A DNA stretch of 57,979 nt from a virus. The translations under genes were made by a program, and so were the position numbers. The notes beneath the pieces are model-generated. The model did no database searches, had not been told where the DNA came from, and saw only the letters and a program-made list of their open reading frames with translations. Below, one piece after another: positions 1 to 57,979 of the stretch; the first letter of the stretch is position 1, and the number at the start of each line of letters is the position of its first letter. The DNA lies in IMG/VR virus record IMGVR_UViG_3300037316_000015, positions 1 through 57,979 of that record. One strand, written 5' to 3'.

Positions 1-4
1 TAAG

Positions 5-190
5 ATGGTCTACGACCTGTGCCTCGGGGAGAATCAGGGTGCCAGAGGGACCAACACTGTGCTTCATGTCCTGATTGACGCCACCAGGGTGACCTCGGCC
101 ATTCCACCCACCGAGAAGGTGAGCCGGATCAAGTTATACACCTCAATCATCATTCCGCTGAGGACATGCTCGAAGTCTCTAGTGAGGTGA
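5..190 (+). CDS. possible end of an upstream gene (61 aa or longer)
   Basis: This frame is open from the left edge of the window to a TGA at 188-190, so it may be the last part of a longer gene whose start lies outside, or a 61-residue gene starting at the ATG at 5. The peptide is mixed in composition, with a hydrophobic run near its end (around IKLYTSIIIPL), and I recognise no domain. It lies just ahead of the lysin on the same strand, and the lysin's ribosome site (GAGGTGA, 184-190) sits on its stop codon, as expected for an operon neighbour. That context is the main support; the frame could still be chance. Confidence 0.4.
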   Translation: MVYDLCLGENQGARGTNTVLHVLIDATRVTSAIPPTEKVSRIKLYTSIIIPLRTCSKSLVR

Positions 191-200
191 AACGGTCAGG

Positions 201-923
201 TTGGGCAGCTACAGTGCGCCTATGAGGCTCATGTATGACGCAGTCACTCCGACAAACATCGTTCGCAACGCCCCGATGGTTGCTGGGTACATCGACGGTG
301 ACTTCGAGTGGTCACCAGCCGACTGGGCTCTCTTCCCCAACTCCACCAAGGTCCGCATTGCCACCTCGGCGGCCACCAATGACGGTGATGTGCTGGATGT
401 GGAGCGGTTTGACGCATTCCCTGAGCAGGCAGCCGGCTGGGTTGCAATGCGTCGCAAAGCAACCGGTAAGCAGAAGACGGTGTACTGCTCCCTGTCCACC
501 TGGCCGGTTGTCAAAGCGGATTTCATCCCTGGCAACTCGCCACTGTGGTGGATCGCCGCCTACCCAGGTATTGGCCAGGCCCTCTACCAAGGGACCGTGG
601 CTCACCAGTACGCCGATCCAGGTCCGGTCGACATCTCCGTGGTTGACAACTACTGGGACGGGATAGACCCAGCAGGCTCCCAGAACATCCCCTCACAGCC
701 ACTACCATTGCCATACTCACCGCTTCAGGAGGCAACCATGCTCGCCAAGTTCATCCACTGCAAGGACAACCGGATCGCCTGCATCGGGCCCAAGGTCACT
801 ATCCTCACCCCGGCTGAGTGGCAGGTATTCGTCAACTCCGGGGAGACGATCGACCCGCACTACGCCAACATGGACCCGGGACCGTTCAACGCGGTCATTG
901 CGGCACTCGGTGGCACGACATGA
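201..923 (+). CDS. probable endolysin, glycoside-hydrolase-like
   Basis: 240 residues from a TTG start placed 10 bases after GAGGTGA (184-190). In-frame ATGs at 222 and 231 are alternatives, and the recognisable family match begins around MYDAVTP (residue 11). The pattern of short strands and helices (VAGYIDGDFEW, KVRIATSAATNDG, LDVERFDA, TVYCSLSTWP, PLWWIAAYPG, HQYADPGPVDISVVDNYW) is that of the TIM-barrel GH25/DUF1906-like proteins common in actinobacterial phages, where they act as peptidoglycan-degrading lysins. Aspartates and glutamate in DVERFDA and DISVVDNYW are in the places expected for active-site acids, but I cannot assign catalysis firmly. No signal peptide is seen. Its stop overlaps the start of a two-helix membrane protein, which fits a lysin-holin pair. 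Confidence 0.65.
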   Translation: MGSYSAPMRLMYDAVTPTNIVRNAPMVAGYIDGDFEWSPADWALFPNSTKVRIATSAATNDGDVLDVERFDAFPEQAAGWVAMRRKATGKQKTVYCSLSTWPVVKADFIPGNSPLWWIAAYPGIGQALYQGTVAHQYADPGPVDISVVDNYWDGIDPAGSQNIPSQPLPLPYSPLQEATMLAKFIHCKDNRIACIGPKVTILTPAEWQVFVNSGETIDPHYANMDPGPFNAVIAALGGTT

Positions 924-1279
924 TCCTTGCCAACCCTGAGGCCAAGGTTGTCGCTGGTGTCGCCGGCACCACGTTCGGTGGGACTCTGAGCGGGTTCATT
1001 GTCTGGGTGCTCGGTATCACCGTCTGGGGCGCCTCCAACAAGGCCGTCTCGCAGTCCCTGGCAGTAGCTGACGTGCCCATCGTCGTCGTGCTGCTGGTGA
1101 CCGTGGTCATCACAGGCTTCTGCACCTATGTTGCTGCCTGGTTGGCCCCACATACAGTCACATCTGCTGACTCAGTGAGCACACCTCTGGAAGCGGTTCT
1201 GACCGGTACTACGCATGTCCTTCCAGCTATCGTTGCCCCAGGTGAGACGATTCCGGTTAACGCACCGCCCGTAACTTGA
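920..1279 (+). CDS. probable holin (two-helix membrane protein)
   Basis: 119 residues. The ATG at 920 overlaps the lysin stop (ATGA), so translation is probably coupled; longer readings of this frame upstream lie inside the lysin gene. Two hydrophobic segments are visible, about residues 8-34 (around LSGFIVWVLGITVW) and about 45-73 (around IVVVLLVTVVITGF). A polar, proline- and threonine-rich tail follows. Size, two predicted membrane spans and the position beside the lysin are those of a holin, which would open the membrane to time lysis. Holins share little sequence, so the call rests on topology and context. Confidence 0.65.
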   Translation: MILANPEAKVVAGVAGTTFGGTLSGFIVWVLGITVWGASNKAVSQSLAVADVPIVVVLLVTVVITGFCTYVAAWLAPHTVTSADSVSTPLEAVLTGTTHVLPAIVAPGETIPVNAPPVT

Positions 1280-1287
1280 GGAGCAAC

Positions 1288-3051
1288 GTGGCCGACACCA
1301 GGTATTCCAGTGCAGCCACCATCGGTGATGACCAGGCCCTTGATGAAGTCCGCCAGCTCGAGAATGGCCCGTTCTACCTGAATGAGCTTGGCAGTACAGG
1401 TCTGAAGCGGGCTGCCGGGTACATCGACGAGGAGTTCCTGCCACAGCTGCGCGGCCGCAAGGCCGTCCAGGTCTACCGGGAGATGGGCGACAATGATGCC
1501 ATCGCCTCGGCAATGCTGTTCTCCATCACCCAGCTGCTCCGAGGGGTGAGCTGGCCAGTAATCCCTGGTGGCAAGGGCCGGGATGATGCCAAGGCAGCCA
1601 AGCTCGTTGAGACGTGCATGGAGGACATGTCGTCATCGTGGGACGACGTGATCCAGGAGATTCTAACCTGTCTGCAGTACGGCTGGAGCTGGCATGAGAT
1701 TGTCTACAAGCGGCGGATGGGCCCTTGGCAGAAGGACCCCCGGCACAAGAGCAAGTACGACGACGGGCTCGTCGGCTGGCGCAAGATGCCTATTCGCTCT
1801 CAAGAGACATTGCTACGTTGGGTCTTCGACGATCAAGGCGATGTCCAGGCGCTGGTCCAGCTGGCGCCACCTGACTACAAGACCAGGGTCGTGCCGATCA
1901 GTCGGTCGCTTCTCTTCCGGTTCGGTCACCACAAGGGCAACCCGGAGGGACGTTCCATCTTCCGCGGTTCCTACCGGTCCTGGTACTACAAGAAGCGCCT
2001 CGAGGAGTTCGAGAGCATCGGGGTAGAGCGGGACCTTGCCGGACTGCCCATGGTGAGCGTGCCTTCTGACTACCTGCGGGCACGTCCTGGCACCGAGCAC
2101 TACAAGATGGTCGAGGCCATGAAGAAGATGGTCCGTTCCATCCGGCGCAACGAGCAGGAGGGGCTGGTCTTCCCAACCTCCTACGACCCTGACACCAAGA
2201 ACCCGCTGTTCAAGTTTGAGCTGCTGACCAGTGGTGGCCAGCGCACATTCGACACCAACGAGCTGATCCAGCGGTACGAGCAGCGCCAGCTCATGACGAT
2301 CCTGGCTGACTGGATCATGGTGGGCCACCAGGAGACTGGCACGTACAACATGCACGTGGACAAGACAGGCATCTTCAAGAGCGCCCTGAATGCCACTGTC
2401 GGCTCGGTAGCCGATGTCTTCAACCGGTACGCCATCCCACGGCTGTTCGCTGCCAACGGGTGGAAGCCTGCCACTCTGCCTAAGATCGAGCCGGCAAACG
2501 TCGACTCCCCCAACCTCACCGAGCTCTCCGGGTTCCTGACCCAGACTGCTGGCCTTGGCTTCACCTGGGGCCCGGATGCCGACATGGAGCGGTTCCTGCG
2601 TGACGCCGCCGGTCTGCCTGCTCTTGGCGCCCAGGACATGGAGAAGCGTCGCCGGATGGCACGGATGGATGAGGCGTCCCAGTTCGCCGAGGCTGAGACT
2701 CGTTACCTGGCTGCGCGCTCTCAGGTGGCTGTTGCACTGGCTGCCGAGCAGCAGATGGCCTCTGGTGAACCGACCATTGAGTCCGCCCAGCTAGGCCAGC
2801 AGGTGGACTCGGCCAACCAGGATGCCCAGATGAGCCAGGCTTCAGGGGCTCAGTCCCTGGCACAGGGTCAGCAAGGGCTTGCTCAAGGCGCCCAGCAGAT
2901 GCAGCTGGCGCAGTCTGGCGAAGGTCGTGCCCAGGAGCAGCACAAGCGGGCTGGTCAGCAACAGCGGTTCGACCAGGCGCAGGCCAAGAAGGAGAACACC
3001 AGGCCCAAGGCCAAGCCGAAGGCGAAGATCAAGGCGAAGGTCAGCCGATGA
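1288..3051 (+). CDS. portal protein (Mu gp29 / DUF935-like)
   Basis: 587 residues. I chose the GTG at 1288 because GAGGAG (1278-1283) lies just before it. The central part resembles the DUF935/Mu gp29 portal group: SAMLFSITQLLRG, QYGWSWHEIVYKRR, RSLLFRFGHHKGNPEG and a long helical region with KRLEEFESIGVERDLAG. Portal proteins form the dodecameric ring at the capsid vertex through which DNA passes. The C-terminal 120 or so residues are rich in Gln and Ala and then in Lys (KPKAKIKAK), likely disordered. It overlaps the next gene by four bases (ATGA) and heads the structural operon. Confidence 0.85.
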   Translation: MADTRYSSAATIGDDQALDEVRQLENGPFYLNELGSTGLKRAAGYIDEEFLPQLRGRKAVQVYREMGDNDAIASAMLFSITQLLRGVSWPVIPGGKGRDDAKAAKLVETCMEDMSSSWDDVIQEILTCLQYGWSWHEIVYKRRMGPWQKDPRHKSKYDDGLVGWRKMPIRSQETLLRWVFDDQGDVQALVQLAPPDYKTRVVPISRSLLFRFGHHKGNPEGRSIFRGSYRSWYYKKRLEEFESIGVERDLAGLPMVSVPSDYLRARPGTEHYKMVEAMKKMVRSIRRNEQEGLVFPTSYDPDTKNPLFKFELLTSGGQRTFDTNELIQRYEQRQLMTILADWIMVGHQETGTYNMHVDKTGIFKSALNATVGSVADVFNRYAIPRLFAANGWKPATLPKIEPANVDSPNLTELSGFLTQTAGLGFTWGPDADMERFLRDAAGLPALGAQDMEKRRRMARMDEASQFAEAETRYLAARSQVAVALAAEQQMASGEPTIESAQLGQQVDSANQDAQMSQASGAQSLAQGQQGLAQGAQQMQLAQSGEGRAQEQHKRAGQQQRFDQAQAKKENTRPKAKPKAKIKAKVSR

Positions 3052-3344
3052 CATCAGACATTGCCGCGACCATGGCCAGCGCTCGTCAGACAGTGCTTGG
3101 GGTCGTCACTGCTCGGATGTATGACGACATCAACGCCGCGACGTACATGATCGACTCCTTCGTCAAGGAGATGACTGACAACGGTCAGACCTCAGACGAT
3201 GCCTGGGCTCAGATGTTCGCCGCTTCCGTGCTGCTGATCATCCCTCTGGTGGAGTGCCGATCGGCCCACCACAAGATCAGCCTGGATGACTCACTGCGCG
3301 AGATCGGTGTTGTCCTGGCTGAGTTCAGGGATCAGCATGGCTAA
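3048..3344 (+). CDS. small hypothetical head-region protein
   Basis: 98 residues, starting at an ATGA overlap with the portal stop. It is mostly helical in character, with one moderately hydrophobic stretch (MFAASVLLIIPLVEC, about residues 55-70). No motif that I recognise. Four-base overlap with the portal and eight-base overlap with the next gene suggest coupled expression with the head genes. Could be a portal- or scaffold-associated small protein; function unknown. Confidence 0.75.
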   Translation: MTSDIAATMASARQTVLGVVTARMYDDINAATYMIDSFVKEMTDNGQTSDDAWAQMFAASVLLIIPLVECRSAHHKISLDDSLREIGVVLAEFRDQHG

Positions 3345-5064
3345 CCGGCGTGAGGATGCCACCACAGCAGCAGTCGGTGGCACTGGGGTGTTCGCTGCCA
3401 GAGCTCTGTCACACAGTGCACTGTCATCTGCATACGGCTACGACAAGCATGGCAAGCCGATGCCTCGGCCGAGGGTATTCGCAGAGCGCAAGATCCTGAC
3501 CAGGAAGCCGATGCGAGGCAAGGGACGCCTGGGCGCCTCACTGGCCCTGACGACGATGTCTGTGCCACCGGCTGTGGTTGGGTTGAACAACCTGATGCAT
3601 GGGCACAGGTCTGAGGCTTCCAAGAGTGACAGCTCCAAGAGGCCGTCTCTGTGGCGTGATGCCCAGCATGGGGTGAAGTCGTCTTTGCACCAACGCAACA
3701 AGACCATCTCCCAGCACGCCCCGATCAGTCGTCAGGCAGAGAGCTACGGGGTCGGCACCTTGACTGGGTCGGCTGCCGGCGGCTTGACAGGTCTGGCACT
3801 GAAGAAGGTCAGACTGCACGGTGGTGCCAAGGCAGGTCTGATCGGACTGGCCGGGCTCACCACCGGTGTAGCCACTCTGCCGGCTCAGAGCAAGCTCATG
3901 CGGGCCACCAGCCACGGTAAGTACTCGGTCACCCCGACCGGTGTGGCCCGGACCAAGACCAAGCCTGCGCGGCCGTCAACTCGAGCCACAAGGGTGGAGC
4001 GTCGCAACGGCACTGAGGTCCCTAGTCGTCTTGGTAAGTCGGCTTCCTACCCAGGGTCCAACCTGTCTCATGGTCAGAAGCGAGCACTGGTACTGGCCGG
4101 TGGGACGACACCTCTGGTTGGTGACTTCACCGCGGCCGCTACTGCTGGCCGGATGGCACCACCGAACCTGCGCAAGAAGACGGCAGCACTGCAGGCCACT
4201 GGTTCTCTTGGTGGATCGGCTGTAGGTGGCGCAGCTGGTGCCTACGGTGGTGCTGCCCTAGTTCGCCATGTGCCGGCTCTGCACGCCCCGGCCGCTCACA
4301 TCAAGAACACCGTCGACACCGTCAAGCATGGTGTGGCCAGCCGCATTCACCCCAAGCTAGGTGAGGTTGTAGGAAGGCGTCAGGAAGCTGCGCGTAGCGG
4401 TGTCGACACTTCCAGGATCACCAGGCTGGCCGCTCATAGGCATCCAGCGCTAGCCAGGGTAGGACGGGCAGCAGTGCGAGCTCGCAAGCCACTGCTCGGT
4501 GTCGGTGCTGTGGGGGCAACATTGGGCCTGGCAGCAGGGCAGAGCGCCGGCTCCACCATCGGGTCTTCACTTACCTACGGCCATGCACTGAAGCTCGAGG
4601 ACAAGCAGCGTGGCAAGCGGGTGGCCAAGAGCAAGGACACCAGGCATGGCACTCGTATCTCCAAGCTGGCAACAGCCCCAGGGATGAGTGAGCGTGAGCG
4701 TCATAAAGCGGCCAGAGCCAAGGAACAGTCAGCGGTGCTCAGCCAGGTTGGGGGCGGTCTTGGTCTGGCTGCTACTGGCTCTCTGCTTGGCAGCAAGGTG
4801 GTACACAATGCCAAGTTGGCTAGGCATCTGAAGGCAGCCCCAGTGCCGATTATGGCTCTTGGTGGCAGTGTCGGTGCCGTCAATGCGTTCAAGTACGCAG
4901 CCATCCAGCATGCCGAGGCCAAGAAGCTAAGGGCGCCGCAACCAGTTGTAGCGTCCAAGGCTTTCCCTTTGCCTCGTGTCAAAAGCATGAAGGGCGCCTA
5001 CCTGCGTCAGACTAGGACCGCTGCAGGGATCAAGACAGCTACCGTTCGCGGAGGACTGACATGA
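3337..5064 (+). CDS. large basic Gly/Ala-rich protein with repeated hydrophobic segments
   Basis: 575 residues from the ATG at 3337, overlapping the preceding gene by eight bases. At least five Gly/Ala-rich hydrophobic segments alternate with strongly basic stretches: GVGTLTGSAAGGLTGLAL, GLIGLAGLTTGVATLP, SLGGSAVGGAAGAYGGAALV, LLGVGAVGATLGLAAG and QVGGGLGLAATGSLLG. The small-residue spacing resembles glycine-zipper helices that pack in or against membranes. It also has short K-S/K-A motifs (RLGKSAS, RVAKSKD, VASKAF). Its stop overlaps the next gene (ATGA). I do not recognise a family. A virion protein delivered into the host envelope or an internal head protein would fit the context, but this is inference. 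Confidence 0.8.
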   Translation: MANRREDATTAAVGGTGVFAARALSHSALSSAYGYDKHGKPMPRPRVFAERKILTRKPMRGKGRLGASLALTTMSVPPAVVGLNNLMHGHRSEASKSDSSKRPSLWRDAQHGVKSSLHQRNKTISQHAPISRQAESYGVGTLTGSAAGGLTGLALKKVRLHGGAKAGLIGLAGLTTGVATLPAQSKLMRATSHGKYSVTPTGVARTKTKPARPSTRATRVERRNGTEVPSRLGKSASYPGSNLSHGQKRALVLAGGTTPLVGDFTAAATAGRMAPPNLRKKTAALQATGSLGGSAVGGAAGAYGGAALVRHVPALHAPAAHIKNTVDTVKHGVASRIHPKLGEVVGRRQEAARSGVDTSRITRLAAHRHPALARVGRAAVRARKPLLGVGAVGATLGLAAGQSAGSTIGSSLTYGHALKLEDKQRGKRVAKSKDTRHGTRISKLATAPGMSERERHKAARAKEQSAVLSQVGGGLGLAATGSLLGSKVVHNAKLARHLKAAPVPIMALGGSVGAVNAFKYAAIQHAEAKKLRAPQPVVASKAFPLPRVKSMKGAYLRQTRTAAGIKTATVRGGLT

Positions 5065-5579
5065 TGTATGGCCGACTGGGCATGACCGGGTCTGCACTTG
5101 GCCGCGGTGACAGTTCTGTGATGAAGATGGACACCACCATGAGTGAGCAGGATGCACACAAGCTGGTGACTCGTCATGGCACCCAGGGCCGGCTACCCAA
5201 GGAGCTCGGCCGTGACGACCGGATGAAGGCCTACGAGGCCAGGTACGTGGCCTCTGGTGGCAAGAAAAGCGAGAAGTGGGGCCACCGTGCCAACCTAGCT
5301 GACATCGGTCGCACTGCTGGGCTGGCAGGTGCCACGGCGTCTGCTGCCGCAATCCTGGCCGGCCGCGGCAAGCGCGTAGGCAGGCTGGCCGCCAAGGTCC
5401 CAGGCATACGTCACATCAAGCCGCATCACCTGGAGACGGCTGCTCTGTCCTCTGCCACTGGTGGTGGGATTTCTGAGCTCTACGGTGGGTATGCTCGCAA
5501 GAAGCGTGCGTCCTACCAAAGCTCCCCAGGAGGGGTTGCGGCCAGTGCACTGACCAGAATGCGTGGTTATACCCCATGA
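5061..5579 (+). CDS. basic head-region protein with glycine-rich helices
   Basis: 172 residues. The ATG at 5061 follows GGAGGAC closely and overlaps the previous stop. The N-terminal half is polar (TTMSEQDAHKLVTRHG). Two Gly/Ala-rich segments follow: TAGLAGATASAAAILAG (about residues 87-103) and AALSSATGGGISELYGGY (about 128-145). The C terminus is basic. It shares its general design with the genes at 3337, 12,593, 13,683, 14,111 and 14,674, although I cannot align them over long stretches. Function unknown. Confidence 0.75.
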   Translation: MMYGRLGMTGSALGRGDSSVMKMDTTMSEQDAHKLVTRHGTQGRLPKELGRDDRMKAYEARYVASGGKKSEKWGHRANLADIGRTAGLAGATASAAAILAGRGKRVGRLAAKVPGIRHIKPHHLETAALSSATGGGISELYGGYARKKRASYQSSPGGVAASALTRMRGYTP

Positions 5580-8500
5580 CTCTTGTACCTGTGAGCGGCC
5601 TGCTAGCCACTGTTGTTGACCTTGCCGAGCAGGATCCAGACGCTGCAGACGAGCTGGTTCGTCTTGGGCTGTACGAGTCCATGTCTGACCAGATCGAGGT
5701 GGCCAGGCCAGCTATCGAGGCCGAGGCTGTCGAGATCATCTCCAAGCAGGCAGCTCGGGCTCGCTCCGCTCTGCTGCGTGAGTACGTCGGCAAGGCCCTG
5801 GATGGCAAGCAGCCGGCTGACGCCACCGTGACTGCACAGGGCCTGGCCATCATCGACACGTATGTGGCCAAGGGCATCGGGCGGTCAATGCTGGACTTCG
5901 TCAACAACAAGCGTGACAAGCGTGGTCGGTTCGCTCCGGTTGACTCCCTCGGTCATGGGCTGAACAGAACACCGAAGAGTGAGCTTCAGCCAGACGACAA
6001 GTCACGTCGGGAGACTGCGACCAACCAGGCATCTGAACGGGTCAAGCAAGGGATTGATAGTGGTGCATTGAAGCCTGATGATCTGGTGCAAGTGCACTTC
6101 TCGACCAACCCTGACAAGCACACGAAGACCAAGAGCCTGAAACGAGAGTTCAAGGCCAGCGAGGTCGACGACAAGATCGAGGAGTACCGAGCCGCCGATG
6201 AGGCCGGTCCAGACCCGAAGTACCCCACCGGCATTGCCATGCCTAACAAGCTCCCTGCTGGTGTCCCCATGACTGGCAACAACCGGGCAGCCTATGACGC
6301 CATGGCTGGGTTCACCGGGCCTGAGGCAGCAGGTCGGATCGCTGGCCATATCCCGGCCAGAGGCAGTATTGCCTCAGCCAATGTTGCCGAGAACTGGAAC
6401 AACGCCAGCGATGGCAGTGACCGGCGTTCTTACCGGCGCATCGGGATGATGGGCACCGCGCTGACCAATGCCTCAGGGGACAACTCAACTAGTGCCATGG
6501 TCGGTGGTCTGGCTCAGCTGATCGGTGAGCTCGGGCCTGAGGCAGAAGACGTGCTCTCCCCTGGGTTCACCAGGATTGCCTATCGCTACCGTGGTACCGA
6601 GAAACGCCCTGACTCTGAGATGCTCTCCCAGATGGCTCAGGCGGACAGGACACTGTCAGTGCTGGACCCTGACCTGCCGGCGAAGGCTTCTGCCAAGCGT
6701 GTCGGGGATGCCAGAGTTGCCTCTGAGGACAAGCGTGAGGAACTGCTGGACACGTACAAGCATGACAAGAGCCAGGGGAACAAGGTCGCTGGTGTGATGG
6801 GGTACTACTCCCAGGACCGAGTCTTCAACAGCCTGACCCCAGACCAGCGTTCCATGCGGATTCGCGGAGACATGCTCTCTGCTGACCTGATGGACCGGGT
6901 ACCTGACGCCAAGCTGGCTGACCTGTCGATCAGCTCTGGTCAGACGCCACCGTCTGTCGGGGTCATGCTCGATGCTGAAGGCAAGGTCGTTTCCGAGGCG
7001 ATGGGTTTCAACGGTGACCACTACCTGCCGTTCGACCTGAAGAACCTCAAGGCTCTGCACGGTGGCCAGTACGTTCGTACCCGCACCATGGGTGGTCCCA
7101 CGACCGAGGACATCTACACCGGTCTGATGACAGGGGCTCGACAGCTGCAGGTGGTGTCCAACTCCGGGGTCTACACGGTGGAGTTCGACCCTGACCTTCG
7201 AGGCGGCCGCCGGTACAGCGACAAGGCCAAGAAGATGGTCGAGCGCTACGGCAGGATCCTGGACGCGATCGGGTCAAACGAGCTTTACCGCCAGGATCTT
7301 CCTGCAGCCAGGAAGCAGGAGATCTGGGAACAGGCAATGGACTCTACTGGCTGGGACCCTACCAAGGGTGGCGAGGCGTACCGGGACATGATCAAGGAAG
7401 CCCGTCTGCGTGAGGGCGGTGGTCAGTCACTGACCGGCAGCAGCAAGGTGGCTGTCGAGACAGAGGCCAAGGTTGACGCTCAGATGAAGGCCGAAGACCA
7501 GCAGTCTGGTAATGCCCTGCGAGGCGCCGGCCGAGCCCAGCGCAAGGCTGAGTTGATGCGTGAGCAGATGGCTATCGCTCGAGAGACGGCCGTCGACCAG
7601 TACCAGCTCAACGGTCCTGGTTACCACGATGCCTTGAAGGCGCTCAAGACTGAGTTCCCGTACTACATCCGCAGTGTGAAGTACGAGGAGATCCCCCAGT
7701 TCAACGAGCGCCGCAAGCTCGGGCCGATGACCAGGCGCAACCGGGCCTACAGCAACGACCGTGGCTACACCCCACCCGGGTCCAACCGTGCCAGTGCCGA
7801 GGAGAACGCGTATCGGGGCAAGGAGGCCAAGGCAGGTATCGGTGGTCGTGGCAAATGGAAGCCAAAGGGCGCAGCAGCCGAGGCCACTAACGAAGCTGAT
7901 CAAGAAGTGGACGAGACAACTGGTAGTGCTAGTGCGACACACGCACGTCCTGCACTTGGCGGCCGGGTTGCTGCCACACATCAGTTCGGCGGCGTGCGAA
8001 TGTCTCTGGACAAGGACACCAAGCCGTTGACCGAGATCCTTGGCCCGGGTAAGGCTGCTTCTCGTCAGTTGATGATCCCGTTGACCAAGCTGCTGACGAC
8101 GGTGAAGACCAACTCAAACATGTACGGTCCGAACGGAAGGATCCAGGAACCTGTTGGTGGCGAGACAGTAACCGTGGACAAGGGACCGATGTATGTCATG
8201 AATGCCTGGTCCAAAATGGTTGGTACTGATCGCCCGCAGCAGTTTGCCAACTGGGTTATCGGCAAGGCCACTGACCAGGAGCGTGATGCAGTCATCGAGA
8301 CGCTGAACAGCATCCCAGAAATGGTGTCAAGCATCTCTGACGTGAACGCTCGTGAGCAGGTTTATGCCAACTACGGCGGTGTCGACGGTGTGAAGGAGTC
8401 GGTCAAGGAAGCGGTAGCGCTGACATCACTGGCCAGTCCGTTTGGGCCGGCTGCTGGTGACGAGGCGAAGATGGCCATGGCACTGCCTGCCTCCGGTGAT

Positions 8501-8971
8501 CCAAAGCCTCAGCCATTCCCTGCTGTGCTCCAACTTGGTGACAAGCTGAGCAACTACACGGACTGGGAGTCCAAGGCAGTCAATAGCAAGATTTTGCCTC
8601 AGGTTCAGGGGATGAAGGGCAAGTCCGACGCCGAGATCGGTCAGTGGCTCACCAGTGCGATCGAGGCGCATAAGCAGCTCGAGGAAACTGGCCGGCCTGG
8701 TACCAGTCAGGAACAGCGTGAGCGTGTCCAGGCGATTAGCAACGTGCAGCAAGCATGGGCATTCGTCCGAGCCAAGTCACTGGTTGAGTCACTGGGTGGC
8801 CTCCCAAAAGCGCAGGCCCCTCAGCAGGGGGCAGCCAACCCGTGGTCCCCGCCGGCAGCAGGGGTAGCGGGGTTCAAGTCAGCGTCCCTGGACCAGCCAG
8901 CGTGGACAGTGGGGGATCTGGCGGCAACGTACAGCCGGTCGGAAGTGCTCGCCTACCTGGCACAGGGGTAG
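5576..8971 (+). CDS. very large head-associated protein (1131 aa), possible frameshift donor
   Basis: 1131 residues starting at an ATGA overlap. The first 120 residues are helical and end in a basic motif KRDKRGRFAPV (about residues 113-123), reminiscent of the HPRDxxGRF motif found in many phage head proteins. The middle and C terminus are mostly polar and helical; RKLGPMTRRNRAYSNDRGY and a long acidic/basic linker are visible. No enzymatic motif recognised. Near the end, codons CCA-AAA at 8804-8809 are preceded by C, forming the slip heptamer CCCAAAA in the right phase; a -1 shift there would enter the next gene's frame, giving a fusion of about 1376 residues. Its position between portal and prohead protease makes a minor capsid or internal virion protein likely. 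Confidence 0.8.
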   Translation: MTLVPVSGLLATVVDLAEQDPDAADELVRLGLYESMSDQIEVARPAIEAEAVEIISKQAARARSALLREYVGKALDGKQPADATVTAQGLAIIDTYVAKGIGRSMLDFVNNKRDKRGRFAPVDSLGHGLNRTPKSELQPDDKSRRETATNQASERVKQGIDSGALKPDDLVQVHFSTNPDKHTKTKSLKREFKASEVDDKIEEYRAADEAGPDPKYPTGIAMPNKLPAGVPMTGNNRAAYDAMAGFTGPEAAGRIAGHIPARGSIASANVAENWNNASDGSDRRSYRRIGMMGTALTNASGDNSTSAMVGGLAQLIGELGPEAEDVLSPGFTRIAYRYRGTEKRPDSEMLSQMAQADRTLSVLDPDLPAKASAKRVGDARVASEDKREELLDTYKHDKSQGNKVAGVMGYYSQDRVFNSLTPDQRSMRIRGDMLSADLMDRVPDAKLADLSISSGQTPPSVGVMLDAEGKVVSEAMGFNGDHYLPFDLKNLKALHGGQYVRTRTMGGPTTEDIYTGLMTGARQLQVVSNSGVYTVEFDPDLRGGRRYSDKAKKMVERYGRILDAIGSNELYRQDLPAARKQEIWEQAMDSTGWDPTKGGEAYRDMIKEARLREGGGQSLTGSSKVAVETEAKVDAQMKAEDQQSGNALRGAGRAQRKAELMREQMAIARETAVDQYQLNGPGYHDALKALKTEFPYYIRSVKYEEIPQFNERRKLGPMTRRNRAYSNDRGYTPPGSNRASAEENAYRGKEAKAGIGGRGKWKPKGAAAEATNEADQEVDETTGSASATHARPALGGRVAATHQFGGVRMSLDKDTKPLTEILGPGKAASRQLMIPLTKLLTTVKTNSNMYGPNGRIQEPVGGETVTVDKGPMYVMNAWSKMVGTDRPQQFANWVIGKATDQERDAVIETLNSIPEMVSSISDVNAREQVYANYGGVDGVKESVKEAVALTSLASPFGPAAGDEAKMAMALPASGDPKPQPFPAVLQLGDKLSNYTDWESKAVNSKILPQVQGMKGKSDAEIGQWLTSAIEAHKQLEETGRPGTSQEQRERVQAISNVQQAWAFVRAKSLVESLGGLPKAQAPQQGAANPWSPPAAGVAGFKSASLDQPAWTVGDLAATYSRSEVLAYLAQG
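8803..8832 (+). promoter_or_regulatory. candidate -1 ribosomal frameshift site (CCCAAAA plus hairpin)
   Basis: CCCAAAA at 8803-8809 lies in the phase C-CCA-AAA relative to the 1131-residue frame, so both tRNAs can re-pair after a one-base backward slip. Six bases later GCCCC (8816-8820) can pair with GGGGC (8828-8832) around a seven-base loop. The -1 frame has no stop from 8803 through to 9705. All three ingredients of a bacterial -1 frameshift are therefore present; use in vivo is inferred. Confidence 0.55.
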
Positions 8972-9705
8972 AGCGCAAGGTCTTCGCTGAGGACCGACTG
9001 GCACCATTGGCCATGGCATTGCGTGACCTGCTCGGTGAGCTGCGTTCATCGGCACCACAAGCGATCACCGAGCCTCAGATGAACGGGCTCAACAAGGACA
9101 TGAAAGAGGCAATCTTCAATGTTGAAGCAACCGGTGACATGGCTCCACTGCATGCTGTACTGGCCAGAGTGGAGACCGGCGCCAAGGCTGCCGGTGATGC
9201 GGGTAAGCCTGTTCTCAACGGTGTTCAGTGGATGCGCGACGACCTAGCAGGGCACCGCCCGGTGAAGAACACTGGTGAGGGTGCACCTGTCGCCCCGCAG
9301 GCACCTGCGGGTCCTCCTGCCAAGTACAGGGCACCGCAGGCCCCATTTATCTCACCGCGGGCCATACGAGAAAAGAACCGGCCTCCGCGGCGCGACATCT
9401 CTGACACTGAGCTCTACCGGCTGGCCAGCGAGCAGAGAGCACGCAAGGTCAACAGACCACGACGGATGCTCAGTCCTGCCAAGCTGGCCGGCGGTCATGG
9501 TATCCAGCTGCACTACGACGACTTCGGATCTGACGATGGTCAGTACCCTGACGTGCAGCGTGATGACATGACTGGCCAGAGTGCTGCTGAGGCTGAGCTG
9601 CCAACGGTGACCAGGAGAACACTGGTTCGTACCGGGACCAGAGCCAACGTTGGTCCATTTGGTCGCAAGGCACCTCTGCGTCGCCGCAGGAAGACCGACG
9701 CATGA
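8842..9705 (+). CDS. proline/glycine- and arginine-rich head-region protein, or -1 frameshift extension
   Basis: 287 residues if it begins at the GTG at 8842, which has AGGGGG about ten bases upstream. It may instead be translated only as the tail of a -1 frameshift from the 5576-8971 gene. The 130-base overlap is far longer than the 1-25-base overlaps usual here, which favours the frameshift. The first 45 residues are a Gly/Ser/Val/Pro linker. Then come a helical part (RLAPLAMALRDLLGEL), a proline-rich linker, a basic segment (RKVNRPRRMLSPAKLAGG) and a very basic C terminus (APLRRRRKTDA). No known family. An ATG at 9013 lacks a ribosome site. Confidence 0.7.
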   Translation: MVPAGSRGSGVQVSVPGPASVDSGGSGGNVQPVGSARLPGTGVERKVFAEDRLAPLAMALRDLLGELRSSAPQAITEPQMNGLNKDMKEAIFNVEATGDMAPLHAVLARVETGAKAAGDAGKPVLNGVQWMRDDLAGHRPVKNTGEGAPVAPQAPAGPPAKYRAPQAPFISPRAIREKNRPPRRDISDTELYRLASEQRARKVNRPRRMLSPAKLAGGHGIQLHYDDFGSDDGQYPDVQRDDMTGQSAAEAELPTVTRRTLVRTGTRANVGPFGRKAPLRRRRKTDA

Positions 9706-12593
9706 CCACCAGATGGTGGGCGCCGACTCGAGCAACGGTGGATCCTGACCAGGTGGTGCTGGCTCTGCTGCAACCAAGTGGTCACGCCAGCGGTGACCTT
9801 GGTGCTACCCTGCTGGCAGTCCACCGGGCCGGGGCGGCAGCAGCCGAGACTGTGTCCAAGTCAGCGGTACCCAGTGAGGTGTCCCTGGTGACGACACTTG
9901 CAGATAACAGGTCCAGACTTGCAGATCTTGTGGTCGACTCGGCTTCTGCCTCAATGGACGCCACCTACGCCGGGCTGTTCGTGCGTGACTTCTTCGATCA
10001 GGCTGAAGAGTCGGTCCTGGCCTCGTACCGGACCATGGTTGCCAAGGGGGTTAGCCCACCACTGGCAGTCAACCGTGCAGCGGCCGTGTACGGTGTCGCC
10101 TCCAGCGGGCTTGGCAAGTACTTGGCAATGGCCTCTGATCCCAAGGCCAACCCGATCGCGCTCACTGATGCTGCCGATCGTGCTCTGCTGGAGTATGTCT
10201 CCAAGATGGTCGGTATCGAGGCAGAGGACACCAAGGAGCCAGTGTCCAAGGCCGAGCCATTGCTGACAGCTCAGGACCAGTGGGACGCGCAAGAGCACCC
10301 ACGAGATGCAGTAGGCCGGTTCGCTGACCTGACCGGTGAGCGCGAGGGGTACCAGGAGCAGGTCACTGAGGTAGACCCAACAGAGTTGGCGATGTTTCGC
10401 TCCATGATGGGTCTTGGCGGCCAGGCTGCACCTGATGTTGGCTCTACCCCAGCAGCACGTAGAGCAGCGCGTGTAGCCCGGGTACGCCGTGCAAATGCAC
10501 TGGTAAAGCCACAGGCTTCTCTGGTGGCTACGAAGCAGGAGTCAGCACAACTAGTTAGTCCCAAGCTGACTTCTGCCCGCTTGAGTAGCGCTGCACTGCG
10601 TAGTGCCACCTTGAAGGCAAGCGCCATCGTTGACCTGGTACAGCCACCAGTGCCAGAGGCAGCAGGCCATGATGACTCGGCCATGGCTATGTACAGCGAT
10701 GAGTCCAGGGAAGGGTTCAAGGAGCTGACTCGTAACATCGAGGTCTATCTGCCGTTTGCAGATGGTCAAGACCTGCGTGGCCAGATGCCTGGAACATCCA
10801 AGCAGAAGGTTCTGCGTCTAGGTCATCTGCTTGACGCTGCGTACAACCACTACAACATCAATGACCCTACGGATCCTGATGCTAATCCTGAGGCCAAGGA
10901 CGCATTCGGCATGGTTGCCAGCACCGAGAAGCTCACTGAGTACGGGGATGACAACGGCGGAAAGTATGGACCTGCAGCCTCAGAGATCACAGAAGATGAG
11001 TATGTTAAAGCTGAACATGAAGGGATGAGTAGGGACAAGTACGTGAAGGAGCTGATCAAGAAAGAAGGAATGGTCGGTGGGGAGCGCAATCCCAAAGAGG
11101 AACCACACGTCCACTTCGCGATAGATCACTCTGACCGCCGTAGCCACGTGCTGGTGCACGTTCAGGACGATCCAATCAGTACTGCTCTCAAGCCGAACAA
11201 CAAGGTCAGGCCAAAGCCGACAGTGGTGCAGTTCACGCTTCCCAAGGTGGTCGCTCGAGTAGATGACGAGCCTGGCCGACACTTCGAGCAACTGACGTTA
11301 GATAAGAACCAGGCCTACCTCAGCGCTGATCTGATTCGTATGTATGACATGGATGAAGAAGTCTTCGTCAATGAATACTTGCTCACCCCGATCAGTGACG
11401 AGGAAGCTGCAGCAATCCAGAAGAAGAGTGGGTTGAGCAAAGCCCTGGACACCATGGAACGAACCAGCTTCGACCAGATGCATCCACGCTCAGAGGATGG
11501 CGAGTTCCGCAGTATCGCAACCAGAGCTCGTCTGGTGCCTACTGCTCCATCTGACATTGGCCGGCGCTGGTCAACACTGGAGCGTTCTGATGAGTCGTTG
11601 AAGGCGCCACTGACAGAGGATCGTGCCAAGCGCCGGGCCAGTCGTGTCAGCAGGGTAAACAGAGTTCAGCAGATGGCTACTCAGTCTCAAGCGCCAATAG
11701 CTTTTGATACTAAAGTCAACCTGACCTCTGCACCGCTAGGCAGCGCCAGGTTGAGCAGTCCAAGGTTGACATCGGCTCAGCTGCAGGCTTCCAAGCTCAG
11801 CGAGATTCTGAGGGACCCGATTGACGACACCAAGATGGTGCTTGATGACAACCATGTCTATCGGGTGATGAACCACGACGAGTTCACCAAGCTGGTCAAG
11901 AAGCACACAGTCAGTGGTGGCATCGCTGGTATTGGCAGCAGCTCGTTGAAGACAACGTTCCTTCACCCTGAAGGCAAGAGCCAGATTCTGTCTCTTAGCG
12001 AGTACGGTCCTGACGAAGTCATGCGGCACATGAACAACACCACCGAGGAACTGGCTGGTGGCAAAGCCGGCCAGTATATGAAGCAGCTGTTTAAGCACAC
12101 GGTACGCAGTGATACCTCAGAGCATGAGTACGAAGACCTCGAGGCGCTTCGCCAGAAGATCGACGCTGAGCTGAGCAAGCGGCCGAATATGGCTTATGCG
12201 ACTGCCGATCCTGAGCCGCCAGAGATGGACTACGGCAGCTCTGGTGTTGGCCAGGATTTGATGGATGACGTGAACCCGATGGATGCACCACAGGCTGCTG
12301 GTGAGTCAGTGACATGGGTTGTGCACGGCAGTACCAGACCAGTTGCTCCGTTGTACCTCATCGAGATGGACCCTTGGAACGGGTGGCCAGATCCTGACGC
12401 TGACCTGACGTTCCTGGGCGATTACAAGGGCCGGGACATCACCTACAAACGACCTGATGATCCGCGTAGCCCTGTTCGAGCAGATGAGCTTAGCTCGTCT
12501 GTTGTGAGCAATGCCATGATCAAGGTCTACAAGGCTGAGTTCAGCCGATATGTGTTCAACCCTGTCAACGAAGATGAGCTGCCGAGGAGCTGA
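9702..12593 (+). CDS. large head protein with MuF-like N terminus and duplicated pentad-repeat module
   Basis: 963 residues, ATGA overlap at the start. The N-terminal 170 residues (GVSPPLAVNRAAAVYGVAS) resemble MuF/SPP1 gp7-type minor head proteins. Then the layout is doubled. First copy: WDAQEHPRDAVGRF (about 193-206), basic RRAARVARVRR (about 253-263), leucines every five residues at 284, 289, 294, 299 and 304, then a domain of roughly 270 residues. Second copy: SFDQMHPRSEDGEF (about 588-601), RRASRVSRVNR (about 645-655), leucines every five residues from 674 to 699, then a C-terminal domain of about 260 residues starting near VYRVMNHDEF. The periodic LxSAx stretches look like short pentapeptide-repeat coils. 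Neither large domain is recognised; an effector or toxin role, known for some MuF proteins, is possible but unproven. Confidence 0.8.
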   Translation: MTTRWWAPTRATVDPDQVVLALLQPSGHASGDLGATLLAVHRAGAAAAETVSKSAVPSEVSLVTTLADNRSRLADLVVDSASASMDATYAGLFVRDFFDQAEESVLASYRTMVAKGVSPPLAVNRAAAVYGVASSGLGKYLAMASDPKANPIALTDAADRALLEYVSKMVGIEAEDTKEPVSKAEPLLTAQDQWDAQEHPRDAVGRFADLTGEREGYQEQVTEVDPTELAMFRSMMGLGGQAAPDVGSTPAARRAARVARVRRANALVKPQASLVATKQESAQLVSPKLTSARLSSAALRSATLKASAIVDLVQPPVPEAAGHDDSAMAMYSDESREGFKELTRNIEVYLPFADGQDLRGQMPGTSKQKVLRLGHLLDAAYNHYNINDPTDPDANPEAKDAFGMVASTEKLTEYGDDNGGKYGPAASEITEDEYVKAEHEGMSRDKYVKELIKKEGMVGGERNPKEEPHVHFAIDHSDRRSHVLVHVQDDPISTALKPNNKVRPKPTVVQFTLPKVVARVDDEPGRHFEQLTLDKNQAYLSADLIRMYDMDEEVFVNEYLLTPISDEEAAAIQKKSGLSKALDTMERTSFDQMHPRSEDGEFRSIATRARLVPTAPSDIGRRWSTLERSDESLKAPLTEDRAKRRASRVSRVNRVQQMATQSQAPIAFDTKVNLTSAPLGSARLSSPRLTSAQLQASKLSEILRDPIDDTKMVLDDNHVYRVMNHDEFTKLVKKHTVSGGIAGIGSSSLKTTFLHPEGKSQILSLSEYGPDEVMRHMNNTTEELAGGKAGQYMKQLFKHTVRSDTSEHEYEDLEALRQKIDAELSKRPNMAYATADPEPPEMDYGSSGVGQDLMDDVNPMDAPQAAGESVTWVVHGSTRPVAPLYLIEMDPWNGWPDPDADLTFLGDYKGRDITYKRPDDPRSPVRADELSSSVVSNAMIKVYKAEFSRYVFNPVNEDELPRS

Positions 12594-13690
12594 TGAGCGT
12601 GCCTAACGCTAGCTTGGTACCGACCAGTGGCAGGATGACCCACATGGCAGCCCGATCGGACATCGTTCGTGCCGGGGCAACCCCGGAGTTCGTCACCTTG
12701 TGCAAGACGCTCTACGGTGACCTGATTGACCCTGACGAGATCTGGCACGAGGTGTTCAAGTCCAGCCCTGACCAGGCTGACGTGCATGCCAACACCGGGA
12801 TGTCGACCAAGCAGAAGATTGTCCGCGGGGCGTCTCTGATCGGTACTGCTGCTGGTGCCATCGTGGCCGGCAAGGAACTGGTCAAGGCCCCCGGTGTAGC
12901 CCGCAGGATTCTGCCAGGGCTAGCCCTTGGTGCTGATGGTCTGGCTGGTGGCATCCAGTACAACGACGCTCGCAAGCAGGCAGCACTGGTGCCAACAGGT
13001 AGCCAAGTCGGCAAGAGCGGGTCCACGCCTGCTGGTGACACCATCCCGCCACTGAAGGATGTGGTCACCGGGGCTCTGAAGCAGACCAAGAAGATCGTCG
13101 GGCAGCTGCAGCCCACTGGTGCCGGTGCCACTGTGCCGGCGGCACCGATGGCTTTGGCCGGGCCCAAGAAGCTAGCACCGACACCGCTTGGCAACCAGAG
13201 CTCGGAGTTCTCTGGCGGCAAGAGCGCCGATGACATCGAGTGGTCTGGGACGTTCTCCAAGTTCGACGACGACAAGCACCTGGCCTTCGGCTGGGCCTCG
13301 GTGTCCAAGGTCAACGGTCAGCCGGTGGTCGACGCACAGGGTGACTACATCGACCCGAACGACCTGGAGGATGCGGCATACGAGTACATGCTCAGTTCTC
13401 GGATCGGCGGGGCCATGCACCAAAGGGATGCCTGGGACCGGCCGGTGAAGGTAGCCGACATCGTGGAGTCGATGGTCTTTACCGACGACAAGGTCTCCAA
13501 GATGGGTCTGCCCGATGACTTCAACCGGGGCTGGTGGATCGGAATGAAGATCCACGACGAGAACGAATGGACCTCGGTGCGCAAGGGCCAGGACGGTACC
13601 GGCTTCGGTCGTTGCGGCTTCTCCATCCACGGCAATGGCGTCCGCAAGGACCAGGACATTGATGAGCTGATGGGATACGCGTATGCCTGA
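12593..13690 (+). CDS. prohead protease, XkdF-like, with long N-terminal extension
   Basis: 365 residues, TGATG overlap with GAGGAGC as ribosome site. The C-terminal part from about residue 215 matches the XkdF-type phage serine protease: HLAFGWASVSKVNGQPVVD, AQGDYIDPNDLEDAAYEYM, GGAMHQRDAWDRPVKVADIV, WWIGMKIHDENEW and FGRCGFSIHGNG. The His of GGAMHQ (near 276) and the Ser of GFSIHG (near 343) are the likely catalytic pair. The enzyme would cut scaffold and capsid precursors during head maturation. The N-terminal 210 residues are unusual for the family; they include a Gly/Ala-rich segment (GTAAGAIVAG) like those in neighbouring genes, and may be a targeting or scaffold part. Confidence 0.75.
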   Translation: MSVPNASLVPTSGRMTHMAARSDIVRAGATPEFVTLCKTLYGDLIDPDEIWHEVFKSSPDQADVHANTGMSTKQKIVRGASLIGTAAGAIVAGKELVKAPGVARRILPGLALGADGLAGGIQYNDARKQAALVPTGSQVGKSGSTPAGDTIPPLKDVVTGALKQTKKIVGQLQPTGAGATVPAAPMALAGPKKLAPTPLGNQSSEFSGGKSADDIEWSGTFSKFDDDKHLAFGWASVSKVNGQPVVDAQGDYIDPNDLEDAAYEYMLSSRIGGAMHQRDAWDRPVKVADIVESMVFTDDKVSKMGLPDDFNRGWWIGMKIHDENEWTSVRKGQDGTGFGRCGFSIHGNGVRKDQDIDELMGYAYA

Positions 13691-14114
13691 GATGCGTAAC
13701 AGGGTGTTCGCCAAGTCCCTGTACAGCCGTGACCGACACACGTCCGGCACACGTCTGCTGCGAACTGGGGCCGGGCTGGCGCTCGGTGCCTGGGGCATCA
13801 GCCACTCGCCTATGGTTGGGAACGCACTGGCGCGTGGGGTGCGGGCTGCATCAGAGCACCAGAGCCAGGCAGCCATCGACGCAATGCAGGTTGCTCGTTC
13901 TGCCTACGGTGCCATGGCCCGGGGGACCGCTCGAGGAGAACGTCAGGTACGTCAGATCCAGGCAGTGAACCGGTCAGTCGACAAGGTTCCTGTCGCTATT
14001 CGTCCGGCTGTGGCCACCAGTGCTGGCATGCTTCTTCTTGGCGGTGCTTTTCCGGTCCGGCGGACGAGCTACCACCCCGTCAACATCCGCATTCGTACAG
14101 GGGTGAACCGATGA
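13683..14114 (+). CDS. small basic head-region protein
   Basis: 143 residues from the ATG at 13,683, overlapping the protease by eight bases. It begins with a short motif RVFAKSLYSRD, then a Gly/Ala-rich hydrophobic segment (AGLALGAWGISHSPMVG, about residues 28-44), an Ala/Arg-rich helix and a C-terminal hydrophobic stretch (TSAGMLLLGGAFPVR). The [V/F]xK[S/A] motif near the start recurs in the neighbouring proteins. Function unknown; probably a virion component or assembly partner because it is locked between protease and capsid genes. Confidence 0.75.
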   Translation: MPEMRNRVFAKSLYSRDRHTSGTRLLRTGAGLALGAWGISHSPMVGNALARGVRAASEHQSQAAIDAMQVARSAYGAMARGTARGERQVRQIQAVNRSVDKVPVAIRPAVATSAGMLLLGGAFPVRRTSYHPVNIRIRTGVNR

Positions 14115-14671
14115 GTGGACTCGTCAACGGCGGTCACGGCCGGCGCATCACCGAGGAACCGATCGTCTTCTCCAAGTCCCAGGTGCCAGCTGACACCAAG
14201 CCGAAGTGGACCCACAAGGACACGGCAGCAGTAGCAGGTCTCGGCGCAGTTATGGTCGGATCAGCAGCTGGTGGTGCCATGGTCGGACGAAAGGTGGTCA
14301 ACGCCGCCAGTCGAGCTCGCTTGGTGAAACTTCACAACAAGTCTGTTGTCCACAAAGCCCAGCGCTACTACGACCCCGAGCACCGTCGCCAGCGTCGGTT
14401 CGGGATGACTGAGACAGCACTGGCCATTGGCGGTGGTGCTCTGGCTGCTCATGGCATAGCCGGCAAGGTAGGCATGCGTGCTACGACCAAGATTGCCAGG
14501 CAATCTGTGGAAGAGTCGACCAAAGCCAAGCATGGCCTCGATGTCAGTTCCAAGCTGCTGGCCACCAGTCGTCGCAGTGCTGCCGAGACAGCCGGCGGTG
14601 CAGGCTTGGTAGCCGGTGCCAGTGGCTTGCACTACCACGGCAACCACTCACGCGGGAAGTCCTGGAGGTAA
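14111..14671 (+). CDS. basic head-region protein with glycine-rich helices
   Basis: 186 residues, ATGA overlap at the start. An N-terminal EEPIVFSKSQVPADTKP segment carries the recurring [V/F]xK[S/A] motif. Hydrophobic Gly/Ala-rich stretches follow at about residues 40-61 (VAGLGAVMVGSAAGGAMVG), about 100-116 (TALAIGGGALAAHGIAG) and near the end (AGGAGLVAGASGLHYHG), separated by basic linkers. The same design is seen at 3337, 5061, 13,683 and 14,674. Function unknown. Confidence 0.75.
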   Translation: MSGLVNGGHGRRITEEPIVFSKSQVPADTKPKWTHKDTAAVAGLGAVMVGSAAGGAMVGRKVVNAASRARLVKLHNKSVVHKAQRYYDPEHRRQRRFGMTETALAIGGGALAAHGIAGKVGMRATTKIARQSVEESTKAKHGLDVSSKLLATSRRSAAETAGGAGLVAGASGLHYHGNHSRGKSWR

Positions 14672-14673
14672 CC

Positions 14674-15519
14674 ATGGCCAAGCCAAAACGCAAGTACCGC
14701 GGCGGTGGTGCCAACTCTGCTCAGTGGGCTAGCAATGAGGTAGCCAAGCCGCGCCGGCCGATTGCACAAGCGCACAAGACACCAGTTGCAGCACCAGTAC
14801 ACACGGCGCCAATAGCACAACCGGCGTACCACGGACTGCCGGATGACGATGCGTCGGTAGCTGCCAGGTTCAGAGCCAATCCAGCTTTGGAAAGAGCACA
14901 TCACGCATCGCCGGTCAAGCACACCAGTTTCTCTGGCACTCGTGCTGGCAAGATCACTAATGGTGTCGCTCTTGGCGGAGCTTTGGCTGGAACTGGGTAT
15001 CTCATTCACCGGCATCGCAAAGCTGCTCGTGCAACCATGGCAATCGAGGCAAGGAAGAAGGCGGAAATGTCGAAGTCTCTGATCAACCCGTTCGAGGAAG
15101 TGGTGGTCTTCGGCAAGGCCTATCCGGTCGCATTGCCGGTGGCACATTCCACCAAGATCCGGGCACTTGTTCCCACAGGTGCTCACGTGGGCCATGGCAA
15201 CAAGCTTGTCGTTGTCCATGGCGGTGGCCCGAAGATCACCCGTCAGCAGTTGCAGACCTATCACGGCCACGGCCGAGGTCTTAGTGAAGGGCCGTTCGGG
15301 AAGTCCCTGTTCCCTTTTGACGGAGCCCAGTCCTCCCCATCAGCAGGCAGTGGGGGCGGTCTGGGCGACTCAACGAACAGTGCTACTTCGCCGGGAAAGC
15401 CCGGGGAGCCGAAGAAACCATTGAAGCCAACGGCTGTCAAAGGCCCGACTTCACCAAGACGAAGCATCCCCAATTCCAACATTCCGGATGCGTCCAGCAA
15501 GGGTTCCCGTATCGCCTAA
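14674..15519 (+). CDS. basic head-region protein with one probable membrane-type helix
   Basis: 281 residues; ATG preceded by GGAGGTAACC. A basic N terminus, a single Gly/Ala-rich hydrophobic segment (NGVALGGALAGTGYLIHRH, about residues 98-116), then three short K-S/K-A motifs (EMSKSLINPF, VVVFGKAYPV, GPFGKSLFPF) and a Pro/Ser/Lys-rich tail. No family recognised. It ends the run of coupled head genes; a 50-base gap follows before the scaffold-like gene. Confidence 0.75.
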   Translation: MAKPKRKYRGGGANSAQWASNEVAKPRRPIAQAHKTPVAAPVHTAPIAQPAYHGLPDDDASVAARFRANPALERAHHASPVKHTSFSGTRAGKITNGVALGGALAGTGYLIHRHRKAARATMAIEARKKAEMSKSLINPFEEVVVFGKAYPVALPVAHSTKIRALVPTGAHVGHGNKLVVVHGGGPKITRQQLQTYHGHGRGLSEGPFGKSLFPFDGAQSSPSAGSGGGLGDSTNSATSPGKPGEPKKPLKPTAVKGPTSPRRSIPNSNIPDASSKGSRIA

Positions 15520-15569
15520 CGGCGTGTCGGTGACTAGATTGACAGACGAGCACTCAAAATGAGGTCAAC

Positions 15570-16784
15570 ATGGGACAGAAGATCAAGCGCCTCTCAGGCC
15601 TCGAGATTGACGAGGTTTCCCTTGTCAACCGCCCAGCGAACCAGCACGGTATCGTTGCGATCGCAAAAAGTCAGGAGAACGTGATGGGCATCCAGGACGC
15701 AGAAGGCAACGAGGTCGAGCTTGACGAGCTGGAGATCGGTGACTACGTCTACGACGACAACGGCACCGAGTACCAGTGGGTCGACACTGGCGGCGACGAT
15801 GGCCAGAACGACGACGGCCAGGGCTACGACGATGGCCAGGGTGTCGACGACGGCTACGATGACGGGTATGGCGAAGTCGGCAAGGCTGGCTCCGCACTGG
15901 CAACGACTCGTTTCGGTAGCAGGACGGCTGCTCGGGTCAGTGGGGTCGCCAGAGCAGCCGGTCAGCGCAACGCAGCTCGTGGCCGTGAGGCTGGAGAGCG
16001 TCTTGGGCGCCGTGGCCGGAGTGCTGGCACCAGGGCTGGTATGACTGCACGTTCTGCTGGCACCAGTGCTCGCAGCGTTGGTGATTCTGCCAAGTTGCAT
16101 GGCATGTATGCGGCTGACGCAGGTCGTGGCGCAGCAGGCAACGCTTACGGCGCAGCGCGTTCCAGTGCCGCTGGCCAGCATGTGATGCAGCACCAGGGCG
16201 CCTACCGTGCCGGTGCTGGCGGCGCAGCTGCTGTCGGTGGCTTCGGTGCAGGCCGCGGTCGACGTGGTTCGGTCAGTCACTCGATGGGTGACGAGGTGCT
16301 GGAGTCACTGTCCAAGTCCTTCAACGACGATGACCGCAACGAGGTCATCGCCAAGGCCATGGACTACGTGCAGTCTGTGTCCGAGCGCAACGAGCAGCTG
16401 GAACAGGTTGTGTCCGACATCGTGCAAGACCGTGATGTCGAGGGGTACTTCGAGCTCGCCAAGAGCTACGACCTTCCAGTGGATCCAGAGCAGATCGCCG
16501 GCATCATGTATCGGGCATCCCAGACGATGCCTGACGAAGATGTGGCGACCATGGACCGGCTTTTCTCCTCGATGGGAGAGGTCAACAAGGCCTACTACGA
16601 CGAGATCGGCTACAGCGGTGACGGCTTCCAAGGCGACGCCCTGTCCCAGATCTACGCTGCAGCCGGCGGGGTCGTGGCCAAGTCCGACTCCGGTCTTACC
16701 CAGGAGCAGGCTGTGACGGCACTGTTCGACGCCAATCCCGCTGCGTACGACGAGTACGAAGCCGAACAGCGCAACTACCGCTGA
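15570..16784 (+). CDS. scaffold-like protein preceding the capsid genes
   Basis: 404 residues; ATG preceded by GAGGTCAAC. The N terminus reads LEIDEVSLVNRPANQHGIV, a signature seen at the end of XkdF-like proteases and at the start of separate scaffold proteins in related phages. Then come an acidic DDGQ/DDGY-rich segment (about residues 74-102), a long Ala/Arg/Gly-rich basic region (about 108-235), and a helical C-terminal half with LLSKS-like and VVAKSD motifs. The order protease, this protein, decoration protein, major capsid protein supports a scaffold that directs capsid assembly and is later degraded or released. It could also remain in the head as an internal DNA-contacting protein because of its basic middle. 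Confidence 0.6.
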   Translation: MGQKIKRLSGLEIDEVSLVNRPANQHGIVAIAKSQENVMGIQDAEGNEVELDELEIGDYVYDDNGTEYQWVDTGGDDGQNDDGQGYDDGQGVDDGYDDGYGEVGKAGSALATTRFGSRTAARVSGVARAAGQRNAARGREAGERLGRRGRSAGTRAGMTARSAGTSARSVGDSAKLHGMYAADAGRGAAGNAYGAARSSAAGQHVMQHQGAYRAGAGGAAAVGGFGAGRGRRGSVSHSMGDEVLESLSKSFNDDDRNEVIAKAMDYVQSVSERNEQLEQVVSDIVQDRDVEGYFELAKSYDLPVDPEQIAGIMYRASQTMPDEDVATMDRLFSSMGEVNKAYYDEIGYSGDGFQGDALSQIYAAAGGVVAKSDSGLTQEQAVTALFDANPAAYDEYEAEQRNYR

Positions 16785-16795
16785 GGAGACATGCA

Positions 16796-17194
16796 ATGGC
16801 CTACGAAGAGACTCTGAAGTCGATCAGCCTGGACGTTGACTCGTCCCTCGGCTTCTACACCGGCGTGCCTGGCCTGCCGGGGTCTACGGACCCGAACTAC
16901 GGCAAGCAGTACTGCTTCGTCAAGATCGTCGATGACCACAAGGTCGGGCTGGCGGTTGCCGCCACTGACCTGGTCATCGGAGTACTGCAGAACAAGCCCC
17001 AGGTCCCGGGTCAGGCAGGCACCATCGGCTTCTTCGGTGTCTCCAACATCATGGTCGCTGGTGCTGTCACCGCTGGTGATCTGCTTGCCCCAGATGGCGA
17101 GGGACACGCCGTCACCGACGCTGTCCACGGCAAGTGGGTAGCCCTGCTCGACGCAACCACTGCCGGTGAACTCGTGCCGGCACTTCGGGTCTGA
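16796..17194 (+). CDS. probable head decoration protein
   Basis: 132 residues with GAGGAG upstream. The sequence is beta-rich with many Gly/Val/Ala turns (VIGVLQNKPQVPGQAGTIGF, VAGAVTAGDLLAPDGEGHAV), typical of DUF2190-like capsid decoration or stabilisation proteins, which sit on the outside of the shell. Position directly before the major capsid protein fits. No catalytic residues expected or seen. Confidence 0.65.
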   Translation: MAYEETLKSISLDVDSSLGFYTGVPGLPGSTDPNYGKQYCFVKIVDDHKVGLAVAATDLVIGVLQNKPQVPGQAGTIGFFGVSNIMVAGAVTAGDLLAPDGEGHAVTDAVHGKWVALLDATTAGELVPALRV

Positions 17195-17218
17195 AAGCCT
17201 GAGAAAGGATAATCAGCC

Positions 17219-18217
17219 ATGCCAAATCCCACTCAGGCGGATATGCATGTCAACGTGCCGCTCACCAACGTGAGTATCGCGTACATGCAGTCAGCCGATT
17301 CCTACATCGCGGACAAGGTCTTCCCGAAGGTCAAGGTCACCAAGCAGTCCGACCTGTTCTGGAAGTACTCCAAGAGCGACTGGCGTCGTACCGATGTCCA
17401 GCGGCGAGCGCCTTCCACCGAGACCCCTGGTGTCGGCTGGACGCAGACCACGGACCAGTACTTCTGCCACGTCTACGGCGTCCACAAGGACATCGACGAC
17501 CAGATCAGGGCCAACGCGGACTCCAACTTCAACCTGGACCGTGACGCCACCGAGTTCGTGACCAACCAGCACCTGCTCAAGCGGGACCTGGACTGGACCG
17601 GCGCATACTTCCACTCCGGGATCTGGGCAACAGACCTCGAGGGTGTGGCGGCCGCACCGACCGGCACCGAGTTCCTGCAGTGGGACCAGGCGTCATCGGA
17701 CCCGATCGGTGACGTGGCCCAGTGGCAGATCGACTTCCGCCAGCTCACTGGCTTCGCCCCGAACATCTGTGTGATGGGTGCCTACGTGATGAAGGCGCTC
17801 AAGCAGCACCCGGACCTGATCGACCGGATCAAGTACACCCAGAAGGGCATCGTGACCGAAGACCTGATCGCGACTCTCTTCGACGTGGACGAGCTGTTCG
17901 TCACCTACGCCACGCAGGCAATTGGCCCGCAGATCCCAGACATGAAGGCCCAGGATGCGATAGCTCAGTTCGAGTTCATCGGTGACCCCAAGGCGGTCCT
18001 GTTCGCCTACGCCCCGAGCTCCCCGTCGTTGCTCACCCCGTCGGCCGGGTACACGTTCACCTGGACCGGCTATCTCGGTGGCAACTCCGAGGGCGTGAAG
18101 GTCAAGAAGTTCCGGATGGAGCACATCGTTTCCGACCGGATCGAGGCCGAGCAGACCTACGACATGCACGTCGTGGCAAAGGACATGGGGCTGTTCGCCA
18201 CTGCGGCGGTGGCCTGA
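17219..18217 (+). CDS. major capsid protein
   Basis: 332 residues; ribosome site GAAAGGA. It starts with a short N-terminal arm, then DSYIADKVFPKVKVTKQSDL and KDIDDQIRANADSNFNLDR, and contains LTGFAPNICVMGAYVMKALK, DELFVTYATQAIG and a C-terminal beta-rich part. These are features of the HK97-fold major capsid proteins of the group often found with Mu-like portals. Several hundred copies would form the shell. No long N-terminal delta domain is present, consistent with a separate scaffold gene upstream. Shares a TGATG overlap with the next gene. Confidence 0.85.
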   Translation: MPNPTQADMHVNVPLTNVSIAYMQSADSYIADKVFPKVKVTKQSDLFWKYSKSDWRRTDVQRRAPSTETPGVGWTQTTDQYFCHVYGVHKDIDDQIRANADSNFNLDRDATEFVTNQHLLKRDLDWTGAYFHSGIWATDLEGVAAAPTGTEFLQWDQASSDPIGDVAQWQIDFRQLTGFAPNICVMGAYVMKALKQHPDLIDRIKYTQKGIVTEDLIATLFDVDELFVTYATQAIGPQIPDMKAQDAIAQFEFIGDPKAVLFAYAPSSPSLLTPSAGYTFTWTGYLGGNSEGVKVKKFRMEHIVSDRIEAEQTYDMHVVAKDMGLFATAAVA

Positions 18218-18804
18218 TGCCTAAGCTCCGGATCCCGACTTCGTTCACAGCGGGACGGCGCATCACCTTCGGCGAAGCACTTGCCGTGGTTGCTACGCCG
18301 GTGCTGACCAAGGGCGCCACTGTTGGTGCTGGTGGTGCCTTCGGAGCCGGGTCTGTGTTCTGGGTGCTGACGGCAGTTGATGCCGATGGCGGGGAGTCGG
18401 TGGCCAGTAACGAGGTCACCGCGGTGCTGGTAGCAGACGGCAGCCAGGTCCTGGACTGGGTTGCCGTGCCGGGTGCCAGCTACAAGCTCTACCGGGGCAC
18501 CGTTGAGGGCTCATGGACCAAGCGTGTTGCTGTCATCGCCGAAGGGGTGACGACCTACACCGACCTTGGCAACCCTGGTACCTCTGCCAACCCGCCGACT
18601 GTGGCCACCACCTCTGGTGAGTCGATCTGGTACAACCTGGGGGATGTCATCCCCAACGCCACGGTCAAGGCCATCAAGCATGTGTCGGCACTGCTGTCCA
18701 GGCGGTGGATCATCCCGAACTGGGACTTCCACTACCGCAAGACACTGTCGACCACGCCGACCCCGACCGACGTGTCGCCGCCTTCTGTGCGTAAGGCCAT
18801 CTGA
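18217..18804 (+). CDS. virion protein with fibronectin/Ig-like domain
   Basis: 195 residues, TGATG overlaps on both sides. The central region (about residues 45-115) has the strand pattern of a fibronectin type III/Ig-like domain: FWVLTAVDADGGESVASNEV, VAVPGASYKLYRGT and TTYTDLGNPGT. Such domains decorate capsids or tails of many phages and may bind host surface sugars. The C terminus (WIIPNWDFHYRKTL) is different and may anchor it to the head. Exact place in the particle is unknown. Confidence 0.6.
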   Translation: MPKLRIPTSFTAGRRITFGEALAVVATPVLTKGATVGAGGAFGAGSVFWVLTAVDADGGESVASNEVTAVLVADGSQVLDWVAVPGASYKLYRGTVEGSWTKRVAVIAEGVTTYTDLGNPGTSANPPTVATTSGESIWYNLGDVIPNATVKAIKHVSALLSRRWIIPNWDFHYRKTLSTTPTPTDVSPPSVRKAI

Positions 18805-19178
18805 TGCCACGGGGTGTCTACGACCGTCCTGTTACCAAGCCCAGGGGACCTGCTCGTCGAGGCAAGAGAGTGGCCATGCCGCCAAGCCAGCCGCCGCCGG
18901 AACCGGTGACCAATGTCTACGTCTGCGGGCCCAAGCCACTGCGCTTCGGTGAGCTCACACTGACCCAGGGTGTCGAGGTCCCTGAGGCTGCGAACTGGCC
19001 CCGGGTCGAGTCATGGGTGAGCAACCACCGGATCAAGGCCCTGGCTGCTGGTGAGAAGTGCGTCTCCTTCTTGGAGTTCACCGGCTCCAGCTACGCTGAG
19101 TGGAAGCAGTCTCAGCAAGATGATCGTGAGCGCGAACGCCAACGTCTGCAGGATGAAGCACAGCCAGCAGAGGAGTGA
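18804..19178 (+). CDS. hypothetical head-tail region protein
   Basis: 124 residues. Proline- and arginine-rich N terminus (about 35 residues), a compact middle (VYVCGPKPLRFGELTLTQGV, VESWVSNHRIKALAAGEK) and a charged helical tail rich in Asp, Arg, Glu and Gln. No recognised family. Coupled by TGATG to the gene before it and placed just ahead of the head-tail connector, so it probably belongs to virion assembly. Confidence 0.7.
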   Translation: MPRGVYDRPVTKPRGPARRGKRVAMPPSQPPPEPVTNVYVCGPKPLRFGELTLTQGVEVPEAANWPRVESWVSNHRIKALAAGEKCVSFLEFTGSSYAEWKQSQQDDRERERQRLQDEAQPAEE

Positions 19179-19183
19179 GTCCC

Positions 19184-19678
19184 ATGAGTACACCGACGTG
19201 GACCTACTCTGGTGACCCGACCACTACCCCTCTTGACGAGCTGCGCTTCATCCTGCAGGACACCGACCCGAGCTTCCAGCTGCTGCAGGACGCCGAGCTG
19301 AACTACCTGACTACTGTGTGGATGGAGCGTTACGACTCGCTGACCTTCGTGGCCGCGGTCGGAGCCGAGATCATCTCCAGGAAGTTCGCCGGCATCGTCA
19401 ATGTCTCTGCTGATGGCATCGAGGTCGACACCTCACAGCTGGCCGAGCGTTACCACACGGCCGCCATCCAGCTGCGGGACGAGTACAAGATGGCTCAGGA
19501 CAGCGGCGAGATCGACATCTCCAACCAGATGGTCGGATACCTGCCTGACCCCTCGCTTCGTCCTCTGCGTTTCGGCATCGGCCTAGATGACAACCCAGAG
19601 GCTGGTAACCAGGACTTCGGTGGCTGGTCGTACAACCCGTTCACCATGGCTGACGTGCTGGCCGGGCTGTGGGGCTGA
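19184..19678 (+). CDS. head-tail connector (adaptor) protein
   Basis: 164 residues. I chose the ATG at 19,184 over the GTG at 19,175 because GAGGAG (19,170-19,175) is correctly spaced from it. PLDELRFILQDTDPSFQLLQ, DAELNYLTTVW and the helical AAVGAEIISRKFAG resemble phage head-tail adaptor proteins of the gp6/gp15 type, which form a ring below the portal. The position right after the capsid genes fits. It ends in GWSYNPFTMADVLAGLWG. Confidence 0.7.
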   Translation: MSTPTWTYSGDPTTTPLDELRFILQDTDPSFQLLQDAELNYLTTVWMERYDSLTFVAAVGAEIISRKFAGIVNVSADGIEVDTSQLAERYHTAAIQLRDEYKMAQDSGEIDISNQMVGYLPDPSLRPLRFGIGLDDNPEAGNQDFGGWSYNPFTMADVLAGLWG

Positions 19679-19679
19679 C

Positions 19680-20141
19680 ATGACCATCGCTTCTCTTAGT
19701 GGCCAGGTAGCGGCCCGTTCTATAGCACTGGCTCAGATGTATGCCCAGGCCATCACCACCGGGACGATGAACTCCACCGTCGAGATACGTCGCCCGGCTG
19801 CTGGTGGGTTCGACGACACCACCAGGGAGTACCAACCGCCCGTTGCCCCACTGATCTACCCAGAAGGGGACGCTATTGGTATTGCCGGGATCACCCCGGC
19901 TGAGGGGTCCACCGAGGTTGACCTGGGTGGCGAGCCGACGTACTACAGCTCGGTGATGATCAAGCTCCCGATGGAGACACCACGTATCCGCATTGATGAC
20001 GTGGTGAAGGTCATCACCAGTCCTGACTCTGGCATCATGAGCAGGTTCTTCCGGGTCGTCGATGTCCCTGCTGGCGGCCGGATCGTCACTGGTGTCAACC
20101 TGCGTGCCGTTGGCATCTCTCCTAGCAAGCAGTGGTCGTAA
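19680..20141 (+). CDS. head-tail connector / head closure protein
   Basis: 153 residues from the ATG at 19,680, two bases after the adaptor stop; a longer reading of the frame upstream has no support. A helix (VAARSIALAQMYAQAITTG) then a beta-rich barrel-like part (STVEIRRPAAGGF, YYSSVMIKLPM, IRIDDVVKVITSPDS, FFRVVDVPAGGRIVTGVNLR) recall DUF6093-type head-closure proteins of actinobacterial phages. Such proteins seal the portal after packaging. Stop and next start share one base (TAATG). Confidence 0.65.
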   Translation: MTIASLSGQVAARSIALAQMYAQAITTGTMNSTVEIRRPAAGGFDDTTREYQPPVAPLIYPEGDAIGIAGITPAEGSTEVDLGGEPTYYSSVMIKLPMETPRIRIDDVVKVITSPDSGIMSRFFRVVDVPAGGRIVTGVNLRAVGISPSKQWS

Positions 20142-20452
20142 TGGATGTGACTGCAGCAGTCACAGCGCTGACGGCCAGGGCCATATCCATCCGGCTGGCT
20201 GGTGAGTCAATAGACAGCACCCCGCTGATGGCCCTGGCTTCCAGTGCAGTCAGTGCTCTTGGTCACGTCGACATGATGCGACCGGGAGCCACCAGGATGA
20301 AGGCTGTCAAGACGGCCACAGGTGCTCGTATCACCGTGCACAGCAGATATGCTGCCTCCTACTCTCAGGCTCTGTCCCAGAACATGGAGCAGGGTCTGGG
20401 AACCACTCTTGAGCAGGTCCAGCAGTCGATCGTTACGGCGGTGAAGTCATGA
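20141..20452 (+). CDS. head-tail connector / minor tail component (HK97 gp10-like)
   Basis: 103 residues from the ATG at 20,141 that overlaps the previous stop. Small, with helices flanking a strand region (MKAVKTATGARITVHSRYAA) and a C-terminal helix (LEQVQQSIVTAVKS). Size, fold pattern and gene order (head closure, this gene, tail terminator) match HK97 gp10-like proteins. The assignment rests on order and size more than on clear motifs. Confidence 0.55.
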   Translation: MDVTAAVTALTARAISIRLAGESIDSTPLMALASSAVSALGHVDMMRPGATRMKAVKTATGARITVHSRYAASYSQALSQNMEQGLGTTLEQVQQSIVTAVKS

Positions 20453-20934
20453 GCGACCTGGCGTCCTACCCGCTTGCCAGGGGCCAGCTCACGTCTGCCC
20501 TGGTGGCATACCTGGTCCCGGCGCTTGCCGCCAACACCATCTCTGTGGGACGCGGCATGGCCCCGCCTGATGTTGGCTGGGCAGGCGGTCAGCCTGGGGT
20601 GTCAACCTTCATCGGGTACACCGTGGTCATGACCGGCAAGGCTGTGCTGCTGGAGAAGGAGTCTCTGGGGCGTCCCAGAATGAGCTGGCGTTGCGACTAC
20701 AAGCTGAACAGCTGCGGTGGTAACGAGAGCCATGCAGATGACGTTGCCGACTTCGTACGTACAGCCATGACAGGGCTGCCGGAGTCGTTCACCTTGCGTG
20801 ATGTCCTGTGGAGCAGGCAGAAGACTGACTTCGTCGAACTCGGTGCCACCGCGTACTCCACCGCCGTCGACCCGCCATTTTGGAATGTCATCGACGCCGT
20901 GTCGGTGTGGTTGTCCCGCAGCAGAGAGTCATGA
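20449..20934 (+). CDS. probable tail terminator protein
   Basis: 161 residues, ATGA overlap. The mixed alpha/beta pattern (ALVAYLVPALAANTISVGRG, FIGYTVVMTGKAVLLEKESL, WRCDYKLNSCGGNESHADDVA, FVRTAMTGLPESFTLRDV) follows tail terminators, which cap the tail tube and bind the head connector. It is the last gene before the major tail protein, as expected. Confidence 0.6.
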   Translation: MSDLASYPLARGQLTSALVAYLVPALAANTISVGRGMAPPDVGWAGGQPGVSTFIGYTVVMTGKAVLLEKESLGRPRMSWRCDYKLNSCGGNESHADDVADFVRTAMTGLPESFTLRDVLWSRQKTDFVELGATAYSTAVDPPFWNVIDAVSVWLSRSRES

Positions 20935-20979
20935 TCACCTACCATCATCACTAGCGGAGAGAACTAGGAAAGGCACACC

Positions 20980-21456
20980 ATGTCCACATTGATTCCTAAC
21001 GAGAACTGCTGGATCGGGTTCGCCACTGCCATGCCTGCGTCTGCTGAGCTGCTTCCCACCGAGGCTGAGGTCGCGGCAGCCACCGAGCTGACCGACTTCG
21101 TCATCAGCTTGAATGCCAGTGAGACCGGCAACGTGGTTCCGATTCCTTCGTTGAAGAGTCGCTTCGAGAAGTCCATCCCTGGCACGGTGACCGGTACGTT
21201 CACCGCATCGATGTACCGGGACTCTGTCTCTGCTGACGACACTGCCTGGACCAAGCTGCCGATGGACGCTACCGGCGTCTTCTACATCGCCAGGTTCAAG
21301 GCCGGTGTGCCGGCTGCCGCCGACATCATCGAGGTGTGGCCGATCCGAGTGTCGGCGCGTACCCCTGACCAGCTGACTTCCAACACGGCTCAGACGTTCG
21401 CTCTGACCTGCTCGCTGCCTGAGGTGCCCAACACGGCGGCCGCGGTCAGCGTCTGA
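20980..21456 (+). CDS. major tail (tube) protein
   Basis: 158 residues; ribosome site AGGAAAGG. Beta-rich composition (FVISLNASETGNVVPIPSLK, TVTGTFTASMYRDS, FYIARFKAGVP, VWPIRVSARTPDQ) and position directly ahead of the paired tail-assembly chaperone frames identify the tail tube subunit. It would stack as rings around the tape measure. Confidence 0.75.
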   Translation: MSTLIPNENCWIGFATAMPASAELLPTEAEVAAATELTDFVISLNASETGNVVPIPSLKSRFEKSIPGTVTGTFTASMYRDSVSADDTAWTKLPMDATGVFYIARFKAGVPAAADIIEVWPIRVSARTPDQLTSNTAQTFALTCSLPEVPNTAAAVSV

Positions 21457-21499
21457 GGTAGTCTGCCCTGATTAGCCATAACCAGCGGAAGGCAATCAG

Positions 21500-21946
21500 A
21501 TGACGGCAGATCTCTCTACCCAGGACGACGTGGTGGCCCAAGTCGCGGCCAAAGGTGTCGAGGTGTCCGGGGAGGCAACGTTCTCCTCATTAGCCAAGAA
21601 GCCGAGACGGGTGCTGAACTTCACCGTGTTCACCTCCGACGATGCCGGCGAGCAGGTGGCCCAGTCGATGCGCTACAAGGCGCTGTCAGGGCGGGAGTAC
21701 GACGACCTGCAGGCTGCCCATCCACCTACCTCGAAGGGGAAGGCTCTGGGCCAGCAGTACAACCTGGACACATTCGCCCCGGCCTTGATCTCTGCGGTGT
21801 CGGTCATCCCGAAGCTGACCTACGACGAGGCCAAGACGATCTACACCTCTGACACCTGGGCCGGTGGTGAGATCACGGCACTGTTCATCAACGCACTGCG
21901 GGTGTGCAACGCCGGCCTGGATGTCCCTTTCAACGAACGAGACTGA
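21500..21946 (+). CDS. tail assembly chaperone, upstream frame (G-like)
   Basis: 148 residues; ribosome site GGAAGG. Helical protein with RYKALSGREYDDLQAAHP and a C-terminal LFINALRVCNAGLDVPFNERD. Sits between the major tail protein and tape measure, and ends with the slip heptamer CCCTTTC just before its stop, which is the classical G/GT arrangement. The short product and the shifted fusion together help assemble the tail tube around the tape measure and are not part of the finished particle. Confidence 0.85.
   Translation: MTADLSTQDDVVAQVAAKGVEVSGEATFSSLAKKPRRVLNFTVFTSDDAGEQVAQSMRYKALSGREYDDLQAAHPPTSKGKALGQQYNLDTFAPALISAVSVIPKLTYDEAKTIYTSDTWAGGEITALFINALRVCNAGLDVPFNERD
21925..21931 (+). 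promoter_or_regulatory. -1 frameshift site CCCTTTC of the tail assembly chaperone
   Basis: CCCTTTC lies as C-CCT-TTC in the upstream frame. A -1 slip moves reading to CCC-TTT and into the frame that is open to 22,326, avoiding the stop at 21,944-21,946. Fusion length would be about 275 residues. Position and phase match the well-known G/GT frameshift. Confidence 0.85.
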
Positions 21947-22326
21947 GGTACGACCCGACCTTCAATCTCGAGGCCACGTACTGCTACGACCATGGCATCC
22001 CCTACCAGGAGTACCTGGATCGCTGGAGTCAGGTCGATCGGGCCGTGATCACAGCTGTTGCCCTGGAGAAGTCTGCTCGCTGTTCCATGTGCGGGTCGTC
22101 CCAGCAAGAGTGGGACGATGATCCTTACGCCTACGAGGCGGTGCGAGTTACCTGCCCGGGGTGCATGCGTCGTGAGACGATGAACGACGACAGCACAGAG
22201 AATGTGGCAAAGGGTTCGTCGGTCAGGTTGCTACCCAAGGCAGCAGCAGAGCGGATGCGTGCTGAGACAGCACGTAAGGCGGCCGAGGGTACCTTGCGTC
22301 CTAGGCGCCGAAGGAGCAGCTCGTGA
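21931..22326 (+). CDS. tail assembly chaperone, frameshifted part (T-like)
   Basis: 131 residues read only after the -1 slip; the first ATG in this frame at 21,904 precedes the slip site and has no ribosome site. YDPTFNLEATYCYDHGIPYQ is followed by a CSMCGSS ... CPGC pair of CxxC motifs about 30 residues apart, suggesting a zinc ribbon, and a C terminus rich in Arg and Ser. Ends with a GTGA overlap on the tape measure start. A T domain with a zinc-ribbon is plausible for actinobacterial phages but I cannot compare it here. Confidence 0.8.
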   Translation, partial: QRTRLRYDPTFNLEATYCYDHGIPYQEYLDRWSQVDRAVITAVALEKSARCSMCGSSQQEWDDDPYAYEAVRVTCPGCMRRETMNDDSTENVAKGSSVRLLPKAAAERMRAETARKAAEGTLRPRRRRSSS

Positions 22327-25300
22327 GCGCTGACGACATCGTCATCGATGTAGGGATGGACCCTTCGGGGTACCTCTCTGGCGCTCAGCAGATCCAGGCC
22401 GCCAGTGCGGCGATGAGTCAGTCCTTCGGTCAGGTCACCGGCACCTCAGGCACGGTGCGTCGTGCCCTGGACCTGGTGACACCTGGCCGAGTAGGCATCG
22501 CTGCCTGGGGTGCCATGGCAGCCGGCGCAGCCGGTGTGCAGCAGTCACTCGGCGGCCTGCGGGCTACCTCTGTGGTCACCGGTGTCGACCTTGGCAAGCT
22601 CACCGGCACGATGCACGACCTGTCCCAGAACTTCCCTGTTGGCACAGCCGGCGCCCAGGCGCTGGTCACCCAGTTCACCCAGCTTGGGGTGGCTGGCAAG
22701 GGCACCGAGTCTCAGATCGCGGCCCTGTCCAACACGATGATCAACCTTGGTGCTGCCACCACTACTGCTGTGCCAGACATCACCCAGGGGATGGCTGACA
22801 TCTCCCGGGCCACCGGTAACAACTCCCTGGACAACACCAAGATCAGCGCCCTGGGTGACTCCCTGACCAAGGTGGCTGCCACCTCAGGGGCCAGTGCGGA
22901 CTCGATCCTGGCCTTCGGCAAGAACATCGCCCCCATGGCCAACGTCGCCGGCATCGGCGGCGCTGCGGTGCTCGGCATCTCTGGTGCCTTCGCCAGGCTG
23001 GGTGATGACGGTATCGGTGCCAGCACCGCGGTCAACACGATGCTCAACGGGATGAACAAGTCGATCAGGGACGGCACCCCTGACATCGCGGTCTATGCAT
23101 CGGCCATCGGTGACACCACCAAGCAGTTCACCGAGCTCTACAAGACCAACCCGGCCGAGGCTCTCACCCAGGTCACCGAGGCCATTGCCAAGAGTGCCTC
23201 AGGCCCGCGGTTGCTTGAGCAGCTGGGACTGGACAGCACCAGGACGATGAAGTCTCTGACGGCTCTGTCGGCTTCTGGTGGCCTGCGTCCTGCTATTGCT
23301 GCCAGCCTTGGTGCCTACGGGTCAGGGTTGTCTGCTCAGGCCGGTGCCAGTGCCATGGACGGACTGAACAGCTCGGCCTCTGAGCTGTCCTCGACCATGC
23401 AGAACCTTGGGGACGCTCTTGGTACCCCGTTGCTTGGCCCGCTGACTCTGTTCACCAAGGCTCTGACTGTGCCGGCCAAGGCCCTGGAGGGCTTCGCCAG
23501 CAACGCTGTTGTCCAGAAGGCAGCCACGGTGGCCCTGGACGTAGCTGGGATCGGTGCCATTGCTGTTGCCGGTGGGGCCCTGATGAAGGGTGTCCCCTCG
23601 CTGCTGAGCTACTACGGGCTCGGCCGGCAGGCTGTCACGTCCATGCCGGTGTCCGGCTACTCAGCCGGGTTGGCCCAGGGGCGCCAGGACCTGCCAGGGA
23701 GTCGTACCTCGATCAGGGGTGCGGCCGCGCTTCGAGCGATGGGGCCTGAGTATGTCACCGACGAGATGCCGTACGGCAACCTTGGTCTTGGCCCAACTGG
23801 AACGGTAGCCAAGCGTGCTGTCAACCTTGGCCGGATGCGTGGTGCTGCCCAGCTGGCCAGTCAGTCCAAGGCATGGGGTGCTTCCAGTGAGGGTCGGGCC
23901 TTTGCAGCCAGCCCGGAGGGCCAGGTCATCGCCGTCCAGGCCACCCCGGACATCTGGTCCAAGGGAACCAAGGCAACAGCAGCAGAGATCGACGAAGAGA
24001 CTGGTCATACCCTCAAGGCTGCCCAGCCGGCAGTAGCACCAGTGATCACCACCCCTGCTCGAGCGGCTGTCACAGCTGGTGACTACCTGCCGACCCAACA
24101 GGAGCAGTACCTGCTCGCTCGCAATGCCCCAGTGGCGGCACCCATTGAGGCTGACACGCAAGCTGGTATGTCGGGGCTGCGTCGTGGCGGCCTGGCTATC
24201 AAGGGCGCAGCCTTCAACCTGCTCCAGTCCAGCTCGCTGACCACTGCGGCCCAGCTGGACAACGGGCGGCTTCCAGCAGACCAGCGGTCAACTCTGTGGG
24301 GTAACAGGCTGTCCACCGAGGCTCACAATGTGCCAAAGGGCGCACTTGGCCCTGAGATGGCATCGGATCGGGTAGGCCTGTCAGCTGGTACATCTAAGGC
24401 GGTCGACGCCTACCATCTTGCCTCTACAGAGCAGGGCGGCGGGGCTATAGCCGGCTTCCTGCCTGGTCTGAAGGCAATGGGTAACTCGTTTGCCAACGAC
24501 CAGGTGGCTCTGAAGAACCACAGCTCGGAGCTGGACAACGGGACCAAGGCGGTCGGCAACTTCCGTGGCTCTCTGAGTGCCATCGGTACCCAGATCAGGG
24601 CTTCTGGGTCCATGATCAGCCAGATCGGCCAGGATGCCAAGGCTGGGGTTGGTACGGCAGGCAAGCTCGCCGGCTTCGGTGGTTCGATGCTCTCCAGCAT
24701 GGGTCCGATGCTGGCCATTGCCGGGGTTGCCGCAGTCGGTAGCAAGTTGTGGAGTGACCACCAGGACTCTCTTGCTGCTACGGCGGCTACTCAGAACGCT
24801 TTCGGTGCCTCAGATGTCAACGCGACGATCAATGCCTACCGTGAGTCGATTGGCCAGGCACCGCAGAATGTGACAGCTGTGAACTCGGTAGCCGGGGCTG
24901 CACCAATGGTTGCCCAGCCAACAATTGCTTCGGTAACAGGTGCGGTAACGCCAACTGAGCTGGTCTCTGCCAAGACTGGTCACATCCAGACGCACTACTC
25001 AGGCAGCGATCAGTCAATCGTCCACCAGATCGTGCATACCACCCCTGGTGGTTACAACCCGGACACAGCAGAAGCGCTACGGATGGACCTGCTGCGCAAT
25101 GGTGTCAAGCCTGCCGACGTGTCGATGATCATGGGCACAGTAAAAAACCAGGGCAAGATCACCATGCCACCGACAGAAGGACCGACACCGTGGTCGACCT
25201 CAAAAGGAAGTGCACTGCTACCGAGTTCTGCTGGTGCTGACCTGGTTGGTGAGGTCGGGTCAACCACTTCTCTGGTCACTGTCAAAGGTGGTGTCAAAGC

Positions 25301-28300
25301 ACCACAGACTCAACCACTAACGGCTGCTCAACAGGCGACGATTGCCGGTACTGTGCATGGGCTTGGATCCCAGACTGGGGTAGAGACGCAACGCGCTGGG
25401 TCTGTGGCTGCTGCGCAGGGTGAGTACCGCAGTGCCACCCAGATGTACACGAGTGCCAAGGCTGCTGGTGCCAGCCCAGAGGTGCTGGCTGATTTGTCCC
25501 AGAAGCTGTTCTCAACGCTCAACCCATCAGATAAGAATGCCAACGACCAGACACCGATAACTGCAGACGAGGCCACGAAGTTCCTTGGCAAGGGTGGCTC
25601 CGGGATCGCTGGTCTGATCGAGGCCAGGACACCCCAGGGTGCCTTCTCTGCGGCGTTGCGTGGTCAGCAGGCTGCCGGGCTGTCTACTGCTGCTACTGGT
25701 GGTGTCAGTGGTGCCACGCTGCCTGGCAACACGGCCCTGATGCTCACCTCTGCCGGTGACAAGTTCGGGGCTGGTCTGTTCAACCAGAACAACACCACCA
25801 AGTTCGCTGAAGCACTGGCTGCCTCAGTGGTCACCCCAGGCAGTGGTCAGGACACCCAGTCTGTGGTCAACATGGCCATCGCCCAGTACGGCGGTACGCC
25901 GACAGTCAAGGGCGCTACGCCAGCGGCCAGCAACACCGCCAGCGTGGACTCGATGAACAAAACCATCCAGGCCATGAACGTCACTCTTGGCACACTCCCA
26001 GTCGGCAGCCCTGAGGCGGCCGCTCTGACCACAGCCCAGGGCGCACTGCAGGCTCAGGTGGCAGTCAAGACCCAGGACCAGACCCCAGCAGCTGCGTCTC
26101 AGTCGTCACTGCAGGCTTCGCTGGCTGCTGCTCAGACACCGATCGGGCCGACCACCAGCGCCCAGACTGTTGCTGCCCAGAAACAGGGGGTGACCGACAC
26201 CGCAGCTACTGTTGCCGCGGACAAGCAGCGGATGGAAGCCAGGCTCGAGGTCCAGTACCAGTACGACACCCAGGTGGACCGGACCAATGCTGCCTTCCAG
26301 GTCTCCCAGAACATCCAGGAGGCGTCCTACCAGCGTCAGGTCGTCAACACCACGTACTCCTACAACCTGAGTGCGGCCCGGGCCCAGCAAGACTTCAACA
26401 CCCAGCAGACCAACGCCCAGGCTGACTACGACCTGTCCCGGCACAACGAGGTCCGTGACTTCAACATCTCCATGGCCCGCAACGAGGCCGACTACCTGTT
26501 GACGCGCACCAACGCCATCCGTGACTTCAACATCAACGTGGCCAGGATGGTGCAGCAGAGTGCGGCCAACCTGTATGACCCGTACACCAGGATCCAGACC
26601 AAGGCCACCTGGGACATCCAGAACCTGATGTCCAACATGGCCCAGCAGTCACAGGCCCTGGTCAAGCAGAAGGCTCAGCTGGACGCTCTGCGCAAGGAAG
26701 GTGTCACCCAGCAGGTCATCGACGAGCTGAAGCTGGGGGATGTCTCCAACGCCCAGCAGGTCAACCAGATGGTCAGCGACCTGGCCGGCAGCCCATCGGC
26801 TGTCAAGGCACTGAATGCTCAGGGTGCGACCACCTATGCAGCTGCTGGTGCAATGACCACCGATGCCTCAAACGTGGCCTATGTGCAGTCGACCCAGGAC
26901 TTCAACAAGCAGATGAAGGATGCTGCCATTGCCCAGGCCACTGCTACCAAGCGGGCTCAGCAGGACCTGGCCAAGGGTCTGAGTGACCAGCTGGTGGCGT
27001 TCAACATCTCGATCAGCCGTTCGACGGTGGCCTACGACCTGTCTGTCACCCGTGGGCAGGCTGACTTCTCCCACTCACTGTTCCTGATGGCCCAGGAGCA
27101 GGGCATTGCCCAGCAGAATGCTCGAGACGCTCTCGGTGTCTCTCTGGCCAACATGCACACGGACCTGGTGCATGGCGACACCGTCATCAACGGTGACCTG
27201 GCCGACGTGTCAAAGGCTTTCCAGGCCACCATGGCCGGCAAGTCCAAGGCCTACACGAGTCTGCTGGTAAATGACTCAACGGCCTTCTCCAAGAACCTGA
27301 CCACGGTTGCCCTGGCTGCCCAGGCACTCCTGGGGCCACTGGGTATCGCTATCCCCGGGGTCAAGGTCGCTCCAGCATCTCTGGCTACTGGTTCCATGGC
27401 CAACAAGGTGAATGCCCAGAACGGCAGGGCTGAGGGTGGCACCATCGGCGGGTACTCGCCAACCCCCAAGGCCGACAACATCCCGATCTGGGCCACTGCT
27501 GGTGAGTACATGCACCCGGTGGACGCGGTGAACTACTACGGGGTCGACACCATGGAAGCGCTGCGGACCAAGAAGATCCCCAAGGAGGCACTGGCTGGTT
27601 ACTTCGACGGTGGCTGGGTCGGCATGTGGGACTGGGCTCACCCGAGATTGCCTGGTGTCGAGATGACCAGCAACTACCGTCCCGGTGGTACCTCTTACCA
27701 CGCTCAGGGATCGGCCATCGACCTGGCACCGCCGAGCATGCACGTCTTCGACACCATCCTGAACGCATTCGGCAACAGGATCGCCGAGCTTATCTACACA
27801 CCGGCCGGGGACCTGGCAGTCAAGAACGGCAAGGAAGTCGGGATGGGCTTCTACGGTGCAGCCACTGCTGCACAGCACTACAACCACGTCCACTGGGCCA
27901 TGTACCCAGAGCCTGCCGGCACGATGATCGAAGCCAACCCTGCCGGCACCAACCCGATCTCAGGCAGCACGTCTTCAGGTGGCACTGGACTAACTGTCCC
28001 ATCTGGCGGGGTGCTCACTAAGGCCATGCTCTGGGACAAGATGGACCACAAGCGCAAGGGGCTCTACAAGATCCTGCTGGACACCGAGGAGAAGGCCTGG
28101 AACAAGGAGTGGCCTACTGGGATGCCGGTTGGTACCGGTACTGCCAACGCGTCCTTCTCCACCAATGTGACCGGAGCAACCAGTCACAACGCCGACGTGG
28201 CACTGGGCCAGAAGATGGCAGCCGCTCGAGGGTGGGTAGGCCCGCAGTTCAATGCCTTGAACGAGCTGTGGACCAAGGAGAGCGGCTGGCGCTGGAATGC

Positions 28301-28832
28301 CTCCAACGGCAACAGTGGCCCCGACTCCGGCTCGGCTTACGGTATCCCGCAGTCTCTGCCAGGCTCCAAGATGGCCTCCTCTGGTGCTGACTGGCGGACC
28401 AACCCAGCCACTCAGATCGACTGGGGCCTTGGCTACATCGCTGGCCGTTACGTCAACCCTATTGGTGCCTGGGCTCACGAGGTGGCCAACAACTGGTATG
28501 ACAACGGTGGCAAGGTCCAGCCTGGGCAGACCCTGGTCAACAACGGCACCGGTACCACCGAGGCTCTGCTGACCAGTCAGCAGTGGGACATCGCCAAGGC
28601 CATGCTGACCAGGGAGCAGTCCCAGTCCATGTCGACGGCCGCCGGCACTCACATGACGGTCAACCACCACGAGCAGATCACCTATGACCATCGCAATGAC
28701 TTCGGAGGCGCCAAGTTCACGGTGATGAGCAACAACCCTGACGACATGGCTGCCCAGCTCTCCAAGAAGGCCATCGCACAGCGACTGAACCAGACAAGAG
28801 GTGTGGCATGGACGACGCCAGCAACGAGCTAG
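22323..28832 (+). CDS. tape measure protein with two peptidoglycan-hydrolase domains
   Basis: 2169 residues, GTG start overlapping the chaperone stop. The N-terminal 330 or so residues match the TP901-type tape-measure core. A long Ala/Gln/Ser/Thr-rich middle follows, with hydrophobic stretches and repeats such as QADYDLSRHNEVRDFNISMA around residues 1375-1420. Near residues 1780-1860 is a probable M15-type D,D/L,D-peptidase: SYHAQGSAIDLAPP and HYNHVHW give the expected H/D/HxH zinc ligands. Near 1970-2050 is a lysozyme-like transglycosylase: LNELWTKESGWRW with the catalytic Glu, then GSAYGIPQSLPGSKM. It sets tail length; the enzymatic parts probably open the thick wall during DNA entry. Confidence 0.9.
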   Translation: MSADDIVIDVGMDPSGYLSGAQQIQAASAAMSQSFGQVTGTSGTVRRALDLVTPGRVGIAAWGAMAAGAAGVQQSLGGLRATSVVTGVDLGKLTGTMHDLSQNFPVGTAGAQALVTQFTQLGVAGKGTESQIAALSNTMINLGAATTTAVPDITQGMADISRATGNNSLDNTKISALGDSLTKVAATSGASADSILAFGKNIAPMANVAGIGGAAVLGISGAFARLGDDGIGASTAVNTMLNGMNKSIRDGTPDIAVYASAIGDTTKQFTELYKTNPAEALTQVTEAIAKSASGPRLLEQLGLDSTRTMKSLTALSASGGLRPAIAASLGAYGSGLSAQAGASAMDGLNSSASELSSTMQNLGDALGTPLLGPLTLFTKALTVPAKALEGFASNAVVQKAATVALDVAGIGAIAVAGGALMKGVPSLLSYYGLGRQAVTSMPVSGYSAGLAQGRQDLPGSRTSIRGAAALRAMGPEYVTDEMPYGNLGLGPTGTVAKRAVNLGRMRGAAQLASQSKAWGASSEGRAFAASPEGQVIAVQATPDIWSKGTKATAAEIDEETGHTLKAAQPAVAPVITTPARAAVTAGDYLPTQQEQYLLARNAPVAAPIEADTQAGMSGLRRGGLAIKGAAFNLLQSSSLTTAAQLDNGRLPADQRSTLWGNRLSTEAHNVPKGALGPEMASDRVGLSAGTSKAVDAYHLASTEQGGGAIAGFLPGLKAMGNSFANDQVALKNHSSELDNGTKAVGNFRGSLSAIGTQIRASGSMISQIGQDAKAGVGTAGKLAGFGGSMLSSMGPMLAIAGVAAVGSKLWSDHQDSLAATAATQNAFGASDVNATINAYRESIGQAPQNVTAVNSVAGAAPMVAQPTIASVTGAVTPTELVSAKTGHIQTHYSGSDQSIVHQIVHTTPGGYNPDTAEALRMDLLRNGVKPADVSMIMGTVKNQGKITMPPTEGPTPWSTSKGSALLPSSAGADLVGEVGSTTSLVTVKGGVKAPQTQPLTAAQQATIAGTVHGLGSQTGVETQRAGSVAAAQGEYRSATQMYTSAKAAGASPEVLADLSQKLFSTLNPSDKNANDQTPITADEATKFLGKGGSGIAGLIEARTPQGAFSAALRGQQAAGLSTAATGGVSGATLPGNTALMLTSAGDKFGAGLFNQNNTTKFAEALAASVVTPGSGQDTQSVVNMAIAQYGGTPTVKGATPAASNTASVDSMNKTIQAMNVTLGTLPVGSPEAAALTTAQGALQAQVAVKTQDQTPAAASQSSLQASLAAAQTPIGPTTSAQTVAAQKQGVTDTAATVAADKQRMEARLEVQYQYDTQVDRTNAAFQVSQNIQEASYQRQVVNTTYSYNLSAARAQQDFNTQQTNAQADYDLSRHNEVRDFNISMARNEADYLLTRTNAIRDFNINVARMVQQSAANLYDPYTRIQTKATWDIQNLMSNMAQQSQALVKQKAQLDALRKEGVTQQVIDELKLGDVSNAQQVNQMVSDLAGSPSAVKALNAQGATTYAAAGAMTTDASNVAYVQSTQDFNKQMKDAAIAQATATKRAQQDLAKGLSDQLVAFNISISRSTVAYDLSVTRGQADFSHSLFLMAQEQGIAQQNARDALGVSLANMHTDLVHGDTVINGDLADVSKAFQATMAGKSKAYTSLLVNDSTAFSKNLTTVALAAQALLGPLGIAIPGVKVAPASLATGSMANKVNAQNGRAEGGTIGGYSPTPKADNIPIWATAGEYMHPVDAVNYYGVDTMEALRTKKIPKEALAGYFDGGWVGMWDWAHPRLPGVEMTSNYRPGGTSYHAQGSAIDLAPPSMHVFDTILNAFGNRIAELIYTPAGDLAVKNGKEVGMGFYGAATAAQHYNHVHWAMYPEPAGTMIEANPAGTNPISGSTSSGGTGLTVPSGGVLTKAMLWDKMDHKRKGLYKILLDTEEKAWNKEWPTGMPVGTGTANASFSTNVTGATSHNADVALGQKMAAARGWVGPQFNALNELWTKESGWRWNASNGNSGPDSGSAYGIPQSLPGSKMASSGADWRTNPATQIDWGLGYIAGRYVNPIGAWAHEVANNWYDNGGKVQPGQTLVNNGTGTTEALLTSQQWDIAKAMLTREQSQSMSTAAGTHMTVNHHEQITYDHRNDFGGAKFTVMSNNPDDMAAQLSKKAIAQRLNQTRGVAWTTPATS

Positions 28833-29335
28833 AGGTCGCCGCCCAGATCCAGACGGTGGGTGGGTGGCTTAACCTGCAGGACCCTGCCAACGGTTACGAG
28901 ATCGACGCCACCAGCTTTGCCAACCGTAGCGTCACCCACCGCAAGGTCGAGGCCAACAGCGGCTGGATGGAAGGCACCTTCACCACCAGGAGCGTGAGGG
29001 AGAACATCTCCGAGACGCTGGCCGTGCAGGTGTGGGGTGACACCGAGTCCGATTTCGACACGCGGCTAGGCGTGCTCACGGACGCATTAGAACAGTTGTC
29101 CTACCAGGTCATCGTCAGCTTCGGGGTCAGCCAGCAGATCTGGGACTGCACGGTGGCTGACTACGCGGTGTCGACGACCAAGGAGTTCAAGTTCGCCAAG
29201 TTCGGCATCGTCACGGCGACCGTGCCGCGGCTGCCCACACCGTATGTTCGTCCTATCGTCCCTGGCTCGCTGAGCTTCTGGGTTCTTGGCGACCCGGAGC
29301 TGTCGTTCCTGGGCGAAACAACGATTCTGCTGTAA
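28808..29335 (+). CDS. minor tail protein (distal tail-like)
   Basis: 175 residues. The ATG at 28,808 overlaps the end of the tape measure by 25 bases. Beta-rich with SNELEVAAQIQTVGGWLNL, VRENISETLAVQVWG and EQLSYQVIVSFGVSQQIWD. First gene after the tape measure, where siphophages encode the distal tail protein that forms the hub-tail junction. No clear motif beyond position and fold pattern. Confidence 0.6.
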   Translation: MDDASNELEVAAQIQTVGGWLNLQDPANGYEIDATSFANRSVTHRKVEANSGWMEGTFTTRSVRENISETLAVQVWGDTESDFDTRLGVLTDALEQLSYQVIVSFGVSQQIWDCTVADYAVSTTKEFKFAKFGIVTATVPRLPTPYVRPIVPGSLSFWVLGDPELSFLGETTILL

Positions 29336-29345
29336 GGAGCACACC

Positions 29346-29897
29346 ATGTTTGTCGTGCCGCGTACGTGGCCACACAACCTGCTGGTTGACGAGATTGCGA
29401 TGAACGCCGAGCTGCGTGACCAGCTGATCGAGGTGCAGGCCAGGATCCTTGCGCTCGAAGCGGCACAGACCGATGACTCGGCAGCCGTTGCAGCACTGCT
29501 GGCACCGTGGACGGCCTATACCCCGTCACTGACCGCAGCCATCACCAACCCCAGCGTCGGGGCTGGCAGCATCACTGGCAGCTACATCCAGTTCGGCAAG
29601 ACCGTCATCGGTGTCGCCGACATCATCTTCGGTGCCGGCATGAGTGTGGGCAACGGGGCCTACAGCATCAGCCTGCCGAAGCCACCATCTGGCAACGTGT
29701 ACACCGACATCGGTGAGGGCTGGGTCTACGACTTCTCCACCACCACCACCTGGCAGGTGATCCTGCGGGTGACCGGGGTCAACATGAACATGAGCCGTAC
29801 CGCAGCAGGGACGGCTATCTATGTGTCCCAGGCACAACCGACCACCTGGGCTGCGAACGACCACATCCACACTCACTTCAGCTACCAGAGCACCTGA
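29346..29897 (+). CDS. tail fibre/receptor-region protein
   Basis: 183 residues from the ATG at 29,346 behind AAGGAGC; an in-frame upstream reading has no support. A short coiled-coil-like N terminus (AELRDQLIEVQARILALEAA, about residues 19-38) is followed by a beta-sandwich typical of phage minor tail C-terminal domains: WTAYTPSLTAAITNPSVGAG, SYIQFGKTVIGVADIIFGAG and GAYSISLPKPPSGN. Such domains form trimers at the tail tip and can touch the host surface. Overlaps the next start (TGATG). Confidence 0.6.
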   Translation: MFVVPRTWPHNLLVDEIAMNAELRDQLIEVQARILALEAAQTDDSAAVAALLAPWTAYTPSLTAAITNPSVGAGSITGSYIQFGKTVIGVADIIFGAGMSVGNGAYSISLPKPPSGNVYTDIGEGWVYDFSTTTTWQVILRVTGVNMNMSRTAAGTAIYVSQAQPTTWAANDHIHTHFSYQST

Positions 29898-30310
29898 TGG
29901 CAAACTTCAGCACCTACGCCAGGATCCAGATGCTGCGTGGCTGCTTCACCCCGGACTGGTTCACCGCCCCCAGTGACCTGCAGCTGGCCTTGACCACCCA
30001 GGTTCCCCTGGTCAACGCCTCGGTGGAGGAGCTCGTGGAGCCGACACAGGGCGGCTATGGCCGGTGTGACTACCAGATGGGGTCGGCCTGGTGGGCTGAG
30101 ACTGGCTTCGGTGAGCTCTACAACCTGGCACCGGTCTACTTCCCCACCGTGCTGAGCAGCTGGGGGACAATGTTCGGGTGGGCCCTGGTAGATATCGTGG
30201 CCAACCAGTGCTGGGTTACCGGCGGCCTGCTCAAACCGTTTATCGCCGACGTAGGAATGACACCTGTTCTGGGGCCCGGGGTTCTTACCATTGGTCTCTA
30301 CGACGACTAG
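29897..30310 (+). CDS. minor tail protein
   Basis: 137 residues. Beta-rich; FSTYARIQMLRGCFTPDWF, LQLALTTQVPLVNASVEELV and GGYGRCDYQMGSAWWAE match a small tail-tip protein common in actinobacterial siphophages (function unproven). Linked to its neighbours by overlapping stop/start codons. Confidence 0.6.
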   Translation: MANFSTYARIQMLRGCFTPDWFTAPSDLQLALTTQVPLVNASVEELVEPTQGGYGRCDYQMGSAWWAETGFGELYNLAPVYFPTVLSSWGTMFGWALVDIVANQCWVTGGLLKPFIADVGMTPVLGPGVLTIGLYDD

Positions 30311-30319
30311 GAGTACACC

Positions 30320-31201
30320 ATGGCGGGCGCTTACCCGAATGTCCCTGACCACCGGATGGTGTGCGACCTTGACGGCACCGGCTTGTTCAAGATCAGCTCG
30401 GCCAACGCCATCACTGCCTTGCTGCCAGCTGACCAGCAGAGCCTGCAGGACGAGTCGGATGCCTCGTTCGTGGTCATGGATGGGGTGGCCCAGAAGTACG
30501 CGGTCTTGATCTTCCCGGAGAAGCGGGACCTGGCCGGTTACTTCGTGTCTGTGACCGTTCCGAACACAGGTGTGAGCGTCGGACTGGCCACTTCGGTGGA
30601 CACCACCAACGGGGTTGACGGGACCTGGGTCAATTTGGTGGCACCAGCAGCCGTCGTGGCGGGCGTGGCGCCCTTTGGGAGGGTGACCGTCCCTTTCTAT
30701 CGATCTGGGATTACAGCGGCTGTAGCGGCCGGGATCAAGGCCCTGAGGGTATCTGTGGTGCCAACGCTGTCAGCAGATCCATCCTCTCTGGTGGCTGTGC
30801 ACCTGTACGGCACCATTACGGCTGGTCAGGCGCTGGACCGGCTGGCCATCTGGGACCCGGTTCTGGACCAGCCAGTTGGCTCCTCCTACTTCGACTGGGG
30901 CGATGTCCCGCGTTCATCCAGCCAGAGCCTGCTGTTCCGGGTGAAGAACCTGTCAGCAGGGATGACCGCCACCACGGTGGTCTGCAGCCTGGATGCCCTG
31001 ACAGATACGACCCCGTCCGTGCCAGGCCAGCACACCATCTCCAGCGATGGCGGGGTCACCTTCGGTGCCACAGCGCCTCTGTTCAACCTCTCCCCGGGTG
31101 AGATCTCACCGCTGGTTACGCTGCGTCGAGTCACCCCGGTGGACGCGGTGCTGTCCTTGTGGAGTCTTCGGCTCAGTGTGGTAGCCACCTCATGGGTCTG
31201 A
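30320..31201 (+). CDS. beta-rich tail-tip protein
   Basis: 293 residues; TAGGAG ribosome site overlapping the previous stop. Repeated beta-strand pattern throughout (AGYFVSVTVPNTGVSVGLAT, KALRVSVVPTLSADPSSLVA, SLLFRVKNLSAGMTATTVVC), with a C-terminal Ig-like fold (GQHTISSDGGVTFGATAPLF). Likely part of the tail tip or a fibre; no enzymatic motif seen. Confidence 0.6.
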   Translation: MAGAYPNVPDHRMVCDLDGTGLFKISSANAITALLPADQQSLQDESDASFVVMDGVAQKYAVLIFPEKRDLAGYFVSVTVPNTGVSVGLATSVDTTNGVDGTWVNLVAPAAVVAGVAPFGRVTVPFYRSGITAAVAAGIKALRVSVVPTLSADPSSLVAVHLYGTITAGQALDRLAIWDPVLDQPVGSSYFDWGDVPRSSSQSLLFRVKNLSAGMTATTVVCSLDALTDTTPSVPGQHTISSDGGVTFGATAPLFNLSPGEISPLVTLRRVTPVDAVLSLWSLRLSVVATSWV

Positions 31202-32796
31202 ACGCCGCTGAGTACATCTACGAGAACACCGGGGTCAACGCTGACAACGGTGCTTTCGAGTACGTTTCCAGTAACGACATCGACACCAGCAGGGATGCCC
31301 ACGAGTACGCACAGATGAATGCCGGGGTGGCTCTGCAGGCACCCATCGGTGGTTTCGAGTACCTGTTCGAGGGTGATGTTGACACCGGGGTAGCAGTACC
31401 GTCGATCTGGTTCGTCCATGCGTCCTCAGGCTTCGCCGGGGACCTCATCACCATCTACGGGATCGGCATGGGGGCTCTGGCTGACACAGACAGCACCCAC
31501 CTGTGGTGGTACCCGGCAGACGGGACAGCAGCTATCGACATGTCCATCGACTCCTGGACTGCCCAGCCAGCCAGTGCTGATGCCTACGATGCGAACCGGC
31601 TGATCAGCTCAGGGCCTGGGGTTGAGGACCCGTTTGCCAACGTCGAGTGCGAGATCTTGGTCGCCTACGTCCCGCTGGTGGTGGCTCCGAGCATCGCAGC
31701 AGGCCCGCGCACCGACCAACTGTGCGTAGTTGATGTCAACGGCTCCTCCAACCTGCTCCCCTGGCAGGTCTACCCAGGGATCGAGATGCCGCTGGCTGTC
31801 ATGCTCGGCAGTCTGCACGGCATGGTGAGCCTGAGCATGGTGTCCGACCCTGAAGCACCGTCGACTGCGATCGAGCAGCCATACGCGGTGATCATCCCCG
31901 AGCCGTACATCATCACCGGCAGCCTGGCTGAGCGTAAGCCACTGTTCGGGGCCTACTCCAAGACCAGTGCTGCGGTCTCAGCCAACTACTCGGCCACTGC
32001 AGGACTGGAGGAGGCACTGGCCACCACGATGCAGGCCGGCACCCCGGGGCACATGCTGGTGGCCGACTCCAGGTGGCTACCTGACGCAGACATGGTTGTC
32101 GCTCGAGACGACCTTGGTAGTGGGCTGACTACCTGGCTGCCGATCCAGGGATCACAGGTGAACTGGCTGGAGCAGTACGCCGACTCAGCCGGCTACGTCG
32201 ACCCCACCTACCAGTACGTGAGCCGCAACGGCCTGGTCAACAAGCCGGCCATGGTCATGGACGGCACGGCCTGGTTGAGGTTGAACACCGACCTGGCTAC
32301 CGGGCCGACCTTCACCGTTGCCATGGTGGTCATGCTGCACGAGTCCAAGTACAACGCCCAGCTGCTCACCAGCTTCAGTGATACCCCGGTGAACGGGGAC
32401 AACCCACTGGCCTTCAGCCAGGAAGGTGACTCCGTCGCGGTGTACATCGGGGCCCACATCGGGGCTGGGGCAACTGCCTATGGTGGGAAGGTGCTGTCCA
32501 AGCCGCTGAGTGGGATGAACCGTCCTGTCATCATTGCGTTCTCCAGCAACGGCACCTACTCCAGCATCGTGGTGGTCGACCACACCCCGAAGAACTGGTA
32601 CGTCAAGCACCCGCCACTGACTGCGGCCAACCTGCGGGTCTACCTGGGGCGGCCACCAGTGCTGCTGCCTCAGTCCAACGAGGGGATCATGAATGGTGAG
32701 ATCCTCGACCTCTCCCTTTGGCACGTCACGATGACCACGGCTCAGCTACTGCAGGTTACTTCCAAGCTGGACGGCATCTACGGGGTGACCGGATGA
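31192..32796 (+). CDS. tail fibre-like protein with IPT/TIG and concanavalin-like domains
   Basis: 534 residues. I chose the ATG at 31,192, overlapping the previous gene by ten bases, over an upstream GTG. An IPT/TIG-like strand pattern (HASSGFAGDLITIYGIGMGA) occurs near residues 76-95. The C-terminal 200 residues resemble a LamG/concanavalin A-like sandwich: FTVAMVVMLHESKYNAQLLT, VAVYIGAHIGAGATAYGG and EILDLSLWHVTMTTAQLLQV. Such domains bind carbohydrates, so it is a good candidate receptor-binding protein. Receptor unknown. Confidence 0.65.
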   Translation: MGLNAAEYIYENTGVNADNGAFEYVSSNDIDTSRDAHEYAQMNAGVALQAPIGGFEYLFEGDVDTGVAVPSIWFVHASSGFAGDLITIYGIGMGALADTDSTHLWWYPADGTAAIDMSIDSWTAQPASADAYDANRLISSGPGVEDPFANVECEILVAYVPLVVAPSIAAGPRTDQLCVVDVNGSSNLLPWQVYPGIEMPLAVMLGSLHGMVSLSMVSDPEAPSTAIEQPYAVIIPEPYIITGSLAERKPLFGAYSKTSAAVSANYSATAGLEEALATTMQAGTPGHMLVADSRWLPDADMVVARDDLGSGLTTWLPIQGSQVNWLEQYADSAGYVDPTYQYVSRNGLVNKPAMVMDGTAWLRLNTDLATGPTFTVAMVVMLHESKYNAQLLTSFSDTPVNGDNPLAFSQEGDSVAVYIGAHIGAGATAYGGKVLSKPLSGMNRPVIIAFSSNGTYSSIVVVDHTPKNWYVKHPPLTAANLRVYLGRPPVLLPQSNEGIMNGEILDLSLWHVTMTTAQLLQVTSKLDGIYGVTG

Positions 32797-35012
32797 GCAG
32801 CCAGAGAGTCATCCGTCCCATCCAGTCCAACGCCGGGATAGCCGGCAACTGGCGGGTAGTGGTGACCAGCCCAGCAGGGCAGGCCAGAGACATCACCATC
32901 TTCCGTGGGCTGCCGGTGACCATCGGTGACTTCTCCTTCGCCGACCCCTTCGGGGCCGACAAGATGTCCCTGACGTTCTCACAGGTGACTATCTTCGACC
33001 GCAAAGGGATCGGCGATCTGGACTGGGCTGTCAAGGGAACCAGCGTAGACGTGATCTGGACTGGGTACCTGCCGGCCAACTATCCGTTCGGGTCGATGAT
33101 CAACGGGGTGTGGATGCCGTCCTGGCGCTGGGAGGGGTACGTCACCACGTTCGGGTGGACCAGTAACTCAGGGTCCAACTCCTTCACCGTTCAGGTCAAG
33201 GGTGCCGGCTTCCAGCTGGACAACTACCTGGCCAAGCCGGAGTACCTGACTCGTCCCATTCCGTACGAGTACGCGATCTCCAGGCAGTTCCTGAAGTACC
33301 CATCGCTGCGACTGGCGCCACTGAAGATCATCTGGCCAAGCTGGTGGACCACCAAGTACCTGCCAGTGGTCGGGGCCCCGGCGTACATGCAGCCTGTCGG
33401 GGTGACCAAGGGGAGCTTCTGGACAGGGCTGCTGACCCGTGCCACAGGGGCCTGGGACCCGACCTTGACCAGCTACATCCAGACCATGCTGACGGCCATG
33501 TACACCAGCCGCGGCCGCTGGACGCTGGACTTCCTCCAGGGCCGGCAGCCAGTGCTGTTCCACCGGGACAAGATCACGGCTGCCGACAACAGCGTGGTGT
33601 ATGTCGACGCCGTCCTGCCGGACAACAACATCGACCTGTCCGAGGACTGGGAACAGTCACTGACCACGGTATTCGGCCAAGGCACATCGCTGTCCGGGGT
33701 GGCCTACACCGGTATGGAGATCTCTGCTGACGGCTCGACCACCACCTACACCCCACTGGCGGCAGCCAAGCAGGTGTACCCGCCTGACTCCACCAATGGC
33801 TGGTTCGACCCGTCCGTGATGGCCAAGGAAGTGTCCATCACCATGCAGACCGGGCTGGATGCTGACCAGGCCGCTCGAGTAGGCCGGGCTCACCAGCAGA
33901 TGTTTGCCGAGCCTGGGCTGGTAGGAACCATCGTCGGTGGGGTCGACCCGATCATGAATGGCCAGCCCATCCCAAGACACCTGGTGCGAGCTGGCATGAC
34001 TATCTGCATCCCCAACATGTTCGGCCACCCTGAGGGCGTGCTGCTGCACATCACCGAGTCCAGCCACAGCTTCGACGTGTCCACCTGGACGGTCGACTCC
34101 AAGTTCCGGGACGCACTGACCGTCAACGAGGTACGGCTGCGCGGCAAGGATGCCTTGTCCATCTCCAGGATGCTTGTGGGCGGCGGCTACACACCACCTG
34201 TCGATGACCAGCTGGTGCCCTGGAACTATGCCACCGGCAGTGGCTACCTGCCGTCCAACTCCTTGCACTCGTCGGTGCGGCTGTTCACCGGTATGCCACC
34301 TACCATGACCTTCCCGTGGGAAGACTGGACCACTGCCCGCCCGCCGTCCAACGCCGGCTGGAACTCCTGCTACCTGCACCTTCCGGCAGCATCACCAAAT
34401 GCTGACAACAACTGGATCACCCAGCACAGCGCTGCCGGGCAGAACCTTGGCGTCCCGATCATGATGAGCCAGGCAGGCACCTCACGGATGCTCCAGATCG
34501 CCGCCTATGACAAGAACGGCAACGTGGCCAAGGTTCCCTTCCATGTGTCCTTCTACACGGTGTCAGGGGTCAACGTGGACTCCATGCCACTGATCCCGGC
34601 CGACCAGGCAGCAATGTTCCCTCCCTATCTGGCTGCCCAGCACTACCCGTACACCAGGGGTGGCTTCGAGACGTTCAATGCTGATGGCACCAAGCCGAAC
34701 CCGGCACTACCGCACCCCACTGACAGTGTTGGGCTGATCAGGGCCTGGGGCAACTTCTATGAGAAGGCCGGCTACTACCCGGGCTCGTACGCAACAGGTG
34801 ACGCACCAACCGGGCTGCTACTGGACGAGACGCCGTGGACCTGGGACATCACCGGGGTCCTTCCGTTCAACTTCTACGACTCCTCCAGTGTCAACATGGC
34901 GCAGGTCGGGGCTGGGATGATCTACATGATGATCTATGCGGATGAGCAAGGCCCTGAGGATCTCTACTTCCTAGGACGCATCTTCCGTGTCGAACCAGGA
35001 CTGGGGAGCTGA
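32793..35012 (+). CDS. tail hub / baseplate protein
   Basis: 739 residues starting at the ATG at 32,793 in an ATGA overlap. Early part: ITIFRGLPVTIGDFSFADPF, GTSVDVIWTGYLPANYPFGS and WEGYVTTFGW. Around residues 380-470 is a segment typical of tail-hub proteins: VGTIVGGVDPIMNGQPIPRH, LVRAGMTICIPNMFGHPEGV, LLHITESSHSF and FRDALTVNEVRLRGKDAL. The C-terminal part is beta-rich. It probably forms the central tail-tip hub through which the tape measure leaves. Confidence 0.65.
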   Translation: MSSQRVIRPIQSNAGIAGNWRVVVTSPAGQARDITIFRGLPVTIGDFSFADPFGADKMSLTFSQVTIFDRKGIGDLDWAVKGTSVDVIWTGYLPANYPFGSMINGVWMPSWRWEGYVTTFGWTSNSGSNSFTVQVKGAGFQLDNYLAKPEYLTRPIPYEYAISRQFLKYPSLRLAPLKIIWPSWWTTKYLPVVGAPAYMQPVGVTKGSFWTGLLTRATGAWDPTLTSYIQTMLTAMYTSRGRWTLDFLQGRQPVLFHRDKITAADNSVVYVDAVLPDNNIDLSEDWEQSLTTVFGQGTSLSGVAYTGMEISADGSTTTYTPLAAAKQVYPPDSTNGWFDPSVMAKEVSITMQTGLDADQAARVGRAHQQMFAEPGLVGTIVGGVDPIMNGQPIPRHLVRAGMTICIPNMFGHPEGVLLHITESSHSFDVSTWTVDSKFRDALTVNEVRLRGKDALSISRMLVGGGYTPPVDDQLVPWNYATGSGYLPSNSLHSSVRLFTGMPPTMTFPWEDWTTARPPSNAGWNSCYLHLPAASPNADNNWITQHSAAGQNLGVPIMMSQAGTSRMLQIAAYDKNGNVAKVPFHVSFYTVSGVNVDSMPLIPADQAAMFPPYLAAQHYPYTRGGFETFNADGTKPNPALPHPTDSVGLIRAWGNFYEKAGYYPGSYATGDAPTGLLLDETPWTWDITGVLPFNFYDSSSVNMAQVGAGMIYMMIYADEQGPEDLYFLGRIFRVEPGLGS

Positions 35013-35013
35013 G

Positions 35014-35394
35014 ATGGGACGCTTTGCACCGGACCGGGTGAGCGGTTGGATGGACACGATCCAGGAGCTGACCCTGTGGATGGGGCTGTGCTTCGAGGAT
35101 GCCTTCTCGGTGTCTGACCCACTCACGGTGGAGATCTCCTCCATGGGCTACCAACGTGAGCCGTCAGCCTGGGTCAGGACAGCCGGCAACGTGTTGACCC
35201 TGGACTCTGACGTGACCATTCATGGTCTGGCGCCCGGGGATGTGGTGGCCTCGGTGGTCGGCTTCGACTCACAGTTCAACGGCTTGATGGTCTTCGGGGA
35301 TCTGCTGCTGCCACCGCTGACCTATGACTCCGGTGGCACCTATGTGCTGCCAGGCGGGGAGTACGTCGTTGGGATTGACATAGCCGGCTCCTAG
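35014..35394 (+). CDS. last virion gene of the plus-strand operon
   Basis: 126 residues from the ATG at 35,014, one base after the hub stop. Beta-rich (DPLTVEISSMGYQREPSAW, VLTLDSDVTIHGLAPGDVVA, GGTYVLPGGEYVVGIDIAGS). Likely a tail-tip component by position. Its stop overlaps the stop of a minus-strand gene by a few bases, so the two operons converge exactly here. Confidence 0.65.
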   Translation: MGRFAPDRVSGWMDTIQELTLWMGLCFEDAFSVSDPLTVEISSMGYQREPSAWVRTAGNVLTLDSDVTIHGLAPGDVVASVVGFDSQFNGLMVFGDLLLPPLTYDSGGTYVLPGGEYVVGIDIAGS

Positions 35395-35570
35395 CGACGG
35401 CGGTTGGTGTTCCAGCTGTTGTTGAACCCGCCGCGGTTCTCCACCACGATGCAGATGAGGCCGGCGAAGCCAAGGATGATGCAGAGCACCAGGCCGAGCT
35501 TGAAGACTCCGAACAGTCCAAATCCAGCGACGATGATGAAGACGATGCCGATGATGGTCAAGAATCCCAT
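35391..35570 (-). CDS. small two-helix membrane protein at the operon junction
   Basis: 59 residues from the ATG whose first base is at 35,570, preceded by GGAAAGAGC. Almost all of it is hydrophobic: a first segment around LTIIGIVFIIVAGFGLFG and a second around LGLVLCIILGFAGLICIV, then a polar tail with RRR. It is the last gene of the minus-strand unit and overlaps the plus-strand stop. It could be a second holin-like or superinfection protein. Two membrane spans are clear; the role is not. Confidence 0.7.
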   Translation of the reverse strand: MGFLTIIGIVFIIVAGFGLFGVFKLGLVLCIILGFAGLICIVVENRGGFNNSWNTNRRR

Positions 35571-35634
35571 GGTGTGCTCTTTCCTGTGGGTACGGCTGGC
35601 GGCCTGAGTCTACTCCTGGGCCTGATTTTGGGCA

Positions 35635-35681
35635 TGAAAAAGAGACCCTCAGGGGCCCCACCACTTTCGTGGCAGGACCCC
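35635..35681 (-). terminator. rho-independent terminator with GAAA tetraloop
   Basis: On the minus strand, a 13-pair stem (plus 35,652-35,664 with 35,669-35,681, including G-U pairs) closes a GAAA loop. A T-rich stretch ending in TTTTT (plus 35,636-35,641 region, A-run) follows nine bases later. It lies just after the Bro-N-like gene stop at 35,689 and would end or reduce its transcript. Confidence 0.75.
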
Positions 35682-35688
35682 GTCAGAC

Positions 35689-36327
35689 CTACTCAGCGTT
35701 GTACTTGTCTACCCAATTCTGGGTGTGCTGGCGCAAATGTTCCGACCACTTTTTCCTCTGCGTTTGATTTTCGGCTACCTCTACTGCTGTGCCAACCAGA
35801 TCGTTCAGGGTGAGATCGCCGTATGTCCCTTCTAGGCCCAGTGTCGCTTGGAGATCACTGATTTCCTCGCCCATGCGTACAACCACATCTCGCAGCTCCT
35901 GGAGCATTGGGTCATTGTTGAACTGGTCACGCATCATCGAAGGCACTACCTCGTCGTAGAGCCAGTCGCAAAGCCGGTCACCGAAGTCGGTGCGTGCTCT
36001 GGTGACCAGCTTGAGCATCCCAGTGAGCGACAGTACGGTACGCCGGCTGCCTTGACGCCGATCACCAATGTTGTTGTGCCTGCCAGGCACTTCTATTTTG
36101 GAACTGTTGTACCAACCCAGTGCATCCGCTGGCAGATCAGGTGTTGCGACCACGAAGTAGTCGACATCACGACGTAATCCATGTTGACGAAGGTGCTTTG
36201 TCTCAAAGTCACGTTGGGTGAAGTCAGACAGTGAGGTGAGCAGGAACGCTGGCTTGATCTCACTGTCCGGGAAGAGCATCTGGAACCCGGTCAGATGGCG
36301 GTGCTCGTCAAATACGTAGTTGATCAT
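35689..36327 (-). CDS. Bro-N / antirepressor-like protein
   Basis: 212 residues from the ATG at 36,327, behind AAGGAG. The N-terminal half resembles Bro-N/AntA-type domains of phage antirepressors: KPAFLLTSLSDFTQRDFETK, RRDVDYFVVATPDLPADA and TVLSLTGMLKLVTRARTDFG followed by WLYDEVVPSMM. The second half (EISDLQATLGLEGTYGDLTL, WSEHLRQHTQNWVDKY) is helical and may bind DNA or a partner. Such proteins antagonise repressors or respond to host state. The leader is unusual: repeated GGTTGAGAGATA motifs and a terminator-like hairpin precede it. Earlier readings of the frame upstream are unlikely because they cross that hairpin. Confidence 0.65.
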   Translation of the reverse strand: MINYVFDEHRHLTGFQMLFPDSEIKPAFLLTSLSDFTQRDFETKHLRQHGLRRDVDYFVVATPDLPADALGWYNSSKIEVPGRHNNIGDRRQGSRRTVLSLTGMLKLVTRARTDFGDRLCDWLYDEVVPSMMRDQFNNDPMLQELRDVVVRMGEEISDLQATLGLEGTYGDLTLNDLVGTAVEVAENQTQRKKWSEHLRQHTQNWVDKYNAE

Positions 36328-36334
36328 GTCGTTT

Positions 36335-36349
36335 CTCCTTGGTTGGTTG
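36335..36349 (-). promoter_or_regulatory. CAACC-repeat ribosome site of the Bro-N-like gene
   Basis: Minus-strand CAACCAACCAAGGAG lies eight bases before the ATG at 36,327. The tandem CAACC ahead of AAGGAG recurs at several other minus-strand genes. Confidence 0.7.
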
Positions 36350-36446
36350 AGAGATATCCTTGGTTGAGAGATAAAAATAGGCCGCTTCAGGGGCCGGCCA
36401 CCTTTCAGCAGTCGACCCCGTCCACGGTCTCTTTTATCTCTCAACC
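36345..36446. repeat. three copies of GGTTGAGAGATA in the Bro-N leader
   Basis: GGTTGAGAGATA occurs at 36,345-36,356 and 36,362-36,373, and inverted at 36,435-36,446. The second copy and the inverted one extend to a perfect 15-base inverted repeat (36,362-36,376 with 36,432-36,446) around a terminator-like hairpin. This could be an operator or a large RNA switch. A related TTTATCTCACAAC is at 52,651-52,663, upstream of the helicase gene. Confidence 0.6.
36373..36419 (-). terminator. terminator-like hairpin in the Bro-N leader
   Basis: On the minus strand a 12-position stem (plus 36,390-36,401 with 36,408-36,419, one mismatch, G-U pairs) with a six-base loop is followed by a T run (plus A-run 36,373-36,377). 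It lies between the upstream transcript and the gene start, inside the larger inverted repeat, so it may act as an attenuator. Confidence 0.65.
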
Positions 36447-36459
36447 AACGCTCCACCAT

Positions 36460-36740
36460 GAACTCAGCATTTTCAGGCTGACTATGCTCTCATGATGGTT
36501 TCGACTGATTACATGGACTGCTCAATCGAAGTTGTGCCCACTGGGACCCCCACAAGGCCCCCTGCCTTTTCAGGCAAGGGGCCAAGGGGCTCCATCTCCA
36601 GTGGAGGTCTAGCAAGGCGTGGCCGCGCAGACAAGCTCATGGCAGAGGGTGAGGGATCTGCGTCGTTAGCCCTCCGAGCCTGCCTTCGCTTTAATCACAT
36701 CCGGTCGTCGCAGGTCAGCGTTGACGCTGGCCACGCCATG
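36460..36740. other. gene-free stretch with hairpins
   Basis: No convincing gene is present. An 11-pair hairpin (36,556-36,566 with 36,573-36,583, one G-U position, loop TTTTCA) and a short inverted repeat (CAGCGT-TG-ACGCTG near 36,717-36,730) are visible. A 28-codon frame on the minus strand (36,509-36,595) lacks a spaced ribosome site. The stretch may hold a terminator for the gene at 36,741 and control sequences for the Bro-N-like gene. Confidence 0.5.
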
Positions 36741-36953
36741 TCATTTGCCTGGTGGATCAAAGTACCCAGGGTCCTGAGTCTGCTTCTCTCTGGTGTCAGC
36801 GATGTTGACATCGATCTCCCGGACCATGTCTGCCGGCCATTGACCAGTCACGCTGGTAGCAACAATGAGCATGGAGCGCCTAGCGATCATTAGCTCATCG
36901 ATCACTTCCTGATAGGAATGCAGACGCGGTGTTTCAGTCATCGAATCGGGCAT
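36741..36953 (-). CDS. small hypothetical protein
   Basis: 70 residues from the ATG at 36,953, with GGGAGGAC in front. Mostly helical and polar, with YQEVIDELMIARRSMLIVAT. No recognised family. Overlaps the end of the gene upstream by 20 bases. Confidence 0.65.
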   Translation of the reverse strand: MPDSMTETPRLHSYQEVIDELMIARRSMLIVATSVTGQWPADMVREIDVNIADTREKQTQDPGYFDPPGK

Positions 36954-37203
36954 CAGTAAGTCCTCCCATTGGTCGCCTGATCTGGCCTCCAAGCGGCACT
37001 GGCTGCCGCGTGACACCTAATCCCTGCAGCACTGTTATGCCGCTGGAAATGAACTGGCAGATAGTCATCACCAGTCCAACTGTTTTGCCAACCCCCTTGA
37101 CGTGTCTTGGTAGCTCGATCGTCTGGCTTTTCTCGGCCCTGTTGTAGAGCAACAAGGTCACTGCAGCTGGAGCGATGATGCCTAACAGCACTGTCATAAC
37201 CAT
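36934..37203 (-). CDS. small membrane protein
   Basis: 89 residues. An N-terminal hydrophobic segment (VMTVLLGIIAPAAVTLLLY, residues 2-20) and a second one (VGLVMTICQFISSGITVLQG, about 42-61) suggest two membrane spans separated by a basic loop. Start overlaps the upstream gene's end. AGGAC lies upstream. Function unknown. Confidence 0.65.
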   Translation of the reverse strand: MVMTVLLGIIAPAAVTLLLYNRAEKSQTIELPRHVKGVGKTVGLVMTICQFISSGITVLQGLGVTRQPVPLGGQIRRPMGGLTDARFDD

Positions 37204-38039
37204 GGATTGAAGTCCTGTTCATCGTAGATGTATCTGCGGTAATCCCCGGTGGGGATTGAACTTAGGGCTGTTTCAGCACCGACTTTGGATCTCGCCTCCA
37301 ACAGATCCCAGGTGGCCAGTGCTTCCTGGTCAATGGGATTGCTCGCTATGAGGACATGGTCCATCTTCGGGTAACTCAGGTTCGACCCTGTGTAGTAGCC
37401 GTCGACACGATTCCAAAGTCCGTCGGCTTCTAGTTGCTTGGATAGCTGGAGCATCTCGAGCTCTGACTCTTCGTACTCAGCATCAGGGTTGCTCTCGGGG
37501 TCTGGCACTTCGCCGTACTCCTCCATCAGTGAAATGAAAGCGTCCATCTCGTACCAGCTGGACCTGCTGATCCTCTCATTGCAAGCCTCAACCACGCGGC
37601 GCGCAACCAGGGGTGTGCAGGTTTGGGTGGGAATGCCGTCCCACATGCGAAACACGCTGAGCGAGTCTGCGTACCAGGCATATGGCTGGGCAATGTTCGC
37701 GTCGTCGAAGTGACCCGTGAAGGACGGCCAGAATCTCCAATGGCTATGGAGGTCTGCGTCGAGCAGGTCGTACATCGTTTCAACGCCGGGTTGTCGAGCG
37801 AAGTCGGAGGGTGCTATCCCGCCGACAGGATAGGAACGGAGGATTGAAGCGACCATGACCGGTTCATCCCATTGGTCATGTGCCTGCAGGTGCTCACCTG
37901 CGTAGATGTAGCACCCAGGTTCGGGGAGGCACTGGATGACCAGCACCTCCCCGCCATGCTCCAGGGTGTCAACCTGGTCCTGGTCAACAACGATCCCCAG
38001 CGCCCGGACATCATCCAGGCCGTTACGCCAAGGATCCAC
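37194..38039 (-). CDS. hypothetical acidic protein (281 aa)
   Basis: 281 residues from a GTG at 38,039, a few bases after the stop of the upstream gene; no strong ribosome site is visible, so coupling is likely. Strongly acidic, with many Trp and Tyr, and a long helical acidic segment (PESNPDAEYEESELEMLQLS). I see no domain I recognise. A small GVETMYDLLDADLHSHWRFW segment has no known motif. It overlaps the membrane-protein gene by ten bases. Confidence 0.7.
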   Translation of the reverse strand: MDPWRNGLDDVRALGIVVDQDQVDTLEHGGEVLVIQCLPEPGCYIYAGEHLQAHDQWDEPVMVASILRSYPVGGIAPSDFARQPGVETMYDLLDADLHSHWRFWPSFTGHFDDANIAQPYAWYADSLSVFRMWDGIPTQTCTPLVARRVVEACNERISRSSWYEMDAFISLMEEYGEVPDPESNPDAEYEESELEMLQLSKQLEADGLWNRVDGYYTGSNLSYPKMDHVLIASNPIDQEALATWDLLEARSKVGAETALSSIPTGDYRRYIYDEQDFNPWL

Positions 38040-38042
38040 GGC

Positions 38043-39473
38043 TTATACCGTGGCCAGCACTCGCCCGGCAATCTCTTGCCGGACTGCCTTGATCGTTGCT
38101 GCGAGCACCTTCTTCGTGGCCCCGTACTCCCTTCCTGCGGCTATCTCCACGGGACGCCTTGCGTCACGGTTGCGAAGGTTGGAGTCGGACTCAATCTGGT
38201 GAATCCTCTCCTGAAGGGTGAGCCCGTCAATCTTGACCGGCTCGACTACGACCTCGCCGTTGAGTGGTGCAACAGGCTCCTGGACAGCTGACTTGAAGGC
38301 AACCTTCGTACCAACAGGAGCTCCTTGCTTAACCAGCTCAGCCTCTGCTGCTTTGGCAGCCGCCTCAGTTATCGACGGGGTGAGCACCACCGTCTGGGTG
38401 GCCTCGGCGCCATCGATCAACTTCTTGGCTGCCGCGTCCTGCTTGATCTGCTCGGCAGCTGCCTTCTTCTTGGCAGCTGCCTCGTTGTCCTTCTTCACCT
38501 GAGCAGATGTGCGACGAGGCTTGTAGGTCCTATTCGCTGTCTCCGGTGCAGCCTCAGCAACAGTCTCGGCAAGGACTGCCTCATCCTTGACGGCCTTCAG
38601 TGTCGGACGTACGACGCTGTCGGTCTTGCTGATCGGGCCAATGGTCTTCTCAAACCAGTGGTCCAACGACGCGCCGGCCATCAGGACGACACCGAGCGCG
38701 TAGAGGCCAGTCCCGGTCCAGACAACTCCGGACAGGAACGGGATCGGGATGAGCATGGCGGCCTTGATGCCAACGGCAATGGTGCCAGCATGCTTCACAG
38801 CATGCATGCCATTTGAGTTGACATCGACATGCTTGGCGATGTGGTCATCGCTGAACGTCAAACCCTTGACCAGGGTGCGAGCGCCGAAGCCGACAGCCTT
38901 GTCAGCCATCTTGTTGATCCAGCGGCCAGGTGCCCACAGGTGACTCATCACTGAGTGGCCCATGCTGTAGACCTTGCCGATGACCTTCCCAACACCCTTG
39001 AGCGCAAGGCCCACGGTGTTCTTGATGACCTTGCGGCCAAAGCCAGTCGAGACGGCCAGCAAGCCGATCCCGATACCGCCAGTCCAGCCGACCGCACCAC
39101 CGACCAGACGGGCCATGCCCATGGTCCAGGCACCTGCCGGACGGACGTAGTTGCTCATGGCTGAGGTGAGGTGGAGCTTGTCCACCACGGTTGCCCAGGT
39201 GTCCTTGACGAGCAGGACGGGCTTGTTGGCAATCCGGACTGCAGCTTGAAGGAACTGCTCCTTTACCACCACAAGCGGAGGGCCGCTTGCCGTCTCCAGC
39301 ATTGCTGTACTCACGATCGTCTCCTTAGGAGATGTGAGGAATGCCACTGGCGAGTGCCAGGGGCCGGGTACCACGTCAAAGGAGCGGGCTACAGGATTGC
39401 CGCGGATGTCTTTTACAAGACCTTCACCGATCACCTGTAGCCACGCTCCATTGATTCTTACAGCTGAAAGCAT
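38043..39473 (-). CDS. large membrane-associated protein with Ala/Lys-rich helical region
   Basis: 476 residues if it starts at the ATG at 39,473, which has GGAGGT four bases upstream; a GTG at 39,314 with AAGGAG is an alternative giving 424 residues. Hydrophobic Gly-rich segments occur around MARLVGGAVGWTGGIGIGLL and about residues 250-300 (AVGIKAAMLIPIPFLSGVVW, LYALGVVLMAGASL). A long coiled-coil-like Ala/Lys/Gln region (KKDNEAAAKKKAAAEQIKQD) and a helical tail follow. It resembles no family I recognise. It may sit in the host membrane during infection. A promoter and a terminator-like hairpin lie just upstream. Confidence 0.7.
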   Translation of the reverse strand: MLSAVRINGAWLQVIGEGLVKDIRGNPVARSFDVVPGPWHSPVAFLTSPKETIVSTAMLETASGPPLVVVKEQFLQAAVRIANKPVLLVKDTWATVVDKLHLTSAMSNYVRPAGAWTMGMARLVGGAVGWTGGIGIGLLAVSTGFGRKVIKNTVGLALKGVGKVIGKVYSMGHSVMSHLWAPGRWINKMADKAVGFGARTLVKGLTFSDDHIAKHVDVNSNGMHAVKHAGTIAVGIKAAMLIPIPFLSGVVWTGTGLYALGVVLMAGASLDHWFEKTIGPISKTDSVVRPTLKAVKDEAVLAETVAEAAPETANRTYKPRRTSAQVKKDNEAAAKKKAAAEQIKQDAAAKKLIDGAEATQTVVLTPSITEAAAKAAEAELVKQGAPVGTKVAFKSAVQEPVAPLNGEVVVEPVKIDGLTLQERIHQIESDSNLRNRDARRPVEIAAGREYGATKKVLAATIKAVRQEIAGRVLATV

Positions 39474-39492
39474 CCCTACCTCCAGACATAAC

Positions 39493-39524
39493 AAAAGCCA
39501 TGCTGCACAGTGCGAACATGGCTT
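39493..39524 (-). terminator. terminator-like hairpin in the leader of the 38,043 gene
   Basis: On the minus strand an eight-pair stem AAGCCATG/CATGGCTT (plus 39,495-39,502 with 39,517-39,524) with a 14-base loop is followed by TTTTGTT. It lies between the promoter at 39,592-39,620 and the gene start, so it may attenuate the transcript. Confidence 0.6.
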
Positions 39525-39591
39525 AGTTCTCGCGAATCTGGTTGTTTCTCCAGCCGCTTTGCGGCGTGGTTATCTCCAGTCGCTAGGTACA

Positions 39592-39620
39592 ACTATACGG
39601 CAGTTTTACCACAGATGCAA
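39592..39620 (-). promoter_or_regulatory. sigma-70-like promoter (TTGCAT-17-TATAGT)
   Basis: Minus-strand TTGCAT (39,615-39,620) and TATAGT (39,592-39,597) are separated by 17 bases. The spacer contains TGTGGTAAAA, also present in the promoter at 40,619-40,647. It lies just after the stop of the 39,624 gene and points to the 38,043-39,473 gene. Confidence 0.6.
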
Positions 39621-39623
39621 TGG

Positions 39624-39833
39624 CTACCACATCTGGCGGTTGTAGATCACTACCGATCCATCGAGTTCAAGCACACACCTACGCCAGTCATTGCCGCATA
39701 TCTCGGCTATGGCTTCCAGCACGATTGGGTGCTGGGCACGGAACACTTCGGGGATGTCGTTGTCCTGGTACCACTTGACCAGTTCGTCGACCTCGAGATG
39801 GACCAAGCTGATGAGTGGTGGTCGCCCCCTCAT
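39624..39833 (-). CDS. small hypothetical protein
   Basis: 69 residues from the ATG at 39,833, ten bases after the stop of the upstream gene, with AGTAGGG as a weak ribosome site. Compact alpha/beta pattern: VHLEVDELVKWYQDNDIPEV and CVLELDGSVVIYNRQMW. No family recognised. Its stop is followed at once by a promoter. Confidence 0.65.
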   Translation of the reverse strand: MRGRPPLISLVHLEVDELVKWYQDNDIPEVFRAQHPIVLEAIAEICGNDWRRCVLELDGSVVIYNRQMW

Positions 39834-39842
39834 GGCTGAGCC

Positions 39843-40454
39843 CTACTGGCCCTGGACCAGGCCGGCAGTCCTGATGGCCTTGTGGGCCCAGTCGTAGGAC
39901 TCTTCATCACCGACATTGGCGTCGTCAGCCATGTCCACGATCTCGGCAGTAGCCGAGTCAAGATCATTGTCGAGGAGGTACTGACGGATGATAGCAAGGT
40001 CATTGCTGAGGACCTTTCCAATAGGCGCACCTTGCTGAGTCCGCACGACGAAACTGTGCAAGTTGGCCTTGTCGAAGGTGAGCTTCGGCAAATCATCGTC
40101 ATTCAACAGTCCAGTCATGAAGGCGGTGGTCTTCTCCTTGGCTGCGTCAACCATGTCCTTGGCAGCCCGCTCGGCATCGCTGAGCGGAGCCGTCATGTTC
40201 TTGAAGACCACGAAGCCGAAGGCGACGACCTTCAGTGTGTTCTCCGGGCTGGCCAGCAAGGTGCGCTGGATCCGGTTGCCGACGACCTTGGGGTTCCTGA
40301 CGATGAACTCAACACCCTTCAGGACCGTCTGGACGGTGGCCCGGTACTCGCTATCCCGGTAGTACTCGAAGTCGGCCTTGAGCTGGACAAACTTGCCGAC
40401 CTGAGCGTTGATGTCGTCGTCGAACCTGGACGCTTCGTTGAAATTGAGCTTCAT
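39843..40454 (-). CDS. hypothetical helical protein (203 aa)
   Basis: 203 residues from the ATG at 40,454; AGGAGGAG is correctly spaced before it. Helical throughout (VGKFVQLKADFEYYRDSEYR, DAERAAKDMVDAAKEKTTAF), with one moderately hydrophobic stretch (VVAFGFVVFKNM). No recognised motif. A promoter, a terminator-like hairpin and a second hairpin precede it, so its expression may be controlled at the RNA level. Confidence 0.7.
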   Translation of the reverse strand: MKLNFNEASRFDDDINAQVGKFVQLKADFEYYRDSEYRATVQTVLKGVEFIVRNPKVVGNRIQRTLLASPENTLKVVAFGFVVFKNMTAPLSDAERAAKDMVDAAKEKTTAFMTGLLNDDDLPKLTFDKANLHSFVVRTQQGAPIGKVLSNDLAIIRQYLLDNDLDSATAEIVDMADDANVGDEESYDWAHKAIRTAGLVQGQ

Positions 40455-40487
40455 GGTAATGCTCCTCCTGGAGATAGGCAAAGCAAT

Positions 40488-40512
40488 GGCCGGCCCCAAG
40501 TCGGGACCGGCC
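40488..40512 (-). promoter_or_regulatory. leader hairpin near the 39,843 gene start
   Basis: A ten-pair stem (plus 40,488-40,497 with 40,503-40,512, one G-U) with a five-base loop lies between the terminator-like hairpin and the ribosome site. No T run follows, so it is more likely to shape the leader than to end transcription. Confidence 0.5.
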
Positions 40513-40525
40513 TAAACGGAGACAC

Positions 40526-40557
40526 AAAAATAGCCACCGGACAGGTGTCCAGCAGCC
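40526..40557 (-). terminator. terminator-like hairpin downstream of a promoter
   Basis: On the minus strand an 11-pair stem rich in G-U pairs (plus 40,532-40,542 with 40,547-40,557) is followed by ATTTTTG (plus A-run 40,526-40,530). It lies between the promoter at 40,619-40,647 and the gene starting at 40,454. Confidence 0.6.
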
Positions 40558-40618
40558 TCACATAGGCACCTGAGAGGCTTACCTTTTGGGCATAGCACTC
40601 TCAAACGCTTATGACTCA

Positions 40619-40647
40619 ATTATGCCATGTTTTTACCACAATAGCAA
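40619..40647 (-). promoter_or_regulatory. sigma-70-like promoter (TTGCTA-17-CATAAT)
   Basis: Minus-strand TTGCTA (40,642-40,647) and CATAAT (40,619-40,624) are 17 bases apart. The spacer has TGTGGTAAAA, like the promoter at 39,592-39,620. It starts just after the stop of the 40,662 gene. Confidence 0.6.
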
Positions 40648-40661
40648 GTTATTACCATGCG

Positions 40662-41126
40662 TTACAGGCTGTATGTGGACGAAACCATGTGAACACCGGT
40701 CATAGAGCGCAAAGTCTCCATGATGAGCACAGCACAGGTGTTCTCGATGTCCTCAGGCACCGCTATCTTCAGGTTCATCAATCCCACCCTGGTTCTGGTC
40801 ACCTGCTCGTAGTCGAGCCCGTACATGCCACCGGATCTGATGATGTGATGGCGAACAAGCAGCTTTGGCACCTTGTCGTACATGGAGATGGCGTCATCGC
40901 TGTACTTGTGCCAGAACCTCGGTGGCTCGTTGGTGACCAACACCTCATAGTCCTCAAAAGGCGGCGTGGGAGGCCAGGAATGTACCCCTGGCCCACCCGC
41001 ACGGAGAGTCATCATCGAGTTGTTGGCCAGGTTCATGGACACCTGTGCCGTCCTGTCGATCCGCCCGATCGTGTCCAGGCGGTCGAATATCGCTTCGATC
41101 TCTGATGAACTGCCGCTCGCCGTCAT
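40662..41126 (-). CDS. hypothetical protein (154 aa)
   Basis: 154 residues from the ATG at 41,126, ten bases after the upstream stop; the ribosome site is weak. Mixed alpha/beta with HKYSDDAISMYDKVPKLLVR and a C-terminal part that is unusually rich in Val, Met and Thr. No recognised family. Downstream of the DUF932 gene and probably co-transcribed with it. Confidence 0.65.
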   Translation of the reverse strand: MTASGSSSEIEAIFDRLDTIGRIDRTAQVSMNLANNSMMTLRAGGPGVHSWPPTPPFEDYEVLVTNEPPRFWHKYSDDAISMYDKVPKLLVRHHIIRSGGMYGLDYEQVTRTRVGLMNLKIAVPEDIENTCAVLIMETLRSMTGVHMVSSTYSL

Positions 41127-41136
41127 GAGGGAATGC

Positions 41137-42171
41137 TTACGACTTAGCCATCTGCAACAGGATCTTGGCACCGCGAGCCTTCAGTGGCTCTTTGTGCAGG
41201 AGCTGCCGGCTGACGTAGGTGTCAGTGCTGAGGTACTCGCGGTTGTGGTCGTTCCACTCTGTGGTGGCCATCAGCAGACCGTACCCGGTCCAGGCGATAC
41301 CCTCGCAGGTCTCACTGCGCAGGATGGTCCTGATGGACTCCCGCGAACCCTGGACGTTCTCTACCTTCTGCTCAGACATGTCATCGCTGACCGGCAGGAA
41401 CCGCTTCAGGTATCTCTCCCGATCGTTGATGTCGGCTTGCCAGCCGGCCAGCTCCTCGGCGAACTTCAGCCACTTGGTACTCTCGCCGCGTAGTAGGGCG
41501 ATGCCGCGGGCAACCTCAGCCAATCGCTCCTCCCAGTTGGCAGTGTGCTTGATGGTGAATCCGTTGCGCTTGCCATCGGTAGCCTCGGCCCAGGAGTGGG
41601 TGTTGGCACACTGCACTCGGACGTTGGTACCGAACCCGCGCAGGCCACCTTGGCCGTCATGCCGGCTGGACATGCACATGTACCGATAGGTCTTGGACGG
41701 GTCCCAGTCCATCTTCAGAGGCTCGTCGAACTTGATCAAGGCCACGATCTGCCGGCCGCCGTACAAGGCCATCAGAGCCTCGAAGGTCACCGGCTCGGGA
41801 TACAGCAGCTCGCCGTCTGGGCCAACCATCTCGTCCTCGTTCAGGCCCATCACAGTGTCGATGACCTCGCCGTAGGCGGCGTTGGTGATGACCTGGTAGG
41901 ACTTCTTCTGGATGGCGAGCTCGACAGTTGGGTCGGTGAACGACTTGTCGTCACGACAGATGGCTTGATAGTTGGCCGACCGCACGGTGGTGTACCCAGT
42001 CTCGTTGGCCTGTGTCCTGTTGACCGGGGCGGTGTAGACCTCCCAGGTAAGACCCGCTTCCTTGCGGGCGTCTTCCCAGTTGGTTGGGGAGTTCTGAAGA
42101 ACGCTGTTCTCCAGCTTGTGCCATGACGGCGTGTTGACCATAAATCCTGACTCGAACTCAGCTGGTGACAT
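41137..42171 (-). CDS. DUF932-family protein
   Basis: 344 residues from the ATG at 42,171 behind AAGCAAGGAG. Matches the DUF932 pattern known from phages and plasmids: TPSWHKLENSVLQN, TTVRSANYQAICRDDKSFTD, GGRQIVALIKFDEPLKM, YMCMSSRHDGQGGL and NTHSWAEATDGKRNGFTIKH. The biochemical role of this family is not established; it is usually found near recombination and replication genes, as here. Fourteen bases of overlap with the gene upstream. Confidence 0.75.
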   Translation of the reverse strand: MSPAEFESGFMVNTPSWHKLENSVLQNSPTNWEDARKEAGLTWEVYTAPVNRTQANETGYTTVRSANYQAICRDDKSFTDPTVELAIQKKSYQVITNAAYGEVIDTVMGLNEDEMVGPDGELLYPEPVTFEALMALYGGRQIVALIKFDEPLKMDWDPSKTYRYMCMSSRHDGQGGLRGFGTNVRVQCANTHSWAEATDGKRNGFTIKHTANWEERLAEVARGIALLRGESTKWLKFAEELAGWQADINDRERYLKRFLPVSDDMSEQKVENVQGSRESIRTILRSETCEGIAWTGYGLLMATTEWNDHNREYLSTDTYVSRQLLHKEPLKARGAKILLQMAKS

Positions 42172-42694
42172 CTGGTGCTCCTTGCTTGGTTGGTTGGATC
42201 GGGCGTGCGCTTGCTGCTGCTGCTTCCTTGAGTGCATCGAGGAAGCCTTCGTCGTCGACTGGCACTACCAGGGTGCGTGGGCCGCCGGCCGCCAAGGCCT
42301 GTTCGGACTGGAGCCCGACCAGCTTGGACCTGTTCATGATGATGTTCACGATCGCGGTTACTGCCGGAACGCTGCCGCCCTTGGCTTTTGGCCACAGGAA
42401 CAGCTGCATGGCGTCTAGGCGCCCTACCTCAAGGGTCAGCTGGTCGCGCTGGCTTTTCTCGGTGACCAGGGCTGCTCCTTCCTTCAGGTAACGGTCCACG
42501 TCGGCCTTGCAGGCAATAGCAGTGGGGTACTTCTCGGCGATTGCGATCTCTTCCCAGCTGCTACCTTCCAGGCGCTTGATGTGGCACCGGTAGGCGCGCT
42601 CGGCCTCGGTGACTATCTCACCAGGCACGGCAATCGGCTCAGACGCAGAGTTGCGGAAGACCAGGACCTTGCCTTCCTCTACTTCAGAGCTCAT
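42158..42694 (-). CDS. terminase-small-subunit-like DNA-binding protein
   Basis: 178 residues from the ATG at 42,694, with GGAGGC in front. RAYRCHIKRLEGSSWEEIAI forms a helix-turn-helix, and LTLEVGRLDAMQLFLWPKAK followed by VTAIVNIIMNRSKLVGLQ matches the helical part of small terminase subunits of actinobacterial phages. The small subunit recognises packaging sites. It is encoded in the early region, far from the head genes; the large subunit is not in the window. A different HTH regulator is an alternative. It overlaps the resolvase gene by four bases. Confidence 0.6.
   Translation of the reverse strand: MSSEVEEGKVLVFRNSASEPIAVPGEIVTEAERAYRCHIKRLEGSSWEEIAIAEKYPTAIACKADVDRYLKEGAALVTEKSQRDQLTLEVGRLDAMQLFLWPKAKGGSVPAVTAIVNIIMNRSKLVGLQSEQALAAGGPRTLVVPVDDEGFLDALKEAAAASARPIQPTKQGAPDVTS
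42178..42197 (-). promoter_or_regulatory. CAACC-repeat ribosome site of the DUF932 gene
   Basis: Minus-strand CCAACCAACCAAGCAAGGAG precedes the ATG at 42,171. It is a member of the recurring CAACC leader family, here with an extra AAGC before AAGGAG. Confidence 0.65.
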
Positions 42695-43230
42695 GTTGCC
42701 TCCTTGAGCTTGCGCTTCTTCTTCGGCTTGGCCACAGGTGCCAGTATTTCACCACTGGACCTGCCTATGCCGTACAAACCGATGCACATGGCGTCGACCT
42801 CGTCCTGACCACTGCAGATGTCGGACAGGCCCGGGTGGTGCATGGCCAACCAGTCACCGACCTGCAGCTTGTCCAGCCGTCCATTACCACACACCTGAGC
42901 CTTCCAGGTTGACTGGCCGATGATGTTGACCGAACCCCAGAGCATGGCAGCCTGTACGGCGCCAACTGTCTCTGCCATGGCGATGGTGGTGGTCTGGTTG
43001 GACTTGCCGCCGTTGCTCAGAAACGGCTGCTCCACCCACAGATGTATGTCCTTGGCTGGCACATAGAGATACAGGTTGACGATCTCTCGCAACCACTGGG
43101 TCATGGTCCGCAGCTCCTGGTCGCGTTCCCACACACCAGGCTTCTCCAGGTCACAGTGATAGGCGTGGTTGTACATGGGTACCCCGATGGCCAGCCGGCG
43201 GATGCCGATGTCCACGCCTATGTCGATCAT
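42691..43230 (-). CDS. RuvC-like Holliday junction resolvase
   Basis: 179 residues from the ATG at 43,230. RNase-H-fold motifs of RuvC are present: DIGVDIGIRRLAIGV at the N terminus (first catalytic Asp), HLWVEQPFL (Glu, about residue 66) and DEVDAMCIGLYG near the C terminus (last acidic pair, about 143-147). It would cut branched DNA before packaging or after recombination. The C terminus is basic (KPKKKRKLKEAT). Overlaps the small 33-residue gene upstream and the HTH gene downstream. Confidence 0.75.
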   Translation of the reverse strand: MIDIGVDIGIRRLAIGVPMYNHAYHCDLEKPGVWERDQELRTMTQWLREIVNLYLYVPAKDIHLWVEQPFLSNGGKSNQTTTIAMAETVGAVQAAMLWGSVNIIGQSTWKAQVCGNGRLDKLQVGDWLAMHHPGLSDICSGQDEVDAMCIGLYGIGRSSGEILAPVAKPKKKRKLKEAT

Positions 43231-43328
43231 GTGATCACCGACTTGATGGCGTCACAGTGCTTCTGGATCAGAGAAGACCATGGTGGGATTGCAGCCTCGA
43301 CAGCCAGCTTCTCTTGGAGATCAGTCAT
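43227..43328 (-). CDS. very small coupled gene (33 aa)
   Basis: 33 residues (begins MTDLQEKLAVEAAIPPW). Its ATG at 43,328 overlaps the stop of the Cas4-like gene and its TGA overlaps the ATG of the resolvase, so both ends are coupled. GGGGGAT lies shortly upstream. It reads as one amphipathic helix with a Trp and a Cys. Function unknown; it could be a small partner of either neighbour. Confidence 0.6.
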   Translation of the reverse strand: MTDLQEKLAVEAAIPPWSSLIQKHCDAIKSVIT

Positions 43329-44121
43329 GACGATCCCCCTGAGAACTGAGTGAGAACTGAGAAACGGTCGTAGCCTTCAGGCACACGTCCCGATATGGGC
43401 ACCGCCGGTAGACCGTGCCCTTCTTGGCCTTGCACAGGTCAAGCACCTCAGGGAGTTCGTCTTCCTCGACGTAGCGCCGGTAGCTGTTCAGCCGGCGGAT
43501 GACCTCCTGCTCGATCTTCAGGTCACGGCTGATCCTGAACTCGTGAAACGTCCCGGAGGACCGGTTCTCGTAGACCACTGAGGCGATGTCGATGTCTGCC
43601 AGCAGGAAGTAGTTGTGCACCTGTAGCAGGTTCTCCCACTTGGGCCACATGTCTACCGAGACGATCCGGTTGTAGATCTGCCAGGCGGCGCTCTTGAGCT
43701 CGAACAATGAGCCATCGGAGAGCAGACCGTCCATCGACCCACCAGAGAGCAGATCAGGCTCGTGGACCCACATCTCTGCTTCTTTGATGTAACCCAGGGT
43801 CAGACCTTCGGTCTGCCACTTCAGGTGGGTCCACGAGCCATGGTCCATCATCTCCTGGTTGTCGATGTCTGGCTGTCTCCCGGGGGCCCCGGCATAGCCG
43901 AAGACCACTCGTCGATGGCACTCCCCCATCGCAGATGGTGAGAACCGTCCAGGCCGCTCGTGCTTGAACTCGCGGCGTAGCACCTTGGCGGAAAAATCAA
44001 TGGCCTCATCGGAGTAGATCTGCTGCTCCTCAGGGGTTTCCAGCCACTGGACGTGTGGAGCTGTAACCACCAGCTTGGAGCCACGCTGTGCCTCTTCATA
44101 AAGTCCTTTTGTCGTTGCCAT
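43321..44121 (-). CDS. Cas4/RecB-like nuclease
   Basis: 266 residues from the ATG at 44,121. PD-(D/E)XK features: FSPSAMGECHRR (about 60-71), a GSMDGLL Asp (about 130), then LFELKSA (about 140). Four cysteines are placed as in Cas4-type Fe-S nucleases: one in GECHRR and three near the C terminus (LDLCKAKK, YRRCPYRDVC). It probably acts as a 5' or 3' exonuclease in phage recombination or DNA end processing. No CRISPR array is nearby. It could be called an exonuclease of the RecB family if the cluster is absent. Confidence 0.75.
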   Translation of the reverse strand: MATTKGLYEEAQRGSKLVVTAPHVQWLETPEEQQIYSDEAIDFSAKVLRREFKHERPGRFSPSAMGECHRRVVFGYAGAPGRQPDIDNQEMMDHGSWTHLKWQTEGLTLGYIKEAEMWVHEPDLLSGGSMDGLLSDGSLFELKSAAWQIYNRIVSVDMWPKWENLLQVHNYFLLADIDIASVVYENRSSGTFHEFRISRDLKIEQEVIRRLNSYRRYVEEDELPEVLDLCKAKKGTVYRRCPYRDVCLKATTVSQFSLSSQGDRHD

Positions 44122-44128
44122 GGGTTCA

Positions 44129-44147
44129 CTCCTTGGTTGGTTGGTTG
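44129..44147 (-). promoter_or_regulatory. CAACC-repeat ribosome site of the Cas4-like gene
   Basis: Minus-strand CAACCAACCAACCAAGGAG is the longest copy of this leader; it ends seven bases before the ATG at 44,121. Confidence 0.7.
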
Positions 44148-44149
44148 CC

Positions 44150-44296
44150 TCACCTGTTGCGGTTGGCATCGGTGCATGGCACGCACCTGCAGCCGGCGTT
44201 GTAGCTGGTTCGGTTGCCATGCTTGCGGTCAGGCAGGACAACCCCGTCAGTTGTTCGTTTCGGTCGTCCCCTGGTGACCTGTGATGGCTGGGTCAT
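44150..44296 (-). CDS. small zinc-knuckle-like protein
   Basis: 48 residues from the ATG at 44,296, inside the end of the polymerase gene; GAAGGAC precedes it. The tail NRTSYNAGCRCVPCTDANR matches a small cysteine motif (GCRCxxC) often seen in actinobacterial phage proteins. It probably binds one metal ion. The rest is basic. Role unknown. Confidence 0.6.
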   Translation of the reverse strand: MTQPSQVTRGRPKRTTDGVVLPDRKHGNRTSYNAGCRCVPCTDANRNR

Positions 44297-46949
44297 AGTC
44301 GTGGTCCTTCCAGTCGATGTGGTCCAGTACCTTGCTCTTCTCGAGGTGACCAATGATGCCGCCACACTCGTCTGGCCACTTGCCAAGGGCCAGCAGTTTC
44401 GCACCACTGACCTTACGTGGCAGAACTCTTTCCGCAAGGTCATTCAGAGAGTCGTATGGCGCCTTGGTCGCCAGCTCGGTGGCAGCTACCAGACCGACAC
44501 CGTTGACTGACAGGAACCCCTTGCGAATCGCATGGCCCTCCTTGCTGTAGGTGATCCCTGAGGAGTTGATCTCTGGTGGCTTGACGGTGATGCCACTGAC
44601 GCGGGCAGATGCCACGTACAGCAGCTCCTTCTTGTGGTTGCCGTACGCGGTCAGGATCCCTGTCCAGAACGACACCGGGTGGTGCTTCTTCATCCATGCT
44701 GTGCGGTAGGCCGTGACGCCGTAGGAGGCAGCGTGTGCCTTGTTGAAGGAGTACTCGGCATATGAGGCCAGGGACTCGGTGAACCAGTCCAGGTCGCCGT
44801 CTGTCCAGCCCCGCTCGTTGGCCATCTCCTTGATCCGTGGCATCATCTCCTCGATAACCACGCTGGCGCCGGCTGAGTAGTCGTTGGACGCCTTGACTGC
44901 GTCCAGCATCTCCTCGAGCTCAGCGGTGACCATGCCAAGGTTCTCGCACACGTCCATGACCTGCTCCTGGTAGAGCATGACCCCGAGTGTCTCCTTGGTG
45001 GGCCCTGAGATGTCCGGGTGCCTCCTGGGGATCTCCTGCATCCCATTGCGACGCTCCCGGTAGTCGGAGGTGGCCATCGACCCCATCGTGGCCGGCCGGA
45101 ACAGAGCCTGGATCGCAATGACATCCTCGATCTTTCGTGGGGCGATCTGCTTGCAGCCATAGTTCATGGCCTTGCCCTCGAGCTGGAAGACACCCATGTT
45201 GTTGCCCTTGGCGATCTGAGCAAAGGTGGCCCGGTCGTTCAGCGGGATGGTGTCGAAGTCGACCCCACTCAGCTCCTGGGCAACCCTGATGGCAGTGCGG
45301 GTACGCAGACCCAGCAGGTCCAGCTTGAGGAAGCCAAGCAGCTCGACGTGCTTCTTTCCGTAGGCCGTGACCAGCTTCTTGCTGCTGGCAATCCAAGCCA
45401 TCGGCAGCTGGGACACCAGGTCCTCGTTGGGCGCCACGATGTAGCCGGCGGCATGCCTGCCATAGCCAGAGAGCAGCTCAAGGTCAGCCAGGGCTAGCAG
45501 CTCGTCACGGTCAGCACGAGGGATGTTGTTCCAGCTGCGAACTGGGGTGCCCTTCTTGTTCATCGTGGAGTAGTAGCGCACCTTCAGACTGCCTCGGCCG
45601 CTGTCTTCCTCCTCGTCCTCGTCCAGGGAGTACTTCATGTGGCTGCCGATGCCACGCACACTCCACAGGCTCTGGATGAAACCCACCACCTCGTCACGTC
45701 GGTCGTGCTCGATGTCGATGTCGACATCAGGTGGCTTGATCCGGCTCGAGCTCATGAACCGCTCGAAGCGCAGACCGAAGGCGATCGGGTCCAGTTGGGT
45801 GATGTCCAGCAGCCAGAGCACCAGGCAGCCACTGGCCGACCCGCGAGTGTGGAAAGAGATGCCACTCTCCCGCATGAAGGAACACACCTTCTTGACCAGC
45901 AGTGGGTACGGTGCCATGCCCTGGACTCTGAACACGTCGAACTCCTTGCGCACCTGGGCAAGGTAGACCGGGTTCTTGTCCAGGCCCCTGTCCTTCAACA
46001 CAGCCATAGCCATGGACTCCATGACTTCCTGCGGGTCACGACCTGGGGTCACGTCGGGGATCTTCAGGGAGAAGTTCTCCAGCTCAGGCAGACGCAGGTA
46101 GGCACGCTCGGCCAGCTCGGACAGGCCCTCCATGCCGGCGGCCAGGTACTTAGGCTCGAAGTACGGCCGCATTCCATCTTCATCCGTCATGAAGTACCCG
46201 CCACCGGGAAACATCGCCTCGTCTGGGTCATCCGAGAATGAGACCAGGCGCTTGAGTGACTCGTGCAGGTGCTTGTCGGCCTCGTTGACGTAGTGGGAGT
46301 CACGGGTGACCACACACGGCAGACCAGCGGCCTGGGCAACATCCCAGATGCCAGCAATCAGCTCGTCATCGGTGAAGTCAAGATCCGAGTGGTGTTCGTC
46401 GATGCCATGGTTCTGCATCTCCACGTACACCCGGGGGAACCAGCCAGCCAGGGTCTCAGCGACCTTCCTGGCAGCCGCTGGGCCCTGTCGCATGAGCACC
46501 TGGGGCAGAACACCGAAGTAGCACCCAGTGGCCACAGCCAGCCCTGCTGTGGCCCCGTCAGCGGCCATTGCAGCGAAGTCTGCAAAGTCGATCAGCGGCT
46601 TGTAGTAGAACCGGTGTGAGGTCAAGGTGGCGATGTGGCACAGGTTGCGGTACCCGGCCTCGTCGTAGGCCACCATGGTCAGGTGCATCGAGTCACCGCG
46701 GGCCGCGTACTCGGTGTCAGGGACCACATAGAGCTCGATGCCAGGCAGAGGCTCGATGCCGAACTTACGGCAGGCCTTGTACAGCGCAATGGCACCTGGC
46801 ATGCCGCCGTGGTCGGTCAGCCCGAGAGCCGGGTAGTTAAGCTCGTTGGCCCGCTCGACCATGGCCTCCACTGTGGGCAGCGCATCGTTGAACGAGTACT
46901 TGGAGTGGGAATGCATTGACCAGTAGGGCCGAGGGGCTACGATTGCCAT
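44247..46949 (-). CDS. dnaE: DNA polymerase III alpha subunit (DnaE-like), short form
   Basis: 900 residues from the ATG at 46,949. N-terminal PHP domain: YWSMHSHSKYSFNDALPT and ALGLTDHGGM. The catalytic palm carries PPDVDIDIEHDRRDEV (near residue 405), with the three acidic residues of DnaE enzymes. GSASGCLVLWLLDITQLDP, GYGRHAAGYIV and FNKAHAASYGVTAYRTAW are also typical. Bacterial DnaE has about 1160 residues; the C-terminal OB fold and clamp/loader-contacting part are missing here. No clamp or loader genes are visible, so it may use host factors. Replicates the phage genome. Confidence 0.9.
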   Translation of the reverse strand: MAIVAPRPYWSMHSHSKYSFNDALPTVEAMVERANELNYPALGLTDHGGMPGAIALYKACRKFGIEPLPGIELYVVPDTEYAARGDSMHLTMVAYDEAGYRNLCHIATLTSHRFYYKPLIDFADFAAMAADGATAGLAVATGCYFGVLPQVLMRQGPAAARKVAETLAGWFPRVYVEMQNHGIDEHHSDLDFTDDELIAGIWDVAQAAGLPCVVTRDSHYVNEADKHLHESLKRLVSFSDDPDEAMFPGGGYFMTDEDGMRPYFEPKYLAAGMEGLSELAERAYLRLPELENFSLKIPDVTPGRDPQEVMESMAMAVLKDRGLDKNPVYLAQVRKEFDVFRVQGMAPYPLLVKKVCSFMRESGISFHTRGSASGCLVLWLLDITQLDPIAFGLRFERFMSSSRIKPPDVDIDIEHDRRDEVVGFIQSLWSVRGIGSHMKYSLDEDEEEDSGRGSLKVRYYSTMNKKGTPVRSWNNIPRADRDELLALADLELLSGYGRHAAGYIVAPNEDLVSQLPMAWIASSKKLVTAYGKKHVELLGFLKLDLLGLRTRTAIRVAQELSGVDFDTIPLNDRATFAQIAKGNNMGVFQLEGKAMNYGCKQIAPRKIEDVIAIQALFRPATMGSMATSDYRERRNGMQEIPRRHPDISGPTKETLGVMLYQEQVMDVCENLGMVTAELEEMLDAVKASNDYSAGASVVIEEMMPRIKEMANERGWTDGDLDWFTESLASYAEYSFNKAHAASYGVTAYRTAWMKKHHPVSFWTGILTAYGNHKKELLYVASARVSGITVKPPEINSSGITYSKEGHAIRKGFLSVNGVGLVAATELATKAPYDSLNDLAERVLPRKVSGAKLLALGKWPDECGGIIGHLEKSKVLDHIDWKDHDYDPAITGHQGTTETNN

Positions 46950-46955
46950 GTTGTT

Positions 46956-46970
46956 CTCCTTGGTTGGTGG
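46956..46970 (-). promoter_or_regulatory. CAACC-type ribosome site of the polymerase gene
   Basis: Minus-strand CCACCAACCAAGGAG precedes the ATG at 46,949; member of the recurring leader group. Confidence 0.6.
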
Positions 46971-47041
46971 GCATGTGGGTGCACGAAGGGCGGGCAGGTA
47001 TGGGTTCCCTGCCCGCCCTCACCATGCAGTGGTGTTGCTAC

Positions 47042-48022
47042 CTACTCCTGAACTGGCTTCGAGTGAGACACAGCCAGCTTGGTCAGCACCGCCCGGTTGG
47101 CCCGGGTCGGATACTCAACCTCCATCGCATCGAGCCAGAGTCTGATCGTCGGTGTCTCAGCCGACTGGATCTGTACGATGGTCGGGCTCTCACCCCAGGT
47201 GGCCCAGACAGCAGAGCCAGGGTTGTCAACCGGCGGCGTCGTTGCTCCCAACGGGTCTGCTGTTGGGGTAGCCGGCTCCTCCTTGGCCTTGGGCTGGATC
47301 TTGTTGGACTTCGGGGCTATCTTGTTGGACTTGGCAGCCGGCTGTTCAGCGTCTGCCTTAGCACCCTTGCCCTTGGGCACGATGCGCCCACCGGTCTTGA
47401 TCGGTGCAGTCTCAGCCGGCTCAGTGACACCAGCAGAGGACTCGCCATCGGGAGAGTAGAACTGCCTCCCCTTCTCAGCCAGTGCCTCCAGGACGCTGGG
47501 GATGTCGTGGTACTCCAGGTCGGCAAAGTCGATGAGGTAGTCACCATCCTCGGCGGCCTCGGGGTCGTACTTTGACTCCAGCCCGGAACCGATGTGGTGG
47601 ATGACGTAGTCACGCTTGGACAGGGGCTGACCCTCGGGGCCACTTGGGTGACGTGACTCCCGACCCTGGAGCAGCTCGAACAAGGTGGAACCCATCGTGT
47701 AGATCCGCATCTCACCGGCCTCGTCCAGTGCGTTCATGAACCAGGCACGAGAGCGCTTGCGCACCTTCGCGTCCGGGTCGTTGCAAGGCCCACAGACCTC
47801 GTCGTGTGGCTGGACACAGGGCAGGTAGCCCACGCCCTTGACGTAGTGCAGCAGCTCGGAAGGCCATGCCTCCGTGCCATACACCTCAACGATCGCAGTG
47901 CCCTTGAGCTTCTTGCCCACCGATGGGCAGAACCGCACCCGGGTGGATCCTTCCTTGAACTTGCGGATGAAGACCACCGAGTCGTCATAGACGGGTGGGT
48001 CGACCAAGTCACCAAGTGCCAT
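47042..48022 (-). CDS. probable single-strand DNA-binding protein
   Basis: 326 residues from the ATG at 48,022. FIRKFKEGSTRVRFCPS and GYLPCVQPHDEVCGPCNDPD (a Cys cluster that may bind zinc) resemble gp32-like binding proteins of actinobacterial phages. A long low-complexity part from about residue 205 has a repeated KSNKIxPKSNKI basic segment and a Pro/Ala linker, then an acidic-poor C-terminal domain. It lies just upstream of the polymerase, as such proteins often do. The assignment is based on pattern and context; a zinc-binding recombination factor is an alternative. Confidence 0.55.
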   Translation of the reverse strand: MALGDLVDPPVYDDSVVFIRKFKEGSTRVRFCPSVGKKLKGTAIVEVYGTEAWPSELLHYVKGVGYLPCVQPHDEVCGPCNDPDAKVRKRSRAWFMNALDEAGEMRIYTMGSTLFELLQGRESRHPSGPEGQPLSKRDYVIHHIGSGLESKYDPEAAEDGDYLIDFADLEYHDIPSVLEALAEKGRQFYSPDGESSAGVTEPAETAPIKTGGRIVPKGKGAKADAEQPAAKSNKIAPKSNKIQPKAKEEPATPTADPLGATTPPVDNPGSAVWATWGESPTIVQIQSAETPTIRLWLDAMEVEYPTRANRAVLTKLAVSHSKPVQE

Positions 48023-48052
48023 GTTGCTGTCCTGCTTTCTGTGGTTGGTATC

Positions 48053-48433
48053 TCACCGCGGCACGATTGGTGCGCGGCGTCTTGCGGCTGAACGCTGTCT
48101 GAGGCGCTCTTCCATGTCATCGGCCAGCTCCAGGACGCGGGTGTTGACCACGAGCTGGATGCGCTCGTTGGCCTCGCTCTCGTCCTCACCAGGAAACAGC
48201 TGAGTGGTGGCCTCGTAGGTGAACCAGGTGTCTGAGTCACCGAGCTTGATCTCCACCGTGGCCTTGGCGGTGACCGTGTTGCCGTCGTACAGCAATGGTG
48301 TCTCCCCTTGTGGCACATCGGTTGGCTGCTCCTGCTGTGTGGGCTCGAGGCCAAGTGCCTCAGCCAGTGCCGGATCACGGCGTCCGCGGCGTAGCGGGAT
48401 CACCGAGTCCGTGTTGAACCCTTCAGATGCCAT
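48053..48433 (-). CDS. hypothetical acidic protein
   Basis: 126 residues from the ATG at 48,433 behind AAGGAG. Central strands (TVTAKATVEIKLGDSDTWFT) and a long helical C terminus ending in basic RQRSAARRRAPIVPR. No family recognised. Overlaps the HTH gene by 11 bases. Confidence 0.65.
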   Translation of the reverse strand: MASEGFNTDSVIPLRRGRRDPALAEALGLEPTQQEQPTDVPQGETPLLYDGNTVTAKATVEIKLGDSDTWFTYEATTQLFPGEDESEANERIQLVVNTRVLELADDMEERLRQRSAARRRAPIVPR

Positions 48434-48728
48434 GCTCGATCTCCTTGGTTGGTTGTTGTCCTGATGCGACATGGCGTGAGAGCCAGTCGTCGACATCGTC
48501 CATGACTGTGCGATGCGGGACGTTGTAGAGCCCCTTGATCACCTCAACCTTCGATGCGTCGTAGACGACGGTACGGGTGTACCGCCCACGCTTTGTCTTC
48601 ATGCCGACGTAGCCGGCCTTGTTCAGGGCCTTCAGCGTCTGGTGTGGGGTACGGCCGAGCTCACGGGCAAACTGGGCCAGTGAGATCCATCGGTGTTCGT
48701 CGACTGGCTTGTACTTCGGCTCAGCCAT
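48423..48728 (-). CDS. helix-turn-helix DNA-binding protein
   Basis: 101 residues from the ATG at 48,728. WISLAQFARELGRTPHQTLK followed by ALNKAGYVGMKTKRGRYTRT forms a winged-helix-like HTH with a basic wing. The C terminus carries a short helix (DDVDDWLSRHV). A transcription regulator or replication accessory factor is likely. Overlaps both neighbours by a few bases. Confidence 0.65.
   Translation of the reverse strand: MAEPKYKPVDEHRWISLAQFARELGRTPHQTLKALNKAGYVGMKTKRGRYTRTVVYDASKVEVIKGLYNVPHRTVMDDVDDWLSRHVASGQQPTKEIEHGI
48441..48457 (-). promoter_or_regulatory. CAACC-repeat ribosome site of the 48,053 gene
   Basis: Minus-strand AACAACCAACCAAGGAG precedes the ATG at 48,433. Another copy of the recurring CAACC leader. 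Confidence 0.65.
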
Positions 48729-49206
48729 CGTCGCGGTCTGGGTCTGCGTAACCGACGTAGGCCGTGCCCTTCTCCTTGTGAGCCGAATCGAGCAGCTGGG
48801 CATCGGTGATCCGGCCGGCGTTGCAGGCCCGCTTGAATGCCTCAGCCACCACCTTGCGCGGTGCCACCTCGTCGAGGACTTCCTCAGAGAGCTCACCAGC
48901 CTCGACCATGGCCTCAAGGACTGCCACGTCCACGATCAGTGGCTCGGGGCTGATGGCGTAGGCGTAGTGCTTGCGACCGAAGCTGTCCAGGAAGTACCTG
49001 GGGCCATGCTCCTGCAGGATGCGCACGATGCCGTCACGGATGGCCAGATACTGACGTTCCACCTGTGGGTCCTTGCGTCTGGCCTCGGTCAGTGTCTTCA
49101 GCTGTGACAGCTTGTCCTCGAGGTCGGCGCTGGCAGCGCTAGCTGTCTCTTCCAGGCGTTCGAGTGCGGTTGGTGCGTCGGGATCGAACTCGTCGTGATC
49201 AGGCAT
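48721..49206 (-). CDS. hypothetical helical protein
   Basis: 161 residues from the ATG at 49,206. Strongly helical and charged, with DLEDKLSQLKTLTEARRKDP near the start and a globular C-terminal part (PRYFLDSFGRKHYAYAISPE). No recognised family. It lacks a clear ribosome site and may depend on the nine-codon frame at 49,199-49,228 for re-initiation. Confidence 0.65.
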   Translation of the reverse strand: MPDHDEFDPDAPTALERLEETASAASADLEDKLSQLKTLTEARRKDPQVERQYLAIRDGIVRILQEHGPRYFLDSFGRKHYAYAISPEPLIVDVAVLEAMVEAGELSEEVLDEVAPRKVVAEAFKRACNAGRITDAQLLDSAHKEKGTAYVGYADPDRDDG

Positions 49207-49228
49207 TGGTCTGCCGATTGTCGTTCAT
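49199..49228 (-). CDS. nine-codon coupling frame between primase and next gene
   Basis: A GGAGGAC site is followed by ATG at 49,228, nine codons and a TGA that overlaps the start of the 48,721 gene region at 49,206. The site's own start also overlaps the primase stop. This arrangement could carry ribosomes from one gene to the next, since the next gene has no good ribosome site. Expression as a peptide is unproven. Confidence 0.4.
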   Translation of the reverse strand: MNDNRQTNA

Positions 49229-50100
49229 TTGTCCTCCAGTTGTCGTTGGTACTCGTGCTGCATTTGGTTAGTGTTTTCTTCCCAGTCCGGGCGTACATCG
49301 CCACGGTACCCACTGGCAGCGACAGCTTCCAGCAGGTTGAACAGCCGCACACCAGGTGTGCACGCGGCTGGGTCACTGCCACTCCAGGCCACTGAAGCAA
49401 CCATGTAGGTCCCTTCAAGATCAGCCAGAGCCCTGGTAGTTGCCTTGGTGCCTGCCTCATCCATGTCGAACCCAGTCAGCACCACCTTTGGAGCACACCT
49501 TGCAATGAGCTCATACTGTGGCCGGTGCAACCCTGAACCATAGACAGCTAGGGCAGGGCAACCTGTCTCCCAGCATGAGCTTGCATCTGCTGCCCCTTCA
49601 ACCACGACCAGCACATCGCGTACTGGCTGGTAGTGCCCACCCATACCGAACATCGACGATGCTGCCGACCAGTGCCTTGGGTAGACGTACCTGGGCCCAT
49701 CCTCAGGCTCGAGCTTGCGTCTGCCCACACCAGCCAGCAGGCCGCCGGCAGTGTGCACCGGGAAGGTGGCATCACCACTGAACGGGTCACTGCCCAGTCC
49801 CATGGCCCAGCACACCCAGTTCGGGAACCTGGTGAGCCAGTACCCAGGATCTGAGTACAGGTCAAGGAACACATCATCGTAGATGCGTGGCAGGGCCTCT
49901 GGCTCCATCATGATGCGAAGCTCGTCGACCTTGGGCACACGCTTGGAGTCCACGTTGCCGTGAGCCCCACAGGCGAAGCAGCACCAGACCATCTTGATCA
50001 CGTTCACCGATGCTGAGGCCATGTGGTCGTCGTGCTCGGTGCAACGAAATGGTCGCTCGATACCCTGACCGGTGGTCATGGCCTCTGTGAGGGTGTTCAT
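49225..50100 (-). CDS. DnaG-type primase
   Basis: 291 residues from the ATG at 50,100, coupled to the gene upstream. The N-terminal CTEHDDH ... CCFACG cysteines and histidines (about residues 20-45) form a CHC2-like zinc finger. A TOPRIM domain follows with DVLVVVEGAADASSCWE (Glu near 168) and LTGFDMDEAGTKATT (Asp pair near 213-215). It would make RNA primers for the polymerase. It is shorter than bacterial DnaG (about 580) and lacks the helicase-binding part. Confidence 0.8.
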   Translation of the reverse strand: MNTLTEAMTTGQGIERPFRCTEHDDHMASASVNVIKMVWCCFACGAHGNVDSKRVPKVDELRIMMEPEALPRIYDDVFLDLYSDPGYWLTRFPNWVCWAMGLGSDPFSGDATFPVHTAGGLLAGVGRRKLEPEDGPRYVYPRHWSAASSMFGMGGHYQPVRDVLVVVEGAADASSCWETGCPALAVYGSGLHRPQYELIARCAPKVVLTGFDMDEAGTKATTRALADLEGTYMVASVAWSGSDPAACTPGVRLFNLLEAVAASGYRGDVRPDWEENTNQMQHEYQRQLEDK

Positions 50101-50516
50101 TCGACGAATACCGTTGGCATGATGCCCTGGCAGAAGCGTCGTTCAATGTCCGGCGACCAGTCCTTCTCACACTTGAAGCAGCCAATGCCCTCAACGGTCA
50201 GCAGGTTCTCGGCGTCCAGGTGGACCTGGGTGTTCGCACCTGGATCATAGACGGCAGCCGGGTTAATGACCTGGTACATAGCCGCAATGATCCACATGTG
50301 CTTACCGCGGCCTGGGTCGACCAAGGTGGCACTCCACTTGTCCTTGGCCTCGAACTGAATGGGCTTACTCACGTGCTTGACGTGGTAGGTGACGCCGTGA
50401 CCGGTGTCGGCGCACGGGCAGGGCACCCAGTCGTCGGCATCGTTGGACCAGGCATCTCCGTGACAGTTGGTGTGCTTGCCTTGCTCACAATCCGGACAAT
50501 CTCGCTGTTTACTCAT
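50097..50516 (-). CDS. cysteine-rich hypothetical protein
   Basis: 139 residues from the ATG at 50,516. The N terminus has CPDCEQGKHTNCHGDAW and VPCPCADTGHG, suggesting a metal site; a further GCFKCEKDWSPDIERRFC pair is near the C terminus. The middle contains VDPGRGKHMWIIAAMYQV. Found next to primase; may help at the fork. Four-base overlaps on both sides. Confidence 0.65.
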   Translation of the reverse strand: MSKQRDCPDCEQGKHTNCHGDAWSNDADDWVPCPCADTGHGVTYHVKHVSKPIQFEAKDKWSATLVDPGRGKHMWIIAAMYQVINPAAVYDPGANTQVHLDAENLLTVEGIGCFKCEKDWSPDIERRFCQGIMPTVFVE

Positions 50517-50752
50517 GGCTCGATCACCGCCAGGTCAGTGCGGTTGGTGAACCTGGACAAGGTGATTGACACATTGTGAGAAGTGGCGATCTTCTGGGCA
50601 ATTGGCCGCAGAGCCTGAATGCGCTCGAGGTCACTGCCAAGCATTGGCATCATGACACCGTCAGCACTCATGTGGATGAGCAACCCGGGTATACCCTCAG
50701 CGTCCTTCATGGTGAAGATCCACAGTGAGTCGATGCTCGTTGGCCTGCTCAT
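50513..50752 (-). CDS. small hypothetical protein
   Basis: 79 residues from the ATG at 50,752, which overlaps the previous stop; CAGGGATG carries the ribosome site. Alpha/beta pattern with SIDSLWIFTMKDAEGIPGLL and IQALRPIAQKIATSHNVSIT. No recognised family. Confidence 0.6.
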   Translation of the reverse strand: MSRPTSIDSLWIFTMKDAEGIPGLLIHMSADGVMMPMLGSDLERIQALRPIAQKIATSHNVSITLSRFTNRTDLAVIEP

Positions 50753-50988
50753 CCCTGGAAGCCCTCCTTCCTGGCCCATGGCTTCTCACCACTGTCCTGC
50801 CAGACCCTCAAAGTGGACTCAGCCTGGGCCCTGGTGGCGAAGTAGCTGGACTCCCTGGCATAGGGGCCACAGTTGTCACACCAGGTCCCCAGGTAGAAGC
50901 CGGCGTTGCTCTTGAGTACCTCTGTCTTCAGTGGCTTCTTGCAGTCGGCACACTGGGTGAATGCCTGTGCCTCGTCTCCGATGACCAT
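50749..50988 (-). CDS. zinc-ribbon-like small protein
   Basis: 79 residues from the ATG at 50,988, overlapping the upstream TAA and with GAGGTGG in front; a longer reading from further upstream would overlap the neighbour. CADCKK and CDNCGP are 20 residues apart and probably hold one zinc. The rest is an arginine-rich helix. Function unknown. Confidence 0.65.
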   Translation of the reverse strand: MVIGDEAQAFTQCADCKKPLKTEVLKSNAGFYLGTWCDNCGPYARESSYFATRAQAESTLRVWQDSGEKPWARKEGFQG

Positions 50989-51191
50989 TACAGTTGCCAC
51001 CTCTTCTTCCATGCGAGGCAGATCTTGCACTGGGGGATACGCAGGTGTGGTTTCTTTGCCACAGCCTTGGTGTGCGATGTGTCCAGCTGCTTACCGCAGA
51101 CCGAGACGTACTTGTTCGGGTCGTGGTTCATGGTCATGTTCCTGATGTGCTCACGATGACCATTCCAGGTCAGCATCCACACGACTTCCAT
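50988..51191 (-). CDS. small zinc-binding-like protein
   Basis: 67 residues from the ATG at 51,191 behind AAAGGAG. Basic and aromatic, with SVCGKQLDTSH and PQCKICLAW giving a possible C/H/CxxC metal site. It is the first gene after a probable promoter (51,269-51,296). Role unknown. Confidence 0.6.
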   Translation of the reverse strand: MEVVWMLTWNGHREHIRNMTMNHDPNKYVSVCGKQLDTSHTKAVAKKPHLRIPQCKICLAWKKRWQL

Positions 51192-51197
51192 GTACTT

Positions 51198-51211
51198 CTC
51201 CTTTGGTTGAT
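51198..51211 (-). promoter_or_regulatory. CAACC-type ribosome site of the 50,988 gene
   Basis: Minus-strand ATCAACCAAAGGAG precedes the ATG at 51,191; short version of the recurring leader. Confidence 0.55.
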
Positions 51212-51221
51212 GACATGCCAA

Positions 51222-51254
51222 AGGCCACCCTCGTCTTTTACAGTCAGGTGGCCT
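51222..51254 (-). promoter_or_regulatory. leader hairpin
   Basis: An eight-pair stem (plus 51,222-51,229 with 51,247-51,254) lies between the promoter at 51,269-51,296 and the start of the 50,988 gene. Only a short TTT follows, so it is less terminator-like than those at 39,493 and 40,526. Confidence 0.45.
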
Positions 51255-51268
51255 CTGGTGCCATTGAT

Positions 51269-51296
51269 TTTATACCACATCGTTATCTGTGAGCAA
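51269..51296 (-). promoter_or_regulatory. probable promoter (TTGCTC-16-TATAAA)
   Basis: Minus-strand TTGCTC (51,291-51,296) and TATAAA (51,269-51,274) are 16 bases apart; TGTGGT directly precedes the -10 element, echoing the promoters at 39,592 and 40,619. Lies in the end of the helicase gene and reads into the 50,988 gene. Confidence 0.5.
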
Positions 51297-52557
51297 TATC
51301 ATCACACTGCAAAGAAATGCGATCGGCTACCGCCTGGCTGATCTCCTCGAACCTGTTCGCCTTGACATCAAAGCGGCTGAACCAGTCCAGTGTCGGCCCG
51401 TTGCGGATCTTCTGCCCGCTGTTGGTCATCACCAGGTCGTTCAGCCGTTTGGACATGATCACCACGTCAGCATCTTGACCAAGAGCATCACTTTGAGCCA
51501 GGTCTGATGCCTTCGGTGGCTTGTTACCGGTAGTCTCACCAGCTCGCTTGACCTGAGCCGAGGCAATGATCGGCGTACCAGTGGCCAGCGTTGTCTCCCT
51601 GAAGATGTTGGAGACGGTGGCCTGTACCCGCCAGTCCTCGATGGCACGGTGACCATCGGCACTGATCATCAGCCCTGCGTGGTCCACCAGCACCAGGTCA
51701 TAACGCTGACATGACTCAGCCACCGCACCAGTGGTGTTGATCCTTCCATGTGAGGGGTCAAGGATCTCCAAGGTGCCACCGTTGATGGACATGTCGTCCT
51801 TGATGTGGTCCAGTGCCCTCTTGTGCTCGGTGAGGTCGTCACTGCGCAGCAGAGCAAGGATGTCTGAGTTGTTGGTCATTAGCTGGTGGCTGCGTCGTGC
51901 TACCTGCCAGGCAGGCATCTCCAGTGCATGGAAGCAGACGTGGTAGCCACGCTTGGCTGCCTCCACCGCGTACATGAGCATCATCCAGGTCTTGCCCTGA
52001 CCAAGGCGAGCACCAATAACCCAGAACTCACCCGGGCCAATGCCACCATCGGTGGCACGCATCAGGGACGGGAACGGCACACCTATGTGGCTGGTGGAGA
52101 ACCCGGTGGTGATGGTGGAGTGGTCGAACACGTCCGTTGGTTCCAAGGCCGCGGTCTGTGGCCTCTTGAGCTTGTCCAGCGCCCCGTAGGCGCCAGGTAG
52201 ATCCTCGGCGTTCAAGGCATTCAGGCTTGAGTGGATCTGGGCTCTCAGGCCCCTGCGGCCGGCTGCGTTGCGTACCTGGTCGGCTGCCCAGTGGACATTG
52301 ACATCAGGGGTGTACTCGAACTCGGGGAAGTACTTGGTCAGCATGACCATGGGTGGTGCCTTATTGCTGTGATGCTGGTAGTCCATGCACCACTTCCACA
52401 GCTTGCCCCAGCCGGTGATGTCTGCCGAGTCGATGCGCTGTGCTTCCGGGGTGAACGATCCTTGGTCGAGATAGGCCGAAATCAGTAGTGCCTCAGGGTT
52501 GAGTGGGTTCTCTGGTGTGTCGTCGCCAGCTCCTCGCAACGGGTGCTTGATGTTCAT
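51283..52557 (-). CDS. DnaB-like replicative helicase
   Basis: 424 residues from the ATG at 52,557. The RecA-type domain has Walker A GARLGQGKTWM (near 182), the DnaB-type HALEMP motif, Walker B VLVDHAGLM (near 289) and ASAQVKRAGE. The N-terminal 150 residues are helical, as in the DnaB collar. It would unwind the phage DNA and cooperate with the primase and polymerase nearby. It ends across the promoter at 51,269-51,296. Confidence 0.85.
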   Translation of the reverse strand: MNIKHPLRGAGDDTPENPLNPEALLISAYLDQGSFTPEAQRIDSADITGWGKLWKWCMDYQHHSNKAPPMVMLTKYFPEFEYTPDVNVHWAADQVRNAAGRRGLRAQIHSSLNALNAEDLPGAYGALDKLKRPQTAALEPTDVFDHSTITTGFSTSHIGVPFPSLMRATDGGIGPGEFWVIGARLGQGKTWMMLMYAVEAAKRGYHVCFHALEMPAWQVARRSHQLMTNNSDILALLRSDDLTEHKRALDHIKDDMSINGGTLEILDPSHGRINTTGAVAESCQRYDLVLVDHAGLMISADGHRAIEDWRVQATVSNIFRETTLATGTPIIASAQVKRAGETTGNKPPKASDLAQSDALGQDADVVIMSKRLNDLVMTNSGQKIRNGPTLDWFSRFDVKANRFEEISQAVADRISLQCDDIAHR

Positions 52558-52601
52558 ATTTCGTCTCCAAATCCGTCCGGAACACGGGGTGAGAAAGCGA
52601 C

Positions 52602-52640
52602 GGTACGCCGCCCATGGATGACTCCCACGAGCGGCGCACC
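52602..52640 (-). promoter_or_regulatory. leader hairpin upstream of the helicase gene
   Basis: A ten-pair stem (plus 52,602-52,611 with 52,631-52,640, one G-U) with a 19-base loop lies in the 110-base gap before the helicase gene. It is preceded by TTTATCTCACAAC (52,651-52,663), related to the GGTTGAGAGATA repeats near 36,345. Confidence 0.45.
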
Positions 52641-52667
52641 GACTGGATGCTTTATCTCACAACTGGT

Positions 52668-53021
52668 CTACTCAGGCAGGCTGGTGTCCTGAACAGGCCG
52701 TTCCGGTGGCGTCCTGACGGTGAAGTCGAGGTCGTCGATCGAACCGATGTGAGACGGTGGTGTGGGCCTGTCTGTGAGCACCAGACACGGGAACACGTAG
52801 TCCTGCGCATCATCACTACACGCGATGCAAAACGTGCCCCAGAGCCCGTTTTGCATCGGTGCCAGGGAGTAGACATGCTTGTTCTCCTTGGCTGTGTTGG
52901 TGGCGATGGCACCCAGATGCTGGTTGGCAACACCCAGCTGGACAGTGACCTCGGTGAGGGCTGATGCCAGGATAAGCAACGGGTTGCCCTGAGGCTGACC
53001 CAACAGTCTGATCTCACCCAT
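52668..53021 (-). CDS. hypothetical protein
   Basis: 117 residues from the ATG at 53,021, with GGAGGGACAAG in front. An early helical part (NPLLILASALTEVTVQLGVA) and a beta-like middle. No family recognised. A short segment contains TFCIACSDDAQDYVFPC, so a metal site is possible. First of the genes upstream of the helicase. Confidence 0.6.
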   Translation of the reverse strand: MGEIRLLGQPQGNPLLILASALTEVTVQLGVANQHLGAIATNTAKENKHVYSLAPMQNGLWGTFCIACSDDAQDYVFPCLVLTDRPTPPSHIGSIDDLDFTVRTPPERPVQDTSLPE

Positions 53022-53523
53022 CTTGTCCCTCCTCCTTCTTGGATTGCAGCGAGAAGATGTCCCCGCCGGTGTCGAACACGCTGAACAGATCCTGCAGGTG
53101 CTGAGCCCGGGCAATCGGGTGATGATGCTCCCGATCACGAGGTTCTTCTGTATCGAAGTCAGCCATGCACTCCAGGATGTCGAAGCAGTCAGCCAAGGTG
53201 ATGGAAGGACTCACCCGTGCCTGCTGTACATCCGGGACCCCAGGCACATCCTGCTCGTATACCACAGACTCACCGATGGCCTGATCGAGCAAGGCCATGG
53301 CCAGTCTGCTGCGCACCGTGTTGACGTGGTGGTCAACACCCCAGTCCACCAGTACGTGGTAAGCACCGATGGCATGGGATGGGTGCATGGCAATGATGTA
53401 CACCAGCTTCTTGTCCCTATGCGATGGCCAGGTGACATCCTGGTTCAGGTAGCTGATGTAGTCGATGGCGTCCCAGTCCATCATCTGTGAGCGCAGAGCC
53501 GGTGGTGGCTGATGTGCCACCAT
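53014..53523 (-). CDS. hypothetical histidine-rich protein
   Basis: 169 residues; TGATG overlap with the gene upstream. Helical with several His (MHPSHAIGAYHVLVDWGVDH and a REHHHP stretch). Could bind metal, but no family is recognised. Overlaps the next gene by eight bases. Confidence 0.6.
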   Translation of the reverse strand: MVAHQPPPALRSQMMDWDAIDYISYLNQDVTWPSHRDKKLVYIIAMHPSHAIGAYHVLVDWGVDHHVNTVRSRLAMALLDQAIGESVVYEQDVPGVPDVQQARVSPSITLADCFDILECMADFDTEEPRDREHHHPIARAQHLQDLFSVFDTGGDIFSLQSKKEEGQDG

Positions 53524-54410
53524 CAGCAGTCCACATCCTCAAGCTCGTCGTCATCGGCATGAGCATCGGCGTCGATCTCGGCGATAGCATTGGCATAATT
53601 TCGCCGAGACATCTGGCAGTCCGTGCACATGCACCGATCAGATGGGCTCCAGCCGATGTCCTCGAAGAAGAAGTCCACCTGGGCATTGGTCAGCTGCGTA
53701 CCGTTGGCGGTGTAGTAGGCCACGATCTTCTCGATGTCGTCCATGGAGTTGTCAGCCCTGAAGAGCTCCAGGATGTCCCACTTCAGGCCCAGGGCCACCC
53801 TTGCCGCGTACTCCACCGAGCACAGGTCATGAGTGGCCTCGGTGAAGCCACGAGTGGCCAGGCAGCCCTTCAGAGTCGTTGGCAGATAGGCCCAGGTCTT
53901 GTCGTAGGGCACCGGCGGCGGCTCAGGTGACTTGCGCACCAGGATGGTGTCGGTCCAGCTGCCAATGTCGTAGACAAATCCGGGGACGCTCATGCCGTCC
54001 TTCTTGACAAGGCCCTGTCTGCCGTCGAGCTGAGTCTTCTTGATCGCCTCACCATCGATGACCCAGTCCACATGGGTGAGCTCGTTGACCCAGCCGGCGA
54101 AGCACATGGACGTACCACACACCGGGTTCTTCTCATCCTGCTCGAAGGCAGACAGGGCCTTGACCTGACGCTGAGCCTCGGCCGTGGGCGGGTCGAACAT
54201 GAGTGTGCGCCATGATGTCTGGCGCCACAGTGCCCGGTGGGTGTGGATGATCTCCAGCACAGCCTGTGCCAGCTCGGCGTTGAAGCCGTTATCCAGTGGC
54301 TTGTAGGCCTTCATGGGCAGCTTGAACACCGAGGCTGTCCAGGTGGCAATGCCGTTGGTGGTCTCGACTCCGGACATGCCGTCCTTGGTGGTGATGGTGC
54401 GGTTTGTCAT
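53523..54410 (-). CDS. CGTSMC-motif protein, copy 2
   Basis: 295 residues, ATGA overlap with its upstream paralogue. It shares TWT, KAY, DNGxNxEL, SWR, VKALxAF, CGTSMCxAGW and DWVxDG with the 54,407-55,321 protein, plus RGFxxAxH near the middle. The C terminus has CMCTDCQM and a very acidic tail. The conserved pair of cysteines suggests a metal or redox site. Function unknown. Confidence 0.7.
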   Translation of the reverse strand: MTNRTITTKDGMSGVETTNGIATWTASVFKLPMKAYKPLDNGFNAELAQAVLEIIHTHRALWRQTSWRTLMFDPPTAEAQRQVKALSAFEQDEKNPVCGTSMCFAGWVNELTHVDWVIDGEAIKKTQLDGRQGLVKKDGMSVPGFVYDIGSWTDTILVRKSPEPPPVPYDKTWAYLPTTLKGCLATRGFTEATHDLCSVEYAARVALGLKWDILELFRADNSMDDIEKIVAYYTANGTQLTNAQVDFFFEDIGWSPSDRCMCTDCQMSRRNYANAIAEIDADAHADDDELEDVDC

Positions 54411-55321
54411 AGTGATGCTCCGTTCCTGGTTGATGTTCCGTCGTTGACGGCGTACGTGACAGTGTCACTTGGGGTGGCTGCCAAGGCCTCGTCGTAGAGC
54501 TGGTTCTCCAGTGTGCGTCTAATCACTGACCCCCTGGATTGGCTGTAATCCGCCCCGTGGGCGATGTAGTAGTCGGCACACTTGCTCAGCATCTTCACTG
54601 AGTTGGAGCCGTCGAACATGCGTAGCGGGTCGCTGCAGATGCCCAGTGCCATCTTTGCGTAGGTGGACACGTTGATGACGGCGTGACTGGCTACCGAGAA
54701 GCCACGCTTGGCTGAGATGATCTGCAGCTCCTCACCGAGCTCATCCCAGAAGTAGGCGCTGGTGTAGTCAGCAGTGCCATTCCAGGTGTTCCCGTAGTCC
54801 AGTGAGGACTTGTCGTGGTCCACCCGATCCATGAACCAGCCCCTGGGCACCCAGACAAGCTCAGAGAGCTCTGAGACGTTGCTGGTCACACTCATCTCAT
54901 CCTTGGTGATCATCTTCATCACCGTGCCGTCCACAACCCAGTCAGCACCTGAGAGCTCACTGGCCCAGCCGGCCATGCACATGGAAGTACCACACACCGG
55001 TGGTTTGACCTCCAGCTCGGCCACGTCTGTGTTGAAGGCCAGCAAGGCTTTCACCTCCTGTGCTACAAGGTGGTAGTCACCAGTAGGCTCCTGGGGGTCC
55101 CAGATCTCGATGCTCCTCCAGGAGCCTTGGTCCCACAGGGTAGGGCTGGCCTTGATGGAATCCATCACATCTTCCATGAGCTCCTTGTTGACCCCGTTGT
55201 CCAGGAAGGTGTCGTAGGCCTTGATCGGGTGCCTAAGCACCTGTGAGGTCCAGGTTGTCGTCCCGTTGGTGTTGGTGATGATGGTGTCGTGCTGCTCGTT
55301 GATCGTCTGGGTCTTGCGCAT
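54407..55321 (-). CDS. CGTSMC-motif protein, copy 1
   Basis: 304 residues from the ATG at 55,321. Paralogue of the next gene downstream; motifs in order are KAYDTFLDNG, SWRSIEIWDP, EVKALLAFNT, CGTSMCMAGWASEL, SGADWVVDG and KRGFSVASHA. A possible promoter lies 300 bases upstream. A host-directed or DNA-related role cannot be told apart from sequence alone. Tandem duplication is the clear observation. Confidence 0.7.
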   Translation of the reverse strand: MRKTQTINEQHDTIITNTNGTTTWTSQVLRHPIKAYDTFLDNGVNKELMEDVMDSIKASPTLWDQGSWRSIEIWDPQEPTGDYHLVAQEVKALLAFNTDVAELEVKPPVCGTSMCMAGWASELSGADWVVDGTVMKMITKDEMSVTSNVSELSELVWVPRGWFMDRVDHDKSSLDYGNTWNGTADYTSAYFWDELGEELQIISAKRGFSVASHAVINVSTYAKMALGICSDPLRMFDGSNSVKMLSKCADYYIAHGADYSQSRGSVIRRTLENQLYDEALAATPSDTVTYAVNDGTSTRNGASL

Positions 55322-55805
55322 GGTGTTCCCATCCAAAGGTTGGTGCTTACCAGTGCCAAGAAGTCCTTGACACCGTCGGTACACTTGAGCTCAAGCTGAC
55401 GAAGGAAGTGCCTAGGTAGTCCTAGATCCCCTATCAGCCTGGCCTCCACTGGCCTCAATGAAGCATTGGAGCATTGAAGCAGAGGCAGTGGAGTAAGCAT
55501 AAGGATCGCGGTGCGATCCCTATGAAGGTCCGGGCAATGAAAACAGCCCCTGTTGAGCACCGGGATGAAGACATGGTGATTCCAGAAGCTGATTGATGAA
55601 TAATACCAGAGCGTGGTGGCTGAAGAGAACCCTTGAACGCCAAGGACTTAGCAGCATATGACGCGCACAGCGCGTACAGGGGGAAATGTGGTCAAATGCG
55701 TGTGGGGCACCATGTCCTCTCCCACTGGCGGAGTCGCTAATCGCTTTCAGGGGTTGAACGCCCCTTCCCAGATGTCAATGCACCTGTCCGGCCCTTACAT
55801 CAGTG
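55322..55805. other. gene-free structured stretch (possible long leader or origin)
   Basis: No convincing gene. It holds a 12-base perfect palindrome CTTGAGCTCAAG (55,384-55,395), a hairpin CTAGG/CCTAG (55,412-55,425), a seven-pair hairpin GGATCGC/GCGATCC (55,503-55,519), two hairpins with a shared TTGAACGCC loop region near 55,630-55,780 and a probable promoter. This could be the origin of replication, a long control leader or a small RNA. Confidence 0.45.
55600..55629 (-). promoter_or_regulatory. possible extended -10 promoter
   Basis: Minus-strand TGGTATTAT (-10 at 55,600-55,605 with TGG) has a weak -35 TTCTCT (55,624-55,629) at 18 bases. It would drive the two CGTSMC genes through a long leader. 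Confidence 0.4.
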
Positions 55806-55878
55806 CTCCCCAGGTAGGAGTCGAACCTACGAGCTCGTGCCTCAGAAGCATGATGGGCCACCCACGACCCACTGGGGA
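55806..55878 (-). tRNA. tRNA-like gene, anticodon CTG (Gln), unusual D arm
   Basis: 73 bases with seven perfect acceptor pairs (TCCCCAG / CTGGGGA), a perfect T arm (GTAGG-TTCGACT-CCTAC), a five-base variable loop and an anticodon arm with loop TTCTGAG, giving anticodon CTG. One anticodon-stem position mismatches. The D arm is atypical: the best stem is GGGTC/GGCCC shifted by one base, and A14 is missing. No CCA is encoded; the discriminator is G. It lies in the early operon, read with the minus-strand genes. Confidence 0.7.
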
Positions 55879-55903
55879 ACTTCAAGCGTGACATGCCTGG
55901 GCC

Positions 55904-56056
55904 TTAGAACACCCCGGTTCCACTCATGATGACGAGCATGGTGTACCACCAGAAGGCCCACTTGCCCCAGTGCTTGAGACGCTCTTTCCAGGAGCCGTTC
56001 CACGGGTTGGTACGCCAGTAGGCAAGCATCCAGAGCACGTTCAGCACCCAGATCAC
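55904..56056 (-). CDS. small tryptophan-rich membrane protein
   Basis: 50 residues from a GTG at 56,056 overlapping the preceding stop (GTGA). It has eight or more Trp. Two hydrophobic segments (VIWVLNVLWMLAYW and WAFWWYTMLVIMSG) flank a basic loop. Likely inserted in the host membrane; function unknown. The start is supported by an AAGGAAG site just upstream. Confidence 0.6.
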   Translation of the reverse strand: MIWVLNVLWMLAYWRTNPWNGSWKERLKHWGKWAFWWYTMLVIMSGTGVF

Positions 56057-56391
56057 GGTGGGTCTTCCTTCAGCCAGGGCTGGTCAAAGCCAAGGCCATA
56101 CTTGGTCTTGACATAGTCCATGCCTATCTGGATATCAGTACGCGGCGCCCTTGCTGTCGGGTTGTCTGCCGACTCATGGGTCTTCAGGTAGTCCCCGACC
56201 TGGAGATTGCCAGGGGTGATCTTGACGATCTTGTGCCTGAAGATGAACTGCTGCTCGCCCCACTTGTTGACTGTTACGTCCTCCAGGTAGTCCATACCGC
56301 CGTAGGTCGATCTGCCGTCGAGCACTATCTGCTTGATGGCCCAGAGGACTACTCGGTCCTTGACGTACTTCTTGATGAATGATCTGAGCAT
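56053..56391 (-). CDS. hypothetical basic protein
   Basis: 112 residues from the ATG at 56,391 with GGAGGAG in front. Basic N-terminal helix (RSFIKKYVKDRVVLWAIKQI), then strands (QQFIFRHKIVKITPGNLQVG). No family recognised. Coupled to the small membrane gene downstream. Confidence 0.6.
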   Translation of the reverse strand: MLRSFIKKYVKDRVVLWAIKQIVLDGRSTYGGMDYLEDVTVNKWGEQQFIFRHKIVKITPGNLQVGDYLKTHESADNPTARAPRTDIQIGMDYVKTKYGLGFDQPWLKEDPP

Positions 56392-56555
56392 GGTGTCTCC
56401 TCCAGCTTGTGTATGAGCCAGCCGTCGATCCACTGGTCGTGCTGCCCAGGGCGCCAGGTCAGCCCAGAGTCAGGGCGTTCCTGGAAGTGGTGGTACCGAA
56501 ATGGCGTACCCCGCCATGGGCCGTCGTCTATCTGCTCGTATGGCTTTGCAGCCAT
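56349..56555 (-). CDS. small hypothetical protein
   Basis: 68 residues from the ATG at 56,555, which overlaps the TopoVIA-like stop (TGATG). Aromatic and polar (GPWRGTPFRYHHFQERPDSG, HDQWIDGWLIHKLEE). It overlaps the next gene by 43 bases, more than usual. No recognised family. Confidence 0.55.
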   Translation of the reverse strand: MAAKPYEQIDDGPWRGTPFRYHHFQERPDSGLTWRPGQHDQWIDGWLIHKLEETPCSDHSSRSTSRTE

Positions 56556-57463
56556 CAGTGAGCCTGTAGATAGTCCTGGATGTCGCCCCACCGGTTGGCG
56601 ACATGGACCACGTCGTTCCTGATCTCCTGCTCGTGGGCAGAGGAAGCCCGCCAGGTAGCCACGTCCAGCTCGCCCCAGATGGTGTCCTTGACCAGTGAGT
56701 CGAGCACGGACGGCTCCAAGGCGTCCAGCTCCCAGGACTGGTTGCCGTACGCGGAGATGTACCCAGCAGAGCGGCTGTCGGTGACCTTGGCCGGGTTGGG
56801 CGGCGGGTTGTACAGGTCGATCTGGTCCCGGTTCAGCGCTATCCTTCGTACGTCAACGCTGGATCTGGAGAACAGCGACAGCCGGTCGGTGATGTCTCGG
56901 GTCATGTCGATCCCCGAGGGGTCATGGTCACCAAGGTGCAGGATGATCACTTCCTTGCCTTCGTCCAGGTAGCCCACGATTCGCTGGCCGGCAGCCCACA
57001 TCTCGGACTGGGAGACGTAGCCCTTGCAGGCGAAGGACGCACAGCGGTAGGAGAAGGCCGCCCTGGAGATGATCCCAGCTAAGGCTTCCTTCTCTACCCA
57101 GACCTCGATACGGACGCCCTGGGCTTCCCACAGGTCCTCGAAGTACTGCTCGGCTGATCGTTGGATGAGCTGCTCTGGGCTCTCGTTGTGGCCGGACAGG
57201 TCGCCGCGGACGTTGCGAGTCCTGTCGGTGATGTAGTCCCAGTCCAGCATCCCGGCCAGGCGTGCGTCCGAGATGATGGAGCCGAGCTTCTTGTAGGACT
57301 TCTGCTGGTTGGGCAGCATGTCCCGGGATACGAACTGGTAGTAGAGCTGGCGCAGTGTCAGGTCGTAGCCCTGCCGGCGGTAGTCGGCGCAGATATTGAT
57401 GGCCGTGTCGATAATGGCCAGTGCGTCGGCGCCGAACTCCTTGGGCTGGTAGAGGATTCTCAT
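56555..57463 (-). CDS. Spo11/topoisomerase VI A-like protein
   Basis: 302 residues, overlapping the gene upstream. The N terminus has LTLRQLYYQFV with the paired tyrosines (41-42) of the 5Y-CAP domain. A TOPRIM domain follows with VWVEKEALAG (Glu124) and LHLGDHDPSGIDM (Asp179, Asp181). Both motif sets match the topoisomerase VI A subunit and Spo11, and no B (GHKL ATPase) subunit is visible. It could be a mini-A-type enzyme that makes double-strand breaks for recombination or packaging, or a topology factor. The usual A subunit is about 360 residues, so this one is compact. Confidence 0.75.
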   Translation of the reverse strand: MRILYQPKEFGADALAIIDTAINICADYRRQGYDLTLRQLYYQFVSRDMLPNQQKSYKKLGSIISDARLAGMLDWDYITDRTRNVRGDLSGHNESPEQLIQRSAEQYFEDLWEAQGVRIEVWVEKEALAGIISRAAFSYRCASFACKGYVSQSEMWAAGQRIVGYLDEGKEVIILHLGDHDPSGIDMTRDITDRLSLFSRSSVDVRRIALNRDQIDLYNPPPNPAKVTDSRSAGYISAYGNQSWELDALEPSVLDSLVKDTIWGELDVATWRASSAHEQEIRNDVVHVANRWGDIQDYLQAH

Positions 57464-57726
57464 TTGACCTCCCCGGCAGCCAACATGTGCCTGTAGACGA
57501 GCAGGTTCATTGTGACGGCGGCCCCGGTGAGCAGGTTCAGGGCTTCGGTCATGTCGGGGAATCTCTTGTCGTTCTCCACAACGAGTGCGTCGCAGATCTT
57601 CTCCATCGCCTCGACTAGGTCGTTGTTGGCAGGGAACCCCGGGTCGGCCATCTTGGCTTCGTCGTCGACCGGCAGGTTGATGCCGTAGCGCTCGTTGTTC
57701 CTTGGTCCACTTCTACTGGCTTCCAT
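57460..57726 (-). CDS. hypothetical small helical protein
   Basis: 88 residues; ATG at 57,726 with AAGGAC in front. Helical, ending in ALNLLTGAAVTMNLLVYRHM. No family recognised. Its stop overlaps the TopoVIA-like start. Confidence 0.6.
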   Translation of the reverse strand: MEASRSGPRNNERYGINLPVDDEAKMADPGFPANNDLVEAMEKICDALVVENDKRFPDMTEALNLLTGAAVTMNLLVYRHMLAAGEVK

Positions 57727-57871
57727 GGGTGTCCTTCCTTGCTCGATCGATGATGTCGACCAGGTCCTGGGTCAGGATCATGTCCTGGACTGACTTGTCC
57801 CACCACTGCATGAAGTAGTGCCGGTCAACGGTGAGGTTGTCCAGCTCACGCAGCAGCTCATTGAGGGTCAC
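57713..57871 (-). CDS. small hypothetical protein
   Basis: 52 residues from a GTG at 57,871 behind AAGGAGGAC. Amphipathic helices (NELLRELDNLTVDRHYFMQW). Unknown function. Start overlaps the stop of the partial gene upstream. Confidence 0.55.
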   Translation of the reverse strand: MTLNELLRELDNLTVDRHYFMQWWDKSVQDMILTQDLVDIIDRARKDTHGSQ

Positions 57872-57979
57872 TTGTCCTCCTTGGCTGCTTCGATGACCAG
57901 ATCCAGCACGTCCTGGGCCAGGATGAAGCTCCTGCGACGGTGCGTACCAGCGATGGACGAATCGGTCACGGTAAACCAC
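57869..57979 (-). CDS. partial gene at the right edge
   Basis: The last 36 codons of a minus-strand gene, read to a TGA at 57,869-57,871. The end reads helical (RSFILAQDVLDLVIEAAKED). The rest lies beyond the window. Confidence 0.55.

Follow-up and report, generated by a model that had tools for sequence, protein, structure and literature searches.

The window analyzed here, a phage record of 57,979 bases with a GC content of about 60%, carries a 302-residue gene on the minus strand (positions 56555 to 57463) that is a new member of the named Mini-A family. We estimate, with a probability of roughly 70%, that its product is the DNA-cleaving A part of a type IIB topoisomerase working without the B ATPase, and most likely a homodimeric, ATP-independent enzyme that makes tyrosine-linked DNA breaks. 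The family was described by Takahashi et al. 2020, as reviewed in PMC7614492 and PMC8185306, and comprises truncated Top6A homologues of bacteriophages and archaeal viruses, with the protein of Pseudomonas phage NP1 as its exemplar (PMC7614492). Mini-A has therefore been known since 2020, and membership is ordinary. The reviews call the function of Mini-A unknown and its archaeal members uncharacterized, and no biochemistry of a phage Mini-A appeared in the literature searched. Our analysis adds that homologues abound (at least 586 IMG/VR stretches carry one), that conservation of the catalytic residues is strict, and that the family has neither a constant gene partner nor an ATPase.

Family membership, catalytic residues and fold

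The open reading frame of 302 codons begins with an ATG at 57463, just 5' of which lies a GGGAGGT ribosome-binding site, and ends with a TGA at 56555. Its assignment draws on a PHROG match, identity to the NP1 protein, an AlphaFold model and Foldseek comparisons. PHROG 6247, annotated as 'DNA topoisomerase', covers residues 2-297 (E=1.7e-106). A tblastn search matches 68 phage records, with 38-53% identity among the matches listed, and the NP1 protein is related at 43% identity over 94%. Matches also occur in 40 plasmid records, and archaeal plasmid proteins annotated 'Topo Mini-A' are found at 31% identity; when the archaeal plasmid Mini-A protein served as the query, no viral relatives were recovered. 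Contigs of prokaryotic genomes contain 183 stretches with a homologue, and the best 80 of these 183 span many phyla. In a maximum-likelihood tree, the protein groups with those of the actinobacteriophages Commonplace and Fizzles and with a Leifsonia copy, with support of 100/97, values that are rough because the bootstrap had not converged. From this placement, an actinomycete is the probable host.

The initial annotation had recognized three motifs in the order and spacing of a type IIB A subunit. All three are present, LRQLYYQF at residues 37-44, VEKEA at 123-127 and GDHDPSG at 178-184, and the PHROG match, the 68 phage records and the invariance of the motif residues place them far beyond chance. 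Residues R38, Y42, E124, K125, D179, H180, D181 and G184 do not differ in any of the 154 aligned sequences, and the catalytic set R38, Y42, E124, D179 and D181 is also kept in very divergent Streptomyces and archaeal plasmid copies. Tyr41 and Tyr42 had both been put forward as candidate nucleophiles. Because Tyr41 is replaced by Phe in 6 of the 154 sequences and Tyr42 is invariant, only the latter is retained as the predicted nucleophile. The spacing of these residues parallels that of Spo11. The R-x3-Y element (R38/Y42; codons for RQLYY at 57338 to 57352, minus strand) corresponds to the published R131/Y135. Glu124, the Toprim glutamate (E124-K125 codons at 57089 to 57094, minus strand), is equivalent by motif order and spacing to Spo11 E233 and mouse E224. 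The predicted metal ligands of the Toprim DxD element, D179 and D181 (D179-H180-D181 codons at 56921 to 56929, minus strand), correspond to D288/D290. The distance from the glutamate to the first aspartate is 55 residues here (124 to 179), the same as in yeast (55, 233 to 288), with 53 in mouse and 52 in M. jannaschii. The catalytic residues of mouse SPO11 are Y138, E224, D277 and D279 (PMC11922746). Some annotations name family members 'DNA binding protein', as would suit a regulatory or catalytically dead relative with DNA binding as its sole activity; the invariance of all predicted catalytic residues across 154 sequences makes such a role very improbable.

The relationship to topoisomerase VI was examined by structure prediction, which the initial annotation had proposed as a search for a 5Y-CAP and TOPRIM pair. 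An AlphaFold2 monomer model built from 110 sequences has a pLDDT of 93.4 and a pTM of 0.82. Only four Foldseek matches against the PDB have an E value below 0.001, and all are topo VI-A subunits; the best, 1D3Y (E=1.1e-5), extends over essentially the whole chain. The model thus predicts a winged-helix/5Y-CAP domain plus a Toprim domain that match topo VI-A from end to end, in agreement with the anticipated pair. The global TM scores against topo VI-A are low (0.36-0.38), which we take to reflect domains set at another angle to each other in the model. With 14 sequences as input, an earlier model fell short (pTM 0.61) and its Foldseek matches were noise; the 110-sequence model superseded it. 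At the sequence level, the HMM search that had been suggested against topo VI-A and Spo11 came out negative. The Pfam TP6A_N and TOP6A-Spo11 Toprim profiles match neither the window protein nor any of 110 family members, and neither Pfam nor PDB sequences gave a real match in single-sequence and profile searches. Because the match to these Pfam profiles is missing, the protein is filed as Mini-A, rather than as topo VI-A or Spo11; the lack reflects how far the Pfam models reach and not a property that the biology demands. Only fold and residues reveal the link to topo VI-A.

Other homologues were observed on plasmids and in one genome bin. A 15.2 kb circular plasmid of Paenibacillus durus (L267, NZ_CP009289.1, 5115-6008) encodes a 47%-identical Mini-A and a Zot-domain protein, which suggests that it is a small non-tailed phage-like element. 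Contig L065, binned as Nanoarchaeota, carries a Mini-A of bacterial-phage type (54% identical) and is probably a misbinned phage contig. Divergent homologues with 25-29% identity lie on 31 Streptomyces plasmids (hits H63-H90, L105:2190-3065, L106:14977-15840), and both aligned copies retain the catalytic residues. Of the 24 listed Streptomyces copies, 16 are within 20 kb of a record end (KS versus uniform, p=0.0016, with redundancy and record starts uncontrolled). All three of the plasmid records examined are linear, and a link between these copies and linear-plasmid telomeres is possible.

Genomic setting and the search for a partner

The early half of the record is transcribed leftward, and the Mini-A gene occupies its right end. 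Directly upstream, the ORF list places a gene of 88 codons (57460 to 57726, minus strand) whose stop overlaps the Mini-A start by four bases (ATGA). The two genes are probably translationally coupled, and the upstream gene has no PHROG match. The record ends 516 bases upstream of Mini-A, within the same operon. Carriage by a virus is evident from the window itself, which encodes a portal protein, a DnaE-type polymerase with a PHP domain, a Toprim primase and a DnaB-like helicase. Further genes encode a RuvC-like resolvase, a Cas4/RecB-like exonuclease and a DUF932 protein.

The phage of this record is poorly related to described phages. Its DnaE-type DNA polymerase III alpha with PHP domain (44247-46949, minus strand) has its nearest relatives in Gordonia phage enzymes at about 31% identity, and the structural-side ORFs at 3286-5064, 5576-8971 and 31159-32796 (plus strand; 592, 1131 and 545 residues) have no PHROG or NCBIfam match. 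PHROG 889, labeled as of unknown function, is matched by both of two adjacent, overlapping genes (53523-54410 and 54407-55384, minus strand), which are tandem paralogues of about 300 residues each. A single tRNA-Gln gene (anticodon CTG; 55805-55878, minus strand) lies between this pair and the Mini-A operon.

The protein was originally described as standing alone, with no B subunit nearby. In agreement with that description, GHKL ATPase profiles (PF13589, PF02518) find no match in this record up to its end 516 bases upstream of Mini-A, and none in a further 14 Mini-A records, six of which are annotated phage genomes; the same profile search was positive in 14 of 14 control genomes. The missing B subunit, the NP1 homology and the topo VI-A fold together uphold the view of a stand-alone, Mini-A-type IIB A-like phage protein. 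A host factor or an unrecognized phage protein could replace subunit B. The surroundings of the gene were examined across about 180 Mini-A genes, whose 341 neighbors fall into 284 sequence clusters, the largest with at most four members. DNA polymerases, integrases, PAPS reductases, helicases, HNH nucleases and ParA recur two or three times each, and no conserved partner gene was found among the 341 neighbors. Because the neighbors are almost all different, Mini-A has no dedicated partner that can be recognized by sequence.

Variable neighbors are typical of accessory functions, and Mini-A might by analogy be a nuclease directed against competitor or host DNA, serving take-over or the exclusion of plasmids and phages in the manner of the Toprim nucleases that Wadjet (JetD/MksG) and Gabija use. 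In these defense systems, the nuclease component is a relative of Top6 (PMC13040014). However, PADLOC profiles, searched for a defense-type Toprim nuclease, gave nothing at E<=0.1, the gene is accompanied by neither an SMC-like nor an ATPase partner, and the active site retains a tyrosine suited to transesterification rather than simple hydrolysis. Such a role is therefore unlikely.

The initial annotation had also suggested that Mini-A might act together with Cas4-like and RuvC-like nucleases, its breaks serving recombination-dependent replication. Those genes (43321-44241 and 42691-43230, respectively) are indeed where it placed them, about 12-13 kb from Mini-A. In the close relative Microbacterium phage Fizzles, the gene immediately before Mini-A encodes a Cas4-family exonuclease, and genes for a recombinase and RuvC are nearby. 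NP1 encodes a Sak4-like annealing protein directly downstream of Mini-A, and in RDJL Phi 2, Mini-A comes after the DNA polymerase. A comparison of 25 Mini-A viruses with 25 random viral contigs showed no significant enrichment of PDDEXK_1 nucleases (5/25 versus 3/25, Fisher p 0.70), Sak4-type ATPases (7/25 versus 2/25, Fisher p=0.14) or family A polymerases (5/25 versus 3/25, Fisher p 0.70). The control contigs were picked by arbitrary 15-mers and are somewhat longer than the Mini-A set, up to 91 kb. With 25 contigs on each side, possible contig fragments and one profile per function, by which diverged members are missed, this test limits rather than excludes a connection with recombination. 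As a general rule, then, teamwork with Cas4-like and RuvC-like enzymes finds no support, and the idea is kept alive by the adjacency seen in the single phages Fizzles and NP1.

Proposed chemistry and function

Our results can be placed in the framework of type IIB chemistry. These enzymes are dimers with active sites formed from two subunits, and their two staggered cuts leave protein attached to the 5' ends (PMC11922746). The same paper shows that mouse SPO11 breaks DNA by itself and is also able to close single-strand nicks, so the need of a B subunit for cleavage is no longer an objection. This chemistry and the mouse precedent favor an ATP-independent break maker. In the proposed mechanism, Mini-A would consist of a winged-helix domain with the catalytic tyrosine, followed by a Toprim metal-binding domain, and two copies would dimerize on duplex DNA. 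Each of two hybrid active sites would combine Tyr42 of one copy with the Mg-binding Glu124, Asp179 and Asp181 of the other. Attack of each tyrosine on one strand would yield a break with short 5' overhangs and protein on both 5' ends. Lacking an ATPase clamp, Mini-A should not carry out ATP-driven strand passage. It may then either reseal the DNA by nick and swivel or dissociate, leaving a protein-capped double-strand break like that made by mouse SPO11 alone.

The resealing branch leads to a true small topoisomerase, which would cut and reseal to relax or unlink phage DNA, by nick and swivel or by ATP-independent passage, without lasting breaks. PHROG and RefSeq both use the annotation 'DNA topoisomerase'. 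According to reviews, one topo VIII needs no ATP to relax DNA, and enzymes of the topo VIII type show weak relaxing and decatenating activity; SPO11 alone is also able to reseal and relax (PMC11922746). Mini-A also occurs on small circular plasmids that need unlinking after replication. Nevertheless, it has no ATPase to drive strand passage, and the job is already done by host gyrase and topo IV. We regard this activity as a minority possibility.

Another use of a break would be to supply a primer. Type IIB cleavage leaves a 5'-linked protein and hence a free 3'-OH (PMC11922746), from which phage or plasmid replication could be started or restarted, with the protein on the 5' end, Rep-like but double-stranded. 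Mini-A is found on an archaeal plasmid of 8.8 kb and a Paenibacillus plasmid of 15 kb, which have few other annotated replication genes. The phage studied here, however, encodes a primase, a DnaB-like helicase and a DnaE polymerase of its own, and a priming function is quite improbable.

For the ATP-independent break maker that we favor, the target is a more speculative matter. The breaks may be made on the phage's own replicating DNA, where they could feed recombination or resolve linked products, as the position of Mini-A in the early region and the frequency of DNA-metabolism genes among its neighbors elsewhere would suggest. We advance only tentatively, at somewhat less than even odds, the fuller proposal that phage Mini-A is a self-sufficient, Spo11-like maker of programmed double-strand breaks on phage DNA that needs no B-like partner. 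If true, viruses would start recombination or replication with the chemistry that eukaryotes use to start meiosis. Because the cultured phages Fizzles, Commonplace, NP1 and RDJL Phi 2 carry Mini-A, the role of a lone Spo11-like enzyme could be worked out in ordinary phage laboratories.

Comparison with known systems

The Wadjet nuclease JetD/MksG and Gabija resemble Mini-A in being Top6-related prokaryotic Toprim nucleases, as described in the literature, but Mini-A is without a PADLOC or Pfam match and without their partner genes. Topo VIII is likewise a type IIB enzyme found on mobile elements. It differs in including an ATPase part, usually as a homodimer of one fused chain according to reviews, whereas this part is absent from Mini-A. 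Eukaryotic Spo11 is also a catalytic A-type protein with parallel residue spacing; it acts in vivo with a B-like partner and accessory factors (PMC11922746), and it has no detectable sequence-level relationship to the protein described here. Topo VI-A (M. jannaschii 1D3Y, M. mazei) shares the order of winged helix and then Toprim as well as the R-x3-Y, E and DxD elements, although its identity to this Mini-A is only about 14% and the B subunit is absent here. Functional topo VI and topo VIII (A2B2) require the GHKL ATPase B subunit, which was not found in this record. The closest counterpart is the Mini-A family itself, as represented by NP1, which has the same size, domains and catalytic residues and also lacks a B partner. 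From that family the protein shows no difference of substance, and within it the protein belongs to a supported actinobacteriophage clade.
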